This document shows positions 1 to 64,000 of a stretch of DNA of 64,000 bases, in pieces; the stretch's first letter is position 1; the number at the start of each line of letters is the position of its first letter. Both the position numbers and the translations under genes were made by a program. The notes beneath the pieces are model-generated. The model had not been told where the DNA came from, ran no database searches, and saw only the letters and a list, made by a program, of their open reading frames with translations. Source of the DNA: Microbacterium maritypicum (GTDB lineage: Bacteria; Actinomycetota; Actinomycetes; Actinomycetales; Microbacteriaceae); NCBI RefSeq assembly GCF_008868125.1, contig NZ_WAAQ01000003.1:357539-421538 (forward strand). The letters are read 5' to 3'.

Positions 1-21
1 GGGGAACGACGTGACGAACCG

Positions 22-1017
22 TCAGTCAGGAGAGACGTCGGTGTCGGCGACCGGCGACGAAGGAAGCTCGTCGTCGGAGGCCCCGGATGTCCGCTCACCA
101 GCACGGAGCGGAGAAGAGTTCGCGTCGCTGAGGCGCGCGGGAGAGGCGCCGCTTCCGCCGCCGGGACCGGCGGAGGACGACGCGGGAACCGTGCTGCCCG
201 GCGGGCTCGACGGCGGCGGGTCGGTGGGCACACGAGTGGTGTCGTCGCCGGCGCCGGTGGCGCCGTCCGCGGCGGAGAGCACGCTCGGATGCGGGGATCC
301 GCCCGGGGGCAGAGCTGTCGACGTGACCGGGGGCATCGTCGCGATGTCCTCCGCGATGATCACGGTCGGGGTCGTCGTCACCGCAGGCTCGGTGATGCTC
401 TCCGGCCCCTCGCCGGGTTCGGGCGAGGTCGGGTCGAGGGCCTCGAGCACGGGAGGAATGGTCTCATTCGTGACGTTCCCGAGAAGTGCGGTGGCGTCAT
501 CGACCACGCCGACGACGTCGCCCACCGCGGAGATCAGGCCGAGGTCGGAGGCGAGCCCGCCGACCACCGGGATGCCGGAGACCGTGTCGAGAATCGGATC
601 GGTGATCTGGGAGACCGGTGCGCCGGTCAGCACGTCGGTGACCGGCGCGACGACCGCCGTCGTGGTCTCCGTCACGGCATGGACCACGGGAGTGACCGCC
701 GGCCCGACGACCGGAGCGTCCACGACCGGCGCGGTCACGGTGGCGACGACGGCCGGGACGGCCTGCTGCACGGGGGCGACCACCTGTGTGACCACGGGAG
801 CGACGACCTCTGTGACGATGGGTGCCACGGGGGCCGTGACGGCCGACACCGTGTTGCTGACCAGCGAGGTGAGCCCGTCGAGCGGCCCGTCTTCCTGGTC
901 GTCCGCGTGCGCGGATCCGCCCGAGAGGAGGACGGTGAGCGTCGCCCAGGCGAGCACGCCGATGCCACCCCAGAAGACGACGGCAGGTGTGCCGCGTCGG
1001 GTGGCCCGAACGTCCAC
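22..1017 (-). CDS. secreted Pro/Val/Thr-rich repetitive protein
   Basis: The 331-residue product starts with a positively charged stretch, a hydrophobic segment (about residues 13-31) and a likely signal-peptidase site after GGSAHA, so it is probably exported. The mature part (about 50-150) is a low-complexity run of irregular PVV, APV and TVT units, followed by a Pro/Ser/Gly-rich tail with no sorting motif. The GTG start is preceded by a strong GGGGGAGG ribosome site 6 bases upstream. It diverges from dnaB and is not in an operon visible here. No catalytic domain is recognisable. It may be a cell-wall or surface filler protein, but the function is unknown. The opposite strand is open over the same region only because of the composition bias. 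Confidence 0.75.
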   Translation of the reverse strand: MDVRATRRGTPAVVFWGGIGVLAWATLTVLLSGGSAHADDQEDGPLDGLTSLVSNTVSAVTAPVAPIVTEVVAPVVTQVVAPVQQAVPAVVATVTAPVVDAPVVGPAVTPVVHAVTETTTAVVAPVTDVLTGAPVSQITDPILDTVSGIPVVGGLASDLGLISAVGDVVGVVDDATALLGNVTNETIPPVLEALDPTSPEPGEGPESITEPAVTTTPTVIIAEDIATMPPVTSTALPPGGSPHPSVLSAADGATGAGDDTTRVPTDPPPSSPPGSTVPASSSAGPGGGSGASPARLSDANSSPLRAGERTSGASDDELPSSPVADTDVSPD

Positions 1018-1576
1018 GTCAACCTCCCCCTCAGAAGGTGATCTCGTGTGCCTCCCCCTCAGAAAGCCACGAATCTCGACGGAGCTGCGTCGATTGGAGG
1101 CGACGATACTCGCGGCCGCACGATCTGTCTAGGGGGTTCTCCGCGCGTTTCCGGGGATGTCGGGGTGTGACGCGCCCGGAGAAATCTCGGCTTGACTTTC
1201 CCCAGGTTCTACACATCCCATCCCCGGAGAGGGCAACCTTCAACGCCCGATTTAAACTGATTTTCATCCACAGGCTGGGGAAAGGGTAAATACCAGATCA
1301 GGGCAGATAAAAAAGTTTGCTTTCCCGCTCCTCCACGGGGTTATCCACACCCGTTGTGCACAGACACTCCGACTTTGTCCGCACGCTTTCCACATGGTTA
1401 TCCACAGGCCGTGTTGCATGTGGAAAGAGTCGCTCGTAGCGTGGGCGAGCGACCGAATGTCGGAGGCACCTGTTTTGCTGTTCAGGGTGGCGTGAGGGCC
1501 GAGATCCATACAGGCCCCGCCGTCGAGGCGTCTCCTCGGAACATCGCATCGGAAACGTCGCATCGAAGGGAAGACT
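1018..1576. promoter_or_regulatory. dnaB upstream spacer with DnaA-box-like sites
   Basis: This 559-base gene-free stretch separates the secreted protein from dnaB. It holds two perfect TTATCCACA nonamers (1341-1349 and 1398-1406), a near match TTCATCCACA (1263-1272), and a short A/T-rich run near 1303-1322. DnaA boxes of this sequence are the classic binding sites of the initiator DnaA. The cluster could regulate dnaB, titrate DnaA, or be an origin-related remnant. No dnaA, dnaN or rpmH is visible beside it, so I do not call it oriC. Short ORFs here look like chance. Confidence 0.55.
1023..1064. repeat. 14-bp direct repeat around the ribosome site
   Basis: CCTCCCCCTCAGAA occurs at 1023-1036 and again at 1051-1064, a period of 28 bases. 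On the minus strand each copy carries a GGGGGAGG Shine-Dalgarno core. Only the copy at 1023 sits at the right distance from the GTG start of the secreted protein. It looks like a small tandem duplication in the leader. Confidence 0.6.
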
Positions 1577-2950
1577 GTGTCGATCGCTGACATCTCAGAG
1601 GAGCGCATGGGCGCGAAGCGCGCGCCCGAGCGCACGCCTCCCCACGACCTCCTCGCCGAGCAGAGCGCGCTGGGCGGAATGCTCCTGTCGAAGGATGCGG
1701 TCGCCGATGTGATCGAGACGCTCAAGGGCGCCGACTTCTACATCCCCAAGCACGAGCTGATCTTCGAGGCCATCCTCTCGCTGTACTCGCACGGCGAGCC
1801 CACCGACGTCGTCGCCGTCACCGATGAGCTCATCAAGACGGGCGAGCTCGGCCGCGCCGGCGGCGCCGACTACCTGCACACCCTGACCTCGATCGTGCCC
1901 ACGGCCGCGAACGCCGGCTACTACGCCGGCATCGTCTCGGAGCGCGCGATCCTGCGCCGGCTCGTCGACGCCGGCACCCGCATCGTGCAGCTCGGCTATG
2001 CCGGTGAGGGCGACGCGACCGACATCGTCAACAACGCACAGGCCGAGATCTACTCGATCACCGGATCCGAGACCGCCGAAGACTACGTCCCCCTGCAGAT
2101 CGCCGTCGATGCCGCCCTCGAGGAGATCGAAGCCGCCAGCGGTCGCGACGGATCCATGACCGGGGTTCCGACCGGCTTCAAGGAGCTCGACGAGCTCACG
2201 AACGGCCTGCACGGCGGTCAGATGATCGTCGTCGCCGCCCGACCCGCCATGGGTAAGTCCACGCTCGCGCTCGACTTCGCCCGCTCGGCATCCATCGGCC
2301 ACAACCTCCCCTCCGTGTTCTTCTCGCTCGAGATGGGCAAGAGCGAGATCGCGATGCGTCTGCTCAGCGCCGAGGGTGCGATCCCTCTGCAGAACATGCG
2401 AAAGGGAAACCTCGACCCGCGCGACTGGACCACGGTCGCCGCGACCCGAGGCCGCATCAACGACGCCCCGCTCTACATCGACGACAGCCCGAACATGACA
2501 CTCGTCGAGATCCGTGCCAAGTGCCGTCGACTCAAGCAGCGCGAGGGCCTGCGCATGGTCATCATCGACTACCTGCAGCTCATGACATCGGGCAAGCGCG
2601 TCGAGTCGCGTCAGCAGGAGGTCTCGGAGTTCTCGCGAAGCCTCAAGCTCATCGCCAAGGAGCTGCAGGTTCCGGTCATCGCCCTCTCGCAACTGAACCG
2701 TGGTCCCGAGCAGCGCACCGACAAGAAGCCCGCGATCAGCGACCTGCGAGAGTCCGGCTCGATCGAGCAGGACGCCGACATGGTCATCCTGCTGCACCGC
2801 GACTCGGTCTACGACAAGGACGTGCGTCCGGGCGAGGCCGACCTCATCGTCGCCAAGCACCGTAACGGACCGACCGCGACGATCACTGTCGCGTTCCAGG
2901 GACACTACTCGCGCTTCATGGACATGGCCCCCGGCGGCGACTTCAACTGA
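1577..2950 (+). CDS. dnaB: replicative DNA helicase DnaB
   Basis: The product is a 457-residue hexameric helicase that unwinds DNA at the fork and loads primase. The N-terminal DnaB domain spans about 20-125. The RecA-like motor has Walker A ARPAMGKS (221-228), Walker B MVIIDYLQLM, and the conserved SQLNRGPE and DLRESGSIEQDAD blocks. Length is normal and no intein is present. The start is a GTG with GAAGGGA upstream; an ATG ten codons later (residue 11) is an alternative. It is the only clear housekeeping gene in the window and marks the chromosomal left border of the accessory region. Confidence 0.97.
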   Translation: MSIADISEERMGAKRAPERTPPHDLLAEQSALGGMLLSKDAVADVIETLKGADFYIPKHELIFEAILSLYSHGEPTDVVAVTDELIKTGELGRAGGADYLHTLTSIVPTAANAGYYAGIVSERAILRRLVDAGTRIVQLGYAGEGDATDIVNNAQAEIYSITGSETAEDYVPLQIAVDAALEEIEAASGRDGSMTGVPTGFKELDELTNGLHGGQMIVVAARPAMGKSTLALDFARSASIGHNLPSVFFSLEMGKSEIAMRLLSAEGAIPLQNMRKGNLDPRDWTTVAATRGRINDAPLYIDDSPNMTLVEIRAKCRRLKQREGLRMVIIDYLQLMTSGKRVESRQQEVSEFSRSLKLIAKELQVPVIALSQLNRGPEQRTDKKPAISDLRESGSIEQDADMVILLHRDSVYDKDVRPGEADLIVAKHRNGPTATITVAFQGHYSRFMDMAPGGDFN

Positions 2951-2983
2951 AGGTTCTCGGTGAGAGTTGCGAATTCCACGACG

Positions 2984-3012
2984 GTTTTCAAACGACTTGC
3001 AAATTTGAAAAC
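2984..3012. repeat. 9-bp inverted repeat between dnaB and the kinase gene
   Basis: GTTTTCAAA (2984-2992) and TTTGAAAAC (3004-3012) form a perfect inverted repeat with an 11-base spacer. It starts 33 bases after the dnaB stop and ends 30 bases before the kinase start. The stem is A/T-rich with no T tract, so an operator for the kinase gene is as likely as a terminator. Confidence 0.5.
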
Positions 3013-3042
3013 TCATCCCCTCGGACGATGTAAGGAAAGAAC

Positions 3043-5058
3043 TTGCCAGCCGATCGCACGCTGCTCGAACGAGTCGCCATTTCCCTCTTTCCCCTCGCGG
3101 ATGAGGTAGCCCACCTCGGCACGGGCGGATTCGCCTGCACCTTCAGAATCCGAGAGGGTGACCGGCAAACAGCCCTCAAGATCATCGATCCGGGGCTCTC
3201 CGAGCGTGAGCGTGTCGACAGAGAACTCAATGCTCTGCAACGAGTTACGAACGACGGAGTCGTGCAATTCCTCGCTCATGGCGTTCACAAGTTCGAGGGA
3301 GTCGACTACTGCTGGATTCGGATGGAGTTCATCGAGGGTAGGTCTCTTGGGGCCGAGCTCGGGGCCGGAGTGGTCTTCACTCCGCTCGAAGCGCTCGACT
3401 TGATAAGCCGGCTAACCGATGCGGCCGCGTCGATCTGGGCCCAAGGCACAGCGCATCGAGACCTGAGCCCGAACAACATCATCCTCGACGCTGACGGCAG
3501 GCCGGTCATCGTCGACTTGGGGTTGGCTCGTCACGTAGACGATGAGTCTTACACCGCGTTGCCGACCCCCGGAACGCCGGGATGGATGAGCCCTGAGCAG
3601 GTTGGCTCGTCCCCCGTCCACGGCGACTGGCGTAGTGATCAGTTCGTCATCGGCGCGCTTGCCTACCGACTCCTGACCAACGTGCAGCCCTTCTACGCAC
3701 TCAGCCTCATCGATCGATGGCGCGCGCCCGCAGTGCAGACACCTCAACCAATACGAGCCATCGACCCGGAGATTCCCTCGGCCGTCGCGGATGTCGTCGA
3801 GAGGATGCTGCACAAGCAGCCGCACAGGCGATATCTCAAAGTCAGCGAGCTTCTGACAGACCTCACACTCGCGATTTCGTCGATGCAGTCGGCGTCGACC
3901 ATCGAGACCAGCCCCCAGCGCTTTCTGCTGAACATCGGGCAGGTCAAGAACTACGCCGAAAACGGCTTTCTCTCCGCGCTCCGACCGCACGGAGTGGTCA
4001 TCGATATCCGCGCAGGTTCACGAGTCCGTGAGTTCGTTGACGCTGCACATGACGTCGGAGCTGAGGCGATCGTGGATCCGGTCACTCACTACGTCCGGAG
4101 TCCCCTCGCCGTTCGACCGGCAGGCTTCCGAAAGCTCCCGTACGGTTCGGCGCCCGTACTAACCGGGTTCTCAGATGAGACCTCGCGTCGAGAGTTTTGC
4201 ACCAACGTGCTCGACTCCGTGACGGCCGACGAACCTGACGCGATCGTCTCGCCATATTTCTACGCGGCCGAGAACGAGCAGAGCTGGCTCACCGAATCCG
4301 TGGCCTGCGCAGGACTGACGGAGGCGCTCCTTACTCAGCGCGGGCAGGTGACCTCGATGTGGCTTGGTGTCGCCGTGCACTCCAGCTGGCTCGCCAATGA
4401 GAGGCAGCGCGATCTCCTACTGACGGCCCTCACGGCTCGGCAGTGGCGAGGCGTCCACCTGTTGCTGAGTACTACACAGGCGCCGTTCGGACCGCTCGGC
4501 GATGTCGACACGCTGCGTGGCCTTCGCGATCTCATCGCCGTACTCCGGGAAGCCGGAACGCCGGTGATCGTCGGACGACGAGCGAGTAGCGGACTGTTGC
4601 TCCTTGCTCTCGGAGCGGAAGGATGGTCCACCGGCGTCTCGGGGAACCTGATGAACATGACACCGCATCCCGAGGATGAGACGTCGGGTGGGCGATCTCT
4701 TGACCGCATCTACATACCGGGGCTCGTGAATCTGGTGTCAATCGAGGCGTACCTGCTCATGCGTGCTCGTCGGCCCGAATACGTGGAGCTGGGGACGCCG
4801 CAGGCTGCGGCACTCCTCGACGGCAATCCCAGCTTGGATGACCTCAGTACCGAGGAACGCATCCTCCTCCTGCAGCACAACCTCATCGCACAGTCGCGCC
4901 AGGTTTCCGAACTGGCGACCCTCCCCGCCGGACAGAGGATCGCTCGCCTTCGAACCTGGGTCGACGTTGCCACGGAGCGATATCGCGAACTGCCTCCGAC
5001 TCGGCTCCCGAGTGAAGGCCCGGCCTTCCTCGAAGGCTGGGCGGAAGTCCTGGCTTAG
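3043..5058 (+). CDS. Ser/Thr protein kinase with large uncharacterised C-terminal domain
   Basis: The 671-residue protein has an N-terminal eukaryotic-like kinase domain (about 20-285): glycine loop GTGGFA (26-31), Lys46 in ALKI, Glu61, catalytic HRDLSPNN (138-145), DLG in place of DFG (158-160) and SPE in place of APE (183-185). No transmembrane helix or PASTA repeat follows, so it is probably cytoplasmic. Residues 300-590 alternate predicted strands and helices and include GAEGWSTGVSGNL, which suggests a TIM-barrel-like enzyme fold; this is an inference. The start is TTG with AAGGAAAG upstream. The gene ends exactly where the convergent nuclease-like gene ends. A role in defence or regulation is possible but unproven. 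Confidence 0.85.
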   Translation: MPADRTLLERVAISLFPLADEVAHLGTGGFACTFRIREGDRQTALKIIDPGLSERERVDRELNALQRVTNDGVVQFLAHGVHKFEGVDYCWIRMEFIEGRSLGAELGAGVVFTPLEALDLISRLTDAAASIWAQGTAHRDLSPNNIILDADGRPVIVDLGLARHVDDESYTALPTPGTPGWMSPEQVGSSPVHGDWRSDQFVIGALAYRLLTNVQPFYALSLIDRWRAPAVQTPQPIRAIDPEIPSAVADVVERMLHKQPHRRYLKVSELLTDLTLAISSMQSASTIETSPQRFLLNIGQVKNYAENGFLSALRPHGVVIDIRAGSRVREFVDAAHDVGAEAIVDPVTHYVRSPLAVRPAGFRKLPYGSAPVLTGFSDETSRREFCTNVLDSVTADEPDAIVSPYFYAAENEQSWLTESVACAGLTEALLTQRGQVTSMWLGVAVHSSWLANERQRDLLLTALTARQWRGVHLLLSTTQAPFGPLGDVDTLRGLRDLIAVLREAGTPVIVGRRASSGLLLLALGAEGWSTGVSGNLMNMTPHPEDETSGGRSLDRIYIPGLVNLVSIEAYLLMRARRPEYVELGTPQAAALLDGNPSLDDLSTEERILLLQHNLIAQSRQVSELATLPAGQRIARLRTWVDVATERYRELPPTRLPSEGPAFLEGWAEVLA

Positions 5059-5739
5059 TTAGACGGCGAGGCTAGGAGCCTGCGACCCGCCCAGCCGGGA
5101 GCTATCCATACTCGCCTCGAGCACACGCTCACTCGCGATGCGGCGTCTCGCCGGCGTCGATGTCGACTGGGTGGGTGCGTCGACGAGAATCTCGACCGTG
5201 TTCGACCCCACGGCGAGTAGCCCGACGCCAGCCTGACGAGCGGCGCCGAGGGCTTCTGTCCGCACACGTTCGCGCGGAAGCGCGAGGTAGCTGCGATCCG
5301 CAAACGTTCGATACGCGGTCGCTTGAGCAATGCCGCGGCGCGCGTCTCGGAGCTTCAACTCGACGGCAATGAGCTCGTCAAACGGGTCCTTCGGTCGCAC
5401 CCTCGTACGGTATCGAGACCCGGCGAGAACGAGCAGACCCTGATCGATAAGCGGATCTATTGCTTCTCGCCTCAGAGACGACAGACCGCGGGGTGCCCAC
5501 TCTCGCAAGTCATCGAGCGTCCTGAAAGAGGTGCAGAAGTCCAGCACCGCGAGCTGGATGGACTTCGCGACTGGGCGCGCTTGGCGACGTCGGTTTCTTA
5601 GCCGAGCCTCGTCTCCGAGGCCCGCGACGAGGTCCGCGACACCGTAGCCCACCGTCACCTCGTGACCAACGCAGCTTCCGCCAACCCTCTCCAGCCAACG
5701 CGCAACGGGAGCAGCCATGTCGACTTCGCGAACGAACAA
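5059..5739 (-). CDS. PD-(D/E)XK-like nuclease with winged-helix-like insert
   Basis: The 226-residue product has a split nuclease-like signature: Asp36 in GYGVADLV, then Glu127-x-Lys129 in AVELKLRD followed by Gln139, a usual order for PD-(D/E)XK folds. Between them (about 58-112) lies a winged-helix-like region (FRTLDDLREWAPRG and EAIDPLIDQGLLV). The TTG start has AGGAGG 10 bases upstream. It is probably cotranscribed with the winged-helix gene 95 bases upstream, and its stop abuts the kinase stop. DNA cleavage is inferred from motif spacing only. It could be an inactive DNA-binding relative. Confidence 0.6.
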   Translation of the reverse strand: MFVREVDMAAPVARWLERVGGSCVGHEVTVGYGVADLVAGLGDEARLRNRRRQARPVAKSIQLAVLDFCTSFRTLDDLREWAPRGLSSLRREAIDPLIDQGLLVLAGSRYRTRVRPKDPFDELIAVELKLRDARRGIAQATAYRTFADRSYLALPRERVRTEALGAARQAGVGLLAVGSNTVEILVDAPTQSTSTPARRRIASERVLEASMDSSRLGGSQAPSLAV

Positions 5740-5834
5740 TGTGAACTCCCTCCTGGGCTAGCGGCCACTCTAGCGGGCGTAAGGTATCGCCTTCAGCAGG
5801 CCGACACTACTCGCGCCCTCCGACGCGCCCGGCC

Positions 5835-6152
5835 TCAAGCAGCCGGCGAGGAGGCAGTAGGCCCTTCGGCCGCAACACGCCGAGCGAGGTCCCAGTACGG
5901 ACTCTCGATCCGGCGAAAAAGCAGCGTGCGTTCACCGGGGACGCGGCCAATCTGCTCGATCACCTGCCCCTTCTTGAGGCGACCGAGCAGTGGATGCACG
6001 AGCGTCGGGTCCACGCCGGTCGCCGAAACGATCTGGGGCGCGGAGAACACGTCGTCATCGTGGTTCGCAATGAACAGCATGACGGAGAGCATGTGGCTGT
6101 TGCCGAACATCGCTTTCGAGTGTTCGGGTGCAAGATCAGTCAGCAGCACCAC
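5835..6152 (-). CDS. small winged-helix DNA-binding protein
   Basis: This 105-residue protein resembles MarR/Rrf2-type winged helices: a helical start, the recognition region SAPQIVSATGVDPTLVHPLLGRLKKGQVIEQ (split here as helix-turn-helix about 41-72), and a hairpin with ERTLLF. The start is GTG with GGGAGA 8 bases upstream. It is divergent from the SecA2 gene. The space between them holds palindromes that it could bind, so autoregulation is plausible. It probably forms an operon with the nuclease-like gene downstream. Confidence 0.65.
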   Translation of the reverse strand: MVLLTDLAPEHSKAMFGNSHMLSVMLFIANHDDDVFSAPQIVSATGVDPTLVHPLLGRLKKGQVIEQIGRVPGERTLLFRRIESPYWDLARRVAAEGPTASSPAA

Positions 6153-6207
6153 GTTTCGAGTCTCCCACGTCGCAGCGATCGGCGACCCTGCAACTGCTTG
6201 GCGTGAA

Positions 6208-6326
6208 TGTGACCTTCACAAATATAAGGCCTCGCCGCCTTCGATATATGAGACACATGTAGGTTCCGGTTGGACTTGTCCGTTTCGCAGACGAAATGTC
6301 CACGCGGTGTCCATCTGGACATTTCG
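6208..6326. promoter_or_regulatory. palindrome-rich divergent promoter region
   Basis: Between the winged-helix gene and secA2 lie several inverted repeats: TGTGA-CCT-TCACA (6208-6220), AAGGC/GCCTT (6226-6241), GGAC-TT-GTCC (6272-6281), TTTCG-CAGA-CGAAA (6283-6296), and a perfect 10-bp pair CGAAATGTCC (6292-6301) and GGACATTTCG (6317-6326). The unit GNCCnTTTCG recurs three times in either direction. An A/T-rich element near 6220-6250 could supply promoters both ways. This looks like an operator array. Confidence 0.6.
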
Positions 6327-6379
6327 GGCCGGCAAACTCACTCCGCTGGCGCGCAGAGCCGTCGTGTTTGGATGGGGGC

Positions 6380-8701
6380 ATGAGGCGGTGGATTGAGCGA
6401 GTGACCGGGGCGCCCGGTTCCACGTCCTTTCGGCGCTTCCGTCGCATCGTGTCTGCAGCGAACGAGCGCGGGCAGTGGGCCGGCGATCTCGATGACGCCG
6501 ACTTGTCACGCGCCGCCCGCGCAGCACTGATCTCGCCAGGTCGCAGTGCGGTAGTCGAGCCGACCGCCGACCTGTTGGCTGTGCTGCGCACGGCCGCGCG
6601 GCGCACGCTCGGGGAAGAGCCGTTCGATGAGCAACTGCTGGCGGCTTGCGCGCTGGCAGCGGGGAACGCGGTAGAGATGGACACCGGTGAGGGGAAGACT
6701 CTTGCCGGTGCTCTCGCTGCGGCCGCTTTCGCGGTCGCCGGTCGGCGCGTACATGTGCTGTCGGTGAACGACTATCTCGCGGAGCGGGATGCCGCGTGGA
6801 TGCGTCCCCTCTTCGATTCGCTCGACATCCGTGTCGGCTGGGTCGGTCAACACACGCCGCTGATGACGCGGGCTGAGATGTATAGGTTGGACGTCGTCTA
6901 CGCGCCGGTCAGCGAGGTCGGATACGACGTGCTCCGCGACCGGTTCGCGACAACCGAAGCAGACCGCGTGAGCCCGGTGCTCGATGTCGCGATCGTCGAC
7001 GAGGCCGACGCGGTACTGATCGACGAAGCGGTGTCGCCCCTCGTCCTCGCCGGAACGTCCACAGACAGCCCGGAAGACTTCACGCTGGCGGACGCCCTCG
7101 TGCAAGAGCTTGACCCCGGACTGCACTACGCGATCGACGCCGACCATGCCACCGTCTCGCTCACCGACGCCGGCCTCGACCTCCTCGAGAACCGACTCGG
7201 CGGTGTGAACCTCTACGACACCGCACACACAGCGACGCTCACACGCCTCAACCTCGCCCTCCACGCTCACGTTCTCGTGCACCGAGACGTCGACTACCTG
7301 GTCGTCGACGACGCGATCAAGCTCATCAACACCGCAAGAGGCCGTGTCGCGCACCAGCAACGGTGGCCAGACGGGCTGCACGCGGCAGTCGAGGCCAAAG
7401 AGCAGCTCACTGTCTCGTCGCCCGGGATCGTCCTCGACACCCTCACGGTGCAGGATCTGCTGCGTCGCTATATGACCCTGTCGGGCATGAGCGGAACCAT
7501 GGTCGCAGTGGCCGAGGAACTGGCCGAGTTCTACTCGCTCCGCTCTGGTCGGATCGAACGACGGCTACCGAACCAGCGGACAGATCTGCCGCAGCGTGTC
7601 TTCCTCGACGAGGACTCCCGCGTGGATGCCGTGTTGGTGGAGGCTCGAGAGCGTCATCGGGCAGGGCAACCGGTGCTCGTGGGAACACAGAGCGTCGCGG
7701 AGTCCGAACACTACGCAAAGGTGCTCGCCGAGGCGGGAATCGAAGCCCACGTGCTCAACGCCCGCAACGACGCGCGGGAGGCCGCAGTCATTGCAGAGGC
7801 CGGCGAGTATGGGGCGGTCACGATATCCACCCAGATGTCGGGGCGCGGCACAGACATCCGCCTCGGAGGCATCGACGAGCACGACCATCGTCGCGTCGCG
7901 AGAAGCGGGGGACTAGCGGTGCTGCAGATCGGCAGGTATCCGTCCGGCCGCCTTGACGCGCAGTTGCGCGGCCGCTCAGGCAGGCAGGGCGACCCCGGCA
8001 CTACCGCCACCTTCGTGAGCACCACCGACGAACTGGTGCAGGCCAACGCTCCTGACCACCTGCTCGAGAAGATCCGACGACGAGGATCGCAACTCGACCA
8101 GACCACGCTCGGTTCCATCATCGACCAGGCGCAGCGGATCGCCGAGGGCATCCAACACGACCGCCACCGCGACACCTGGGACTTCAGCCGCGCGATCGCC
8201 CGCCAGCGCGACACCGTTCTCGGCGACCGAGAGGCGGTCATGAACGGTGACCGCGCCGCCCTAGAGGTCACTCGACGAATACCAGAGGCATTCGATCGCC
8301 TTGCCTCGGCATCCTCCCCGTCAGTAGTTGCTCGTCTCGCCCGCGACGTCGCATTGTGGTGTCTCGACGAACAGTGGTGCGACCATCTGGCACATCTGAC
8401 GGAGATCCGCGACGGCATCCACCTGCAGGCCCTCGCCGGCGTCAACCCGCGCGATGAGTTTCACCGCATCGCACTGCGCGAATTCCGCGGATTCTTCGCG
8501 TCGGCTTATGACCGCGCCGCCGACATCATCCGTGACGTGACACCCGACCAGCTCGGGCAGGACATCACTGTGCTCGGGTTGCGCCGACCGTCGGCAACGT
8601 GGACCTACATGACCAGCGACAATCCCCTGGGTAGTCCGATGGACCGCGCCGCGCGCGCGGCTGGCAAATGGATTCGGACACGCGTCTATCGGATCGAGTA
8701 A
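6380..8701 (+). CDS. secA2: SecA2-type accessory preprotein translocase ATPase
   Basis: The 773-residue product is a SecA-family motor. It has Walker A MDTGEGKT (100-107), NDYLAERDA, Walker B VDEAD (206-210), the second RecA domain with TQMSGRGTDI and RSGRQGDPG, and the helical scaffold. It lacks the C-terminal zinc-binding tail of housekeeping SecA and is shorter, as in actinobacterial SecA2, which exports a small set of proteins through SecYEG. The ATG at 6380 follows GATGGGGG; longer upstream reading is rejected because it would run through the operator array. No accessory SecY is nearby, so the substrates are unknown. Confidence 0.9.
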   Translation: MRRWIERVTGAPGSTSFRRFRRIVSAANERGQWAGDLDDADLSRAARAALISPGRSAVVEPTADLLAVLRTAARRTLGEEPFDEQLLAACALAAGNAVEMDTGEGKTLAGALAAAAFAVAGRRVHVLSVNDYLAERDAAWMRPLFDSLDIRVGWVGQHTPLMTRAEMYRLDVVYAPVSEVGYDVLRDRFATTEADRVSPVLDVAIVDEADAVLIDEAVSPLVLAGTSTDSPEDFTLADALVQELDPGLHYAIDADHATVSLTDAGLDLLENRLGGVNLYDTAHTATLTRLNLALHAHVLVHRDVDYLVVDDAIKLINTARGRVAHQQRWPDGLHAAVEAKEQLTVSSPGIVLDTLTVQDLLRRYMTLSGMSGTMVAVAEELAEFYSLRSGRIERRLPNQRTDLPQRVFLDEDSRVDAVLVEARERHRAGQPVLVGTQSVAESEHYAKVLAEAGIEAHVLNARNDAREAAVIAEAGEYGAVTISTQMSGRGTDIRLGGIDEHDHRRVARSGGLAVLQIGRYPSGRLDAQLRGRSGRQGDPGTTATFVSTTDELVQANAPDHLLEKIRRRGSQLDQTTLGSIIDQAQRIAEGIQHDRHRDTWDFSRAIARQRDTVLGDREAVMNGDRAALEVTRRIPEAFDRLASASSPSVVARLARDVALWCLDEQWCDHLAHLTEIRDGIHLQALAGVNPRDEFHRIALREFRGFFASAYDRAADIIRDVTPDQLGQDITVLGLRRPSATWTYMTSDNPLGSPMDRAARAAGKWIRTRVYRIE

Positions 8702-8996
8702 TCTCGCCGAAACGGATAACTCTCGCTACAAAGACTCGCGTTCTTGCTGGACAAGTCGGCATCTGAACGCGCCAAAGTCTTACTGCGTGGGGGACATCTC
8801 AAAGCGGTTCCTACAACACACTTGCGCGTCGATGACGTTCTTCACAAGTGATTGAGCTGCGGTCAGCGGGCTCGGGTGTGACGACGCGAGCTGATCTCGT
8901 TGACATTAATAGGCGATAGCCCTATAACCAATTTATGCGACGTTGCGCTCCCGTCACGGCGGTACGACGAGAAGGTGGCCTCGGCCGGTGCAGCCG
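8702..8996. other. spacer between secA2 and tnsA
   Basis: No gene is seen in these 295 bases. They contain CGAAACGGA (8708-8716) and GGACAAGTC (8749-8757), which are the reverse complements of adjacent parts of the operator region upstream of secA2 (6273-6287), and several GACA-led words (8792-8796, 8902-8906). These may be TnsB sites, regulator sites or chance. A promoter for the tns operon must lie here; TTGACATTAATAGGCGATAG around 8899-8918 includes a good -35 hexamer (TTGACA, 8899-8904). Confidence 0.45.
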
Positions 8997-9725
8997 ATGA
9001 GCCTGATGGGTGCGGCGGCAGTGCAGATTCGGGGCCGCGACGACAGCGTCAGCGTTACGGAGCTCTCGTTGCTCACTCTGCCGGCGTTTGACGCCGCGAC
9101 CCCGTGGCGACGCTTTCGCGCCTATCGCGGTCAGCGTCATTACTCCGGTAGCTACTGGTCGGCGACGATGGAATCGCTGGTGGGGTATGAGTCGAGGCTC
9201 GAGCTCGCCAACCTCCTGGGGGAAGACTTCGACCCGTCGACGGTGTGGATCCTCTCGCAGCCGTTCCTTGTCGAAGGGAGGGACGGGAGCCGCAAGCGGC
9301 GGCATGTGCCGGACTACCTCGTGGAGCGTACCGGCGGCCGGGCTTGTGTGATCGATGTGAAGCCCGCCGCTCTTCTTAGTGATCCGAAGATCGCGGCCGC
9401 GTTGACGTGGTCGGGGCAGTTAGTCGAGTCGATCGGGTGGGACTACGTCGTGCTCAGCGAACCGGAGCCAGTCCGCCTGAGCAACCTCAAGTTTCTCGCG
9501 GGCTATCGGCGGGCATTCCAGTTTGCGCCCGTCGAAGTCGAGGCGGTCCGCCTGTCTGTTCAAGAGCCGATGACGTTCGGGCAGGCTTGCCGAGTCGGTG
9601 CAGCGCAGCTCGCCGAGCCCGAGTATGCGCGGGGAATCGTCCTTCACCTTCTTTGGGCAGGACGGCTCACGACTGATCTCTCAGCGCCGCTCGCTTCGAC
9701 AGCGATTGTGGAGCCAGCGTGGTGA
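8997..9725 (+). CDS. tnsA: TnsA-like transposon endonuclease
   Basis: In Tn7-like systems TnsA cuts the 5' ends of the transposon and works with TnsB for cut-and-paste movement. The 242-residue product fits: Glu65 or Glu69 in YESRLEL, Asp106 in HVPDYLV, and Asp120-x-Lys122 in VIDVKP, the restriction-enzyme-like catalytic set. The C-terminal helical part would contact TnsC. I chose the ATG at 8997; an ORF start 54 bases earlier and an ATG at 9006 are possible. The stop overlaps the start of tnsB. An intact TnsA predicts simple insertion rather than cointegrates. Confidence 0.88.
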   Translation: MSLMGAAAVQIRGRDDSVSVTELSLLTLPAFDAATPWRRFRAYRGQRHYSGSYWSATMESLVGYESRLELANLLGEDFDPSTVWILSQPFLVEGRDGSRKRRHVPDYLVERTGGRACVIDVKPAALLSDPKIAAALTWSGQLVESIGWDYVVLSEPEPVRLSNLKFLAGYRRAFQFAPVEVEAVRLSVQEPMTFGQACRVGAAQLAEPEYARGIVLHLLWAGRLTTDLSAPLASTAIVEPAW

Positions 9726-11878
9726 TGCTGTCCGACGAGCCGACCTTCGATATCCGCGTGGGTGCGAGCTTCAGCTGGGACGGCTCCCTCTGCACGGTCG
9801 TCGAGATAGCCGGAAACGCGATTGTCATTCAGGACATCAACCGTCGCCTGCGGCGCCTTCACTATGCGGAACTGCTTCGGCCGCCAAGCGATGGGGGCCG
9901 CGCCCGGTTCCCCCGGGATCCTGGTGGCGCTGCGATCGACCCGCTCGCTCTCATTTGGACGCAGCTATCGGCAGCCGAGCAGGAGGATGTGCATCAGCGA
10001 GCCGATCACGTACGCGAAGTTCTCACCGGGTACAAGTCCGGCAGTGCCGCACATGCACGCCCAGGCGAGCCGCGGGACGAGTACTCACCCGACAGCGGAA
10101 AGATGTCCCGCTACCGTGCCAAAGCGGCCGAGGTGGGCGTTTCAGAGCGCACGATCAGCAACTGGGTGGCTCGATACCTTGAGGCGGACGAACTGGGTCT
10201 GATGGACAACCGCCGCGTGAAGCCGACGCGCGGGCTCGGGAACCTCGACCCGCGGTGGGTCGACATGGTGCGCACTATCCAGGCAGAGCAGATTACGGAA
10301 CCCCGCGTCGCGCGGAAGGTGATCATGCGACGCGTGGCAGCGCGGCTCGAGCGCGAGTACGGGGTCGGCGTGGTGAAGATCCCCTCGAAGTCTGTCCGGT
10401 ACCGAGCGTTCCGCGACCTCGACTGGGGTCGGAACACGTTCGACGGAAGCACGAAGGCGAAGCGATCGAACGCGAACAAGCCGCAGAGTGCGTTTGGTCG
10501 CTTCGCTCCCACTCGGCCAGGTGAGTACGTCCTCATGGATACGACACCGCTGGACGTGTTCGGATTCGATCCCGTGAGCGGCGACTGGGTGAACAGCGAA
10601 CTCACCGTCGCGATGGATCTCTACGATCGAGCGATCGTCGGTATGAGGCTCACCCCGACCGCTCGCGCTATGGACGTCGCCGGTGTGCTCCTCGAGGCGA
10701 TGCGTCCGTTCGAGATCCCCGAAAGCTGGGGTAGGACGGCATCATGGCCCTACTCGGGGGTTCCCGACACGCTCATCGTCCGCGAGGACCACATCCAGGT
10801 CGCAAGGTTCATCCGAGCCAACCTGCCCGAGACGATCGTCGTCGACCACGGCAAGATCTACCTCTCCGAGCATGTGCTGAGCGTCTGTTCGCGGCTGGGG
10901 ATCTCGGTACAGCCAGCCCGACTGTACATGCCCACGGACAAGGCCGCGGTGGAGAGGTTCTTCCGCACCGTCAAGGAGCTGCTGAGTCAGCTGCCTGGCT
11001 TCAAGGGAGAAGACCTGTTGGCCCGTGGTCTCGACGCTGAATCTGATGCGGTGTACACCATCTCGCAGCTCGAGGAGATCATCCGCGAGTGGATCGCGAC
11101 CGTTTACCACGTGCGCCCGCACAGCGAACTGGCTGACCCGCTGCTGCCTGGACTGGAGATGAGCCCGCAACAGCGATACGAGCAGGGCGTGGCGACGGCA
11201 GGCCACCTCCGACTGCCCCAAGATCGAAACATCGTGCTGGAGATGCTCCCTGTTGTGCACCGAACGATCCAGCGGTACGGAATCGAGAACTGGACGCTGC
11301 GCTACAAGGACGACGATGGGGTGCTCCGCAAGTACCGTAACCGGTCGCAATCCCTCTACAACCAGGGGCGAGACTGGCCCTTCTTCGTCAACCCCGACGA
11401 TGTCCGATACATCTACTTCCACGACCCCGAAGACAGCACATGGCACACCCTGTCCTGGGAGCGAGTCAAAGAGGTCAACACCCCGTTCGGAATCGACGCG
11501 CTCGAGTACGCGAAGAAGCTGGCCGCCTCGAACCCGCAGATCCCGGACACCGAAGCAGCTCTGACCGCACTGCTCGCGCGGTGGGGATCCGGCCAACACC
11601 TCACCCCGCAGGAGCGCCGTGCCTCCGCACGGCAGGTCGCCGCGCACCGACACGAGACCGAAGCGGCAGCCATGACATCGATCCGCCTGACGCAGGAGCT
11701 CATCGCACGAAGCAGCCCCGGCGTGACTCTCCCGAGTGAGGAGCTGGCCGGTCCCCGTGCCGTCTCCCTGTCCTCTCCGGCGCCGTTGGGTGGCGACGAC
11801 GACGTGGACGACGAACTCGACCCCACCGAGTACGACCCAGACCCGGAGTTCTACGCGACCGCCCTGGAGGATTTGTGA
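9719..11878 (+). CDS. tnsB: TnsB-like DDE transposase
   Basis: The 719-residue protein belongs to the Mu/TnsB retroviral-integrase superfamily and would bind the ends and join them to target DNA. The order is an N-terminal beta-rich domain, helix-turn-helix regions (about 130-160 and 180-235), the catalytic core with Asp274 (VLMDTTPLD), Asp376 (IVVDHGK) and Glu412 (AAVERFFRT), then a Mu C-terminal barrel and a long acidic tail that probably contacts TnsC. GTG 9719 and ATG 9725 are both plausible starts; the latter would give a TGATG junction with tnsA. All three catalytic residues are present, so it looks active. Confidence 0.92.
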   Translation: MVMLSDEPTFDIRVGASFSWDGSLCTVVEIAGNAIVIQDINRRLRRLHYAELLRPPSDGGRARFPRDPGGAAIDPLALIWTQLSAAEQEDVHQRADHVREVLTGYKSGSAAHARPGEPRDEYSPDSGKMSRYRAKAAEVGVSERTISNWVARYLEADELGLMDNRRVKPTRGLGNLDPRWVDMVRTIQAEQITEPRVARKVIMRRVAARLEREYGVGVVKIPSKSVRYRAFRDLDWGRNTFDGSTKAKRSNANKPQSAFGRFAPTRPGEYVLMDTTPLDVFGFDPVSGDWVNSELTVAMDLYDRAIVGMRLTPTARAMDVAGVLLEAMRPFEIPESWGRTASWPYSGVPDTLIVREDHIQVARFIRANLPETIVVDHGKIYLSEHVLSVCSRLGISVQPARLYMPTDKAAVERFFRTVKELLSQLPGFKGEDLLARGLDAESDAVYTISQLEEIIREWIATVYHVRPHSELADPLLPGLEMSPQQRYEQGVATAGHLRLPQDRNIVLEMLPVVHRTIQRYGIENWTLRYKDDDGVLRKYRNRSQSLYNQGRDWPFFVNPDDVRYIYFHDPEDSTWHTLSWERVKEVNTPFGIDALEYAKKLAASNPQIPDTEAALTALLARWGSGQHLTPQERRASARQVAAHRHETEAAAMTSIRLTQELIARSSPGVTLPSEELAGPRAVSLSSPAPLGGDDDVDDELDPTEYDPDPEFYATALEDL

Positions 11879-12966
11879 TCAAGCCTGACACTGGCCCGTC
11901 TACCTACGAGTGGTGGAAGTACCTCGCCGAAAGGCCGAGCCCGGTCCGGCCGGAGCGACTCTCTATGGCGCAGATTCGCGCCCTCGACACCGTCGCGCGC
12001 AGGGACTACGGGCGGCAACGCCGGCGATGGCACGAGAGCATCCTGCTGCGCACACCGCAGGTTGTCCGTGCCAATGAGCAACTCGACGATCTGCTTGAAG
12101 CCAACGAGGACGCGGTGACCCGCGTTCGGGCCGCTGCGGCCATCGACGCTCCGCCGTCTCTGGGCAAGTCGACCACCGTCGACGCGTACGGACTCAGATA
12201 CCACCGGGAACAGATCGACCAGCTCGGCGAGTACGTGGATGATAACGACGACATCCTGAGGATCCCCGTGTGCCGAATCACGCTCACCGGCGATGTGACG
12301 ATCAAGGGGCTTCACCAGCAACTATTCGAGTTCTACGCACACCCGGCGCGGCGGGCGACCACGGGCAGGGTGCTCGCCCGCGATCTTGCCACCATGGCGG
12401 GCGACGCAGTCCGACGCCACGAGACGCGGCTGATCATTATCGACGACGTCCACTTCCTCCGCCCGGGCACCGAGAAGGGCGAGCAGGTCGCGAACGAGCT
12501 CAAATGGCTCGCTAACGAGTACCCCGCGACCTTTCTGTTCGCCGGTGTCGCTCTGAAGCAGCGAGGGTTGTTCTCCGAAGGCCGCAACGGTGAGTTCGCC
12601 GCCTTGGCGCAGACCGGCCGGCGATGGACACTGCTGCAGCTCCACGCGTTTGATCCGCTCACGGCGATCGGCGCACCCGTGTGGCGCGACACGCTGCTCG
12701 GGATCGAGCAGCGACTGATGCTTGCGCGGATGCGTCCGGGCACCCTCGCCGACACGCTCAGCGACTACCTCTACATTCGCTCGACAGGCGTCATCGGATC
12801 GTTGATGCAACTGATCCGCCTGGGAGCGATACGCGCCATCCGCACCGGGAAGGAGACCCTCGACACGGATCTCCTGGAACAGGTCTCGATCGATGAAGCT
12901 GCGGAGATCGCACGTGGCGCTACAGCAATTCTCGTGAACAAAGCACGGCGAGTCGCCCGATCATGA
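11875..12966 (+). CDS. tnsC: TnsC-like AAA+ target regulator ATPase
   Basis: The 363-residue AAA+ protein would polymerise on target DNA and link TniQ to the TnsAB transposase. Walker A is APPSLGKST (92-100) and Walker B is LIIIDDVHF (186-194). The N-terminal 60 residues (KYLAERPS...) resemble the TnsB-contacting region of the family. The start is a GTG in a GTGA overlap with the tnsB stop, so translation is coupled. Confidence 0.9.
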   Translation: MIKPDTGPSTYEWWKYLAERPSPVRPERLSMAQIRALDTVARRDYGRQRRRWHESILLRTPQVVRANEQLDDLLEANEDAVTRVRAAAAIDAPPSLGKSTTVDAYGLRYHREQIDQLGEYVDDNDDILRIPVCRITLTGDVTIKGLHQQLFEFYAHPARRATTGRVLARDLATMAGDAVRRHETRLIIIDDVHFLRPGTEKGEQVANELKWLANEYPATFLFAGVALKQRGLFSEGRNGEFAALAQTGRRWTLLQLHAFDPLTAIGAPVWRDTLLGIEQRLMLARMRPGTLADTLSDYLYIRSTGVIGSLMQLIRLGAIRAIRTGKETLDTDLLEQVSIDEAAEIARGATAILVNKARRVARS

Positions 12967-15074
12967 CCGAGCTTCGTCGTCTGCCGTTCCGGGTTCGCCC
13001 CATGCCAGACGAACCTCTTGACTCCTGGCTGGAAACGATGGCAGCCGCGCACGGCGTCACTTTCGGACAGATGATCGTCGCACTGGGACTATCCGGCCCA
13101 GCGGCCGTCGAGCAGGATCAGCACTACTCCGTCGGGCGTCTGAACCGGTGGTCGTTCCACCTCGACGAGGGACCACTCGAGCGCCTCATCCACACGACAG
13201 GGTTGTCGGCCGACTGCCTGCAAGCCATGACCAGGTCGGCGTTCGCTTCGACGGTGACCAAGTACACGCTCAAGGGGCGGCTGAGCATCCAATGTCCGAC
13301 CGCGGGGACGCAAGGGCGCTTCTGCCCGGAATGCCTCCTCGACTCTGGTGGCCGGTGGAGGCTCTCGTGGACGTACGCGTTCGTGTCGATGTGCCCTCGT
13401 CACCGGCGCGTGCTCAGCGACATCTGTCCTAGTTGCGGTGAGGCACCGCGCGCACGCCCGCAACCGATGTATCTCGTCCCACGACCGGGATGCTGCCACA
13501 ACAGGCCACACCGCGCGGCAGATCCGCGTCAACGCTGCGGCGCCGATCTGCGCGACGAGACCGGACGCGTCGAGGCAAGCACGGGGATGCTTGCTGCGCA
13601 GCGAGCCCAGTTCGCGACGATCTCTCAAGGCGTCGGTCGATTCGGCATGTACCGCGACAACCCGCAAGCTGCACCGCTCGTTATGGAGGATCTCCGAACC
13701 ATCGCTCGCATCGCGGTCCGTGCTCTCGTCAATGGCGAGGACATCGATGCTGGAGATATCCCGTCGGCAACCCTCGGTAAGGCACTCGACGAAGACGGCA
13801 TCCTCCGCAAGGAACGCCCCCGAACCTCGGCGCTGGCAGCGCTCGGAGCCAGTCTCGCCTTCCAGGCGGTGCAGGACCCCGACCGCCTCTTCAAGCTCCT
13901 CCACGGCCGTATCCCACCATCAGCGGTGTTCGATCAACACAGCCTCCAGCTGAAGGTCTCGGTTGCCCGATCGCGCGGCCTCAACATGCGCCACCTCACA
14001 CACATCCAGCACCTTGTTCCCCCTCCACCGTCCGGAGCGAAAGAACGAGCGCGCAAACTTCCCGCACAGATCTGGCCCGAGTGGGCGGCGCAACTTCGGA
14101 TTCCCAAGACCGATCCCGAGCTCGCAGCCGCCGCCGTCTCCACAGCAGTGATGATCGCAGGCACCCGCCTCAGCCACGTCGAGGCCCTCGAAATGCTTGG
14201 ATCGCCACTGCCCCGGCACCGCGTCCGGGATACCACCCGGTTGCTGCGCGACACCGACCCCGCCAAGAACCTCTTGCTCCCCATCGCCCGCCTCGCCATC
14301 TACCTCGATGCCGAGAACCCCCCAATCGACTACGCGCGCCGACGCGCGCTCGACTACGCATCACTCCTCCCGGCCGTCGACTGGAACGCGATCGCAGCCC
14401 GGGTCAACACTCGTCGCGGCGGCGCCCCACGACTGCGACAGATTCGGCTGCTGCTCTACAGCTGGCTCAGCGGGAACCATCCAGACCAGGCCCCGCAGCT
14501 CTTCCGGCCGCACTCCGCCGCGGAGGTCACGAACGCCCGAGAGCTGGCAGCCTCCCTCTCGCACGAGTTGGAGCTCGAGCTCCTCAACGTGGCCCGACGC
14601 TTCCTCGAGGCGCATCGCATCAACGAACCCGTGCGCTGGAGTCCTCCCCTCGACGTCGCTGACTGGAACCCCACGGTCGACGACGCCGAACGCACAGCAA
14701 GGTGGCCCGTCAACCAGCCCGCTCGCGAACACCTCCGCACGACATTCACGTTCAGCGAACTCGTGGACGAATACCGCAGCGGCCGGGCTCTGAAAGACCT
14801 CGCCAGCGATTCGGGCGTCGGTCGCTCGGTTATCAGCCGTGTCCTGAAAGAGGCGGGAATCGAACTCCGACCCGCGCACGCCCCACGCCAGGTCGTCGTC
14901 GACGACGACCGAATCCGAGTCGACTATCAGAACGGCCGCACGCTCGAGGCGATTGCACGCGAACTTGGATGCAGCGAATCCACCGTTGCCCGGAGACTCC
15001 GGCTACTCGACGTGCAACTCCGGGCGCGCGGAGGCCGAACCAAAGACCTCGCCGAAGTGGTGATCTCCGAATGA
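12963..15074 (+). CDS. tniQ: TniQ/TnsD-like target selector with C-terminal helix-turn-helix pair
   Basis: The protein has 703 residues, long for TniQ and nearer to TnsD. The N-terminal TniQ domain carries a zinc site with CPEC (121-124), CPRH (144-147) and CPSC (155-158). A helical middle follows. The last 110 residues hold two helix-turn-helix units of related sequence, one around FSELVDEYRSGRALKDLA and one around RVDYQNGRTLEAIARELG. Such a C-terminus suggests direct recognition of a fixed attachment sequence, as TnsD does at glmS. The ATG overlaps the tnsC stop (ATGA). Confidence 0.87.
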   Translation: MTELRRLPFRVRPMPDEPLDSWLETMAAAHGVTFGQMIVALGLSGPAAVEQDQHYSVGRLNRWSFHLDEGPLERLIHTTGLSADCLQAMTRSAFASTVTKYTLKGRLSIQCPTAGTQGRFCPECLLDSGGRWRLSWTYAFVSMCPRHRRVLSDICPSCGEAPRARPQPMYLVPRPGCCHNRPHRAADPRQRCGADLRDETGRVEASTGMLAAQRAQFATISQGVGRFGMYRDNPQAAPLVMEDLRTIARIAVRALVNGEDIDAGDIPSATLGKALDEDGILRKERPRTSALAALGASLAFQAVQDPDRLFKLLHGRIPPSAVFDQHSLQLKVSVARSRGLNMRHLTHIQHLVPPPPSGAKERARKLPAQIWPEWAAQLRIPKTDPELAAAAVSTAVMIAGTRLSHVEALEMLGSPLPRHRVRDTTRLLRDTDPAKNLLLPIARLAIYLDAENPPIDYARRRALDYASLLPAVDWNAIAARVNTRRGGAPRLRQIRLLLYSWLSGNHPDQAPQLFRPHSAAEVTNARELAASLSHELELELLNVARRFLEAHRINEPVRWSPPLDVADWNPTVDDAERTARWPVNQPAREHLRTTFTFSELVDEYRSGRALKDLASDSGVGRSVISRVLKEAGIELRPAHAPRQVVVDDDRIRVDYQNGRTLEAIARELGCSESTVARRLRLLDVQLRARGGRTKDLAEVVISE

Positions 15075-15589
15075 GTGACAGACCGCGGGACCCGGAATAC
15101 CGACTCGGTGAAGGAGAAGCCGCGCCGATCGCCCCAGGCGACAAACACGGAGTAGTCGCTGTCGCTCCGAACACAACTGGGGATCATCGTTCGAGTAAGA
15201 CCGCACCTGTGGTCAAGCCGTGGTCGGCACCCCACCTGGCGCCGCTCTTCATGGAACTCACGTCAGCGAAGACCGCGCCGAGCTGGGCGCGCCGTGCGGT
15301 GAAGATCATCCATCGCTACACCCGTGAGCACAGCGAACCGCCGACGTTCCGCGAACTGTTCAGCGAACTCGCCACCCAAGATCCCGACTACGCCGACCAT
15401 GAGGAGGCGTGGTCGTCACGGGCAGTCCGGAACCTCGTGATGGTGCATTGGCGCAGGCAAGGATGGGTGCGATACCGGACCGAGACCCGCACCCTCCGAT
15501 CCGGCCCCAACGCGAACCGCGACCTGTTCCCGGCTACCCGTTCGGCTCTTCGGGAGGGAGCGCGTCGAGAAGCTCCTCAAGAACGATGA
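15071..15589 (+). CDS. small fifth gene of the Tn7-like operon
   Basis: The 172-residue product starts at an ATGA overlap with tniQ, so it belongs to the same transcript. Residues 1-55 look disordered. Residues 60-140 are helical and winged-helix-like (RRAVKIIHRYTREHSEPPTF, then VRNLVMVHWRRQGWVRYR). No family is recognised. Conserved placement would suggest an accessory DNA-binding factor, but I cannot test that here. The 3' end overlaps the convergent metallophosphoesterase gene by 56 bases, so the C-terminus may be altered. Confidence 0.7.
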   Translation: MSDRPRDPEYRLGEGEAAPIAPGDKHGVVAVAPNTTGDHRSSKTAPVVKPWSAPHLAPLFMELTSAKTAPSWARRAVKIIHRYTREHSEPPTFRELFSELATQDPDYADHEEAWSSRAVRNLVMVHWRRQGWVRYRTETRTLRSGPNANRDLFPATRSALREGARREAPQER

Positions 15590-16319
15590 CGAGCTCGTTG
15601 TAACCCTGCATGTAGAACAGCGCGTCTGAGCCCGGTGTTTCACCGTCGATGACGCCGGCGAGGACCGTGCGCGCTTCCCGGGTCGCGGCCTGCAGGCGCG
15701 TCTCGATGCCCGGGAGGCTGCGGATCCATTCGTCGACGAGGGTGAAGCGGATGGGCGTGAAGTCGTGCGCGTCGACGCCGACGTGGAACTCGTGCCCGTG
15801 CGGGCCGTGATCGCGGGCATGCGTGTGACCGTGCAGCAGCGGGACGCCACCGTCGCTGCGTGGGCGGTGGGTCGTGTGCCGGTCGGTGCCGTGCGAGTCG
15901 CCGCTGTAGGGGTAGTGGGATGCCAGAATCCGGTACCCGTGGCGTGTGCCCTCAATGACCTCGGGGAGGATGCTCCACCCGGCCGCCTCGTACACCGGCG
16001 TGAACCGTTCGATCGCGCGCCTTGACTGTGTCGCCGGCGAGACCCGATCATGGTTGCCGGGCACGAGGAACCGTCGCCCGTTCAGGTGCGCGGTCAGCCC
16101 GACGGATTCCTCGATCGGCCCGAGCGCGAGATCACCGAGATGAAGCACAACGTCGTCCGGGCCCACCACATCGTTCCATCGTCGCGCAAGCTCCGCATTC
16201 ATCTCTTCCACGGTCGCGAACGGACGCTCGGCGAGTTCGCTGATGCGTGCGTGACCGAAATGCTGGTCCGAGGTGACGAAGTCGACCTGGTCGAAGTCGA
16301 ACCACGGATACTCGCTCAC
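15534..16319 (-). CDS. calcineurin-like metallophosphoesterase
   Basis: The 261-residue protein has the full two-metal phosphoesterase signature: DQHFGH (about 18-23), GDLALG (62-67), PGNHD (85-89), a His in ASHYPYSGD and HGHTHA. It would hydrolyse a phosphomono- or diester; the substrate is unknown. The last 60 residues after the core form a helical acidic tail that lies in the 56-base overlap with the convergent Tn7-like fifth gene. The gene following on the same strand order is the 146-residue unknown just upstream. Confidence 0.85.
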   Translation of the reverse strand: MSEYPWFDFDQVDFVTSDQHFGHARISELAERPFATVEEMNAELARRWNDVVGPDDVVLHLGDLALGPIEESVGLTAHLNGRRFLVPGNHDRVSPATQSRRAIERFTPVYEAAGWSILPEVIEGTRHGYRILASHYPYSGDSHGTDRHTTHRPRSDGGVPLLHGHTHARDHGPHGHEFHVGVDAHDFTPIRFTLVDEWIRSLPGIETRLQAATREARTVLAGVIDGETPGSDALFYMQGYNELVIVLEELLDALPPEEPNG

Positions 16320-16352
16320 AGCTGCTCTCCACGCTCGCAGTCGAGGCTGCTT

Positions 16353-16793
16353 CTACAGCTCATCGACGTCGACGCCGAAGCGCGCCGCCACATCCTCGAG
16401 CGGTTCACCGCTCATGCCATCCCGCTCACGCACCACCCGCTCGACCTCGCGGTCGTCGATTGCTTCGACCAGCTCCTCGAGTACTCGGTCGATGTCGCCG
16501 CCGTTCGCGGCGGCGACTCGCGCCACTTCCCTTGCCGCGTCAGCGAGCGTGTAGAGACGCTCCCAGGGGTGGTCTCCGTGACGGGCGATCGCGACGGTCT
16601 CACGAGTGTAGGAGCGGTCGTCCCCGGCGACGAGCCAGCGTTCCTCGCCCTCAGCGGTGATGAAGAAATCGACCACACACTCACCGCACGGCATCTTGTA
16701 GACGCCCGGTTCGGTGGGCGCCGCCTCGGTCGCACGCGTGATCATCTCGCGGATGACGCCTTCCCAATCGACCGCCGGTTCATCGTCGCCCAT
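16353..16793 (-). CDS. conserved acidic protein of unknown function
   Basis: The ATG at 16793 follows GGGAGG 7 bases upstream and gives 146 residues; the longer ORF start is not supported. The product is acidic, with a beta-rich centre that includes two close Cys (PCGECVVDFF) and a C-terminal helical part rich in Asp and Glu. It lies 33 bases upstream of the phosphoesterase gene on the same strand and is probably cotranscribed. No function can be assigned. Confidence 0.65.
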   Translation of the reverse strand: MGDDEPAVDWEGVIREMITRATEAAPTEPGVYKMPCGECVVDFFITAEGEERWLVAGDDRSYTRETVAIARHGDHPWERLYTLADAAREVARVAAANGGDIDRVLEELVEAIDDREVERVVRERDGMSGEPLEDVAARFGVDVDEL

Positions 16794-16898
16794 GGTGACC
16801 TCCCGAAGTAGAACAGAGAAGTGTCTCACTTCGGCACCGCGGCGTCTAGGGCTCAGCCCCGTCGCGTTCGCGCATCAGTTCGCTTGACCACCGATGGT

Positions 16899-17358
16899 CT
16901 ACCCGAGCTGGTGGGCAAGAATCACAGCCTGCACGCGGTCGCGGACGCCGAGCTTGGCGAAGATTCGGTTGATATGCGTCTTCACCGTTGCGGGTGAGAG
17001 ATGCAGTGCCTGGCTGATCTCGCCGTTGGAGAGGCCGAGCGCGATCGCGTTGAAAACGTCGCGTTCTCGGGGGGACAGAACCGAGAGGCCCTGTCCGCCC
17101 GGGACGGGCTGGTCGCGGCCGGTGTAGGCGTCGATGAGCTGCCGTGTGATGCGGGGCGTCACGATGGCATCGCCTCGAGCGACGACGCGTACGGCGTCCA
17201 CGAGTTCTTGGTGTGTCGCAGTTTTGACGAGGAACGCACTCGCCCCCGCGCGGAGTGCCCCGAAGGCGTACTCGTCCAAGTCGAACGTCGTGAGTACGAT
17301 CACGCGGCTCCGCAGCCCGCCGTCGACAATTGCGCGGGTGGCGTGGATACCGTCTTGA
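16899..17358 (-). pseudogene. response regulator (LuxR/NarL type), N-terminus lost
   Basis: The retained part reads from about the DGIHATRAI stretch of the receiver domain, through TTFDLDEYAFGAL and the Lys in LVKTATHQ, to a complete LuxR helix-turn-helix (LSPRERDV...LGVRDRVQAVILAHQLG). About 60 N-terminal residues, including the acidic pocket and phospho-acceptor Asp, are missing. Homology stops at about 17350-17358, where recombinase-like sequence on the other strand begins. No partner histidine kinase is present. The open frame continues to 17450, but that extension is unrelated sequence. It is a casualty of the island junction. Confidence 0.8.
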
Positions 17359-17656
17359 CGCGCTGTGGGTGACGGAACGCCGCACCCGACTGTCGGCCGG
17401 CTATCTCGACCGGCGGTTCGCGGAGCTGCGGGACGAGGCCGGCTTGTCAAAGGCCCTGACTCTGCACAGCCTCCGGCATTCGTACGTGACGCACCTGCTC
17501 GAGTTCGGCTACGCCGACCGATTCGTCCAGGAGCAGGTCGGGCACATGCATGCTTCGACGACCTCGATCTACGCCTCCGTCAGCTCGGACTTCAAGAACC
17601 GGGTACTCGCGGACGCATTGAAGGCCCTCATCGAAGGAGAAGCAGATGACCGTTGA
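17357..17656 (+). pseudogene. tyrosine recombinase C-terminal remnant
   Basis: The last 100 residues of a phage-type integrase remain. They include the catalytic Arg in LHSLRHSYVTHLLEFG, the His in VGHMHAS and the tyrosine in SIYASVS. The N-terminal DNA-binding domain and first catalytic Arg are absent, and the start falls at the junction with the truncated response regulator. Its stop overlaps the next gene by 11 bases. The remnant marks the left edge of the metal island. An inactive product could still be made from a chance start. Confidence 0.8.
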
Positions 17657-17981
17657 GCTCGAGACCGCATGGAGCCTCCGCAGCGTGATGGCCTCGCGCG
17701 GGATCTTCCAGACCTCCAAGCTGAAGCCGTTGCTCGAGGAGCGGGGCGTCGACCTGTCCCGGGAACAGGTGTACCGACTGGTGACGCAAGCACCGCAGCG
17801 GGTTCGCATCGACGTGCTCGCCGCGCTGTGCGACGCGTTGGAGTGCTCGCTCGACGACCTCGTGCAGGTCACCCGCCGGGAGGCTGCGGCCCCGGTCGCG
17901 GTGGGTGAAGAGGCGACGCGGGGTGCGATCGGCGATCTGCGGCCCGTGCGGGCCACGATCCGTCGCCCGCGCTCGAAGTAG
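17646..17981 (+). CDS. XRE-type helix-turn-helix regulator
   Basis: The 111-residue protein has one XRE/Cro-type helix-turn-helix (about 15-75: LKPLLEERGVDLSREQVYRLVT and LDVLAALCDALECSLDDLVQV) and a short basic tail. The ATG overlaps the integrase remnant stop by 11 bases, and its stop is 6 bases from the next gene, so the three form one unit. Integrase-XRE-zinc-ribbon trios recur in actinobacterial mobile DNA as I know it. It probably regulates excision or acts as a directionality factor. Confidence 0.78.
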   Translation: MTVELETAWSLRSVMASRGIFQTSKLKPLLEERGVDLSREQVYRLVTQAPQRVRIDVLAALCDALECSLDDLVQVTRREAAAPVAVGEEATRGAIGDLRPVRATIRRPRSK

Positions 17982-17987
17982 GCCGCG

Positions 17988-19943
17988 GTGGCGAAGCCTC
18001 CGCAGGAGCCCAGGGTTGCTGAGGTCGCCGGGCTCGTCCACGCGATCGCGCCGGAGATCCCGGTGGAGCGCCTTGTTGAGATCGTGGCTGAAGTCGCACC
18101 CGTGCCGCTCACCCAACGGCGTCTCGAACTCGCACTCCTCAAACAACCTGGAGTCCTCGAAGGGCGACACCGGAACGTACCGGTGACGGTGCAGGATCTG
18201 GCCCACGCTCTCGTGAACGAGGGTGCCGGGCGGGTCGTCTTGCCTACATGCGATTCCTGTGGACGTGCCGTTCGGATGCCTCACAAGACGCAGACCGGCG
18301 GTCGCCACTGCTCGCGCTGTGAACGGAATGCCCGATCGGTCGCGTGTGCCAGATGCGGACGAGTTCAGCCCGTGCAGCGCACCGTCGATGGGCAACGGTT
18401 CTGCCGGGACTGCTGGCGAGCCGATCCGCGGTCGTTCGGCGACTGCTCGCGATGCGGGCAGAACGCCACGATTATCGTCCGTCGCCCCGCGCTCGTCTGT
18501 CTCGCGTGCTACACCGCGCCGGTCAAGATGTGCGAGCTCTGCGGGGAGCCGGGCCGCGTAGCGACGCACCTGGACGGCCGACGGGTCTGCGCCCGCTGCT
18601 ACTACGCGATGCGACGCCCCCAGCCGTGCCCGGAGTGCGGGCGGAAGGTGTTCCTCACTGGCTTCATGAATGGGCACAAGGTCTGCGCCGAGTGCGCAGG
18701 AGCTCCCGTGACGATGGCATGCCCGGGATGCGGGACGATCGAAGAGGTGCGCAAGCACCGGCTATGCGTAGAGTGCCGGCGACCTATCGCCATCCAGCAA
18801 CTGCTTGCTGACGACAGCGGAGAGATCCGCCCCGAGCTGCACCCGCTCGCGGAGTATCTGGTGACGCACCACGGCAGTGCGATCTCCCTCGAGCGGTGGC
18901 TGTACAAGAGCCGCTGTGCGGTCGTCCTCCGTGAGCTCGCCGATGGCACGCTGCCCCTCACCGCGGACGCGATCATGACCAGAGCGCACGCCGGCCAGTC
19001 CGTGGCATTCCTGCTCTCGCTCCTCATCCGCTCAGGCGTGCTGCCCGATTTCGACATCCAAGCGGCGAGGTTCGAGCACTGGTTCCAACGGTGGCTTCCG
19101 ACCGTCCCCCATCCCGAGGACCGGCTCCTCCTACGGCGGTACTGCACCTGGGAGCTGCTGCCGTCGGGCAGATCACTCAGGGGCAGACCAGCTACGGCCG
19201 TCCGATCCGGCTCCACCTATCAGAAGGTGCGTGCGGCGCTGAAGCGGTGCGCGGCCCTCCTGCAGCAGATCCGCGCGAGCGGCGAAACGCTGACGACATA
19301 CCCGCAGCGATCTCTCGACGGCTTCCTCACCGGTTCGCCCTCACAACGGGATGCCCTCGCGCCGTTCACCCGGTGGCTGCGACGGCACCGCCTGAGCCGC
19401 CTCCGGGTCGAGTTCCGCAGCCATCGCCTCGAAGGGCGCGACTACGCCGCCGACCATCGGTGGACGATGGCACGCGCGTTCATCACGCGAGACGACATGG
19501 ATCCCGTGACGCGAGTCAGCGGATTGCTCGTCCTGTTCTACGGGCTCCACCTGACCCGCATCGCAGCGATCACCCGCGCACAAGTCGATACGACCGCGCG
19601 CCCCATGACGCTGACGGTCGGAACTGAACCGATCGAGCTGCCCGAAGTCCTCGCCGAAGCAATGGTCCAGCTGCTCGACGGCAACCGCTCCGACACTTGG
19701 CTCTTCCCGGGCAGGAACCCGGGCCGACCGATCACCCCCGGGCCGCTCAGCCGTCGACTCCGTCAAGAAGGACTCCTCGCCGGCAGCGCTCGTGTCACCG
19801 CGCTGATGGACCTCACCCGACAACTGCATCCTCGAATCGTGTCCGACCTGCTCGGCATCACGGCGTCATCAGCTGCCGCCTGGGCACGCCTCTCCGGGGG
19901 CGAATGGTCCGACTATCCCGCGCTGCGCTCAACCTCGACCTGA
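17988..19943 (+). CDS. multi-zinc-ribbon protein with tyrosine-recombinase-like C-terminal domain
   Basis: The 651-residue protein has an N-terminal helical part (1-75), then roughly seven Cys pairs between about 87 and 265 (CDSC, CSRC, CARC, CRDC, CSRC, CLAC, CELC, CPEC, CAEC, CPGC) that form tandem zinc ribbons. The C-terminal half (about 290-650) has the helical rhythm of a lambda-type recombinase, including GLLVLFYGLHLTRIAAITRAQV and SDTWLFPGRNPGRPI. I do not see a convincing HxxR...Y active site, so it may be a structural partner of the lost integrase. The GTG start lies 6 bases after the XRE gene. Confidence 0.75.
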   Translation: MAKPPQEPRVAEVAGLVHAIAPEIPVERLVEIVAEVAPVPLTQRRLELALLKQPGVLEGRHRNVPVTVQDLAHALVNEGAGRVVLPTCDSCGRAVRMPHKTQTGGRHCSRCERNARSVACARCGRVQPVQRTVDGQRFCRDCWRADPRSFGDCSRCGQNATIIVRRPALVCLACYTAPVKMCELCGEPGRVATHLDGRRVCARCYYAMRRPQPCPECGRKVFLTGFMNGHKVCAECAGAPVTMACPGCGTIEEVRKHRLCVECRRPIAIQQLLADDSGEIRPELHPLAEYLVTHHGSAISLERWLYKSRCAVVLRELADGTLPLTADAIMTRAHAGQSVAFLLSLLIRSGVLPDFDIQAARFEHWFQRWLPTVPHPEDRLLLRRYCTWELLPSGRSLRGRPATAVRSGSTYQKVRAALKRCAALLQQIRASGETLTTYPQRSLDGFLTGSPSQRDALAPFTRWLRRHRLSRLRVEFRSHRLEGRDYAADHRWTMARAFITRDDMDPVTRVSGLLVLFYGLHLTRIAAITRAQVDTTARPMTLTVGTEPIELPEVLAEAMVQLLDGNRSDTWLFPGRNPGRPITPGPLSRRLRQEGLLAGSARVTALMDLTRQLHPRIVSDLLGITASSAAAWARLSGGEWSDYPALRSTST

Positions 19944-20017
19944 GCACCAATGGCCTCCCGCTACGCTTGCGCCTCCAGTGGGACTGCCTGAATTATCGGA
20001 CAGACCCCCGGGCTTGG

Positions 20018-20407
20018 CTACAGATAGCGGCAGACCTGATCCGAGCTGCACGTGTCGGGCTCGACGTGCTCGGCCTGGTCGCGGAGCCCGGCGAGGGTGT
20101 CGCGCAGGTCGTGGAGCTGCCTGAGCTGCTGGTCGATATCGGTGAGGCGTGCGTCGAGGAGGTCGCGGACGTGGCTGCAGGGCGCTTGGCCGTGGTCGCG
20201 GATGTGGAGGATCTGCTGGATCTGGGCGAGGGTGAGTCCAGCGGCTTGGCCGCGGTGGATGAAGTCGATTCGGGCGATGGTCTCGGCGGTGTAGTTGCGG
20301 TAGCCGCTGGGCGTGCGCCCGGCCGGCGGCAGGAGCCCCTGGTCCTCGTAGAACCGCAACGTCTTCGCCGTGGTGCCGGCCGCGTCGGCGAGCTCTCCGA
20401 TCCGCAT
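20018..20407 (-). CDS. merR: MerR-family mercury-responsive regulator
   Basis: The 129-residue protein has the MerR helix-turn-helix (IGELADAAGTTAKTLRFYEDQGLL), a long dimer helix, and Cys77, Cys120 and Cys126. Their spacing matches the Cys82/117/126 Hg(II) triad of classical MerR with small gaps. The start follows a G-rich ribosome site. It is divergent from merA across a promoter with a MerR-type long spacer and palindrome, which it would repress and activate by DNA distortion. Confidence 0.85.
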   Translation of the reverse strand: MRIGELADAAGTTAKTLRFYEDQGLLPPAGRTPSGYRNYTAETIARIDFIHRGQAAGLTLAQIQQILHIRDHGQAPCSHVRDLLDARLTDIDQQLRQLHDLRDTLAGLRDQAEHVEPDTCSSDQVCRYL

Positions 20408-20445
20408 TCCCCGCCCCCCCTTTTCGCTGGTCGCAAATTTCGTGC

Positions 20446-20477
20446 TTGACCTTCCCCTGTGGTGGAAGGTTCATGAT
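20446..20477 (+). promoter_or_regulatory. MerR-type mer promoter/operator
   Basis: TTGACC (20446-20451) and CATGAT (20472-20477) are separated by 20 bases, longer than usual and typical of MerR-controlled promoters. Inside lies a perfect 7-bp inverted repeat ACCTTCC (20449-20455) / GGAAGGT (20464-20470). It reads toward merA. Confidence 0.8.
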
Positions 20478-20522
20478 GAGTGTATCAGCGGGATGTTCCA
20501 AGATGTCCAGGGAGGAATAAGG

Positions 20523-21947
20523 ATGCCATCGAGGTTTGATCTGGCCGTGATTGGGTCGGGTGGCGCGGCATTCGCCGCGGCGATCCGCGCCACCACACTG
20601 GGAAAGTCGGTGGTGATGATCGAGCGCGGCACGTTGGGCGGCACGTGCGTGAACACGGGGTGCGTTCCGTCCAAGGCGCTGCTCGCGGCCGCCGAGGCCC
20701 GCCACGTGGCCGCGGATGCGGGCTCCCGGTTCCCGGGGATCGCCGCCACCGCTGGCCCGGTAGACATGCACGGGCTGGTGGGTGGCAAGCAGGACCTGGT
20801 CGAGGCGATGCGGAGTGAGAAGTACATCGACGTGGCAGAAGCCTACGGCTGGCCGGTCCGCCAGGGCGAGGCGGCGTTCGCCGGCACGCCGGATGCGTCG
20901 GTCCTCGAGGTCACCGCCGCGGACGGCACCGTCGAAACCATCGAGGCCGCCCACTACCTCATCGCCACAGGCTCCCGCCCGTGGGCTCCTGCCATCGAGG
21001 GGCTGGACGGCGTCGACTTTCTCACCTCGACGTCGGCGATGGAGCTGTCCGAGGTGCCTGACTCGCTGCTGGTGCTCGGCGGGGGCTATGTGGCGCTGGA
21101 GATGGCACAGTTGTTCGCCCGGCTCGGCTCGAAGGTGACTCTGCTGGTGAGGTCCCGGCTGGCGTCGAAGGAGGAGACGGAAGTCTCCAAGGCGTTGCAG
21201 GAAATCTTCGCCGACGAGGGCATCCGAGTGGTCCGCCGCGCCATCCCCACCCGCGTCACCCGCGACCCGGGCACCGGCCAGATCGTCGCCGCGGCCGAGG
21301 TCTCGGGCGGCGTGCAGGAGTTCCGTGCCGACGAGATCCTCGTCGCGCTCGGCCGCGCCCCGGTCACCGACGGGCTCAACCTCGAGACCGTGCAAGTGAA
21401 GACCGGCGCGGCCGGAGAGGTCGTGGTCACCGACCAGTTGCAGTCCTCCAACCCTCGCGTCTGGGCGGCTGGGGATGTCACCGGGCACCCCGAGTTCGTC
21501 TACGTCGCAGCCCGGCACGGCACGTTGGTCGCCGAGAACGCCTTCACTGACGCCAGCACGTCGGTCGACTACACGCGGATGCCGCGGGTCACATTCACGA
21601 GCCCTGCCGTCGGCGCGGTCGGGATGACCGAGAAGGAGGTCATCGCGGCCGGGATCCGCTGCGACTGCCGTGTCCTGCCACTGGAGTACGTGCCCCGCGC
21701 GCTGGTGAACCGGGACACCCGCGGGTTCATCAAGATGGTCGCCAACGCGGACACCGGCGAGATCCTCGGCCTGACCGCGGTCGCCAAGGACGCCGGCGAA
21801 CTCGCCGCCGCAGGTGTCCACATCCTCGGCAAGACCATCACCGAGGTCGCCGACGCGTGGGCCCCGTACCTGACCACGGCCGAAGGCATCCGGATCGTAG
21901 CCAAGGCCTTCACCACCGATGTGTCGATGCTGTCCTGCTGCGCCTGA
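20523..21947 (+). CDS. merA: mercuric reductase MerA
   Basis: The 474-residue flavoprotein reduces Hg(II) to volatile Hg(0) with NADPH. It has the FAD motif GSGGAAFAAA (11-20), the redox pair GTCVNTGCVPSK (40-51), a second dinucleotide motif LGGGYVALE, and the C-terminal vicinal cysteines (LSCCA) that hand Hg(II) to the active site. The N-terminal MerP-like domain is absent, as in many Gram-positive enzymes. The ATG follows GGAGGAATAAGG. Nothing appears missing, so it should be functional. Confidence 0.95.
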   Translation: MPSRFDLAVIGSGGAAFAAAIRATTLGKSVVMIERGTLGGTCVNTGCVPSKALLAAAEARHVAADAGSRFPGIAATAGPVDMHGLVGGKQDLVEAMRSEKYIDVAEAYGWPVRQGEAAFAGTPDASVLEVTAADGTVETIEAAHYLIATGSRPWAPAIEGLDGVDFLTSTSAMELSEVPDSLLVLGGGYVALEMAQLFARLGSKVTLLVRSRLASKEETEVSKALQEIFADEGIRVVRRAIPTRVTRDPGTGQIVAAAEVSGGVQEFRADEILVALGRAPVTDGLNLETVQVKTGAAGEVVVTDQLQSSNPRVWAAGDVTGHPEFVYVAARHGTLVAENAFTDASTSVDYTRMPRVTFTSPAVGAVGMTEKEVIAAGIRCDCRVLPLEYVPRALVNRDTRGFIKMVANADTGEILGLTAVAKDAGELAAAGVHILGKTITEVADAWAPYLTTAEGIRIVAKAFTTDVSMLSCCA

Positions 21948-21949
21948 CC

Positions 21950-22354
21950 GCGCGCCAGACAGCGGATCCACCCCATCAGAAACTGGAGCCTCGCCCGCTC
22001 CTCGATCGGCCCGCCCGGGTCGAATCGATCTCCCCGGCCAGCGGCGACACGATCCGCGTCACCGTCGACTCGACCGCCGGTGTCACTAGCGTGGAACCGG
22101 CGACCGCGGTGGTGTCCTTGGTCAGCCCCGAGGCCATGCACTCGATTCGCTCCTCGTTCTGCAACCAGGTCCACTACTTCGCTTCCCGCGAGGACGCCGC
22201 CGGATGGCTCACGGAACACCCGATGGCCCAAATCCTCACGGTCGCCGATGCCTTCGAGGTTGGCAGCACCCTGATCACCGAGATGCTCGAGCGCCCCCGG
22301 ACCGGTGCCGACGAACTGTCTGGAAGCTGCTGCGGTCCCGAGACCTGCTGCTGA
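21950..22354 (+). pseudogene. merB: alkylmercury lyase MerB, N-terminal part deleted
   Basis: From about 22003 the frame reads like the C-terminal half of MerB: LLDRPARV, then VEPATAVVSLVSPEA, the SFCNQVHYFASREDA block with the second catalytic Cys, and AQILTVADAFEVG. The first half, with the other active-site Cys, is absent; the deletion ends just after the merA stop. The tail has extra cysteines (SCCGPETCC) that may bind mercury. The frame is open back to an ATG within merA (21857), so a short product may be made, but lyase activity is not expected. Confidence 0.78.
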
Positions 22355-22382
22355 GACGGCACCACGAGAGGACAGAACACCA

Positions 22383-22703
22383 ATGCCTCCCAACCAGGAC
22401 GACCAGCGAGGCGGCCGTGGCCTGCTCCTTGGGGCCGTCGCCGCACTGCTCGTGGTCGGCTGCTGCGCCCTCCTTCCACTTCTCGTCGTCGGAGGCACGA
22501 TCACAGGGATCGGCACCCTCCTCCGCAACCCGTGGGTGATCACGGGCGGTGCCGCACTCCTGATCCTCGCGGTGGTTGCAAGCATCGTGATGACAGCGCG
22601 TGCCAGGCGACACCGCCGCGAAAACGACCCCGACTGCTGCCCGCCCCTTCGCCCGACCATAACGAAGACAGACCCGAGGCGAAGGGAAACCGGAACCAAA
22701 TGA
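22383..22703 (+). CDS. small Cys-pair membrane protein of the mer module
   Basis: The 106-residue protein has two transmembrane helices (about 14-40 and 50-70). The first carries VVGCCALL, a vicinal Cys pair inside the membrane, and the cytoplasmic tail has DCCPP. MerT-type mercury importers also carry a Cys pair in the first helix, but they have three helices, so this is only an analogy. The ATG is preceded by GAGAGGA, and the gene is 28 bases after the merB remnant. It probably moves or binds Hg(II) for MerA. Confidence 0.6.
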   Translation: MPPNQDDQRGGRGLLLGAVAALLVVGCCALLPLLVVGGTITGIGTLLRNPWVITGGAALLILAVVASIVMTARARRHRRENDPDCCPPLRPTITKTDPRRRETGTK

Positions 22704-22857
22704 TCATGGCCATTAGACCCCGGCATACGGCCCGCCCGATAGGCCCCTAGCCAGCAGGCAAGTCGCCGATCAACGCGCGCGAACTCTGATGTGAAATCTA
22801 AAGGTCATCCGCATGGTCCCGGATCAAGCCGTCACGCGGCGGCGACGTCCTGCGCGG

Positions 22858-24771
22858 TCACGTGCTTGCCTTGCGCGTCGACGCGGCGCGCAGGCCGTTG
22901 AGGATCACGATCACCTCGGCGATCTCGTGCACCAGCACCACCGCCGCAAGCCCCAGGACGCCAAAGAGGGCGAGCGGGAGCAGGGCGGTGATGATCAGCA
23001 GCGACAGGATGATGTTCTGGTTGATGATGTGCCGCCCCCGACGGGCATGGGCGAACGCGCGCGGGAGAAGCCGCAGATCGTGACCGGTGAAGGCCACGTC
23101 GGCCGACTCGATCGCGGCGTCGGAGCCCGTCGCGCCCATCGCGATCCCGATGTCCGCGGCGGCCAGCGCAGGGGCGTCGTTGATGCCGTCGCCGATCATC
23201 GCGACCGGCCCCTTCGCACCGAGCTCTGCGATCGCGGCGGCCTTGTCTTCGGGGCGCAGCTCGGCGCGGACGTCATCGATCCCTGCATGCGCAGCGAGGG
23301 CGCGGGCGGTGCGGGCGTTGTCGCCGGTGAGCATGGTCACCCCGATGCCCTGGGTCGCGAGGGTGCGGACCACTTCAGGGACCTCGGGGCGCAGCTCGTC
23401 GCGGACGCCGATCGCGGCGACCGGGACGCCGCCGCGGTGGACGATCACGACTGTCATGCCCTGCTCCTCCAGCCCCGCGACCCGGTCGCCGAGGGTCCCG
23501 GCGTCGAGCCAGCGCGGGCTGCCGACGGTGATCCGCGCGCCGGCGAGCTCGCCCTCGATGCCGTGCCCGGCCTGCTCGGTCACGCCCTCCGCCGCAGGGG
23601 CATCCGGCGCTGCGGCGGTGATCGCGGCGGCGAGGGGGTGGGTGCTGTGCTGCTCCAGAGCGGCCGCCCACGCCAGCGCCTCCGCCTCGCTCACACCGTC
23701 CACGGTGAGGACGGCGGTGACGGCGGGCTCGTTGCGGGTGAGGGTGCCGGTCTTGTCGACGGCGACGTGGCGGATCACGCCGAACCGCTCGAACGCGGCA
23801 CCGGACTTGATGATCACGCCGAACTTGCTCGCCGAGCCGATCGCCGCGACCACGGTCAGCGGCACGGAGATCGCCAGTGCGCAGGGCGATGCCGCGACCA
23901 GCACGACCAGGGCGCGGGTGATCCACAGCTCCGGGTCGCCGAGCAGCGAGCCGATGATCGCGACCAGGGCGGCGAGGATCAGCACGCCCGGGACGAGAGG
24001 GCGGGCGATGCGGTCGGCGAGGCGGGCGCGGTCGCCCTTCTCCGCCTGAGCCTTCTCCACGAGGTCGACGATCGTGGTCAGTGAGTTGTCGGTGCCTGCC
24101 GCGGTCGTTTCGACCTCCAGTGCCCCGGCGGTGTTGATTGCGCCGGCGGAGACGGCATCGCCGGGTTCGACCTCGACCGGGATCGACTCCCCGGTGATCG
24201 CGGACGTGTCCAGGCTGGAACGTCCCGTGCGGACGACGCCGTCGGTCGCGATCCGCTCACCCGGCCGCACCAACATCAGCTGCCCGACAGCCAGATCCTT
24301 CGCGGCGACCTCGACCGAGACGCCGTCGCGGCGGATGGTGGCGGTCTCCGGGACGAGCTTGAGCAGTGCCCGCAGCCCGCCGCGGGCACGGTCCATCGCC
24401 TTGTCCTCCAGCGCCTCGGCGATCGAGTACAGGAATGCCAGCGCTGCGGCCTCCTCGACGTAGCCGAGGATCACCGCGCCGACCGCGCTGATGGTCATCA
24501 GCAGCCCGATGCCGAGCTTGCCCTTGAAGAGGTTCCGGATCGCGCCCGGCGTGAACGTCGACGCGCCCAGCAGCAGGCCGATCCAGAACAGCACCAGCGC
24601 AGGGATCTCCATCCCGGACCACTCCAGCGCCAGACCGGTGAGGAACGCCACACCGGAGAAGACCGGGACCATGATCCCGCGGTCCCGCCACCAGGGGCGC
24701 TCCGCCTCCTCGGCCTCTTCGCCGACTGCGGTCTCAGGCTCGTCGTGCTCGCAGCCGCACGCCGCGCTCAC
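22858..24771 (-). CDS. CtpG/CadA-like P1B-type heavy-metal ATPase
   Basis: The 637-residue exporter has a short N-terminus with CGCEHDE instead of a full metal domain. The P1B core follows: TGES, the membrane motif SPCALAI, the phosphorylation site DKTGTLT, the HP motif in QHSTHPL, TGDN, and GDGINDAPAL. The last helices carry HEIAEVIVILNGLR. GTG 24771 forms a GTGA overlap with cmtR and is preferred over the ORF start at 24810. The CmtR pairing points to Cd(II)/Pb(II), as in the mycobacterial cmtR-ctpG pair, though Zn or Co cannot be excluded by eye. Confidence 0.88.
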   Translation of the reverse strand: MSAACGCEHDEPETAVGEEAEEAERPWWRDRGIMVPVFSGVAFLTGLALEWSGMEIPALVLFWIGLLLGASTFTPGAIRNLFKGKLGIGLLMTISAVGAVILGYVEEAAALAFLYSIAEALEDKAMDRARGGLRALLKLVPETATIRRDGVSVEVAAKDLAVGQLMLVRPGERIATDGVVRTGRSSLDTSAITGESIPVEVEPGDAVSAGAINTAGALEVETTAAGTDNSLTTIVDLVEKAQAEKGDRARLADRIARPLVPGVLILAALVAIIGSLLGDPELWITRALVVLVAASPCALAISVPLTVVAAIGSASKFGVIIKSGAAFERFGVIRHVAVDKTGTLTRNEPAVTAVLTVDGVSEAEALAWAAALEQHSTHPLAAAITAAAPDAPAAEGVTEQAGHGIEGELAGARITVGSPRWLDAGTLGDRVAGLEEQGMTVVIVHRGGVPVAAIGVRDELRPEVPEVVRTLATQGIGVTMLTGDNARTARALAAHAGIDDVRAELRPEDKAAAIAELGAKGPVAMIGDGINDAPALAAADIGIAMGATGSDAAIESADVAFTGHDLRLLPRAFAHARRGRHIINQNIILSLLIITALLPLALFGVLGLAAVVLVHEIAEVIVILNGLRAASTRKAST

Positions 24772-25127
24772 GCGCCCGCTCCCGTCCCGCAGCAGCCCGG
24801 CACCGTGCACGAAGCGTCCATGCAGGGCGCGTGCTCGTCCACCGCGAGCGTCACGTCCACCAGCGCGGTCAGCGCCGCCGCGAGGTGCGGGTCCGCGATC
24901 TCGTAGCGCGTCTGCCGCCCTTCCGGCTCGGCGACCACGATGCCGCAGTCGCGCAGGCAGGTCAGGTGGTTCGAGACGTTCGAGCGGGTCAGCTCCAGCT
25001 CACGCGAGAGCACCGCCGGGTAGCTGGGGCCGTCGAGCAGGGTCATCAGTATCCGGGAGCGCGTCGGGTCCGCCATGGCCCGGCCGAGCCGGTTCATGAC
25101 GTCGAGACGTGGAGCAATGGTCAGCAT
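24768..25127 (-). CDS. cmtR: CmtR-type Cd(II)/Pb(II) ArsR-family repressor
   Basis: From the ATG at 25127 the 119-residue protein places Cys57 and Cys61 (TCLRDCG) and Cys102 (HAPC) exactly where mycobacterial CmtR binds Cd or Pb. The winged helix includes TRSNVSNHLTCLRDCG. A C-terminal tail adds four more Cys (MDASCTVPGCC). Metal binding should release the DNA and derepress the downstream ATPase, whose GTG overlaps the stop. The longer ORF start is rejected because the promoter -10 element lies in that extension. Confidence 0.9.
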   Translation of the reverse strand: MLTIAPRLDVMNRLGRAMADPTRSRILMTLLDGPSYPAVLSRELELTRSNVSNHLTCLRDCGIVVAEPEGRQTRYEIADPHLAAALTALVDVTLAVDEHAPCMDASCTVPGCCGTGAGA

Positions 25128-25132
25128 GCACT

Positions 25133-25152
25133 GATCATACAGTGTTGACTGA
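25133..25152 (-). promoter_or_regulatory. cmtR promoter and candidate operator
   Basis: On the minus strand TATGAT (25138-25133) lies only 5 bases before the cmtR ATG, so the transcript is probably leaderless. Overlapping it is a short inverted repeat CAGT-GTTG-ACTG (25140-25151), the likely CmtR site. No ribosome site is visible. Confidence 0.5.
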
Positions 25153-25153
25153 A

Positions 25154-25696
25154 CTAATCCCAGGATGAATAGTGCACCCTGCGACATTCGGCCCTACCAG
25201 TAACCCCGCGGGCGCGCAGCAGCAGCCCGGCGTTTTCGAGCGCGCCGAGGACGCGGACGATGCTGGTGGTGTTGCAGGACACCACCCGGGTCAGGTCCCG
25301 GCCGAGCGCGGTGGCGTAGTTGGCCTGGGCGACGAAGGAGTGCCCGGTGGTCGAGTGCGCTTCCCCGCCCTGCACGATCACCTTTACTCCCGCCGCCTGG
25401 TAGCGGGGCAGGTTTCCGGCGGCGACGTGCTTGGGGGTCGTATCGACGATCACGTCGCTCTGCGCGAGGAGATCGTCGAGGGTTCCCTCGGGGCGGATGC
25501 CGGTGTCCACCATGCCGCTGTGCGCGTCGGGGGTGGCGGCGAATACGGGCAGCCGCGGGACGGCGGATTGTATTCGCCAGTCGGTGACGATGTCCGCGAC
25601 GCCCACCAGGTGCATGTCGGGTTGGGCGTGGACGGCGTCGGCGACCCTCTTGCCGATCACTCCGTACCCGTTGACGCCGACTCTGATCCTGTCCAT
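25154..25696 (-). pseudogene. type II glyceraldehyde-3-phosphate dehydrogenase, C-terminus lost
   Basis: The 180 residues match the N-terminal half of archaeal-type (type II) GAPDH: the NAD(P) motif NGYGVIGKR (9-17), DVIVDTTPKHVAAGN and the catalytic Cys141 in SCNTTSIVR. Family members are about 340 residues. Similarity stops near residue 164 (about 25203), then a short unrelated tail ends at the cmtR promoter. The cadmium module therefore cut this gene. It lies 39 bases downstream of the UbiB-like gene and was once part of that operon. Activity is unlikely because half the catalytic domain is missing. Confidence 0.82.
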
Positions 25697-25735
25697 CTTC
25701 GTCTCCTTTCGTGGTGTTCTTGAGCCGTGCGCGGG

Positions 25736-27391
25736 TCAGGGGCGGGGTCGGCGGCGCCGCAGCGTCCACAGCAGATAGCTGCCGAGGGCGCCGATCGTGC
25801 CGGTCCCGGCGCCGATCAGGACGCCTTCCCGGGAGCGCCATTTCGTGTTCCCGCCGACGAGGGTGCCGATCCCGCTGATCAGCGCGGCGGCGATCATTCC
25901 CGCGACGACACGGTTGCCGACGCGTTCGGCGCGCCCGACGAGAGGTTCCAGCTCCGTCGCGCGCAGGTGCACCTCGAACCCGCCGTCTTCGAGGAGATGC
26001 CGGAGCCGGCTCAGGGTGGCGGGCAGCTCGGTGAGCAGTGCCCCGGTGTCGGCTCCCGCGCGCGCCCATCGCCGGGCCAGAGCCGGCAGGGACAGCTGGG
26101 CGCGGGTGAGCTGCTCAGCGTAGGGCTGCAGGGCGTCGAGCATCTGGAAGTCCGGATCCAGCCGCGCCGCGGTCCCTTCGGCCATCATCAGCACTTTGAA
26201 CAGCAGCGCCGTCTCCTGCGGAAGGTGCAGCTGGTGCTGCTGCAGGAGGCCGAGCAGCTGCTGGAGCATGATTGCGAGGCTGATCTCCGACAGCGAACGG
26301 CCCCGGTAGCGGGCCGTGAACGCGGTGATCGCCTGCCGCAGCCCTGCCCGGTCGACGACGTCGGCGGTCCGGGAGATTTCTATCAGGGCGGTGGTGAGGG
26401 TGTCCGGGTCGTCGCGGGTGAAGGCGAGCACGATGCCGGCGAGGCCGTCCGTGGTCTGTTCGGTGAGCTCCCCGACCATCCCGAAGTCGATCAGCGCGAG
26501 CGCGCCGTCGGGCTGCACGAACATGTTCCCGGGATGGGGGTCGGCATGGAAGAACCGGTTGTCGAACACCATCGTGAGCACGATGTCGGCACCCAGCCGC
26601 GCGAGTGCGACCCGGTCGATGCCGGCGGCGTCCAGGCCCTCCAGGTCGTCGATCCGCACCCCGCTCATCCGCTCCAGGGTCAGCACGCGCGAGGTCGTGG
26701 TCTCCCCGTGCACGCGGGGAATCCGCACCCGCGCCGCGTGGGCGAACTCCTGCGCGAACCGTTCGGCGTTGCGGGCCTCCTGCAGGTAGTCCAGCTCGGC
26801 ACGCAGCGTGCGGGAGAACTCCTCCACCAGCCCGGGCAGGTCGTACTGCCGGATGGCATCCCAGCGCCGGTCGGCGCGGTCGGCGAGGTTGCGGAGAATG
26901 TCCAGGTCTTCATGCACCTGCGCGACCACGCCGGGCCGGCGCACCTTCACGACGACCTCGGTGCCGTCGTGAAGAGTTGCCGCGTACGCCTGCCCGATGG
27001 ACGCCGCCGCCAGCGGCACCGGGTCGAACTGGGCGAACACGTGCTCTGGGTCGGCGCCGAGCTCTTCACGGAGCACGTCCCGAATGCCCTCCCACGGTGC
27101 CGCGGCGACGTCGTCCTGCAGTTTGGCGAACTCGGCGACCCATGCCGCGGGGAGCAGATCGTGCCGGGTGGAGAGGATCTGGCCCAGTTTCACGAACGTC
27201 GGCCCGAGCTCCTCCAACGCGACCCGCACATGCTCGGGGTTCGTGTAGGGGTCCTCCTGCCGGGCGTGTCCGAGGGCGCCGCGGTGGAACGGCACCAAGC
27301 CGCCCAGGCCCAGCACGCCGGCCAGGACGCCGAGTCCGTGCCGGCGCAGCACGGCCCCGATCTGCCGGTACCGGCTACTCCCCGCGCCCAT
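25736..27391 (-). CDS. ABC1/UbiB-family atypical kinase-like protein
   Basis: The 551-residue protein has the UbiB hallmarks: KLGQ (68-71), the Ala-rich nucleotide loop AAASIGQ (128-134), VVVKVRRPG, HADPHPGN (282-289) and DFG (302-304). Two C-terminal hydrophobic segments (about 495-540) would anchor it in the membrane. The family supports isoprenoid-quinone or lipid biology as ATPase or kinase; this actinobacterial copy has no known substrate. The start overlaps the AAA gene stop by one base. The operon faces csoR across a CsoR-type palindrome, so copper induction is likely. Confidence 0.88.
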   Translation of the reverse strand: MGAGSSRYRQIGAVLRRHGLGVLAGVLGLGGLVPFHRGALGHARQEDPYTNPEHVRVALEELGPTFVKLGQILSTRHDLLPAAWVAEFAKLQDDVAAAPWEGIRDVLREELGADPEHVFAQFDPVPLAAASIGQAYAATLHDGTEVVVKVRRPGVVAQVHEDLDILRNLADRADRRWDAIRQYDLPGLVEEFSRTLRAELDYLQEARNAERFAQEFAHAARVRIPRVHGETTTSRVLTLERMSGVRIDDLEGLDAAGIDRVALARLGADIVLTMVFDNRFFHADPHPGNMFVQPDGALALIDFGMVGELTEQTTDGLAGIVLAFTRDDPDTLTTALIEISRTADVVDRAGLRQAITAFTARYRGRSLSEISLAIMLQQLLGLLQQHQLHLPQETALLFKVLMMAEGTAARLDPDFQMLDALQPYAEQLTRAQLSLPALARRWARAGADTGALLTELPATLSRLRHLLEDGGFEVHLRATELEPLVGRAERVGNRVVAGMIAAALISGIGTLVGGNTKWRSREGVLIGAGTGTIGALGSYLLWTLRRRRPRP

Positions 27392-27978
27392 CAGCTCACG
27401 CCCCTCTCGGCTGGAGTGCCGGCCGATGCTCGTTCGAGGATGAAGTCGACGCGCGCGTCGGGGGCGAGTGCGGGGACGGTGACGACGGGAAAGCCCAGCT
27501 CCTGGTACACCAGCCCGAGCAGGTCGTGGATGCGCCGCTGCGCGGCGGGGTCCTCGGTGCGCGCGTAGTCGGACGCCAGCGGGAGCAGGTCAAGCAGGAA
27601 CACCGTCGCGTACCGGGCGCCGGCCAGCGCGCCCAGCAGGGCGGTGCCGGGGGCGAGGCCGAGGAAGCGGTAGTAGGCGAGCGAGTCCGGCAGAGCACGG
27701 TCCAGGAACACGGTCTGTTGCGGCTCGAGGGAGCGTTCCTGCTCGATCTGCATGTCGACGACGGCGCGCTGGAACTCGCTCTGCCGTGCCCGCACCTCCG
27801 CGGTGCTGCGCCCGGTGATCCGTTGCAGGTCGATGTAGTGGCGGGCGTGCTCGATTGTGGTCGTGTACCCGCGGCCCCGCAGCAGGTTGACCGTGGTGGT
27901 CTTGCCCGAGCTGGGACCGCCCGTCACGACGTGCCAACGGGTGGTCTGTGCGGGCCGCGGCTCCTGGATGCCGGTCAT
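27391..27978 (-). CDS. small AAA-type ATPase/kinase-like protein
   Basis: The 195-residue protein has a P-loop GGPSSGKT (20-27) and a switch region VFLDRALPDSLAYYR, the pattern of the AAA_28/NadR-like nucleoside or nucleotide kinase group. The product could phosphorylate a small molecule or act as a GTPase/ATPase switch. It is first in the minus-strand operon AAA-UbiB-GAPDH remnant, and its start is 19 bases from the CsoR-type palindrome. The substrate is unknown. Confidence 0.72.
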   Translation of the reverse strand: MTGIQEPRPAQTTRWHVVTGGPSSGKTTTVNLLRGRGYTTTIEHARHYIDLQRITGRSTAEVRARQSEFQRAVVDMQIEQERSLEPQQTVFLDRALPDSLAYYRFLGLAPGTALLGALAGARYATVFLLDLLPLASDYARTEDPAAQRRIHDLLGLVYQELGFPVVTVPALAPDARVDFILERASAGTPAERGVS

Positions 27979-27996
27979 GACCTCACCCTACACCCT

Positions 27997-28013
27997 GTAC
28001 CCCTACAGGGTAT
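27997..28013. promoter_or_regulatory. CsoR-type operator 1
   Basis: GTACCCCTACAGGGTAT fits ATACCC-N5-GGGTAT with one mismatch and sits inside a longer perfect palindrome, ACCCTGTA (27992-27999) / TACAGGGT (28004-28011). It lies between the AAA operon (minus) and csoR-copZ-copA (plus), so it can control both. A TATGGT -10-like word (28011-28016) overlaps it. Confidence 0.8.
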
Positions 28014-28038
28014 GGTAGATTGTGGGTGGAGGTGCGAG

Positions 28039-28323
28039 ATGGCACACGGGTATGTGGACAACAAGCCGGCGCTGCTGGCGCGGCTGAGCCGCGCGGAGGG
28101 TCAGGTGCGCGGGATCGCGCGGATGATCGACGAGAACGTGTACTGCATCGACGTGCTGACCCAGGTGTCGGCGGCGACGAAGGCGCTGGAGTCCGTCGCG
28201 CTGTCGCTGCTGGAAGACCACCTCGCGCATTGCGTCGCGCAGGCGACCGCCGAAGGCGGCCCGCTCGCGGAGGAGAAGCTCCGCGAGGCGAACGCCGCGA
28301 TCGCGCGCCTCGTGCGCTCCTAA
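28039..28323 (+). CDS. csoR: copper-sensing repressor CsoR
   Basis: The 94-residue all-helical protein carries the Cu(I) triad Cys36, His61 and Cys65 (YCIDV and HLAHC) at the positions of mycobacterial CsoR. Cu(I) binding releases CsoR from DNA. The ATG follows GGAGGTG. The operator lies just upstream, so it should autoregulate, and matching palindromes elsewhere in the island suggest it is the common regulator. Confidence 0.94.
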   Translation: MAHGYVDNKPALLARLSRAEGQVRGIARMIDENVYCIDVLTQVSAATKALESVALSLLEDHLAHCVAQATAEGGPLAEEKLREANAAIARLVRS

Positions 28324-28369
28324 CGTTGTCCCCACTCACATCGTTCAACGCTCTTGAAGGGAGCACATC

Positions 28370-28729
28370 ATGACCGGACAGGGATTCCAGGACCTCGGCC
28401 TGCAGGCGACCAGCACCGGCGGTGGCTGCGCCTGTTGCAGCCCCACCTCCCACGCCACGGCAGCCACCGACACCGGCGCGCCGGCGCAGCAGACGGCGGC
28501 GGGTGAGACCGTGTCGGCGCAGTTCCTGGTGGAGGGGATGACCTGCGCGCACTGCGTGCGTAGCGTCACCGAGGAGGTCTCCGCGATCGACGGTGTCTCC
28601 GACGTCGCGGTCGATCTGCACGCCGGTGGCGTGTCCACGGTGACGGTGTCCAGCGCGACGCCGGTGGATGCGGAGCGGGTGCGGGCGGCGGTGGAGGAGG
28701 CCGGGTACAGCCTCGCCGCAGCCTCATGA
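28370..28729 (+). CDS. copZ: CopZ-like copper chaperone with Cys-rich N-terminus
   Basis: The 119-residue protein ends in a heavy-metal-associated domain with GMTCAHCV (about 60-67) and the usual beta-alpha-beta-beta-alpha-beta length. An extra 50-residue N-terminus contains GGGCACCSP, a second Cys cluster that could hold Cu(I). It would pass Cu(I) to CopA. The ATG of copA overlaps its stop (ATGA), so the two are translated together. It lies 46 bases after csoR. Confidence 0.88.
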
Positions 28730-31005
28730 GCACGCTGGACGTCGATCTCGACATCACCGGGATGACCTGCGCGTCGTGCGCGACGCGGGTCGAGCGGAAG
28801 CTGAACAAGCTGCCCGGGGTGGAGGCGACGGTCAACTTCGCCACCGAGAAGGCCCGCGTGCACTCGGAGGCCCCGGTGCCGGTGGAGGAGCTGATCGCGG
28901 CGGTCGAGCAGGCGGGGTACGGAGCGAGCCTCCCAGCCCCGCCTGTGCCCGACACGGCTGAGCAGACCATCCCGCGGGACGATGAGCTGGCGTCGCTGCG
29001 GCAGCGGCTGATCGTCTCGGCGGTGCTGGCGGTGCCGGTCGCGGTGCTGTCGATGATCCCCGCCCTGCAGTTCACCTACTGGCAGTGGCTCACGCTCACC
29101 CTGGCCGCGCCGGTGGTGGTGTGGGGGGCGTGGCCGTTCCACCGCGCCGCGGCGATCAATGCCCGGCACGGGGCGGCGACGATGGACACTCTGATCAGCG
29201 TCGGGGTGCTGGCCGCGTTCGGCTGGTCGCTGTACGCGCTGTTCTTCGGCGGTGCGGGGATGCCGGGAATGCGGATGAGCGTCACCTTCGTCGGCACCCC
29301 GCAGGCCGGTGGCCACGAGGTGTACCTGGAGGTCGCCGCGCTGGTGACCGTGTTCATCCTCCTCGGCCGCTACCTCGAGGTTCGTGCCAAGCGGCAGTCC
29401 GGCGAGGCCCTGCGCGCCCTGCTGGAGCTCGGCGCCAAGGACGCAGTGATCCTCCGCGAAGGCACTGAGCAGCGCGTCCCCGTCGCACAGCTCGTTCCGG
29501 GTGATGTCGTGGTGGTGCGGCCGGGTGAGAAGATCCCCGCCGACGGCCTCGTCACCGAGGGAATGTCCGCGGTGGACGAGTCGATGCTGACCGGCGAGTC
29601 CGTGCCGGTCGAAGTCGCCCCCGGCTCCCGCGTGGTCGGCGCGACTGTGAACACCGGCGGGCGCCTGCTCGTGCAGATCACCCGCGTCGGCGCCGACACC
29701 GAGCTGGCCCGGATGGCGCGGCTGGTCGAGGAGGCGCAGACCGGCAAGGCCCAGGTGCAGCGCCTCGCCGACCGGGTGTCGGCCGTCTTCGTCCCCATCG
29801 TCATCGTCCTCGCCCTGGCCGCGTTCGCCGGGTGGCTGATCGCGGGGGCGCCCTTGGAGGTCGCCTTCACCGCCGCGGTGACCACCCTGATCATCGCCTG
29901 CCCGTGCGCGCTGGGGCTGGCGACGCCGACCGCTCTGCTGGTCGGCACCGGCCGCGGCGCCCAGCTGGGCATCCTCATCCGCGGACCCCAGGTGCTCGAG
30001 CAGACCCGCCGCATCGACACCGTCGTGCTCGACAAGACCGGCACCATCACCGCCGGCACCATGACCGTCACCGGCATCCACCCCGCTCCCGGCACCGATG
30101 AGGCGGAGCTGATCCGGTTCGCCGCGGCGCTCGAGCACGGCTCCGAGCACCCCATCGGCCGCGCCATCACCGCCGCAGCCGACGGCCCGACGGATGCCGT
30201 GGAGTCATTCGCCGCCGAGGCCGGTCAAGGCGTGCAGGGCATCGTCGACGGCCGCCTGGTCGCCGCCGGCCGCGCCTCCTGGATCACCACCCAATGGGCG
30301 CTCCCCATCCCCGCCGAGCTCGCCGCGACCATCGCGGCGGACGAGGCGGCGGGGGCGACGGTGACGGTGGTGGCGTGGGACGGGCAGGTGCGCGGGGCGA
30401 TCAGCGTCGCCGACACCATCAAACCCACCAGCCGTGAGGCGGTCGCACGGCTCCGGGAGCTCGGGTTGACCCCGATCCTGCTCACCGGCGACAACCCCGG
30501 CGCCGCCCGCGCGATCGCCAACCAGGCCGGGATCGAGGACGTCCGCGCCGGGGTCACCCCGCAGGGCAAGCTCGACACCATCCGCGACCTGCAGGCCGCG
30601 GGCCGGGTGGTCGCGATGGTCGGCGACGGCGTCAACGACGCCGCAGCCCTCGCCGCCGCCGACCTCGGGATCGCGATGGGCACCGGCACCGACGCGGCCA
30701 TCACCGCCGCGGACCTGACCATCGTCTCCGGCGACCTGATGCTGGTCCCGGACGCGATCCGGCTGGCCCGCCGCACCCTGGGCACGATCAAGGGGAACCT
30801 GTTCTGGGCGTTCGCGTACAACGTCGCCGCGATCCCGGTCGCGATGCTCGCCCTGCTCAACCCCATCCTCGCCGCCGCGGCAATGGCGTTCAGCAGCGTG
30901 TTCGTCGTCACCAACAGCCTCCGCCTGCGCCGCTTCCGCCCCCTGCCCACCCCGACCCGTGCCGGCGCCCCCGCCACCCGAGAGCCCGCGCCCGTCCAGG
31001 CCTAA
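28726..31005 (+). CDS. copA: Cu(I)-exporting P1B-1 ATPase CopA
   Basis: The 759-residue exporter has an N-terminal metal domain with GMTCASC, eight membrane helices, TGES, the Cu(I) motif [10 protein letters not shown] (Cys392, Cys394), DKTGTIT, the HP dipeptide in GSEHPIG, TGDN and [10 protein letters not shown]. It pumps Cu(I) out of the cytoplasm. The gene is complete and coupled to copZ by an ATGA overlap. Regulation is expected from the csoR operator. Confidence 0.96.
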
Positions 31006-31030
31006 CCATCGCTCGAGAAGGAGACACACC

Positions 31031-31309
31031 ATGTCCCACGACCACGACCACTCCGGGCACGACCACACGCACGGGCACGACCATGGAGGACACGAGCATG
31101 GTGCGCACGAGCATCACCATCACGAGCCGCCGGCGGGGGCGACGAACCTGGTGACCTGTCCGGTGATGCCCGGCAACCAGGTCGACCCGGCCTGGGCCGA
31201 GCAGCGCGGCCTGTTCCGCGACTACCAGGGCAGCCGGTACTGGTTCTGCTGCGCCGAGTGCGGGCCGCTGTTCGACGCCGACCCGGCCCGCTACGCGCAC
31301 GCCGCCTGA
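31031..31309 (+). CDS. His-rich YHS-domain metal-binding protein
   Basis: The 92-residue protein opens with a His/Asp/Gly stretch (about 2-37, some 16 His) and continues into a YHS-like domain with CPVMPGN, RYWFCCAECGPLF. YHS domains in copper ATPases and toxin-binding proteins bind metals through the Cys and nearby residues. There is no signal peptide, so it is probably a cytoplasmic buffer for Cu and perhaps Zn or Ni. It is 25 bases downstream of copA with GAAGGAG upstream. Confidence 0.85.
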   Translation: MSHDHDHSGHDHTHGHDHGGHEHGAHEHHHHEPPAGATNLVTCPVMPGNQVDPAWAEQRGLFRDYQGSRYWFCCAECGPLFDADPARYAHAA

Positions 31310-31339
31310 CCGGCCAGATAACCCGGTCGGAGATAGAGG

Positions 31340-31957
31340 GTGGACACGGCGGTCGGGCTGGTGCAGGCGTACCTGCGGGTCAACGGCTACTTCACCGTCG
31401 CCGAATACCCCGTGCTGGACGCCACCGGTCCCGGCGGTCCCCGCACCATCACCGACCTGGACATCCTCGCCGTACGGCTGCACCGCGCACCGGGAGCGTC
31501 CGGGACCGTCGACGCACCGCTGGACCCGGCCCTGGGTGCCGGGGGCGGAGCGGACATGATCGTCGGCGAGGTCAAGGAAGGCCGCCCGCACCCCAACCCG
31601 GCGATGCGGGACCCGGCCGTGCTGGAAGCCGCGTTCACCCGGTTCGGGTGCTGCGCCCCGACCGATGCCGCCCGGCTGGTCGCCGAACTGCTGGAAACGG
31701 GACGGACGGTGGCGCCGGAAGGGCGCACGATCCGCACGGTCGTGTTCGGCAACCCCACCTCCCCGCCCGGGGCGGGGGCGCCGTGGCACACCGTCCCGTT
31801 CGCCCGGGTGCTGCGCTACCTCGAAGACCACCTGAGCGCGCACTGGGGCATCCTCGGCCGCACCCAGATCAAGGACGACACCCTCGCCCTGCTGGCCCTG
31901 CGGGAGAAGGCCCACCGCGCCGCGACCGGCGCCTCCCGCCAGGGCACGGACCGGTAG
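31340..31957 (+). CDS. unknown protein with PD-(D/E)XK-like signature
   Basis: The 205-residue product shows Asp41 in ITDLDILAV and Glu77-x-Lys79 in IVGEVKEG, a nuclease-type arrangement, but with a long low-complexity loop between them. No known family is recognised. The GTG start has only a weak site (GATAGAGG). It is 30 bases after the YHS gene and could be part of the same transcript. A DNA-related function is an inference from the motif alone. Confidence 0.6.
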   Translation: MDTAVGLVQAYLRVNGYFTVAEYPVLDATGPGGPRTITDLDILAVRLHRAPGASGTVDAPLDPALGAGGGADMIVGEVKEGRPHPNPAMRDPAVLEAAFTRFGCCAPTDAARLVAELLETGRTVAPEGRTIRTVVFGNPTSPPGAGAPWHTVPFARVLRYLEDHLSAHWGILGRTQIKDDTLALLALREKAHRAATGASRQGTDR

Positions 31958-31965
31958 GGCGGGTC

Positions 31966-32848
31966 ATGGCGGGGGAGCGTGTGCACACGCAGGGGGAGCC
32001 GGTGTGGGTGCGCACCCGTGGCGGGCGCGCCCCTTATGCGATGGTGCTGCCGGGCCCCGCCGGGGCCCCGGGTGCCGACGGTGGTGTTCGAGGCGGGATC
32101 GGCGGCGACCCGCTCCACCTGGGCGTCGGTGCAGACCCGGGTCGCCGCGTTCACGCGGGCCGTGGTGTATGACCGGGCGGGGCTGGGTCGGTCCGTCCCG
32201 GATAGTGCAGGGCGCACCCTGGACCGGATGGCCGACGACCTGAACGATCTGCTGGACGGCCTCGAGCCGAGCAGCGGGTTCGTGCAGGTGGGGCATTCCG
32301 CGGGCGGCCCGATGGTGCGGCTGGCCGCGTCCCGCCGCCCGGACCGGGTGGCCGGGCTGGTGCTGGTGGATCCGACCGATGAGGCAGCGGACCTCCTGTT
32401 CGGTATGCGGTTCCGGGTCGGGGAGAAGATCGTGATCGCCGTGGAGTGGGTGCTGGCCCGGGTGGGGATGCTGGAGCGGTTCTTCCGGTTCCTCGGGGAG
32501 GGGATGCCCGAGGATGTGCGGGCCGATCTTCACCGGGAGGCGTTCCGGCCCGCGGTGGTGGTCACCCAGGGTCGGCAAGCGCGCACCTTCCTCACCGAGC
32601 TGCACGCCTGGCAGGGCGACCCGCCGGCGCTGCCCGATGTCCCGGTCACCGTCATCTCCGGCAGTCTCGCGGACGGGATGCCGCGACGGGTCCGGGATGC
32701 CGCGACCGCCGCCGGGCGGTATCGGGCCGCACAGTCCCGGCAGGGCCGGCACGTGGTCGCTGCCCGCTCCGGCCACTACATCCCCGCCACAGAACCAGAT
32801 CTGATCGCTGCGGAGATCCGCCGCCTCGTCCTCCCACCCGCAGGATAA
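31966..32848 (+). pseudogene. alpha/beta hydrolase with a frameshift
   Basis: The first 35 codons (MAGERVHTQG... to about 32070) and the rest (from VPTVVFEAGSAA) are in different frames. Removing one G from the GGG at 32070-32072 joins them into a normal hydrolase of about 293 residues: GHSAGG nucleophile elbow, VDPTDEA, and a late His in RSGHYIP. It is either a real frameshift in a GC run or an assembly error. If intact it would be a soluble hydrolase of unknown substrate. Confidence 0.75.
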
Positions 32849-32876
32849 CCCCGGGTTGTCTGGCGGGCATGCCTAG

Positions 32877-34484
32877 TCAGGCCACAGCAGGGGTGCGCCG
32901 CCGCCAGGCGATCGCGCCGGTGAGGGCGAGACCACCCAGCCCACCCCACAAGGTGACAGCGGAGACGCCTTGCCCGATGAGGACGGCGGGGGTGATGCCG
33001 GTGCGCAGGTCGGTGTCGGCGATCAGCGCCCCGGCCTGTCCGGCGGGCAGACCGGTGAGGGTGCTGCCGTCGGGGCGGATGATCTGGCTGGTGCCGACGG
33101 TGGAGACGTTCACCACGGTACGGCCGGTCTCTACCGCGCGGATCCGGGCGACCGCGAGCTGCTGCAGGTTCTCGTCCGTGCCGCGGAAGTCGGCGTTGTT
33201 GGTCTGGAACACCAGCAGCTCCGCACCGGCGGTGATGCTCTCGGCGATGACCTCGTCGTAGATCACGTCGAAGCAGATCGCCAACCCCACCGGCACACCG
33301 CCGACGGTGACCAGCGGCACGTCCGTGCCGTGCGCGTAGTCGCGTTGCAGCAGCCCGACCAGGTCGGGGGCGAGCAGGGTGTAGAACGCCCGGTCGGGCA
33401 CGTACTCGCCGAACGGCACCGGGTGGCGTTTCGCGTGCGTCTGCACCTGCTCCCGCTGCGGCGTGGCACCGGTGGTGGCCGGGTCCCACAGGAACGACGT
33501 GTTGTAGATGTTGCCGCCCGCCGTGGTGGCCGCGTTCGCCAGCAGCGGGGCACCTGCCCGGGTGCTGATGCCGGTGAGATACTCGGCCAGCCACGGGGTC
33601 TGGAACGGGTCAGCATCCAGCCCTTCCGGCCACACCACCAGATCCACATCCGCGTCGAGCACCGGGCCGGTCGCGTCCCCCTGCGCCCGGGCGATCGCCC
33701 CCACGGTGCGCTGGTCGAAGTACCCGGACGGGCCGTTGCCTTGCACCGCCCCGACCCGCATCGTCCCGGCCGGTGTGGTGGGAAACGCCGGGACCAGGAC
33801 CAACACCAGGGCGGTCACGGCGGGTACGGCAGCGGGGAGCGGGCGACGCCACAAGCCGGTCCGGATGGCTTCGATCGCGGCGGCGACGGTGAAAACCATC
33901 AGGAAGGTGAGCCCGCTCACCCCGACCCAGGACACCGTCTGAACGAGGGGGCTGTCGGCTTGGGTGATCCCGAGCCGCGCCCACGGCAGCCCCCCGTACG
34001 GCCAGGCGCCCAGCAGCACCTCCCGGCCCGTCCACAACGCGGCCACCAGGCCCGGCAGCAGCAGCAGGCGTCCGACCGGGCCGGGGACGGCGCGCGGCAC
34101 CCACCGGTAGGCGAGTGCCAGCGGGATGATCCCGACCGCGGTCAGGGTCCCTTCCACCACGGTCAGTGCCGCCCACGGCACCGGCCCGAGATACCGGGTC
34201 GTCCAGGACACCAGCAGCCCGAAGAACAGCAACCCGAACGCCGCCCCGACCGCCACCGCCCCCCACACGCTCCGGCCGATCAGGGCGAGAAGCAGCAGCC
34301 CGGTTGCGGCGAACGCGGCCGGCCAGAACCCCACCTCCGGGTAGGCGAGATCCATCAGCACCGCCGCGGCCGCCGCGACCGGCAACGCCACCGCCAACGG
34401 CATCACCGCCCGGGCACGGCGGTTCGGCGGGGTGGGTTGGGGGTGCCCGTGCGGGTCCTGGAGGGTCGTCGGGGTGGCGGTCAT
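32877..34484 (-). CDS. lnt: apolipoprotein N-acyltransferase Lnt
   Basis: The 535-residue protein has about six N-terminal membrane helices, a nitrilase-like extracytoplasmic domain (WPEG Glu, QTHAKRHPVPFGEYVP Lys, AICFDVIYDE Cys) and a final helix. It adds the third acyl chain to lipoproteins. Only the first ATG that overlaps the stop of the upstream oxidoreductase gene (ATGA) is sensible; the longer open frame upstream runs through that gene. Its place in a copper island rich in lipoproteins, with an island lgt, suggests a dedicated lipoprotein kit. Confidence 0.9.
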   Translation of the reverse strand: MTATPTTLQDPHGHPQPTPPNRRARAVMPLAVALPVAAAAAVLMDLAYPEVGFWPAAFAATGLLLLALIGRSVWGAVAVGAAFGLLFFGLLVSWTTRYLGPVPWAALTVVEGTLTAVGIIPLALAYRWVPRAVPGPVGRLLLLPGLVAALWTGREVLLGAWPYGGLPWARLGITQADSPLVQTVSWVGVSGLTFLMVFTVAAAIEAIRTGLWRRPLPAAVPAVTALVLVLVPAFPTTPAGTMRVGAVQGNGPSGYFDQRTVGAIARAQGDATGPVLDADVDLVVWPEGLDADPFQTPWLAEYLTGISTRAGAPLLANAATTAGGNIYNTSFLWDPATTGATPQREQVQTHAKRHPVPFGEYVPDRAFYTLLAPDLVGLLQRDYAHGTDVPLVTVGGVPVGLAICFDVIYDEVIAESITAGAELLVFQTNNADFRGTDENLQQLAVARIRAVETGRTVVNVSTVGTSQIIRPDGSTLTGLPAGQAGALIADTDLRTGITPAVLIGQGVSAVTLWGGLGGLALTGAIAWRRRTPAVA

Positions 34485-35500
34485 GGCCGGTCCGCGATGG
34501 TGCGGGCGATTACGGCGGCGTCCCGGGACACCCCGGCGAGGGTGTCCGCTCCGGGGCGGCTGTGGGCGGGGATCCCGGCGACGAACAAGCCCGGCAGCCC
34601 GGTCATCGCCGGGCGGGACCGGGCTGCGGTCGCCTCGGCGGGGAGCCAGTCCTCGCCGGGGTCGTACCCGGTGGCGAGGATTACCGAGTCCGGGGCGAGG
34701 GTGCTGCCATCGGCGAACGTGACCTGCCCGCCGTCCGCGCCGGTCACCGCCGGGGCGACCGCCACACCCGCGTGACGCAGCGCATGGTAGCTGTCGCCGA
34801 ACACCGGCTGCACGGCGGGTGGGCGACCCAGCCAGGACGAGCCTGCCCGGGCGTGGACGGGGAAGGTACGGGCGGGTCGGTGCGGGCGCCGGGTGCGGAC
34901 CGCGAGGGTGACCTCGTGGGAGGTGGATAGCTCTCGCGCCAGCTGCACGCCGCTGTTTCCGCCGCCGACGATCAGCACCCGCCCGGTGGGCACCTGCCGG
35001 GGGAATTGGTAGTGGGCGCTGTGCAGCACCACCCCGGGCACCCGCAGCTGCTGCGCCCACGCAGGGATGCGGGGGTGGGTGGCGGCGCCGGTCGCGCACA
35101 CCACGTTGCGGGTCTGCACGTCGCCCTCTGCGGTCTGCAGCTGCAGCACCGACCCGTGACCGACGCGTTCCACCCCGACCACACGCAACCCCCAGAACGG
35201 GTCCACCCCCAGGGTGTGCTGCACCTGGTCCAGGTAGTTCGCGATCTCATCCGCCCGCGGGTGCTCGTGCGGGTCCACCGGTAGAGGCCGGACTGGCAGC
35301 GTGCTGTGGCGGGCGTCGGATAGCAGCCGCATCGAATGCCACCGGGACGCCCAACTGCGTTGCCGGTCCGTGGCGGCGTCGACGACCACGAACTCCTGCT
35401 GCGGCCGGAACCCCAACCCGATCAGCGCGGCGGCCACCGCGAGCCCGGCCTGCCCGGCCCCGACGATGATCGCCCGCCGATGCGTCAACCCCGACCGCAT
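34481..35500 (-). CDS. flavin-dependent monooxygenase-like oxidoreductase
   Basis: The 339-residue protein has an FAD motif VGAGQAGLAVAAALI near the N-terminus, a central NADPH motif VGGGNSGVQLA, and ILATGYDP with LFVAGI near the end. This is the CzcO/flavin-monooxygenase pattern. The ATG at 35500 follows GGGGAGGGGGTGGTG, and the long upstream open frame is rejected. It is coupled to lnt. CzcO-type proteins appear in metal operons, but the substrate is unknown. Confidence 0.82.
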   Translation of the reverse strand: MRSGLTHRRAIIVGAGQAGLAVAAALIGLGFRPQQEFVVVDAATDRQRSWASRWHSMRLLSDARHSTLPVRPLPVDPHEHPRADEIANYLDQVQHTLGVDPFWGLRVVGVERVGHGSVLQLQTAEGDVQTRNVVCATGAATHPRIPAWAQQLRVPGVVLHSAHYQFPRQVPTGRVLIVGGGNSGVQLARELSTSHEVTLAVRTRRPHRPARTFPVHARAGSSWLGRPPAVQPVFGDSYHALRHAGVAVAPAVTGADGGQVTFADGSTLAPDSVILATGYDPGEDWLPAEATAARSRPAMTGLPGLFVAGIPAHSRPGADTLAGVSRDAAVIARTIADRP

Positions 35501-35768
35501 CACCACCCCCTCCCCGCAGAAGAGGGCCGGGGCGGGAATGGACGGAGGATGATCGCGCCGGCGCCGCGGCGGGACGGGGCCGGACGGGGCCGAGCGGGGC
35601 CGGGTGGGCGGCGGTGACCGGCCGCAGCCGTCGGCACCGGACCGGCGAAGGGGGCCGCCGTGATACGGGTCGTCAAGACATTCTCCAAACCTAGAAATCG
35701 GCATCACACAGCGCCCGCACACGGGCGGGCGGGAAGACGCCGCCCATGGGTGGGCGGCATGCCGGATC

Positions 35769-36215
35769 TCAGGTTCGGGAAATCGACAACAGCAGCAGTG
35801 AGGGCGCGGCCGGACGCCGCGACACGGGCACCGGCACCAGCAGCGGCGCGCGCACCGGACGGGATACCCGCAGTATCCGCAGCCGGCCCTGGAGCCGGGA
35901 AGCCGTCACGGCCGCCAGTACCAGCAGCGTGCACACCACCCCGATCAGGCACCCCCACGCCCCGGACGCATCGACGGACACCCCCGCAGAGGACGACGCC
36001 GTCCGGCCCTCCACCGGTGCCCCCGAGTCTGGGGTAGAGCCGGTCGCGACGGGGGAGCCCGCACTGGTGTCGGCGTGCGCGTCAGCCGTGGTGTGGGAGG
36101 TGGTCCAGCCGCCGATGATGAGCACAAGTGCCAGGCCCAGGATGGTCAGCAGCCGCCCCGACCACCACCCCGCCGCGATGACCCGGTCGGGCCGGGATCG
36201 GGGGTCGCGGGGCAT
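35769..36215 (-). CDS. DUF6153-like small membrane protein A
   Basis: The 148-residue protein has one N-terminal transmembrane segment (about 22-40), a Ser/Thr/Gly-rich outer region, a second hydrophobic segment with a Cys (WGCLIGVVCTLLVLA), and a tail ending PSLLLLSISRT. The same plan and tail recur in two other island proteins (46587-47051 and 47207-47677). I know Streptomyces DUF6153 proteins of similar plan with a PPSL-type end, so this is the likely family. No function is known. Copper context suggests metal handling in the envelope. Confidence 0.7.
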   Translation of the reverse strand: MPRDPRSRPDRVIAAGWWSGRLLTILGLALVLIIGGWTTSHTTADAHADTSAGSPVATGSTPDSGAPVEGRTASSSAGVSVDASGAWGCLIGVVCTLLVLAAVTASRLQGRLRILRVSRPVRAPLLVPVPVSRRPAAPSLLLLSISRT

Positions 36216-36603
36216 AGTCCCTCACTGTACCAATCCGACCTTTGCGTCTCCCGGATCTCGCCCGGCCGCAGGCCTTCCACGCCTTCGCCGACAGAGCAGC
36301 CACATCGCGTCCACCGGCACGTCGTTCTCGATTATCGGCGAACGACGTCCGTCTCCTGAGCGGAAGGATCAGTGCCCTCGGGGTGCCGTGGTGTCGGTCA
36401 AGGCGGGCAGCAGGATCGCCGTGACGCCGTCGGGGTCGAGTCTGCCGGTGCGGACTTCTTCGGCGGCGCCGTTGAGGACGGCACGGGTCGCTGAACTCCG
36501 CCGCGATCGTCTCGGCTGCGTCAGGTTCGCCCCACCGGGCACGTGCACCCGTCGGCACCCGAGGCGGCGCCGATTGAAAGAATACCTATAGGGGGTATAA
36601 GGT
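36216..36603. other. gene-poor spacer with decayed coding sequence
   Basis: No intact gene is seen in these 388 bases. Minus-strand fragments read like a degraded protein tail (a stretch with VLNGAAEEVRTGRLDPDG around 36410-36490), interrupted by frameshifts. The last 22 bases hold CsoR-type operator 2. Confidence 0.5.
36582..36598. promoter_or_regulatory. CsoR-type operator 2
   Basis: ATACCTATAGGGGGTAT fits ATACCC-N5-GGGTAT with one mismatch and has the same 17-base length as the other two sites. It lies 5 bases before the assigned GTG of the fused multicopper oxidase, or 41 before a TTG alternative, and overlaps TATAGG/GTATAA -10-like words. Confidence 0.75.
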
Positions 36604-38553
36604 GTGGGGGAGTCGTGTGCGAGGGAGAGGCGGGCGAGGTTGATTCAACCGATCGACTATTTCCTGGTCGCCTGGTTCGTGCTGGTCGCGATCAGCACGA
36701 TCTGGGTCGGGGTGGACCAGTTCCGTCACAACCCGGAGCCGGCGGTGATGAAGTGGGGCTTCATCCTGGTCACCCTCTACCTGGGGCCGATCGGGGCGCT
36801 GCTGTATGTGCTCGCGGACAAGGAGCCACGGCCGGGAGAGCATGAGGAGTTCACCCGGCCGCTGTGGAAGCAGGGCATCGGCTCGACCATCCACTGCGTC
36901 GCGGGCGATGCCACCGGCATCATCGTCGCCGCCGTCGTCGTCGCGTCGCTGGGCCTGCCGATGTGGCTGGATCTGATCATCGAGTACGCCGCCGGGTTCG
37001 CGTTCGGGTTGTTCGTGTTCCAGGCCCTGTTCATGAAGAACATGATGGGCGGCAGCTACTGGCAGAACGTGCGCCGCTCGTTCCTGCCCGAGTTCATCAG
37101 CATGAACTTGATGATGGCGGGCATGGCGCCGGTGATGTCGCTGCTGATGATGGGCCGCGACATGCGGGCCATGCTGCCCACCGAGTTGCTGTTCTGGGCG
37201 GTGATGAGTTTCGGGATCGCGGTCGGGTTCGTGCTCGCTTACCCCGTGAACGTGTGGATGGTGAAGAAGGGCCTCAAGCACGGTCTGATGACCGTCCGCC
37301 CCCAGCCCGCCACCCACCCCCAGGAGCATGACGCGCACGCGCAGCACAGCCCGCGGCCGGAGGCGCACGCCGGCCACGACCAGGCGGCGGGCGGTGCGTC
37401 GTCGCCGGGGTCGGGGCATGAGGCGCACCAGCCTTCTGGCGCCGGAGCGGTGACCGTGCCGCAGCTGACCGTGGTCGGCGCGTTCTCCGCGATCGCGCTC
37501 GTGGTCGGGATGGTCGCCCCCGCTAACGCCGTCAACATGACTCTCAGCGCGCACGACGTCGGTGGGCTGATCATGCCGCCCGGGATGATCATGACCCGTG
37601 ACACCCCCGCCGAGGCGATGCGGGACATGGCCGCCGTCGACCCGCGGGCCGCGACCGCCGCGTACGACGTGGACACCCGCGGTGATGAGGTGCTGGAACC
37701 TGCCCGCGTCGAGGACGGGGTGAGGGTGTTCGAGCTGACCGTGTCGCAGATCCGCTGGGAGATCCTCCCCGGCGTCACCGTCGACGCGTACGCGTACAAC
37801 GGGCAGATCCCGGGGCCTCGGCTGCAGGTCACCCAGGGCGACCGGATCCGCATCGACGTGACCAACGAGCTCGACGAGTCCACGACCGTGCACTGGCACG
37901 GCCTGGACGTGCCCAACGAGATGGACGGGCCCGCCGGGATCACCCAGGATCCCATCCAACCCGGCGACACCTACCGGTACGAGTACACGGTGAAGCAGTG
38001 GGGCACGTTCTTCTACCACTCCCACGATCACGCCGACCGGCAGCAGGCCCTCGGCCTGTACGGGGCGCTGATCATCGACCCCGCCGACCCTGGCCTGCAG
38101 CCGCCTGCCGATCGCGAGTACACGATCCAGCTGCAGGAGTGGCTGTCCCGGGAGGGGCTGACCTATCCGGCGATGCCGATGGAAGGGGGCATGCCGAACT
38201 ACTTCACCATCAACGGGAAGGCGTACCCGGCCACCGAGACCATCGACATGAAGGTGGGGGAGACCCTCCGGGTGCGGTTCATCGGCTCGAACACCAACGA
38301 CATCCACCCGATGCACATCCACGGCGGCCCGTTCACCGTCGTCGCCCGCGACGGGGCGGCCCTCACCACGGCGCAGCAGTTCCAGGCCGACACGATCAAC
38401 GTCGGGCCGGGACAACGCTACGACGTGCTCTGGAACGCGCTCGAGCCCGGCCAGTGGCTCATCCACTGCCACATCAACCACCACACCACCAACAACAACG
38501 TCGAAACCGACGGCGCTGGCGGCCTGACCATGATCATCAACGTCACCGAATAA
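36604..38553 (+). CDS. DUF4396-like membrane domain fused to a multicopper oxidase
   Basis: The 649-residue protein has an N-terminal four-to-six-helix membrane domain of DUF4396 type (about 15-235, with GIGSTIHCVAGDATG), a His/Gly-rich linker with HDAHAQH, one more helix, then a two-domain multicopper oxidase. Copper ligands are VHWHG (430-432), FFYHSH, HPMHIHG and HCHINHH (621-627). The residue five after the last His, where Met usually sits, is Asn632. It would oxidise Cu(I) at the outer membrane face. The start may be GTG 36604 or TTG 36640. Confidence 0.88.
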   Translation: MGESCARERRARLIQPIDYFLVAWFVLVAISTIWVGVDQFRHNPEPAVMKWGFILVTLYLGPIGALLYVLADKEPRPGEHEEFTRPLWKQGIGSTIHCVAGDATGIIVAAVVVASLGLPMWLDLIIEYAAGFAFGLFVFQALFMKNMMGGSYWQNVRRSFLPEFISMNLMMAGMAPVMSLLMMGRDMRAMLPTELLFWAVMSFGIAVGFVLAYPVNVWMVKKGLKHGLMTVRPQPATHPQEHDAHAQHSPRPEAHAGHDQAAGGASSPGSGHEAHQPSGAGAVTVPQLTVVGAFSAIALVVGMVAPANAVNMTLSAHDVGGLIMPPGMIMTRDTPAEAMRDMAAVDPRAATAAYDVDTRGDEVLEPARVEDGVRVFELTVSQIRWEILPGVTVDAYAYNGQIPGPRLQVTQGDRIRIDVTNELDESTTVHWHGLDVPNEMDGPAGITQDPIQPGDTYRYEYTVKQWGTFFYHSHDHADRQQALGLYGALIIDPADPGLQPPADREYTIQLQEWLSREGLTYPAMPMEGGMPNYFTINGKAYPATETIDMKVGETLRVRFIGSNTNDIHPMHIHGGPFTVVARDGAALTTAQQFQADTINVGPGQRYDVLWNALEPGQWLIHCHINHHTTNNNVETDGAGGLTMIINVTE

Positions 38554-38736
38554 CCCCACGAACCGAAGAACCGCCGCCGTTGTGGTCGCCGTTGCCGCGT
38601 CGAGTCACGTCCGCGCCCTCCGGCAGCACAGCAGGCGGATGCCAGGGGTGCCCAGCTCATCGTGCCCGACCGTTTCGGTTGCCGGAGGCCGAGATCGCCC
38701 GCCCGCCCGCAACGGGGCGCGGTGACCTCGCCGTGG

Positions 38737-40248
38737 TCAGGTGGTCGCGGGAGGGAGGACGCGTCGGCGGCGGGCGACGGTGACGGCCGCGGCGACCGTG
38801 AGTGCCGTCGAGACGGCGAGGAGCACGGCGCCGAGGATGATCTGCCCCGGTGACGGGGTGAGGGCGGTGACGGGCTGGTAGAGGTTGCGCTGCTGGCTCT
38901 GCGGGCCGGTGAGTTGCTGATCGACGGGCACCCACACCTCGAGGGTGCGTTCGCCGGTGGCGAACTGGGCGTACACGAACCACAGCCCCGGTGACGGCAG
39001 TGCCAGTTCCCCGGTGAAGGTACCGGGAGGCGGGGTGCCGGGTTGTGCGCGCAGCGGCGCGGTGAGGTCCTCTCCGGTGCGGCGGGCGACCAGACGGGAC
39101 GGGGTGAGGTCGGTGTCGTCGGTGAGGCGGATGCCGGTGATGGTGACGGTCAGCTGCCCGGTGCCGTCGCCGGTGACGGTCATCTGTGCGGTGCCGTAGG
39201 CGGTGCCCTGGCCGGGGTCGTGCGCCTGCGCGGGTGGGGGCGGGGCGAGGGCGACCAGCAGAAGGGTGAGGGCCGCGGCCGCGCCGCCGGATCGGAGGCG
39301 AGTCCCCGGCCGCACGGTGAGGGCGATCATGCTGACGATGATCACCGTGGTGGTGCCGACGGCGGACCAGGCGACGGGGGTGGGTGGGACGCTGCTGATC
39401 CCGGTCCCGGAGGCCAGCAGTTGCAGGGTGGTCACGGCGAGGGCGGCCACCGGCCACCGCCACCGGGGGACGGGCAGGGCCAGCAGGAAGAGCCCGGCCA
39501 CCGCGACCGGCAGGTCGGGGGCGAGCCACCCAGAGGTGGTGAGCAGCACCCACAGCACCACCCGGAACACCAGGTACACGGCGACGACGAGGACAAGGCG
39601 GGTGCGGCCGGGGACCAGGGTGGTGATCACCCATGCCGCGCCGAGCGTGGTCGCCAGCAGCAGCGGCAGGTACAGGGTCTCGGTGAACTGGGGCACGTCG
39701 GTGTCGTATTCCATCACGATGATCAGCGCCGCCCCCAGCACGCCTGCGGCCAGGGCGATCCGCGGCGGGGCGGGCACGTGCCGGTCGGTGCCGGTGAGCA
39801 GGCCGATCAGCACGCACAGGGTGCCGATCACCGACAGCAGGTGCGGGGGCGACCAGAGCACCGCGTCACGCCCGAACGCGGTGTGCCAGAACGCGTCGGC
39901 GGGCGCGGCCGCCGCGGTCGCGACCGCCGCAGCGACCGCGAGGGCGAACCCGGGAGTGCGGAACACGGCGGCCACGGATCGTGTCGCGGCCAGCCGCCGC
40001 CACCCCCAGCCGGCGATCACGACCCCGACGGTGAGGATCGACGCATACAGCAGCAGGTGCGGAGGGATGAAGGTGCTGTCCCGGCCGAGGGTGGTGTGCC
40101 AGGAGTCGTCCCAATACGCCGACCCAACCCCGGCGGCCGCGGCCGCTGCGGCGACCCAGACGCCCCCTGCCCCCAGCGCCGGGGAACCGCGGGCCGGGTC
40201 CGGCTCGGACGGGATGGGGGCGCGGTCACGGCTGCCGTGTGGTCGCAT
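38737..40248 (-). CDS. polytopic membrane protein with C-terminal YtkA/CopC-like domain
   Basis: The 503-residue protein has about nine transmembrane helices (30-350) with several conserved-looking His and Asp residues (WDDSWHTT, PADAFWHTAFGRD), a short signal-like stretch before AQAHDPG, an outer beta-rich domain (about 355-455) and a final helix. The beta domain looks like YtkA/FixH or CopC-type copper-binding modules. A role in copper uptake or delivery, as for CopD-CopC fusions, is plausible but unproven. RBS AAAGGA precedes the ATG. Confidence 0.68.
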   Translation of the reverse strand: MRPHGSRDRAPIPSEPDPARGSPALGAGGVWVAAAAAAAGVGSAYWDDSWHTTLGRDSTFIPPHLLLYASILTVGVVIAGWGWRRLAATRSVAAVFRTPGFALAVAAAVATAAAAPADAFWHTAFGRDAVLWSPPHLLSVIGTLCVLIGLLTGTDRHVPAPPRIALAAGVLGAALIIVMEYDTDVPQFTETLYLPLLLATTLGAAWVITTLVPGRTRLVLVVAVYLVFRVVLWVLLTTSGWLAPDLPVAVAGLFLLALPVPRWRWPVAALAVTTLQLLASGTGISSVPPTPVAWSAVGTTTVIIVSMIALTVRPGTRLRSGGAAAALTLLLVALAPPPPAQAHDPGQGTAYGTAQMTVTGDGTGQLTVTITGIRLTDDTDLTPSRLVARRTGEDLTAPLRAQPGTPPPGTFTGELALPSPGLWFVYAQFATGERTLEVWVPVDQQLTGPQSQQRNLYQPVTALTPSPGQIILGAVLLAVSTALTVAAAVTVARRRRVLPPATT

Positions 40249-40308
40249 GGTCTGTCCTTTCTGTGATGCGGCAGGGAGCCGGTCCGGCCCTGGCGGCTAA
40301 CGCCATGG

Positions 40309-40331
40309 CCCCGCTCCCGGCGGCAGCGGGG
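40309..40331. terminator. possible hairpin after the ccd/ccs operon
   Basis: CCCCGCT (40309-40315) and AGCGGGG (40325-40331) form a perfect 7-bp GC-rich stem with a 9-base loop. It lies 14 bases beyond the ccdA stop and before the next minus-strand gene. There is no T tract on that strand, so an intrinsic terminator is only a possibility. Confidence 0.4.
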
Positions 40332-40344
40332 TGTTAGAGGTGTG

Positions 40345-41073
40345 TTAGAGGGGGAGCACGGTGGCTCCGATGAGGTTCTGGATGCTGGAGGTGAGGAGTG
40401 TCCAGGCTCCGCTGATCATCGCGATGCCGGTGGCGATCATGAGGACCCCGCCGGTGATGTTGATGGTGCGGATGTGGCGGCGCAGGAACGTGATGCTTCC
40501 GGTGGCCCAGTTCAGGCCGGCGGCGGCGGCGATGAAGGGCAACCCCAGGCCCAGGCAGTAGGTGACGGCGAGGAGGGCGCCGCGGGCGGGGTTGCCGGTG
40601 GTGAGGCTGAGGGCGGAGATCGCGGCGAGGGTGGGGCCCAGGCACGGGGTCCAGCCGAGCCCGAACGCGATGCCGAGCAGGGGAGCTCCGGCCAGCCCGC
40701 TGGGTGGGTGGATGGCGGGTTTCGCGGTGCGTTGGAAGAGCCGGAACACGCCGAGGAACACGAGCCCCATCAGCAGGACCACGATCCCGAGGATGCGGGT
40801 GAGGAGATCTTGCCAGCGGATGAGCCAGGCCCCCAGGGCGCCGAACGCGGCCCCGTAGCCGATGAACAGGACGGAGAAGCCGAGGGTGAACAGTCCGGTC
40901 CCGGCCAGCGCCCGCCACCGGGAGACCCCCGCGGTGGTGGTGGTGCCGGTGAGGTAGCCGAGGTAGCCGGGCACGAGGGGGAGCACGCAGGGGGAGGCGA
41001 AGGACACCAGCCCGGCGAGGAGGGCTAGGGGGAGGGCGGCCCAGATGCTGCCGGCGGTGATGATCTCCCCCAT
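40345..41073 (-). CDS. ccdA: cytochrome c biogenesis thiol transporter CcdA
   Basis: The 242-residue protein has six membrane helices and the two redox cysteines, in FASPCVLPLVPGYLGYL and GWTPCLGPTL. It moves reducing power from cytoplasmic thioredoxin to the outside, here to the ResA-like lipoprotein encoded just upstream (TGATG overlap). The set serves heme attachment to cytochrome c, and could also keep outer copper-binding thiols reduced. Confidence 0.94.
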   Translation of the reverse strand: MGEIITAGSIWAALPLALLAGLVSFASPCVLPLVPGYLGYLTGTTTTAGVSRWRALAGTGLFTLGFSVLFIGYGAAFGALGAWLIRWQDLLTRILGIVVLLMGLVFLGVFRLFQRTAKPAIHPPSGLAGAPLLGIAFGLGWTPCLGPTLAAISALSLTTGNPARGALLAVTYCLGLGLPFIAAAAGLNWATGSITFLRRHIRTINITGGVLMIATGIAMISGAWTLLTSSIQNLIGATVLPL

Positions 41074-41702
41074 CAGGGGCTCGTCTCGGCGAGGACGGTG
41101 TCGATGAGGGCGGCGAGGGTGGTGCGGGTAGGCAGTTGCCCGATGATGCGGGCGGCCATCCGGCCGGTGCGGTCCAGGACGATTGTGGTGGGCACGGCGC
41201 CGGGGGCGGCTTTCCCGGCGAACGCGGCTTGCACCGTGCCGGTGGTGGCGTCCAGGATCGACGGGTAGGTGATGCCGAACTGGTTCTCGAACGCGGCGGC
41301 GGTGTCGGCGCTGTCGCGCACGTTGACGCCGATGAACACGACACCGTCGGGCTGGTAGGTCTGGGCGAGGGCTTCCAGGTCGGGCGCTTCGGCACGGCAG
41401 GGCGGGCAGGCGGCGTACCAGAAGTTCACCACAACGACCGAACCCGCCCACGCGGTGGAATCCGCCTGCTCCCCGGTGTCGGTGGTGCCGGTGAAGGTGA
41501 CCGGGTCGTCGCGCTGGTCGGCGGGGATCTCCCGCACGGTCTCGTCCGCGGACAGATACCCCGGGGACGGGGAGGAGGACAACAGGCCGGGCGTCTGGGC
41601 GGTGCACCCGGCCAGAAGCAGGACGAGCGCGCCGAACACGGCGACCGCGGCGGCGGTGACGGCGCGGCGGGGTGGGCGTGTCAGGGTGGTGGGGGTGCGC
41701 AT
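41073..41702 (-). CDS. resA: ResA/TlpA-like thioredoxin lipoprotein
   Basis: The 209-residue protein has a lipobox LLLAGC (Cys33) and a thioredoxin fold with CPPC (99-102) and the cis-Pro in AVPTTIV. It reduces apocytochrome c cysteines outside the membrane and receives electrons from CcdA. It is one of several lipoproteins in the island that would need the island's Lgt and Lnt. Confidence 0.92.
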   Translation of the reverse strand: MRTPTTLTRPPRRAVTAAAVAVFGALVLLLAGCTAQTPGLLSSSPSPGYLSADETVREIPADQRDDPVTFTGTTDTGEQADSTAWAGSVVVVNFWYAACPPCRAEAPDLEALAQTYQPDGVVFIGVNVRDSADTAAAFENQFGITYPSILDATTGTVQAAFAGKAAPGAVPTTIVLDRTGRMAARIIGQLPTRTTLAALIDTVLAETSP

Positions 41703-41721
41703 GCGGGATCACTCCGGTCGG

Positions 41722-41997
41722 TCAGGTGTTCGTGCTCTTGCTGGTGGGGCGGCGGCGGCCGGCGAGGATGGCGCCGGTGATCAGCAGCAGCGCCCCGGTC
41801 GGGTACCCGGCGACCAGGTCGAGCCAGCCGGAGGGCTGGCCAGGGCCGAACACTTCCAGGTGCGCGAGCCAGTGGATGATCGCGACGATCGCGCCGGCGG
41901 CCATCAGGGCCTGGCCGACCCGGACGAGCAGGCGGTGTCGCCGCCAGGCGCGTTGCGGGTCCTCAGCTGGGGCGGGGCGGGGGGTGGTGCGGGTCAT
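41722..41997 (-). CDS. small two-helix membrane protein of the ccs operon
   Basis: The 91-residue protein has two transmembrane helices (about 28-48 and 60-80) and basic ends. It lies between the ccsB stop (27 bases) and the resA start (19 bases), so it is in the operon. No family is recognised and there are no Cys. It may stabilise the heme-handling complex. Confidence 0.7.
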   Translation of the reverse strand: MTRTTPRPAPAEDPQRAWRRHRLLVRVGQALMAAGAIVAIIHWLAHLEVFGPGQPSGWLDLVAGYPTGALLLITGAILAGRRRPTSKSTNT

Positions 41998-42024
41998 GAG
42001 CGGGGTCCTTTCGCAGGGGGCGGG

Positions 42025-43023
42025 TCACAGTCCGGAGTAGGAGTGCAGGCCGGTGAAGAAGACGTTGACGACGCCGAAGTTGAACAGCACGGCGGCGAAG
42101 CCGACGATGCACAGCCAGGCGGCGCGGGTGCCGGCCCAGCCGCGGGTGGCGGTGGCGTGCAGGTATCCGGCGTAGAGCACCCAGATGATGAACGTCCACA
42201 CCTCTTTCACGTCCCACCCCCAGAACCTGCCCCAGGCGCGGCCGGCCCAGATCGCCCCGGCGATCAGGGTGAAGGTCCACAGGATGAACCCGACGATCGT
42301 CAGCCGGTATGCGAGTCGGTCCAGATCCTCCGGCCCGGGCAGACTGTCCCGCAGCCGGGTGAGCCGGGAGGGGAGGCTGCGGCGGCGGGTGGTGAGCAGG
42401 TAGGTGAGGGAGACGAGGAACGCGAGCCCGAAGAACGCGGTCGCCAGCAGCGCGACCAGCACGTGGATGACCAGCCACCCGGATTGCAGGGCGGGCATCA
42501 GGGGGACGACGGGGACGTAGAAGCTGACCGTCGCGACGCCGAGCAGCAGCACGGTCAGCCCGAGCACGGCGCTGCCCAGGTACGCCAGCCGCACCCGCAG
42601 CGACACGGCCAGGAAGGTGGCGATGATCAGGGCGGTGCCGGTGAGGGAGAACTCGAACATGTTCGCCCACGGCACCCGGTCCGCGGCGACCCCGCGCAGC
42701 ACCACCCCGGCAAGATGGAACACCCAGCCCAGCACGGTCAACACGAACCCGACCCGCGCCGCCTTCCCCGCCCCCCGTCCGCCCCCCGGGGCAGCGGCGG
42801 CACCGGGTGCGGTGTCGGGGGCGGGGGCGGTGGGTGTGCCTGCCAGGTCCGGGTCGGTGGTGCTGGTGGCGCCGGCGGTGACCGGCACCCGGACGGTGAC
42901 CGGGACGGCAGGGGTGCTGGCGCGGCGGGCGAGGTGAAGGGTGTAGGCGACGAATGCGGCGGCGTAGATCGCGATCGCCGAGTACACCAGCAGCAGGGAC
43001 AGGGCGTCAAGGAACGGGGTCAT
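42025..43023 (-). CDS. ccsB: cytochrome c biogenesis heme-handling protein CcsA/CcsB type
   Basis: The 332-residue product has about eight helices and the heme-binding WGWDVKEVWTFIIW segment with flanking conserved His (LHATATRGWAG). With ResB it moves heme and ligates it to cytochrome c. The ATG follows GAGGAGG and overlaps resB by 17 bases. A Pro/Ala-rich loop (60-105) is an insertion. Confidence 0.92.
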   Translation of the reverse strand: MTPFLDALSLLLVYSAIAIYAAAFVAYTLHLARRASTPAVPVTVRVPVTAGATSTTDPDLAGTPTAPAPDTAPGAAAAPGGGRGAGKAARVGFVLTVLGWVFHLAGVVLRGVAADRVPWANMFEFSLTGTALIIATFLAVSLRVRLAYLGSAVLGLTVLLLGVATVSFYVPVVPLMPALQSGWLVIHVLVALLATAFFGLAFLVSLTYLLTTRRRSLPSRLTRLRDSLPGPEDLDRLAYRLTIVGFILWTFTLIAGAIWAGRAWGRFWGWDVKEVWTFIIWVLYAGYLHATATRGWAGTRAAWLCIVGFAAVLFNFGVVNVFFTGLHSYSGL

Positions 43024-44653
43024 CAGAGCCTCCTCGAAGGGGTGCGGGGGAAGGGGTGAGGCGGGTGGCGAGGGTGTCGACGGTGGGTTGCAGGCGGGGG
43101 TCGTCGCCGCGGGCGAGCCCGGCGACCTCAAGCACCGTGCCGCCGTCCCGGCCGGTGGTTGCGCGGACCCAAAGGCGGCGGCGGGGCACGAACAGGGACA
43201 GGGCCAACCCGGCCATCGCGACGACCGCGGCGATCAGAGTGGGGGTTTGGGTGGGGTCGGCGGCGATCTCCAGCGACGCGAATCGGGGGATCGGGCCGAG
43301 CTCGATCGTGCCCAGCTCGTCCGGCAGCGGAACCGGGGTGCCGGGGACCAACTGCAGGGCGGGGGTGGGGGTGCCCCGCCCGGCGATCTGGGTGAGGGTG
43401 CTGGTGTCCAGTGCGTACACCGACACCGGGACCCCGGTGTTCAGGCCCAGGTCGCCGACGTACACGTTGAAGGTGACGACCGGGTCCAGCAGGTCCGGGT
43501 AGCTGGACGCGAACGCCCCAGAGGCGGTGGTCGCGCGGGTGGGGTACAGCATCCCGACCAGGCCGACCTGCTCGGCCAGCCCGTCGGGAACCTTCACGAT
43601 GCCCAAGCTGGTCAAATTCGCGTCCTGCGGCAGGAACGGGACCGTGTCACGGAACACGATCTTCCCGGCCGGGTTTCGGACGGTGAGGGTGGGGGCGTAC
43701 CCGTTGCCGAGCAGATAGATGTCGGTGCCAGCCACCGGCAGCGGCTCGTTGACCCGGATGCTGGAGGCCTGCCGGGTGCCGCCAGTGGTGGTCGTGACCT
43801 GCGCGTCGAACGTCTTCGGCATGCCGAGCGCGTTGACGTTGTCCAGGACGTAGTCGACGCGGAACCGGTCCAGGGTGAGGGAGAACGCCGGGATCTGCGT
43901 GTCAGTGATGAACCGGCCGGCGGTGAACGAGTCGTACGCGATCCGGGTGGACGCGAACGTCTGCCCCTCCACCAGCACCCGCTGCCCGGTGAACCGGAAC
44001 CCGCCGCCGACGCCGACCACGACCAGCACCGCCAGCAGCGCCACGTGGAACAGCAGGTTCCCGGTCTCCCGCAGGTAGCCGCGCTCGGCTGCGACCGAGT
44101 CCCGTCCGTCGTCGCCGCGGACCCGGCGGGTGCGGTACCGCTGCCGACGCAGCGCCTTCTCGGCCGCGTCCAAGACCGCACCGGGGGGCGTGTCGGGGAG
44201 GACGCGGCGGGTGTGGGCGGGCAGGCGGGACAGGTTGCGGGGGGTGGCCGGGGGCGGGGCGAGCAGCGCGGTCAGGTGGTGGCGGATGCGGGGGATGACG
44301 CAGCCGATCAGCGACGCGAACAACAGCAGGTAGATCGCGGAGAACCACACCGACCCGAACACGTCGTGCAGCTGCAGCAGGTCCACCGCCCACATCCAGC
44401 CCGGGTTGGTCTTGTCGAACTGGATCACCCCGTTCGGGTCGGAGGAGCGTTGCGGGATCAACGACCCGGGGATCGCGGCCACCGCGAGCAGCAGCAACAA
44501 CACCAGGGCGGTGCGCATGCTGGTCAGCTGCCGCCACGCCCACCGCGCCCACCCCGACACGCTCAGGCGCGGATTCGTGCGCTCCTCCACCGGCCGGTCG
44601 ACGTGATCGGCGGGCAGCTGCGGGGCCTGCTCACTGCGGATCGACACGCGCAT
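43007..44653 (-). CDS. resB: cytochrome c biogenesis protein ResB
   Basis: The 548-residue protein has three N-terminal helices (about 45-65, 95-115, 200-220), a large outer domain and a final helix (about 465-485), the ResB/Ccs1 plan. It forms the heme lyase complex with CcsB. The start overlaps lgt by 23 bases and the 3' end overlaps ccsB, so it is tightly coupled. Confidence 0.93.
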   Translation of the reverse strand: MRVSIRSEQAPQLPADHVDRPVEERTNPRLSVSGWARWAWRQLTSMRTALVLLLLLAVAAIPGSLIPQRSSDPNGVIQFDKTNPGWMWAVDLLQLHDVFGSVWFSAIYLLLFASLIGCVIPRIRHHLTALLAPPPATPRNLSRLPAHTRRVLPDTPPGAVLDAAEKALRRQRYRTRRVRGDDGRDSVAAERGYLRETGNLLFHVALLAVLVVVGVGGGFRFTGQRVLVEGQTFASTRIAYDSFTAGRFITDTQIPAFSLTLDRFRVDYVLDNVNALGMPKTFDAQVTTTTGGTRQASSIRVNEPLPVAGTDIYLLGNGYAPTLTVRNPAGKIVFRDTVPFLPQDANLTSLGIVKVPDGLAEQVGLVGMLYPTRATTASGAFASSYPDLLDPVVTFNVYVGDLGLNTGVPVSVYALDTSTLTQIAGRGTPTPALQLVPGTPVPLPDELGTIELGPIPRFASLEIAADPTQTPTLIAAVVAMAGLALSLFVPRRRLWVRATTGRDGGTVLEVAGLARGDDPRLQPTVDTLATRLTPSPAPLRGGSDDPVP

Positions 44654-45521
44654 CCCCCCTCCCCCGGACGGGTGCGCGGCGGCGGGCGCGCCAGGAGGCG
44701 TGGGCGAGCAGCCCGACCCCCAGTACGGCGGCCACCAGGGCGGTGAGCACGTTCGCTTTCAGCCCGCCGGCGAGCAGCTCGGTGGGATCCAGCCGGATGG
44801 ACTCCAGCACCGCCCGCCCCGCCCCGTACCACAGCAGGTACACGCCCAGACTCCGCCCGGCGCCCAGCGTGATCCGGCCGTGCCGGCGGCGGTGCTGCTC
44901 GAGCAGCACGATCACGGCGGCGCCGGCCAGGTTCCACAGCAGCTCGTACAGGAACAGCGGATGAAACAGGGTCCCCGCCGGGGTCCCCGGCGGGATCGCG
45001 GGGGCTGAGGGGTCGATCTGCAGCCCCCACGGTAAGGTGGTGGGCGGGCCGAACAGCTCCTGGTTGAAGTAGTTCCCCAGCCGTCCCACCGCCTGGGCGA
45101 CCAGCATCCCCGGCGCGAGCGCGTCCAGGAACAGCAGCACCGGGATCCCGGCGCGACGGGTGCCGATCACAATCCCGACCAGCCCGCCCAGGATCGCACC
45201 GAAGATTGCGATCCCGCCTTCCCAGATGTAGAGCACCCGCCACAGGTCCGCGCCAGGGAAGAAGTAGTCGCCGGGATGGGTGAGCACATGGTAGATCCGG
45301 GCGCCGAGGATCCCGAACGGCACCGCCCACATCGCCACATCCACCACGACCCCGGCCGGGTGCCCGACCGCCCGCAGCCGACGGCCGGTGATCAGCACCG
45401 CCAGCACGATCCCGGCCAGGATCGCCAGCGCGTAGAACCGGATCTGGAACGGACCGACCTGAACGAAGCTGATCCCCGGGCTCGGGATCAGCGCCGGAGC
45501 CACAATGAGGAGTGCGTCCAT
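44631..45521 (-). CDS. lgt: prolipoprotein diacylglyceryl transferase Lgt
   Basis: The 296-residue protein has seven membrane helices and the Lgt signature GRLGNYFNQELFG. It adds the diacylglyceryl group to the lipobox Cys. It is a second copy candidate, since the chromosome normally carries one near trpC or similar genes. The ATG forms a TGATG overlap with the M23 peptidase stop. Confidence 0.93.
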   Translation of the reverse strand: MDALLIVAPALIPSPGISFVQVGPFQIRFYALAILAGIVLAVLITGRRLRAVGHPAGVVVDVAMWAVPFGILGARIYHVLTHPGDYFFPGADLWRVLYIWEGGIAIFGAILGGLVGIVIGTRRAGIPVLLFLDALAPGMLVAQAVGRLGNYFNQELFGPPTTLPWGLQIDPSAPAIPPGTPAGTLFHPLFLYELLWNLAGAAVIVLLEQHRRRHGRITLGAGRSLGVYLLWYGAGRAVLESIRLDPTELLAGGLKANVLTALVAAVLGVGLLAHASWRARRRAPVRGRGDARVDPQ

Positions 45522-46363
45522 CAGGGCCTCACCCTCGCCGGAAGCCACGCCAGCGGGTCCACCGCTTCGCCTCCGGTGCGGATCTCGAAGTGCAGGTGTG
45601 CGCCGAAGCTGCGTCCACTGTCCCCGACCCGGCCGACCATCTGCCCCACCCGCACGGTCTGTCCCGGGGTCAGGGCGAGGGACCCTTCCCGTATGTGCGC
45701 GTACGCGCTTTCCACGACCTGCCCGTCGATCTCGTGCCGGATCACCACGTACACCCCGTACGCGCCGCCCTGCTCCGTCGCGGTGGTGACCACCCCGTCG
45801 GCGATCGCCTGGATCGGGGTGCCGATCCCGGGGGTCATGTCCAGTCCGGCATGGAAATTTGAGCAGGACGGGCATGGCGGGGTGCGGTACCCGAACGTGC
45901 TGCTGATCGGCACTCCCACGGTGAACGGCCACTGCACCGCCGATGCCGGGTCGTTGGTGAACGTGTCCGCGGTGTGCGCGTACGACTCGGTCCCGACGGG
46001 GGCGGTCACCGCCACCGTGTAGTCCCCGCGCACCATCACCGTCCCGGTGACGGTGTCGGGGGTGGTGAACGACTGGGCGCGCACCGGGGTGCGGGTCGCC
46101 TCGACGGCGAACACCGGCTCCGGCGTCAACGGGATCAGCAACGGCAGTCCGGCGATCGACGCGACCGGGAGCATCACCGCGCCGGCGAGCATCCGGGATC
46201 GGGTGAGCGTGCGGCGCGGCGCGTGTCGAGGTGTCCGGGCGGCACGGGTGGGCCGACGGCGTCGATCGCGTCGCGTCTGGACGGGTGGGGAAGACAGGGC
46301 GGCTCTCGCCGCACGGCGCGTTCCGGTACCGGGAGTCGGGGTGGAGGGGGCGGGTTCGGGCAT
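45521..46363 (-). CDS. M23/LytM-type metallopeptidase, secreted
   Basis: The 280-residue protein has a long basic N-terminus with a signal-anchor (about 55-85) and a C-terminal LytM domain with HAGLD, HIREGSL and AHLHFE zinc ligands. It would cut or bind peptidoglycan cross-bridges. The ATG follows AGGAAAG. It heads the minus operon to lgt, resB, ccsB, resA and ccdA, with the DUF6153-like gene 223 bases upstream. Confidence 0.88.
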   Translation of the reverse strand: MPEPAPSTPTPGTGTRRAARAALSSPPVQTRRDRRRRPTRAARTPRHAPRRTLTRSRMLAGAVMLPVASIAGLPLLIPLTPEPVFAVEATRTPVRAQSFTTPDTVTGTVMVRGDYTVAVTAPVGTESYAHTADTFTNDPASAVQWPFTVGVPISSTFGYRTPPCPSCSNFHAGLDMTPGIGTPIQAIADGVVTTATEQGGAYGVYVVIRHEIDGQVVESAYAHIREGSLALTPGQTVRVGQMVGRVGDSGRSFGAHLHFEIRTGGEAVDPLAWLPARVRP

Positions 46364-46586
46364 ACAAGACTTTCCTGGATGAGGGGGACGATGAAGGTGC
46401 GCACGGTCGCCGTCACACGGTCCAACCGGGAGCCGCGGCCCGGAGTGCACGGCGAGAATCCGGGATCGGATCACCCATGGCGCTGCCGCAGACGGGTCGC
46501 GCTCGCCTGCGGGCCGCACATCGTGGACCGTCGGCGACATCACGCGCCGGCGGCGGCTCAGGCGGCGGGCGCGGGCGGGGTGCTGA
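46364..46586. other. spacer without clear gene
   Basis: Nothing is recognised in these 223 bases between the DUF6153-like protein B and the M23 peptidase. Short ORFs are chance or antisense. A separate promoter for the biogenesis operon may lie here. Confidence 0.4.
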
Positions 46587-47051
46587 TCAGGTGCGGCTGA
46601 TCGACAGCACGATCAGGGAGGGCCGCAGAAGAGGCGACCCGGACGTGAACGAGCTCGACCTGCCGGGGAGGGATCGCAGCCACGCCAGCAGCGACATCCA
46701 CCCGTCCCGGGCCGGGAGCACCAGGATGAGCAGGGTCAGCAACGCGAGCAGACACGTCACGGCAGCGAAAGCATGAGACGTCCCGCAGACCGTCTCATCG
46801 CACGAGGGCGTCACCACCCCGCTGACCAGGACATCAGCGGCGGCATCGGGGGCCGCAACGACTGCGGAGGCGGACACGACAGTGCCCGCCTGGTCCTCTT
46901 CCAGACTCAGCGAATGCATCGCAAGCAGCCCCGCGATGATCGCGGTCACCGCGGCCAGGTAGAACCACAGGGCACGCCGGGACCCGAGTGCCCGCCGTCG
47001 CGCCACCACCTGGTTCACCGTCGACGCCCCTTCCTCGATCACGCCCAGCAT
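46587..47051 (-). CDS. DUF6153-like small membrane protein B
   Basis: The ATG at 47051 gives 154 residues: a transmembrane segment with LLAMHSL (about 28-47), an outer region with two Cys (TPSCDETVCGTSHAF), a second helix (about 88-108) and the tail RPSLIVLSISRT. It is divergent from protein C across CsoR-type operator 3 and could head the operon that continues to the M23/lgt/ccs genes. Metal handling is inferred from the context. Confidence 0.7.
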   Translation of the reverse strand: MLGVIEEGASTVNQVVARRRALGSRRALWFYLAAVTAIIAGLLAMHSLSLEEDQAGTVVSASAVVAAPDAAADVLVSGVVTPSCDETVCGTSHAFAAVTCLLALLTLLILVLPARDGWMSLLAWLRSLPGRSSSFTSGSPLLRPSLIVLSISRT

Positions 47052-47080
47052 ACCCCGGGCGGGTAGCCATCCCCGAAGCG

Positions 47081-47110
47081 ATACCCATCCTGGATACCCC
47101 GGATGGGTAT
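47081..47110. promoter_or_regulatory. CsoR-type operator 3 (long palindrome)
   Basis: ATACCCATCC (47081-47090) and GGATGGGTAT (47101-47110) form a perfect 10-bp inverted repeat with a 10-base spacer. Within it, ATACCCCGGATGGGTAT (47094-47110) is an exact match to ATACCC-N5-GGGTAT, and the left part (47081-47097) is a weaker second copy. It separates the divergent DUF6153-like genes and can serve both long operons. Confidence 0.82.
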
Positions 47111-47206
47111 ATGCTGAGTGGTAGGGGGCACCCGCTCCCGTGCGTGGTGTTCTGACCGTGTCGCGGAGGCAAGGCACCGCTACCCTGGACGGGAAGGAGG
47201 TCGGTC

Positions 47207-47677
47207 GTGAACGTGATTCGCTCGCACGCGCGTCTGACCCCCGGGGTGCGACGGCTCCTGCTGGCCGCTCCGATCGCCCTGGCGATCATCACCGGGCTGC
47301 TGTCCATGCACATCCTGACCGGTTCCCACCAGCCCGCCCTGGCATCAGAGACCAGCGCGATGAGCACGCACAGCCAGGTCGGCTCCGCACCAGCCGCCGC
47401 CGACGATACGCCGATGACCGCAGCTGCGGCGGAGGGCGCTGGAGGGCATTGCCAGGACGGGTGCGGCAGCCCTGCGGGGATGCCGGATCACTCGATGCTG
47501 ATGATGGTGTGCGTGCTGGCGCTGCTGGCCGCGGTGATCGTCCTGCTCGCCCCGACGTCCCGTGCCCTTCTCACATACGCCGTAGCCCGCTCGCGCTCCC
47601 ATACCCGGACTCTGCTGGTCGGATTGCCGCATCCCCGCCCGCCTTCACTGCTTGTCCTGTCCATCAGTCGCACCTGA
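47207..47677 (+). CDS. DUF6153-like small membrane protein C
   Basis: The 156-residue protein starts at GTG after GGGAAGGAGG. It has a transmembrane segment with GLLSMHIL (about 20-38), an outer region with GHCQDGCGSPAG and DHSMLMMVC, a second helix (about 97-115) and the tail PPSLLVLSISRT. Met, His and Cys residues fit Cu(I) binding. It heads the plus operon with DUF305, the F510_1955-like protein, phosphoketolase, the CPD ATPase and the second oxidase. Confidence 0.72.
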   Translation: MNVIRSHARLTPGVRRLLLAAPIALAIITGLLSMHILTGSHQPALASETSAMSTHSQVGSAPAAADDTPMTAAAAEGAGGHCQDGCGSPAGMPDHSMLMMVCVLALLAAVIVLLAPTSRALLTYAVARSRSHTRTLLVGLPHPRPPSLLVLSISRT

Positions 47678-47777
47678 TTCCGCCTGAACCCCGGCGACCC
47701 TTGCCGGGGATGCTGCACCCTGCCCTCCCGGGCACTGAATCAGACCCTCACCGACTGAATAGACAAGGACACCCCTG

Positions 47778-48392
47778 ATGCGTTTTCGTACTCTCACGCT
47801 GACCGCCGGCGCCCTGGCCACCGTGCTCGTGCTCGCCGGCTGCGCCCCCACCGACGGCACCATGCCCGGCATGGACCACGGACCCGGGGGGATGACCAGC
47901 ACCGCCCCCTCCCAGTCCGCCGCCGCGTTCAACGCCGCGGACGAGATGTTCGTGACCATGATGATCCCGCACCACCAGCAGGCCATCGAGATGGCCGATC
48001 AGATCCTCGCGAAAGACGGCATCGACGAGCGAGTCGTCTCCCTCGCCGAGCAGATCAAGGCCGCACAGGACCCGGAGATCCAGACCATGAAGGGCTGGCT
48101 TCAGGAGTGGGGCGTCCCGTACGACGACTCCATGTCCGGGATGGACGGCATGGACATGGGCGGCGGGATGATGTCGGAGGACGACATGGCCGCTCTGGAT
48201 GCCGCGACCGGGGTCGAGGCGACCCGCCTGTTCCTGAACGGCATGATCGCTCACCACCAGGGCGCCGTGACGATGGCGCAGTCGGTGCTCACCGACGGAC
48301 AGAACCCGGACGTGGCCGCCCTCGCGCAGCAGATCATCGACGGGCAGACCGCCGAGATCACCACGATGCAGGACATCCTCGCCACCCTCTGA
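47778..48392 (+). CDS. DUF305 copper-island lipoprotein
   Basis: The 204-residue lipoprotein (LVLAGC, Cys22) has two halves of ferritin-like helical DUF305 type with MIPHHQQAIEMA and MIAHHQGAVTMA, plus a Met/His/Gly-rich linker (MPGMDHGPGGM; MSGMDGMDMGGGMM). DUF305 proteins are frequent in copper operons and the HH-Q and Met clusters suit Cu binding. It is 100 bases after protein C. Confidence 0.9.
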   Translation: MRFRTLTLTAGALATVLVLAGCAPTDGTMPGMDHGPGGMTSTAPSQSAAAFNAADEMFVTMMIPHHQQAIEMADQILAKDGIDERVVSLAEQIKAAQDPEIQTMKGWLQEWGVPYDDSMSGMDGMDMGGGMMSEDDMAALDAATGVEATRLFLNGMIAHHQGAVTMAQSVLTDGQNPDVAALAQQIIDGQTAEITTMQDILATL

Positions 48393-48509
48393 CCCGGTAC
48401 CCCTCGGACGGGACCCGCGCTCCCGATGCCGGTCCCGTCCGAGGCCCCACCCTCGACCCCTGTGCGGTCACCGGTATCCGGCGTACCCGCACGGAAAGGA
48501 CCTCCGTTC

Positions 48510-49370
48510 ATGATCTCTCCCACCACCCGCAGACTGGCGATCACGGCCACCGTCACCGTCGCGCTGCTGCTCACGGGCTGCAGCACCACCCCTGCGGAGC
48601 CCGATGCCCCCGCGAGCACCGCGGCCGGGTTCGGGCATGTGCACGGCATCGTCGACGCCGGTGACAGCACCGTGCTGCTGGGCACCCACACCGGCCTGTA
48701 CACGCTGGGCGAGGACGGCACCGTCACCGGCCCGGTCGGTGGCATCGACCTGGACGCGATGGGACTGACCGCTACCGGTGACACCCTCTACGCGTCCGGG
48801 CACCCCGGCCCGTCCACCCCGGCGGAGCTCGGCGCCCCCAACCTCGGCATCATCCGCAGCCTCGACGCCGGCGCCTCGTGGGAACCGGTCGCGTTCACCG
48901 GGGAAGAGGACTTCCACGTCCTCACCGTCACCGGCGACGGCACCCTGTACGGGATCGGATCCTCCCGCCCGCTGCTGCGCACCAGCAGCGACGGCGGGCA
49001 GAGTTGGGCGGACGGTGCCGAGCTGCCCGCCGTCGACCTGGCCGCCGCGACCGACGGCACCCTGTACGCCGCCACCCAGGACGGGCTGCAGCACAGCACC
49101 GACGGTGGCGCCACCTTCACCCCGGCGCCGGACGCGCCAGTGCTGTACCTGGTGGAGACCGACCCAACCGGTGGGGTGGTCGGAGTGGACACCGACGGGA
49201 CGTTGCGACGCCTAGTCGGCACCGGCTGGGAGAACGTCGGCACCACCACGGGAACCGTCCAAGCCCTCGGGGTCACCGGGGACGGTGCGATCGTCCTGGT
49301 CGATGACCGCGGCGTGGTCTGGATCCGCGACACCACCGCCACCGTTCTCATCCCGGCGGCAACACCATGA
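48510..49370 (+). CDS. F510_1955-like beta-propeller lipoprotein
   Basis: The 286-residue lipoprotein (LLLTGC, Cys24) continues into BNR/sialidase-like repeats ([19 protein letters not shown] and related Asp-box units), with HVHGI near the start. This is the family annotated F510_1955 glycosylhydrolase, often seen in copper clusters; glycosidase activity is not shown. The ATG follows GGAAAGGA. Confidence 0.82.
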
Positions 49371-49428
49371 CCACCGTCATTCGCACCTGGCGCGACCCGA
49401 GCGACCGCGGATCGGAAGGAGACCGACC

Positions 49429-51882
49429 ATGACCCCCACACCGGCACCCCCCGCGTGGGCGCACCGCACCACTGATGCCACCGCCGAGCAGTTGGCGGCG
49501 GTGGATGCGTGGTGGCGGGCGGCGAACTATCTGAGCATCGGCCAGATCTACCTGCAGGGTAACCCGCTGCTGCGCCACCGCCTCAGCCGGGACGACATCA
49601 AGCCGCGGCTGCTGGGCCATTGGGGCACCACCCCGGGCCTGAACTTCCTCTACGCCCACCTGAACCGCGCCATCCGCGACCGCGACCTGAACACCCTGTA
49701 CGTGACCGGGCCCGGGCACGGCGGACCCGGCATGGTCGCCAACGCCTACCTCGACGGCACCTACACCGAACGCTACCCGGGCATCGACCGCACCGAAGAG
49801 GGGCTGCGGGCGCTGTTCCGGCAGTTCTCCTTCCCGGGCGGGATCCCCTCGCACGCGTCCCCGGAAACGCCCGGGTCGATCAACGAGGGCGGGGAGCTGG
49901 GCTACTCCCTCGTGCACGCCTACGGGGCCGCGTTCGACAACCCCGACCTGCTGGTCGCCTGCGTGATCGGTGACGGGGAGGCGGAGACCGGGCCGCTGGC
50001 GACCGCGTGGCACGGCAACAAGTTCCTCAACCCCGCCCATGACGGGGTGGTGCTGCCGATCCTGCATCTGAACGGGTACAAGATCGCCAACCCGACCGTG
50101 CTGTCCCGCATCCCCGAGGAAGAGCTGGTCGCGCTGCTGCGCGGCTACGGCCATCACCCCCACGTCGTCACGGTCGGCTTCGATGGCGAGACCCCGCAGG
50201 AGTCCCACGCGACGTTCGCGGCGGTCCTGGATGCGGTGCTGGATGAGATCGCGGACATCAAGGCCGCCGCGGCGGCCGGGACGCTGGAGGGGCGGCCGGC
50301 GTGGCCGGCGATCGTGCTGCGCAGCCCGAAGGGGTGGACCTGCCCGAAGATCATCGACGGTCTGCCGGTGGAGGGCACCTGGCGGGCACACCAGGTGCCG
50401 CTCGCCGAGGTCCGCGACAATCCCGAGCACCTGCGGATCCTCGAGGACTGGCTGGCGTCCTACCGCCCGCACGAGCTGTTCGACGTGACCGGCGCCCCCC
50501 GCCCGGCCACGGTCGCGATCGCCCCGGACGGGGATCGGCGGATGAGCGCGAACCCGGCCGGCAACGGCGGACAACTCACCGTCCCGCTGCGGCTCCCGGA
50601 CTTCCACAAGCCCGCGCAGCCGGTCGACCCGGCCGAGCGGGGTGCGGGAACCGGGGAAGCGACCCGCGTGCTGGGCGAGTGGCTGGCGGGGGTGATCCGG
50701 GACAACCCGGACAACTTCCGCATCTTCGGCCCGGACGAGACCGCCTCCAACCGGCTCGCCCCACCCGTCTACCAGGCCACCGGCAAGCAGTGGAACGCGG
50801 CCGTGGAGCCCGTCGACGAGCACCTGGCCCCGACTGGGCGGGTGATGGAGGTGCTCAGCGAGCACCAGTGCCAGGGCTGGCTCGAGGGCTACGTCCTTAC
50901 CGGCCGGCATGGGCTGTTCAACTGCTACGAGGCGTTCACCCACATCGTCGACTCGATGTTCAACCAGCACGCCAAATGGCTCGAAGCGGCCCGGGAGGTG
51001 TCGTGGCGGGACCCGATCCCGAGCTTCAACTACCTGCTCTCCAGCCACGTCTGGCGGCAGGACCACAACGGGTTCTCTCACCAGGACCCCGGGTTCATCG
51101 ACCTCGCCCTGAACAAGAGCCCCGACATCGTCCGCGTCTACCTGCCGTTCGACGCGAACACGCTGCTGTCCACCTACGACCACTGCCTGCGCTCGGCCGG
51201 GTACATCAACGTCGTCGTCGCCGGGAAGCAGCCCGCCCCGCAGTGGCTGACGATGGACGAGGCGATCGAGCACTGCACCCGCGGGCTCGGGATCCTGCCG
51301 TGGGCGGGCACCGAAACCGAAGGCACCGAGCCGGATGTGGTGCTCGCCGCCGCCGGCGACGTCCCCACCCTCGAGACCCTCGCCGCGGCGGCGCTGCTGC
51401 GCGAGCACATCCCCGACCTGAGAGTGCGGGTGGTGAACGTGGTCGACCTGACCCGGCTGCAATCCGAGGACCAGCACCCGCACGGTCTCCCGGACCGGGA
51501 GTTCGATGCGATCTTCACTCCCGACAAGCCGGTGATCTTCGCCTACCACGGCTACCCGTGGCTGATCCACCGACTCACCTACAAGCGCGCCGGGCACCAG
51601 AACCTGCACGTGCACGGCTTCCAGGAGCGCGGCACCACCACGACCCCGTTCGACATGGTCATGCTCAACGACCTCGACCGGTACCGGCTCGCGATCGACG
51701 TCCTCGACCACGTCCCGGGCCTCGCCGCCCGCCACGCCGGCCTGCGGCAGGAGCTGCAGGACGCCCGCCTGCACGCCCGCGCCCACACCCGCGAGCACGG
51801 CACCGACATCCCCGCCGTCGCCGACTGGCAATGGCCCCACCCCGACACCACCGACCCCACCCTCGGGAAGGAACCGAAATGA
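49429..51882 (+). CDS. xfp: xylulose-5-phosphate/fructose-6-phosphate phosphoketolase
   Basis: The 817-residue thiamine-diphosphate enzyme splits xylulose 5-phosphate (or fructose 6-phosphate) with phosphate into acetyl phosphate and a shorter sugar phosphate. It has GPGHGGPG, the cofactor motif [14 protein letters not shown], and [11 protein letters not shown]. The length is normal. It follows the F510_1955-like gene and its stop overlaps the next ATPase start (ATGA). Its presence in a copper operon is odd: the pathway avoids Fe-S-dependent steps that copper damages, which is an inference. Confidence 0.95.
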
Positions 51883-54500
51883 GCGACACCAGAACCGTGA
51901 CCCTGCAGGTCAGCGGCATGATCCGCGCGACCTCCAAGAACGTCACCGAAGCCCACCTGAGCCGACAACCCGGAGTGATCGCCGTGGACGCGAACCCGGT
52001 CTCACAGACCGCGACCGTCACCTACGACCCCGAGACCACCTCGGTCGCCCACCTCCAGCAATGGGTCATCGACTGCGGGTATCACTGCGCCGGCCAGTCC
52101 GTCCCCGACCATATCTGCGACCCCGTGCACGACCCGCACGACGAGGGTGCGCACGACCACAGCGCCCACCACGGCCCCGCAGCTGAGGGCGCACAAGAAC
52201 CGCACGCGAGTCACGACGCGCACGAGGGCCACACGGATGCCACGGGTCACGCCAGCCACGCGGGCCATAAGGGTCCTGCGGGCTATCACGACGACCCCGT
52301 CCACGACCACGCCGCTGGCCACGACCACACGCACGCCCCGTCGGCGACGGCGGATGACGGTGAGCATGCCGGTCACCACGTCGAGCACGCCGGTCACACC
52401 GCGGCCGCGGGTGGGCACGATCATGGTGCAGCGTCGGGTCACAGTGCGCAGGAGATGATGGGCCACGGTGGGCATCACGGCGGGATGTCGATGGACGCGA
52501 TGATCCGCGACATGCGCAACCGGTTCCTGGTCGCGCTGATCCTGTCGATCCCGATCACCCTGTGGTCTCCGATCGGGCGGGAGGTGATCGGATTCGAGGT
52601 GCCGGCACCGTTCGGGCTGCGCGATGACGTGTTCATGCTGATCCTGTCGCTGCCGGTGATCTTCTACTCGGCGTGGATCTTCTTCGACGGCGCCTACCGG
52701 GCGCTGCGCGCGAAGACCCTCGACATGATGGTGCTCGTCGCAGTCGGTGTCGGCGCCGGCTGGCTGTACTCCCTCGCGGTCACCCTCACCGGCGGCGGTG
52801 AAGTGTTCTACGAAGCCGCCACGGTGCTTGCCACCTTCGTGCTGCTGGGGCATTGGGTGGAGATGCGCGCCCGCGGCGGCGCGAACGACGCCATCCGCAC
52901 CCTCCTGGAGCTCGCACCCTCGCAGGCGGTCGTGATCCGTGACGGGCAGGAGGTCGAGATCCCCACCAGCGAGGTCGTCCCGGGGGATCTGATGCTGGTG
53001 CGGCCGGGGGCGAAGATCCCCACCGACGGTGTCGTGGAATCCGGAGAGTCCGAGGTGGACGAGTCGATGGTCACCGGCGAGTCCATGCCGGTGGACAAAG
53101 CGCCCGGGTCGGAGGTGATCGGAGCGACCGTGAACACCGTCGGCACCCTCCGCGTCACAGCCACCAAAGTCGGCTCGGACACGGCGTTGGCGCAGATCGT
53201 GAAGCTCGTGCAGGAGGCGCAGAACTCCAAAGCCCCCGGGCAGCGCCTCGCCGACCGGGCAGCGTTCTGGCTCGTCCTGGTCGCCCTGATCGGCGGCACC
53301 CTCACCTTCCTGGTGTGGCTGCTCGCCGGCGCTGCAATCCCGATGGCGATCCTGTTCGCTATCACCGTCGTCGTCATCACCTGCCCCGACGCGCTCGGCC
53401 TCGCCACCCCGACGGCGATCATGGTCGGCACCGGGCTCGGCGCGAAACGGGGCGTGTTGTTCAAGAACGCCTCCGGGATCGAAACCGCCGCCCACATCGA
53501 CACGGTCGTGTTCGACAAGACCGGCACCCTCACCAAGGGGGAGCCGGAGGTCACCGACTACATCCCCGTCGGCGGCGACGAGCTCGAGACTCTCTCCCTC
53601 GCGGTCGCGTTGGAGCGGGAATCCGAGCATCCTCTGGCGAAAGCGATCGTGAATTACGCCGACGCCCGCGACATCCCCCGTCGCACCGCGACCGCGTTCC
53701 GAAACGTCACCGGGCAGGGCGCGATCGCCACCGTCGACGGTCGACAGGTCGTCCTCGGCAACCCGCGCCTTCTCACCGGGGAGGGGATCGACATCAGCGG
53801 GGTGCAGGCCGCTCAGCAGGACCTGGCTGGGTCCGGCCGCACCGCGATCCTGTTCGCCGTGGACGGGCAAGTCGCCGGGATCATCGGTCTCGCCGACGCA
53901 CCCCGGGACACCGCAAAGACCGCGATCGACGCTCTCCACGAGCAGGGCGTCGAGGTCGCAATGCTCACCGGGGACAACAAGCCCACCGCCGACCGGATCG
54001 CCGCTCTCCTCGGCATCGACACCGTGATCGCGGATGTGCTCCCCGAGGACAAGTCCGCGAAGGTCGCCGAGCTGCAGAAGACGGGCAAGAAGGTCGCGAT
54101 GGTCGGCGACGGCGTCAACGACGCCCCCGCCCTCGCCCAGGCCGACCTCGGCATCGCGATCGGCGCCGGCACCGACGTCGCCATCGAGACCGCCGACGTG
54201 GTCCTGATGCGCTCGGACCCGCTCGATGTTGCGATCGCACTCAAGATCGGCAAGGGCACACTGCGAAAGATGCGGCAGAACCTGGGCTGGGCCATCGGAT
54301 ACAACGCCGCCGCCCTCCCCATCGCCGCTGGCGTGTTCTATCCGGCGTTCGGGATCATGCTGTCCCCGGAGATCGCCGCCCTGTCGATGTCCGGTTCCTC
54401 CGTGATCGTCGCCGTCAACGCCCTCCTCCTCAAGCGGCTCCGCCTGCCCGCCCAGGCGCCCGCTGCGACGACCATGCAGAAGGAGCCCGAACATGCCTGA
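51879..54500 (+). CDS. P1B-type ATPase with CPD membrane motif and altered metal domain
   Basis: The 873-residue pump has an N-terminal HMA-like fold in which GMTCxxC is replaced by GMIRATSKN (about 13-21), with Cys66, Cys70 and Cys80 further on, and then a 100-residue His/Asp/Gly-rich linker. The core is complete: TGES, membrane motif [10 protein letters not shown] (Cys502-Pro-Asp504), DKTGTLT (Asp546), SEHPLAK, TGDN and [13 protein letters not shown] is neither CPC (Cu(I)) nor CPH (CopB type). Copper remains the likely substrate from context. The ORF running in from 50301 is only a chance upstream extension. Confidence 0.9.
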
Positions 54501-56022
54501 CCGTCCGCTCTCTCCCACACCGTCCTCCCCGATGCTGCTGACCCGACGAGGTGTGCTCGGACTCGGACTGGGCGCCGTCGCGGCAGCCGTGCTCGCCTCC
54601 TGCACCCCCGCGCCGCAATGGGTGACACCCACCGGCGCAGCGGTGTCCGGCACGGAGAAGAACCGCGGCGGCACCGGCCGAGTCACCACCGTCGACCTCA
54701 CCGCCGCCCCCACCACGCTCGACCTGGCCGGTACCGCCGCCGCCACCTGGGCGTTCGGAGGTATCCCGGCCCCGGTAATCCGGCTCACCGCAGGCGACAC
54801 GCTGAAAGCGACCGTCCGCAACCAGCTCGACGCGGACACCTCCGTGCACTGGCACGGACTCGCCCTCCGCAACGACATGGATGGGGTCCCTCCGGTCACC
54901 CAAGCCCCCATCGCCCCGGGCGGACAGTTCGCATACGAGTTCGTCACCCCGCATCCGGGCACCTACTGGTTCCACCCCCACGTCGGCCCGCAACTGGACC
55001 ACGGCCTCTACGGTGCGCTCATCATCGACGACCCGGACGAGAAGGTGACGTGGGACGACGAATGGGTGCTGATCCTCGACGACTGGCTCGACGGCGTCAC
55101 CGCCACCCCGGACCAGGTCCTCACCGACCTCTCGAAGGGCATGGGAGACATGGGCGGGATGGGCGACATGTTCATGCGGATGGGGAACCTGCTGATGGGT
55201 GCCACCTCCGACCTGCTCGGCGGCGACGCCGGCGACGTCTACTACCCGCACTACCTCATCAACGGCAAACCCAAAGCCGACCCCGCCCAATTCACCGGCA
55301 CTCCTGGTGCCCGGGTGCGGATCCGTGTCATCAACGCCGGTAGCGACACCGCGTTCCGGTTCGCGATCGGCGGCCACACCCTGACGATCACCCACACCGA
55401 CGGGTTCCCGGTGGATCCTGTCGAGGTCGACAGTGTCCTGATCGGGATGGGCGAACGCTACGACCTGCAGGTCACCCTGGACGATGGGGTGTTCCCTGTC
55501 GTCGCCGACGCGGAAGGCAAGCAGGATCGCGCGTTCGCGCTCGTTCGCACCGCCGCTGGCACGGCTCCGGCCAGCGACGTCCCCGTCGCCGAGCTCGGCA
55601 CCGGCAGGGTTGGCACCGCTGCCGGGCTGAGCGCGACCGCCTCCGTCACCCTGCACCAGGCATCCCCCGACCGGGTCGTGCACCTCGCGCTGACCGGGGG
55701 GATGGAGGCGTACGACTGGGGGATCAATGGGCGCCGGTTCGACATGAACGACCCGTTGCGGGACGCGCACGCGATCAGTAGGGGGGAGCGGGTGCAGTTG
55801 CGGATCCGCAATGACACCGAGATGTGGCATCCGTTCCACCTGCACGGCCACACCTACCAGCACGCGAACGGCGGCCCCCGGAAGGACACCTCCATCATCC
55901 TCCCGGGCCAGACCCTGACAGTCGACTTCGACGCCGACAACCCCGGCCAGTGGGTCGCGCACTGCCACAACATCTACCACGCCGAGACCGGCATGACCAC
56001 GGTGCTCGGATACCAGTCATGA
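54493..56022 (+). CDS. Tat-exported multicopper oxidase lipoprotein
   Basis: The 509-residue protein has a twin-arginine signal ([10 protein letters not shown], 17-26) ending in a lipobox VLASC (Cys37). Three cupredoxin domains follow, with copper ligands [19 protein letters not shown] and [12 protein letters not shown] including the axial Met. The Met-rich loop ([15 protein letters not shown]) resembles CueO-type cuprous oxidases. It overlaps the CPD ATPase by 8 bases and closes the plus operon. Confidence 0.93.
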
Positions 56023-56208
56023 ACCGCGCGTTCACCCCCAGCACGGGAGGATGATCGCGCGGGCGATCGGACGGCGGCGGCGGACGTCAAGTCTAAGTGG
56101 ACTTCCTACTCTTATGTAGGGATCTGCCATTTCGCGCGGAATCCTGCTGACGAAACTGCTGCCAATTAGCGTGGAATCCCCGAGTTCTCCGCCACCTTGA
56201 CCGGGAAC

Positions 56209-56721
56209 CTACATCAACTGAGTGTAGGTCCCAGCTTCGGAGCGGTCGTGTTTGTCGCGAGCTTCCTCGTCGGAGCCGGAGTCGGAGCCGGAGCCGGAGC
56301 CGGAGCTCAAGAGGTCGGTTGGAGTACTGAAGTCGCCGGGTAGCTGTAACCGGACTCGACGGGCAGACCGTGCCGGCTTCGAGAGCAGGCCGAAGTGGAA
56401 TAGCCCAGCGCGGATCAACATCACAGAGCGCAGTGAAACACCGGTCAGGTCTGCAATCTGAGCAGAAGAGAGCGCGGAGACGCCAGACCTGTTTGCTCCC
56501 CTTGCTTCAACCGTGAGCACGGTCTGCAGGGTGTCGGCGGTGACGCCGTGTCGGTCGAGCACGGCGATGCAGCCGGGGCGGCGGGCGAGCACGTCAGCGA
56601 CTTCGAGCCACTCGGAATGCAAGGTGTGTGCGGGGCGTGACGCGCCTGAACGAGGTGTTCGGAGCGAAGCTGTCGTGGCTGAGGCTGGATGGATAGGTGT
56701 CTTCTTCAGCCGCGTATCCAT
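56209..56721 (-). CDS. small winged-helix protein with Ser/Gly/Asp tail
   Basis: The ATG at 56721 follows GAGGGAAAC, giving 170 residues. The centre (about 40-120) has LSSAQIADLTGVSLRSVMLI, a helix-turn-helix, followed by a GLLSKPAR hairpin. The tail is SGSGSGSDSGSDEE, encoded by a tandem 6-base repeat at 56272-56310. It might be a regulator or the C-terminal part of a plasmid replication protein; neither is certain. Confidence 0.6.
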   Translation of the reverse strand: MDTRLKKTPIHPASATTASLRTPRSGASRPAHTLHSEWLEVADVLARRPGCIAVLDRHGVTADTLQTVLTVEARGANRSGVSALSSAQIADLTGVSLRSVMLIRAGLFHFGLLSKPARSARRVRLQLPGDFSTPTDLLSSGSGSGSDSGSDEEARDKHDRSEAGTYTQLM

Positions 56722-57242
56722 GTTTCCCTCACATTCGGTGACATCACACACGCCGATTCGGCAGTAGGGAGGTGGCGCTTTCTGGCCGGGCGTCTTCCCC
56801 GGGACCGGGGAGGCAGCAGGGAAGACGCCCGCTGCAGCAGGACGGGAGTCCGCTGCCGGAGGGGTTTTCTGCGCGAAGACGCGGAGATCCCCTCGCACGA
56901 GAGAATCCCATGTCCAGTTCGGGGCGTGTAGAGGGCGACCGAGAATTCAGTACGCCAGCGAGATCGACTTACGTAGCGACATGCCCGGCCCGTGGCGGAG
57001 GAGCGCAGGAACCTGATCGCGATACCACGAGCCCCGGCGCACGAAGGTGCCGCGGGAGCGGCCAAGTCCCACACGCGCTCCCGCTCCTGATCCACCGCAT
57101 CCTGCTGCGGTTTCTCAGCTCGTCTGCTGAAACGGTACTGCTCCGAGTTGCGCGCATACGTAGATCTCGCGTTCTGGGTGCGAGTATCCCGCTCGATCGG
57201 GAAGGGTCCGGCGTGGGGCTACTCGTCACCCATGAAGGAGGC
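56722..57242. other. gene-poor junction region
   Basis: These 521 bases hold the 12-bp inverted repeat and several short frames with no recognisable protein. The right part carries two TACGTA words (56969-56975 region and near 57158), which may be chance. The metal island and the downstream chromosomal-style genes may be joined here. Confidence 0.4.
56788..56830. repeat. 12-bp perfect inverted repeat
   Basis: GGGCGTCTTCCC (56788-56799) and GGGAAGACGCCC (56819-56830) pair perfectly around a 19-base loop. It lies 67 bases upstream of the winged-helix gene. It could be a strong hairpin terminator, a regulator site or the end of a small mobile element. No T tract follows. Confidence 0.6.
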
Positions 57243-57635
57243 ATGATGCGGTACGACAATCCAGATGCCTTGACCTTTGCAAGCCACGATCAGATGTCCG
57301 TCGCGCGGAAAGGCGACCGATTGATCCGAGGCAAACACCCTGTCACCCAGCCGGTGAACGCATTCCTCGACGCCATGCGGATCGACTGGGCCGATCACTC
57401 TGTCACGGAGCGCGCCGACTACGTTCGCCGGGAGCTCGCCATCTTGCGGGATCCACTGGGTTTGCTCGATGAGGATGATCACGTCACCTTCGCCGAGCTC
57501 ACTCTTGGCGAGCTCTATCACGCTCGAATCGTCCTCACACGGCTTCTTCCGTTCATGGTCGAAGCCGCCTCTGCGGTGAGCGCGGGCGGGCCTGCGCCCG
57601 ACGAGGAGCGCAGTGATGCGGATCAGCCGCCGTAG
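57243..57635 (+). CDS. small helical protein of unknown function
   Basis: The 130-residue product is acidic and helical. GAAGGAGG directly precedes two adjacent ATG codons (57243 and 57246). It ends 21 bases before the convergent LuxR-type regulator stop. No domain is recognised. The longer frame from 56772 is rejected because it lacks a ribosome site and overlaps the hairpin. Confidence 0.6.
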   Translation: MMRYDNPDALTFASHDQMSVARKGDRLIRGKHPVTQPVNAFLDAMRIDWADHSVTERADYVRRELAILRDPLGLLDEDDHVTFAELTLGELYHARIVLTRLLPFMVEAASAVSAGGPAPDEERSDADQPP

Positions 57636-57655
57636 GCATCCTCGGTCCCCGTGAC

Positions 57656-60250
57656 TCAGGACAGTACTTCAATGTGCTGCGCGAGCGCCTTTCGGTTTGA
57701 GACATCGAGCTTGCGCATGATGCGATGCATGTGGCTCTCCACCGTGCGCACACTGAGCACCAGGCGGGTGGCGATCTCTTGGTTCGAGAGGCCCATTGCA
57801 GCAAAGCGCCCGACCTCGCGTTCTCTCTCCGTGAGGCTGACTGCTGCAGCTCCGAATCTGGCCGTGTCGAAGGCGCGGTCTCCATGGGCGGCGCGAATGG
57901 CCTGTGCGGCGATGTCCGCCGCTCGGCGCGTGGCCTCGTCGCCGCGCTCCAGCGCCCCGGTGCGTGCGAGCTGGCACGCGGAGAGAGCGAGCCCGGTGAG
58001 TCCTGTCTGCTCGAGCCCTTCAACGCAGGCGAGCATCGCGACCGGATCGCCCGCGACGAGCGCCGAGACGTAGTCGCCGTGAGCGGAGAGCAGCCGAGCA
58101 TCCGGGAGTTCGCTGAGTGCATCACGCGCGATGTCGAGGCGCTCCCGATCGGGATCGAGCTCGAGGGAGGACAGCATCGCGAGTGTGGCGGCGAATCGTG
58201 CGCCACGTTCCCAGAGCGACCGGGACGACGCCCACATGTCGTCTGCGGCCGCCTGCACTTTCCCATCGAATGCCAGTAGCTGCGCGCGGGGCCAGACGCG
58301 GGTCTGCCCGGGTAGGGGGCCGTCGAGGATGGACGAGCCATTGATCTCCCCGGCGATTCTCTCGCCGAGGCTCAGCTGTCCGCGCCGGATCGCCACGACA
58401 GAGGCGATGGTCAGAAGGGAAAGCTGCACACCAGGAGGCAGAGGCGAGGGCTCGCCGGCCGCGAACACGGTTTCCATGATCTCGTCTACCGCGGCGTAGT
58501 CACCAGCGAGGAGCTGTGCGAGGATCACTGCGGCGCCGAACGCCCGGAGTGCATCGATATCGAGGTACCCGTGGGCCTCGTCGAACCCCTGCTGGAGGGT
58601 CTCCAGCGCGGCTTGGTGTGAACCCATGCCCAGGAGCGCGAGACCGTTGAGAACCCGGATCATGTATGCGTCTCGGCGGCGCTCCAGTGCCTCTGTCGCG
58701 GCGAACACTCGGCGCGCGTCGCTGAATCTCCCGGAGGAGACGAGCACGAGCATCTGCGTCTCCCACAGCTGCAGCTTCACGTCGTCGGGCAGGTCATCGG
58801 CGACCTCGAGCCGTGCCCCGAAATCATCCGGGATGCGGGTGAGGTTGGTCTGGAGGCGGACGTCGACCGCATCCAGTGCTCGGGCATGGGCGCCCAACGA
58901 GGCCGCGGCCTCTCGCAGACTCTCTTGGGCGCCAGCCAGATCCTGGTCGACGTAGGCCATCCATTCCGCCCTCAGACTCTCAAGATCGGCGCGGCTGGCA
59001 GGGTCTCCGTTGCTCGCATCCGTCGTCTGGAGAACGTGGCGGACTGTCTCGGTGACGGTCGGGGTATGGGTGTGCATCAAGGCGCGCAGGTAGCGCACCG
59101 CGCTACTCGCCGAAGGGTCAGCCTCCCATTCGGAGGCGGTGACGATCCGCCGCGCCCTGGCGCGTTCCTGGAGCAGTCGGACGAACAGGGCCTCCTGCTC
59201 CCCATACGACGGTTGCCGATTCTCTCGTTCGGCGAGAATCGCCGAGGCGGATCCTGCCGTGCCGAGACGCTCGACGATCAGAGCGGTGAGTCGGGTGCGA
59301 CGCGCGGTCAACGGCTCATGACGGAAGAACTCCACGATAAGCGGCGGGACGACGGTCACGAGCTGTCGCGCGCCGCTGGGGATGAACGTGATCATTCGGC
59401 GCTCTTCGAGCAGCTCCAGCGTGCCCCAGTCGATCAGCTTGCGTACGGTCTCGATGTCGGCGACTCCGACGATCGCGATGATCTCAATCGCGTCTCGAGC
59501 GGAATCATCCAGATTCTCGAGATGTGCCTCGAGAACGGCGCGGAGGCCGGAGCTCCACAGGTCGCGAGTGGCGACCCATTCGCTTCCGCCGCGAAGGGTG
59601 ATCCTCTGCTCACGGATGCAGGCATCGACAAGACTCAAAGCCAGTCCGATGTTCCCACCGGACTTCGCGAAGATGCGACTCATGGTCGTAGCTTCGATGG
59701 CGCCCTTCAGGTAGTGCTCCAGCGCCTTCTCCATCTCCTCGAAGCGCAGCGGAGACATGTCGATCACGTACGACGGTTCGAGCGTCGATGCGGCGAGGCC
59801 CGTCGGGGTGTGGCGCGCGCGCAACCCCTGGAGGCGGGAGAGGACGATGGGGATGCCGCTGGATCGGCGTACGGCTTCGGCGACTCCCCAGGAGGATTCG
59901 TCCAGGTCGTCCCAGTCATCCAGGAAAAGCACGGAACGAGGCAGGCGCACAGAGTGTCGCAGCGCCTCCGCCGTCTCGTGCAGTCCGCTGGTCGAGCGCT
60001 GCGACCCATTGGCGGGAATGCCGGCGAGGTGAAGCGCTGCGAGCGGATGCTGCCGCAGTGAAGCGACTCCCCGCACCTGGATTACGGTCCACTCGCCCTC
60101 CTCCAGTCGGGCACGGAGTGCTTTGAGGAATGCGCTCCGACCACTGCCGCGTCCTCCGACCACGTCCACACTCACGCCTGCATGCACTAGATCCACTGCA
60201 GCTGCCAGGCTCTGCTCTCGACCGACGACCATGCGACCCCGCTTCCTCAC
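57656..60250 (-). CDS. large LuxR-family ATP-binding transcriptional regulator
   Basis: The 864-residue protein (LAL/MalT-like) has an N-terminal AAA/NACHT-type ATPase with GGRGSGRS (32-39), in which the usual P-loop Lys is Arg, and Walker B VLFLDDWDDLD. A long TPR-like helical region follows, then the LuxR helix-turn-helix LTEREREVGRFAAMGLSNQEIA...NRKALAQHIEVL. It would respond to a ligand or protein and control genes nearby, perhaps the surface proteins. The P-loop change may reduce hydrolysis. Confidence 0.87.
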   Translation of the reverse strand: MRKRGRMVVGREQSLAAAVDLVHAGVSVDVVGGRGSGRSAFLKALRARLEEGEWTVIQVRGVASLRQHPLAALHLAGIPANGSQRSTSGLHETAEALRHSVRLPRSVLFLDDWDDLDESSWGVAEAVRRSSGIPIVLSRLQGLRARHTPTGLAASTLEPSYVIDMSPLRFEEMEKALEHYLKGAIEATTMSRIFAKSGGNIGLALSLVDACIREQRITLRGGSEWVATRDLWSSGLRAVLEAHLENLDDSARDAIEIIAIVGVADIETVRKLIDWGTLELLEERRMITFIPSGARQLVTVVPPLIVEFFRHEPLTARRTRLTALIVERLGTAGSASAILAERENRQPSYGEQEALFVRLLQERARARRIVTASEWEADPSASSAVRYLRALMHTHTPTVTETVRHVLQTTDASNGDPASRADLESLRAEWMAYVDQDLAGAQESLREAAASLGAHARALDAVDVRLQTNLTRIPDDFGARLEVADDLPDDVKLQLWETQMLVLVSSGRFSDARRVFAATEALERRRDAYMIRVLNGLALLGMGSHQAALETLQQGFDEAHGYLDIDALRAFGAAVILAQLLAGDYAAVDEIMETVFAAGEPSPLPPGVQLSLLTIASVVAIRRGQLSLGERIAGEINGSSILDGPLPGQTRVWPRAQLLAFDGKVQAAADDMWASSRSLWERGARFAATLAMLSSLELDPDRERLDIARDALSELPDARLLSAHGDYVSALVAGDPVAMLACVEGLEQTGLTGLALSACQLARTGALERGDEATRRAADIAAQAIRAAHGDRAFDTARFGAAAVSLTEREREVGRFAAMGLSNQEIATRLVLSVRTVESHMHRIMRKLDVSNRKALAQHIEVLS

Positions 60251-60806
60251 GCGGACACTCCTTACCGAAAACTAGACCTGATACGCGCGCGGCGGAAGTA
60301 CGGGTTTCACTCCGGCTCGACCGGGCAGCCGTCAGCGACACGCGCGGATCAGGATGAGATGACACCGGTGCTACCGAGTCGGATTCTGTTTCCATGCGAG
60401 TGGCGACCGTCGATGAGCGGTCACGCACGGGGGGAGCTGGCCCACGGACACATTTCAGTACGCGCGGGCTCGGTCGCGCCGCGCACCCCGACCGTGCGCG
60501 TTGGAGTGCGACGTTTTGCGTAGCCATCCGACGGCCTAGGTGCGCTTTTCTTGCTCACTCGGTACTGGGGCTCGACCACGCGAGAGAGAACTTCCGAAAG
60601 ACGTTTCTCGAGTGACTACGGTCTCCTCGTCGTCGCCTACGCAACCTGCAGACGTGGCTACGGCACTGTTGCCGTGGGGTCTGGTGACGGTCGAGACGGG
60701 TGCGTACGCTGGACACGCCCAACGCGGTTGGATCGCCGAGGTGATGTGACACGGGCGGTCTTCCGCGGACATCCCTGACGGTTCCCCGCCCGTGTCATGC
60801 TCTTCC
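60251..60806. other. spacer upstream of the LuxR-type regulator
   Basis: No gene is supported in these 556 bases; short frames on both strands look like chance. The regulator's promoter should lie in the first 100 bases. The far end abuts the lectin stop. I see no repeat or RNA gene. Confidence 0.45.
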
Positions 60807-62123
60807 TCACACGAAACCCGCCCCGCACGTCGTTGCTCCGGGTGCGACGACGATCGTCATCCCCCGGTAGAGAACGTTTCCGGCGGAGTCGATGATGCGG
60901 GCATCCAGGGTTCCGAGGGCGCCGAAAGTGGACGCGGGAAACGTGGAGCTGTTGACGCCCCAGGACTGCTCTCTGTAGGCATCGGTCCAGTCGCCGTCGC
61001 CGAGCCTGTACTGGATCGTGTAATAGCGGTTGGTTGATGGTGCCTTGTAGTCGATCGTCATCTGGCTACCGTTCACAGAACAGCCCAACGGCTCGCGACT
61101 GAATGTGAACTGCTGGGAGGTTGTTCCGTTGCACGCGCGCAGCTGGTTCTGGGAGTTGGAGCCGGCCTGGAGGCAGAGTCCGCTGTCGCTGTGGACGAGC
61201 TGGTACGTGGTCGGCGTGATCCGCTCGACTCGCCAGTCGGTCACCGATGTGCTCGTCGAAGCCTGGACCGTCAGTCCATTGCTCTGGCCGACATACTGCT
61301 CCGCAGCGGTCTTCGGACGCAGGGCGGACTTGCCATCCTGTGTGGGGAGGATCTCGAACCGCTGGTTCGACGCACTTCCGCAGGTCCACACGCCGATAGT
61401 GTTGCCGACGTTCGTCCCGCGATTGAAGCTGTCGAGGCACTGCGTGGGGTCGGACACCGGCTTGATGACGTACCAATTGTTGATGCCGCTCGTGGAGTAG
61501 CCGGTGGCGAGGGGATAGAAGAACTCGGTCCCCACGGTTGCGGTCGCAGGTGCGGAAGGAGCCTTCCAACCCTCGACGATCAACGTGGCGGAGGCGTCCG
61601 CTGTGAACGTCTGGGTTCCGGAGGGCGCGGCTACGAGGTCGGGATCGGCAACCCAGGAGCGGACGCAGACAGCGGTGGAGGCACCCTTGGCCAAGGTCCC
61701 CAGATCGATGGGAGGAAATGTCGCCCAGGTCCCCTGCGATGCCGTCTCCGGCATCGCATCCTGGCACGCCTCGACCGAATCCGCCTGCCACACGAACGCG
61801 TGGGTCTGTTCCGCCAGGGGTCCTGTGGCGGTGATGCGAAGCGTCGGCATGCCGGGCGCGTCGCCGGTGTTCGTGATGGTGAATCCGCCACGCTGATCGG
61901 TCGTGTTGTGGAGGAATGTCGTCCCGAGCGTCTCGAAGCCTGAATGGCTGAGCGAGACGGCAGGGGTCGTCGCCGTCGAGGATGCGGTGGCGTGAGCCGT
62001 CCATGCCGCCACGGCCGGCGCACCGCCGAATGCGACGATGAAAGCGACGACCGCGGCCACGACTGCGGTGATCTTCGTGCCGCGGCCGATGCGGACGGCG
62101 TGGGTCGAGAGGGGGGCGCTCAC
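60807..62123 (-). CDS. secreted protein with ricin-B-type lectin domain
   Basis: The 438-residue protein has an N-terminal membrane/signal segment (about 18-40) ending in AVAAWTAHATASS, a SipW/TasA-like start, then a beta-sandwich-like region (50-190) and a ricin-type trefoil (about 205-350) with QCLDSF, ASNQRFEIL, LCLQAG and SQQFTFS. It ends with a small beta domain. It would bind sugars or act as a fibre-like surface protein. The GTG start follows GAAGGAG. Confidence 0.8.
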   Translation of the reverse strand: MSAPLSTHAVRIGRGTKITAVVAAVVAFIVAFGGAPAVAAWTAHATASSTATTPAVSLSHSGFETLGTTFLHNTTDQRGGFTITNTGDAPGMPTLRITATGPLAEQTHAFVWQADSVEACQDAMPETASQGTWATFPPIDLGTLAKGASTAVCVRSWVADPDLVAAPSGTQTFTADASATLIVEGWKAPSAPATATVGTEFFYPLATGYSTSGINNWYVIKPVSDPTQCLDSFNRGTNVGNTIGVWTCGSASNQRFEILPTQDGKSALRPKTAAEQYVGQSNGLTVQASTSTSVTDWRVERITPTTYQLVHSDSGLCLQAGSNSQNQLRACNGTTSQQFTFSREPLGCSVNGSQMTIDYKAPSTNRYYTIQYRLGDGDWTDAYREQSWGVNSSTFPASTFGALGTLDARIIDSAGNVLYRGMTIVVAPGATTCGAGFV

Positions 62124-62491
62124 GGGCGGGTGCTCCTTCTGTCGTGAAATCTATGAGGCGTTCGAAGAAGGGACGCGCGAGGAGCTTGTTCATAACGGTC
62201 TTCCGGAAAAGACCGAAGTGACGATCCGAAGAACTGCGCTCGGGTGCCCGACCAGCACCAGGTCGCGCAGCCAGCGCGCGGCTACCTATCGAGTGGCCAG
62301 CGACACCTAATCCTTGACAGAACATGCTGAAAGGAGAAGAGTTCGCGATACCGAACATCGCTCCGTCCTTACGCTTTGAATCGACTGCGCCCTGTCCGTC
62401 GAAGCCTCACCTCCCGATGAGGCTCCGGTCGCGTCGCGGTTGAACAGTCTGCTTTTGGCAACAGCCAGCTCAATCAACGAAAGGCGCTCGG
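62124..62491. promoter_or_regulatory. divergent promoter region between two surface-protein genes
   Basis: These 368 bases separate the secreted lectin (minus) and the large surface protein (plus). TTGACA is present at 62313-62318, but I see no clean -10 at the right distance. No gene is supported. Confidence 0.45.
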
Positions 62492-64000
62492 ATGACGAGA
62501 CACACTTCCCGGCAGAGGGCGCGACGCTTCGGCGCCGCATTGGTCGTCAGCTCTCTGGCCCTCTTCGGACTCAGCGCAGCATTGGTTCCCTCGGCTGCCA
62601 ACGCGGCAGGCGGAACCCTGCTGCTCAACGAGACCTTCACGGGTGCAGATGTGCCCGACTCGCGCGCCATCGGACTCAACGACGCATGCCTGACGGGTGC
62701 TGCGCTCGGTTCCACTCCGCCTGCAGGGGCCTCGAACCTGAGCGACTGCGAGGGGCATACAGACGGCGGTCCTCCCCCTGGCGTCGTACCCGGGTGGCTG
62801 CAGCTGACAGATTCGGCGTTCAACCGCACTGGTGGCATGGTCTTCAACCGCGCACTGCCATCGAGCGCGGGCCTGCAGGTTGAGTTCGATCAGGCTCAGT
62901 ACGGTGGATCCAGCGCGGACGGCATCGGGTTTTTCCTCACCGACGGCTCCCGAGAACTCACCCAGACCGGCGCAATCGGTGGATCGCTCGGCTACGGCCA
63001 AGGAGAGAACGGAACGATTCCAGGCGTCAGCGGTGGCTATATCGGGGTCGGTCTGGACTCGTTCGGCAACTTCATCGGCGACTTCGGTGGCCTGGGTAAC
63101 GGGTGTGCCGTGCCATCGCCCTTCACGACCCGTGTCCCCAACACGGTGACTCTTCGCGGCCCCGGGGATGGAGCTGAGGGTTACTGCTTCCTGACCACGA
63201 CTGCCACCGCGCCGACCGGGCCCTCGACGCTTCCGGGTTCACTGCGAGTCGGATCCCCCGTCAACGCGGATGCTGCTGTCCGCAACGTGCGCGTCACGGT
63301 CAGCCCCGGTGATTTCCCGCTGGTCACCGTGGAGATCGACTTCACTGGCACGAAGGCGAATTATCAGACGGTGTTGTCCTATGTGATGACCGACCAGGCG
63401 CCGGCCACTTACAAGTTCGGCTTCTCCGGCTCGACTGGCCAGCTGCGCGACGTGCACGTGGTTCGTAACGTGGTTGTCTACAGTGTGGATTCGCTGGGGG
63501 AGATCTCTCTCATCAAGCAGGTCGACAACACCACGCCTCAGCCTGAGGCCTATGGCGTCGGAGACACCGTCCCGTATCAGTTCGTGGTGACGAACACCGG
63601 AGACGAAGCGATCACTGACGTTGAGGTCACAGACCCGCTCATCTCCGACATCATCTGCCCCGAGACCACTCTCGGCGCGGCCGGAGGGCCGGATGCGTCG
63701 ATGGTCTGCAGCGGGTCACTGGTCGTGACCGGTCTGCAGGCGCAGAACGACACTCTCCTGAATACCGCAACCGTCACTGCCCTGGACTCGACAGGATCGG
63801 CGCTCACCGACAGCTCTGAGGTCACTGTCCCGCTGGTTGCCCCTGCCCCTGGCCTGAGCATCGACAAGGTCGCGTCGTTGAATGACACGAACAGCAACGG
63901 TCTGGCGGATGCGGGGGAGACGATCGATTATTCGTTCGTCGTTCTCAACACCGGGAATGTGACGCTCACGGGTGTGTCTGTCGATGACCCGAAGGCGGGG
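62492..64000 (+). CDS. large secreted lectin/DUF11 surface protein (5' part)
   Basis: The frame is open from the ATG at 62492 to the window end (503 codons seen). It has a signal peptide ending in PSAANA (about 38), an L-type lectin-like domain (about 40-325: GIGFFLTDGS and GGYIGVGLDSFGNF), then DUF11-like repeats (from about 335: EISLIKQV... and LSIDKVAS...) with VTNTGDEAITDVEVTDP and VLNTGNVTLTGVSVDDP. Such proteins are wall-anchored adhesins. The C-terminus is beyond the window, so a sorting motif cannot be checked. Confidence 0.88.
   Translation, partial: MTRHTSRQRARRFGAALVVSSLALFGLSAALVPSAANAAGGTLLLNETFTGADVPDSRAIGLNDACLTGAALGSTPPAGASNLSDCEGHTDGGPPPGVVPGWLQLTDSAFNRTGGMVFNRALPSSAGLQVEFDQAQYGGSSADGIGFFLTDGSRELTQTGAIGGSLGYGQGENGTIPGVSGGYIGVGLDSFGNFIGDFGGLGNGCAVPSPFTTRVPNTVTLRGPGDGAEGYCFLTTTATAPTGPSTLPGSLRVGSPVNADAAVRNVRVTVSPGDFPLVTVEIDFTGTKANYQTVLSYVMTDQAPATYKFGFSGSTGQLRDVHVVRNVVVYSVDSLGEISLIKQVDNTTPQPEAYGVGDTVPYQFVVTNTGDEAITDVEVTDPLISDIICPETTLGAAGGPDASMVCSGSLVVTGLQAQNDTLLNTATVTALDSTGSALTDSSEVTVPLVAPAPGLSIDKVASLNDTNSNGLADAGETIDYSFVVLNTGNVTLTGVSVDDPKAG

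Follow-up and report, generated by a model that had tools for sequence, protein, structure and literature searches.

Candidate type-2 CsoR operators in and beyond a copper island of Microbacterium maritypicum, with a possible metabolic arm

The palindromes at the copper genes of a stretch of Microbacterium maritypicum DNA are best explained as type-2 operators of the repressor CsoR, serving a dispersed regulon with a putative metabolic arm. To this reading as a whole we give a probability of roughly 0.8. Operators of this kind are already known; the uncommon part is a regulon that reaches a metabolic arm. The window is the whole stretch of 64,000 nucleotides that was analysed, C3:357539-421538 of the 3.67-Mb genome (G000), and positions given without a contig name are positions in the window.

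We scanned the genome with the pattern RTACCYN5GGGTAT and used the reversed pattern as control. At zero mismatches the pattern occurred at six places (nine strand matches) and the control at none. All six exact 17-mers were at copper genes, three in the island and three elsewhere:

C1:128053, exact 17-mer with a tandem copy 30 bp off, upstream of copZ and a CPC-type copA
C1:1304083, exact 17-mer upstream of a CPH-type ATPase
C2:466508, exact 17-mer upstream of a second csoR with copZ, a CPH-type ATPase, DUF6153 and DUF305

No set of equal matches at unrelated genes was found. An earlier note on this DNA had proposed that the palindromes tie the island together, which describes them too narrowly: the same operators lie at three further copper loci, and a copy of the island in another genome (G050) is without site 2. 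Because these operators also occur at copper loci outside the island, the predicted sites are the mark of a dispersed copper regulon rather than of one island.

Operators, promoters and repressors

The earlier note had reported three 17-mers with a common 17-bp plan, beginning at 27997, 36582 and 47094, and they were found exactly there. Together with two further copies and a promoter-like element they are:

27997-28013, + strand, CsoR-type operator 1 (predicted), GTACCCCTACAGGGTAT, between an AAA-domain gene (- strand) and csoR (+ strand)
36574-36601, + strand, promoter-like TTGAAA-N16-TATAAG seen by eye, its spacer filled by operator 2
36582-36598, + strand, CsoR-type operator 2 (predicted), ATACCTATAGGGGGTAT, upstream of the DUF4396-multicopper oxidase gene
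47050-47066, - strand, CsoR-type operator 3C (predicted), ATACCCCGGGCGGGTAG, beside a leftward TATGCT
47081-47097, no strand assigned, operator 3B (predicted), a weaker copy that overlaps 3A and has one mismatch
47094-47110, + strand, CsoR-type operator 3A (predicted), ATACCCCGGATGGGTAT, of the rightward operon

Two of the three sites had been placed between divergent operons, which is true for sites 1 and 3; site 2 lies upstream of the DUF4396-multicopper oxidase fusion. The suggested pairing of operators at site 3 was also borne out. Site 3A lies inside a perfect 10-bp inverted repeat (ATACCCATCC, 47081-47090, and GGATGGGTAT, 47101-47110, with a spacer of 10 bp), which creates the two overlapping 17-mers 3B and 3A. 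The extra copy 3C, which is exact for the 15-bp core TACCYN5RGGTA, had been overlooked. The divergent layout at site 3 includes at least one operator for each direction, and control of the ccs/lgt operon, raised before as a possibility, gains support because 3C adjoins the leftward TATGCT box.

The ATG of csoR is 25 bp from site 1 and that of the AAA-domain gene 18 bp; GGGTATGGTAGA, downstream of the site, holds a -10-like TANNNT box (TATGGT, by eye). The 3' arm of 3A leads into a -10-like TATGCT, and 3C does likewise in the leftward direction (both by eye). Scans for sigma-70 promoters listed none of the -10 boxes seen by eye, which is a weak test in a GC-rich genome.

The first gene behind operator 1 encodes the regulator itself:

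28039-28323, + strand, csoR, 94 aa, PF02583 at 100 bits, with Y35, C36, H61 and C65

This protein has the PF02583 domain of the CsoR (DUF156) family with Cys-His-Cys Cu(I) ligands; the roles of these residues as ligands and their M. tuberculosis numbering are presumed here. Its nearest PDB entry is the CsoR of Streptomyces lividans (4adz, 108 bits). An identity as RicR was rejected, the score with NCBIfam NF052430 (136.9 bits) being below the curated cut-off of 175.

The three sites and 47050-47066 all have a TAC/GTA inverted repeat with 9-bp spacing that encloses two G/C tracts, and it is very probable, judging from these features, that the palindromes are type-2 CsoR operators. Such operators are described as a TAC-N9-GTA inverted repeat around G/C tracts, bound by two apo-CsoR tetramers per site, with binding abolished by Cu(I) (PMC3902906). 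The operator of the S. lividans csoR, ATACCCCTGGTGGGTAT (PMC3902906, Table 1), matches the window pattern. As described there, the S. lividans regulon (csoR-4375, copZA1, copZA2) resembles ours in its type of operator with G/C tracts, in the sites before csoR and copZA and in its two CsoR genes (PMC3902906); its repressor, 4adz, is also the closest to ours in the PDB. In contrast, operators studied here lie ahead of multicopper oxidase, ccs/lgt and phosphoketolase runs as well, and three copies are clustered at site 3.

The presence of two csoR genes bears on which protein reads the sites. The earlier note had one repressor govern all of them, a claim that falls short because two CsoR paralogues exist: CsoR2 (C2:466235) has the same Cu(I) residues as the CsoR of the window and sits under its own perfect operator elsewhere in the genome. 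There are two more PF02583 paralogues, one without the second Cys (C1:843268) and one at C2:154204. It is conceivable, at clearly less than even odds, that CsoR2 or both proteins read the sites and that the island csoR is neither the only nor the main regulator. The residues and operator of CsoR2 fit this, as does the precedent of S. lividans, which likewise has two CsoR genes (PMC3902906), but when the island moves from one genome to another, its own csoR goes along, under operator 1.

Genes behind the operators and a possible metabolic arm

The other genes of the island considered here, with one structural element, are:

25154-25696, - strand, truncated remnant (N-terminal half) of a type II GAPDH, complete copies of which occur in the copper operons of relatives
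28370-28729, + strand, copZ-like HMA chaperone (PF00403)
28726-31005, + strand, copA, P1B ATPase with CPC motif and an HMA domain with CxxC
30959-31309, + strand, His-rich YHS protein (PF04945); ORF start given, the true start may be later
36604-38553, + strand, DUF4396-multicopper oxidase fusion (PF14342, PF07732, PF07731, PF00394)
40345-41050, - strand, CcdA-like protein (DsbD_TM, PF02683), start approximate
41073-41702, - strand, TlpA/ResA-like thioredoxin (PF08534)
42025-43131, - strand, CcsA/CcsB-type cytochrome c assembly protein (PF01578)
43007-44653, - strand, ResB (PF05140)
44631-45467, - strand, lgt (PF01790), start approximate
45521-46543, - strand, M23 peptidase (PF01551)
46587-47018, - strand, DUF6153 gene, first of the leftward run (27.4 bits, cut-off 27.7), start placed from the Shine-Dalgarno sequence and domain limits
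47207-47677, + strand, DUF6153 gene, first of the rightward operon (PF19650)
47778-48392, + strand, DUF305 lipoprotein (PF03713)
48402-48444, + strand, perfect 14-bp hairpin without a T tract, between the DUF305 gene and the next lipoprotein gene
48510-49370, + strand, F510_1955-family lipoprotein (NF045728, 187.6 bits, cut-off 175), start inferred
49429-51882, + strand, phosphoketolase (XFP), island copy (PF09364/PF03894/PF09363; NF003619, 1365 bits)
51879-54500, + strand, P1B-type ATPase with TM6 motif CPD and an HMA-like domain without CxxC
54493-56022, + strand, multicopper oxidase

The small DUF6153 or DUF6153-like proteins encoded at 46587-47018, 47207-47677 and 35769-36215, and one at locus L245, have a common C-terminus, LSISRT; the protein at 35769-36215 has no Pfam match. 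The genome has two copies of lgt, the other at C1:1738840. Genes of lipoprotein maturation (lgt, lnt and two lspA) occur in or beside metal islands, at 44631-45467 and 32877-35099 in the window and at 638-1267 and 13611-14144 in L007.

By what is established for CsoR proteins, tetramers of apo-CsoR would repress from TAC-N9-GTA sites that flank or cover the -10 region, and Cu(I) at C36/H61/C65 would release CsoR. Operator 1 would thereby autoregulate csoR-copZ-copA and operator 2 would control the DUF4396-multicopper oxidase gene. The cluster 3A/3B/3C would control DUF6153-M23-lgt-resB-ccs-resA-ccdA to the left and DUF6153-DUF305-lipoprotein-phosphoketolase-CPD ATPase-oxidase to the right. The XFP is probably induced through site 3; we only infer its control by the operators, and upstream of the gene there is a strong hairpin. 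The XFP has the N-terminal, central and C-terminal domains of phosphoketolases, and its stop codon overlaps the start codon of the ATPase (ATGA). A second XFP in the genome (C1:1725167) is 73% identical to it, and the island XFP is therefore an extra copy.

Phosphoketolase skips the step of glyceraldehyde-3-phosphate dehydrogenase (GAPDH) and yields acetyl phosphate. With GAPDH blocked by Cu(I), the enzyme would give acetyl phosphate, and hence ATP, without that step. In relatives, such predicted operators stand ahead of runs that include a spare GAPDH of archaeal type and an enzyme for phosphorolytic sugar entry. We propose a copper-induced glycolytic backup because copper inhibits GAPDH: in Staphylococcus aureus, Cu(I) is reported to inhibit GapA (PMC6350627). 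The same report finds no gain in copper tolerance from over-expression of gapA, which calls for caution with the idea of replacement. Copper is also reported to inhibit the PRPP synthetase (ribose-phosphate pyrophosphokinase) of S. aureus (PMC10249872).

Locus L014 has the order csoR-copZ-copA-YHS-x-DUF6153-DUF305-lipoprotein-XFP-ATPase. One palindrome is at csoR (3550), and another, at 2898, precedes a short gene that runs leftward and looks DUF305-like by eye; in the region searched there was no operator before DUF6153. Compared with L014, the window has the DUF6153-XFP segment separated from csoR-copZ-copA and equipped with its own operator cluster. The operon of G012 is diverged (XFP 82%, lipoprotein 53%, DUF6153 41%), and ATACCGGTGGAGGGTAT, with one mismatch, lies upstream of its DUF6153-lipoprotein-XFP-ATPase-GH65-GAPDH II run. 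Both L014 and G012 also encode a type II GAPDH and a GH65 phosphorylase that has a HAD domain; in L014 an acetate kinase gene is near. A general link between XFP and copper was rejected: among the nearest 80 XFP loci, the set csoR/copZ/copA/DUF305 occurred only in L014 and L015, which are 99.87% identical to each other, and a few other XFP loci had only an ATPase or a weak csoR match.

The type II GAPDH of the relatives is closer to 1cf2 (248.6 bits), 2czc (242), 2yyy (237) and 1b7g (232), which we take to be archaeal GAPDHs, than to the E. coli-type GapA (1s7c, 23.5). It keeps a catalytic-type cysteine motif, SCNTT, and copper tolerance is therefore not implied. In 396 genomes of the order there were 25 matches at E <= 1e-3, of which 10 were strong (64-77% identity, the remnant of the window included) and 15 were weak and look like ordinary GAPDH. 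The nine other genomes with strong matches all had copper-type neighbours by tblastn (only DUF305 on a 5.6-kb contig in G128, only copZ in G114). An exact operator precedes the same-strand GAPDH run in six of these nine (G386, G237, G230, G181, G445, G394), runs being called from tblastn matches rather than full annotation and the site in G237 overlapping a weak copZ match. A looser palindrome precedes the run in G114, the CPD-XFP-GH65-GAPDH run of G342 has no operator, and the G128 contig has no upstream sequence. G230 has a further operator before a CPH ATPase, with XFP about 1 kb on. Type I GAPDH was co-present in nine of nine genomes with a complete type II enzyme (G012, G342, G386, G237, G128, G230, G181, G445, G394); none was found in the fragmented assembly of G114. 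A class-wide search of 394 genomes gave strong matches only in G342 and in the remnant. The type II enzyme is common in databases: of 8000 proteins scored, without regard to gene context, 6718 matched at E <= 1e-20.

Plasmids carry the same genes in more varied company. PLSDB had 35 records with type II GAPDH, and we inspected the surroundings in 21 (7 actinobacterial, 14 other). A P1B-ATPase, a multicopper oxidase or a metal regulator was in the stretch in 15 of the 21 and in none of the remaining six (L257, L261, L264, L270, L273, L274), which rules out a strict copper link of type II GAPDH in all bacteria. In four of the seven actinobacterial records (L255, L256, L259, L267) the GAPDH-II run lies behind a perfect operator, and in two of these four the run includes XFP and GH65. 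The perfect operator of L266 heads only an ATPase, and there is no operator in L263 and L265, an IS element lying about 1 kb upstream of XFP on the plasmid of L265. None of the 14 non-actinobacterial loci has a perfect operator; L262 has a site with one mismatch beside a csoR-like gene. XFP occurred in 216 plasmid records, and four XFP-centred actinobacterial stretches (L277-L280, L280 being on the plasmid of L266) had no operator. On plasmids of Paracoccus and Acidovorax (L260 and L257), a ribose-phosphate pyrophosphokinase gene lies near the type II GAPDH, and the neighbourhood includes a gene annotated as xylulose 5-phosphate 3-epimerase that is phosphoketolase-like in length.

Copper pumps have CPC or CPH in TM6. 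The ATPase that follows XFP in the island has CPD instead, yet it scores 602.9 against a cut-off of 397 with TIGR01511, the copper-translocating ATPase model. It may not move copper, given the CPD motif and an HMA-like domain without CxxC. CPD ATPases adjoin XFP, GH65 or GAPDH II in L014, G012, G342, G386, G237, G230, L255, L256 and L265, lie within 6 kb of GAPDH II in L266, and occur also in the stretches L268, L271, L272, L275, L277, L084 and L087. At other GAPDH-II loci the pumps are of the CPH or CPC type (L218, L220, L223, L259, L260, L262, L267, L269). The link to predicted operators suggests a role of the CPD ATPase in copper stress and is a hint, from regulation, at what CPD-type P1B-ATPases transport.

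A copper-induced bypass as the function of the metabolic arm is, on this evidence, possible but somewhat short of probable. We put forward more tentatively the wider idea that actinobacterial copper islands carry a CsoR-controlled spare glycolysis that would replace Cu(I)-poisoned enzymes, made of a phosphoketolase shunt, an archaeal-type GAPDH and phosphorolytic sugar entry, with the CPD P1B-ATPase as a copper-stress transporter. If this kit replaces poisoned enzymes, copper resistance would therefore be metabolic replacement too, beyond export and oxidation. In several families a phosphoketolase and a second GAPDH are found again behind copper operators, and resistance here may extend to replacing, through coupled transcription, the central metabolism that copper poisons. 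This would open the question of the cytosolic targets through which copper kills to genetics. Among the open-licence papers listed, no title or abstract opening reports a copper-coupled replacement of central metabolism, and no title relevant to a joining of phosphoketolase with CsoR or multicopper oxidase was found. Against a backup stand the hairpin, the cysteine motif of GAPDH II, the copies without copper context and the truncation of the GAPDH in the window.

The copper stress described in S. aureus is alike in that GAPDH and ribose-phosphate pyrophosphokinase are inhibited and central carbon metabolism is targeted (PMC6350627, PMC10249872). There the cell's own enzymes respond (PMC6350627), whereas here spare enzymes lie in copper islands behind CsoR-type operators. 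The copB-mco island of S. aureus, as described in PMC6191537, also brings mobile copper hypertolerance genes with a multicopper oxidase; the content of ours differs by the phosphoketolase and the CPD-type ATPase.

The metabolic genes could instead be a module for low oxygen or energy shortage that rides metal islands, copper control being a local actinobacterial add-on and the CPD ATPase serving another metal or condition. We consider this tenable without being probable. On proteobacterial plasmids, type II GAPDH has neighbours such as genes for ribose-phosphate pyrophosphokinase, arginine deiminase, enolase, pyruvate:ferredoxin oxidoreductase or acetate kinase, company that supports such a role. 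Some of these loci are without copper genes, and CPD ATPases occur there too. A low-oxygen locus of Burkholderia cenocepacia reportedly holds a phosphoketolase. That locus, activated by low oxygen, is a precedent in kind (PMC6127331), comparable to ours as an island reported to take part in metabolism, transport and electron transfer under stress; unlike the window it is oxygen-regulated. The word "phosphoketolase" is absent from the main text of PMC6127331. In Actinomycetota, however, the module lies behind CsoR-type palindromes in several families. Six other XFP loci of the genus (L166-L171) had no operator, which argues that the operator follows the copper setting and not XFP as such.

We think it unlikely that the CsoR operators govern only DUF6153 and DUF305, with the hairpin insulating a lipoprotein-XFP-ATPase-oxidase run that has its own promoter and a phosphoketolase that is a passenger of the island. 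Such insulation would fit the perfect 14-bp stem and the gaps of about 100 bp on both sides of DUF305. The hairpin is near-identical in G036, and L014 has a comparable stem of different sequence. Yet the hairpin has no T tract, the scan saw no sigma-70-type promoter (a weak test, as above), XFP and the ATPase overlap, and the ATPase-ligase-XFP-GH65-GAPDH run of plasmid L255 lies directly behind a perfect operator. The hairpin could be an attenuator.

Chance controls, related genomes and the spread of the island

From base composition alone, about 0.42 exact 17-mers are expected on each strand; a first-order Markov model with the window as its training sequence produced none over 20 Mb. The 15-bp core TACCYN5RGGTA was little enriched, with nine places in the genome (four in the window) vs five for its reversed control. 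Eight of the nine are at copper genes and the ninth, C2:459237, is inside an oxidoreductase-like ORF. Allowing up to one mismatch in the 17-mer gave 25 strand matches vs 6 in the control and added seven places off copper promoters, six of them inside ORFs according to mechanical ORF maps. We then counted matches in 28 genomes, our own included: the reversed control had none in any of them, and the pattern was matched in 25. Although the core alone is weakly enriched, an origin of the sites as chance GC-rich palindromes was rejected as extremely improbable from the reversed-pattern controls, the Markov model and the copper setting of every exact 17-mer.

One locus was inspected in each of the 25 matching genomes (own included), with a neighbourhood of 1.5 kb. 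Homologues of csoR, copZ or copper ATPases were within this distance in 22 of the 25 loci. The three loci left are L245, with DUF305 and a DUF6153-like end, L238, with a YHS protein (by eye), and L230, which had no relevant copper neighbour within 1.5 kb.

The arms of operator 1 are kept in G036 (ATACCCCTAGTGGGTAT) with a different spacer; the version in L014, ATACCCCTAGTAGGTAT, has one arm base changed and again a different spacer. Operator 3C is identical in G036, G050, G047, G063 and G096, and 3B is altered in G047. Conservation in the congeners G096, G063, G047, G080 and, largely, G050 was set aside as evidence: their island stretches are 94-100% identical, and such near-identical transfers are not independent.

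The island itself appears in several genomes. Of the 99 genomes of the genus searched (own included), five others have the DUF4396-oxidase at 99-100% identity. The same five congeners share long stretches of the window at 94-100%, with left limits at 16.3-28.9 kb and a right limit at or before 56,213. In G096 and G047, whose contigs run on, the match stops at 56,213; the contig of G063 itself ends at this point. The near-identical island of G050 is missing exactly 61 bp (36553-36613), operator 2 included. Next to the copper island lie genes for an SPC-type P1B ATPase and an ArsR-family regulator (22861-24810), and a similar SPC ATPase is encoded at 10913-13006 of L007.
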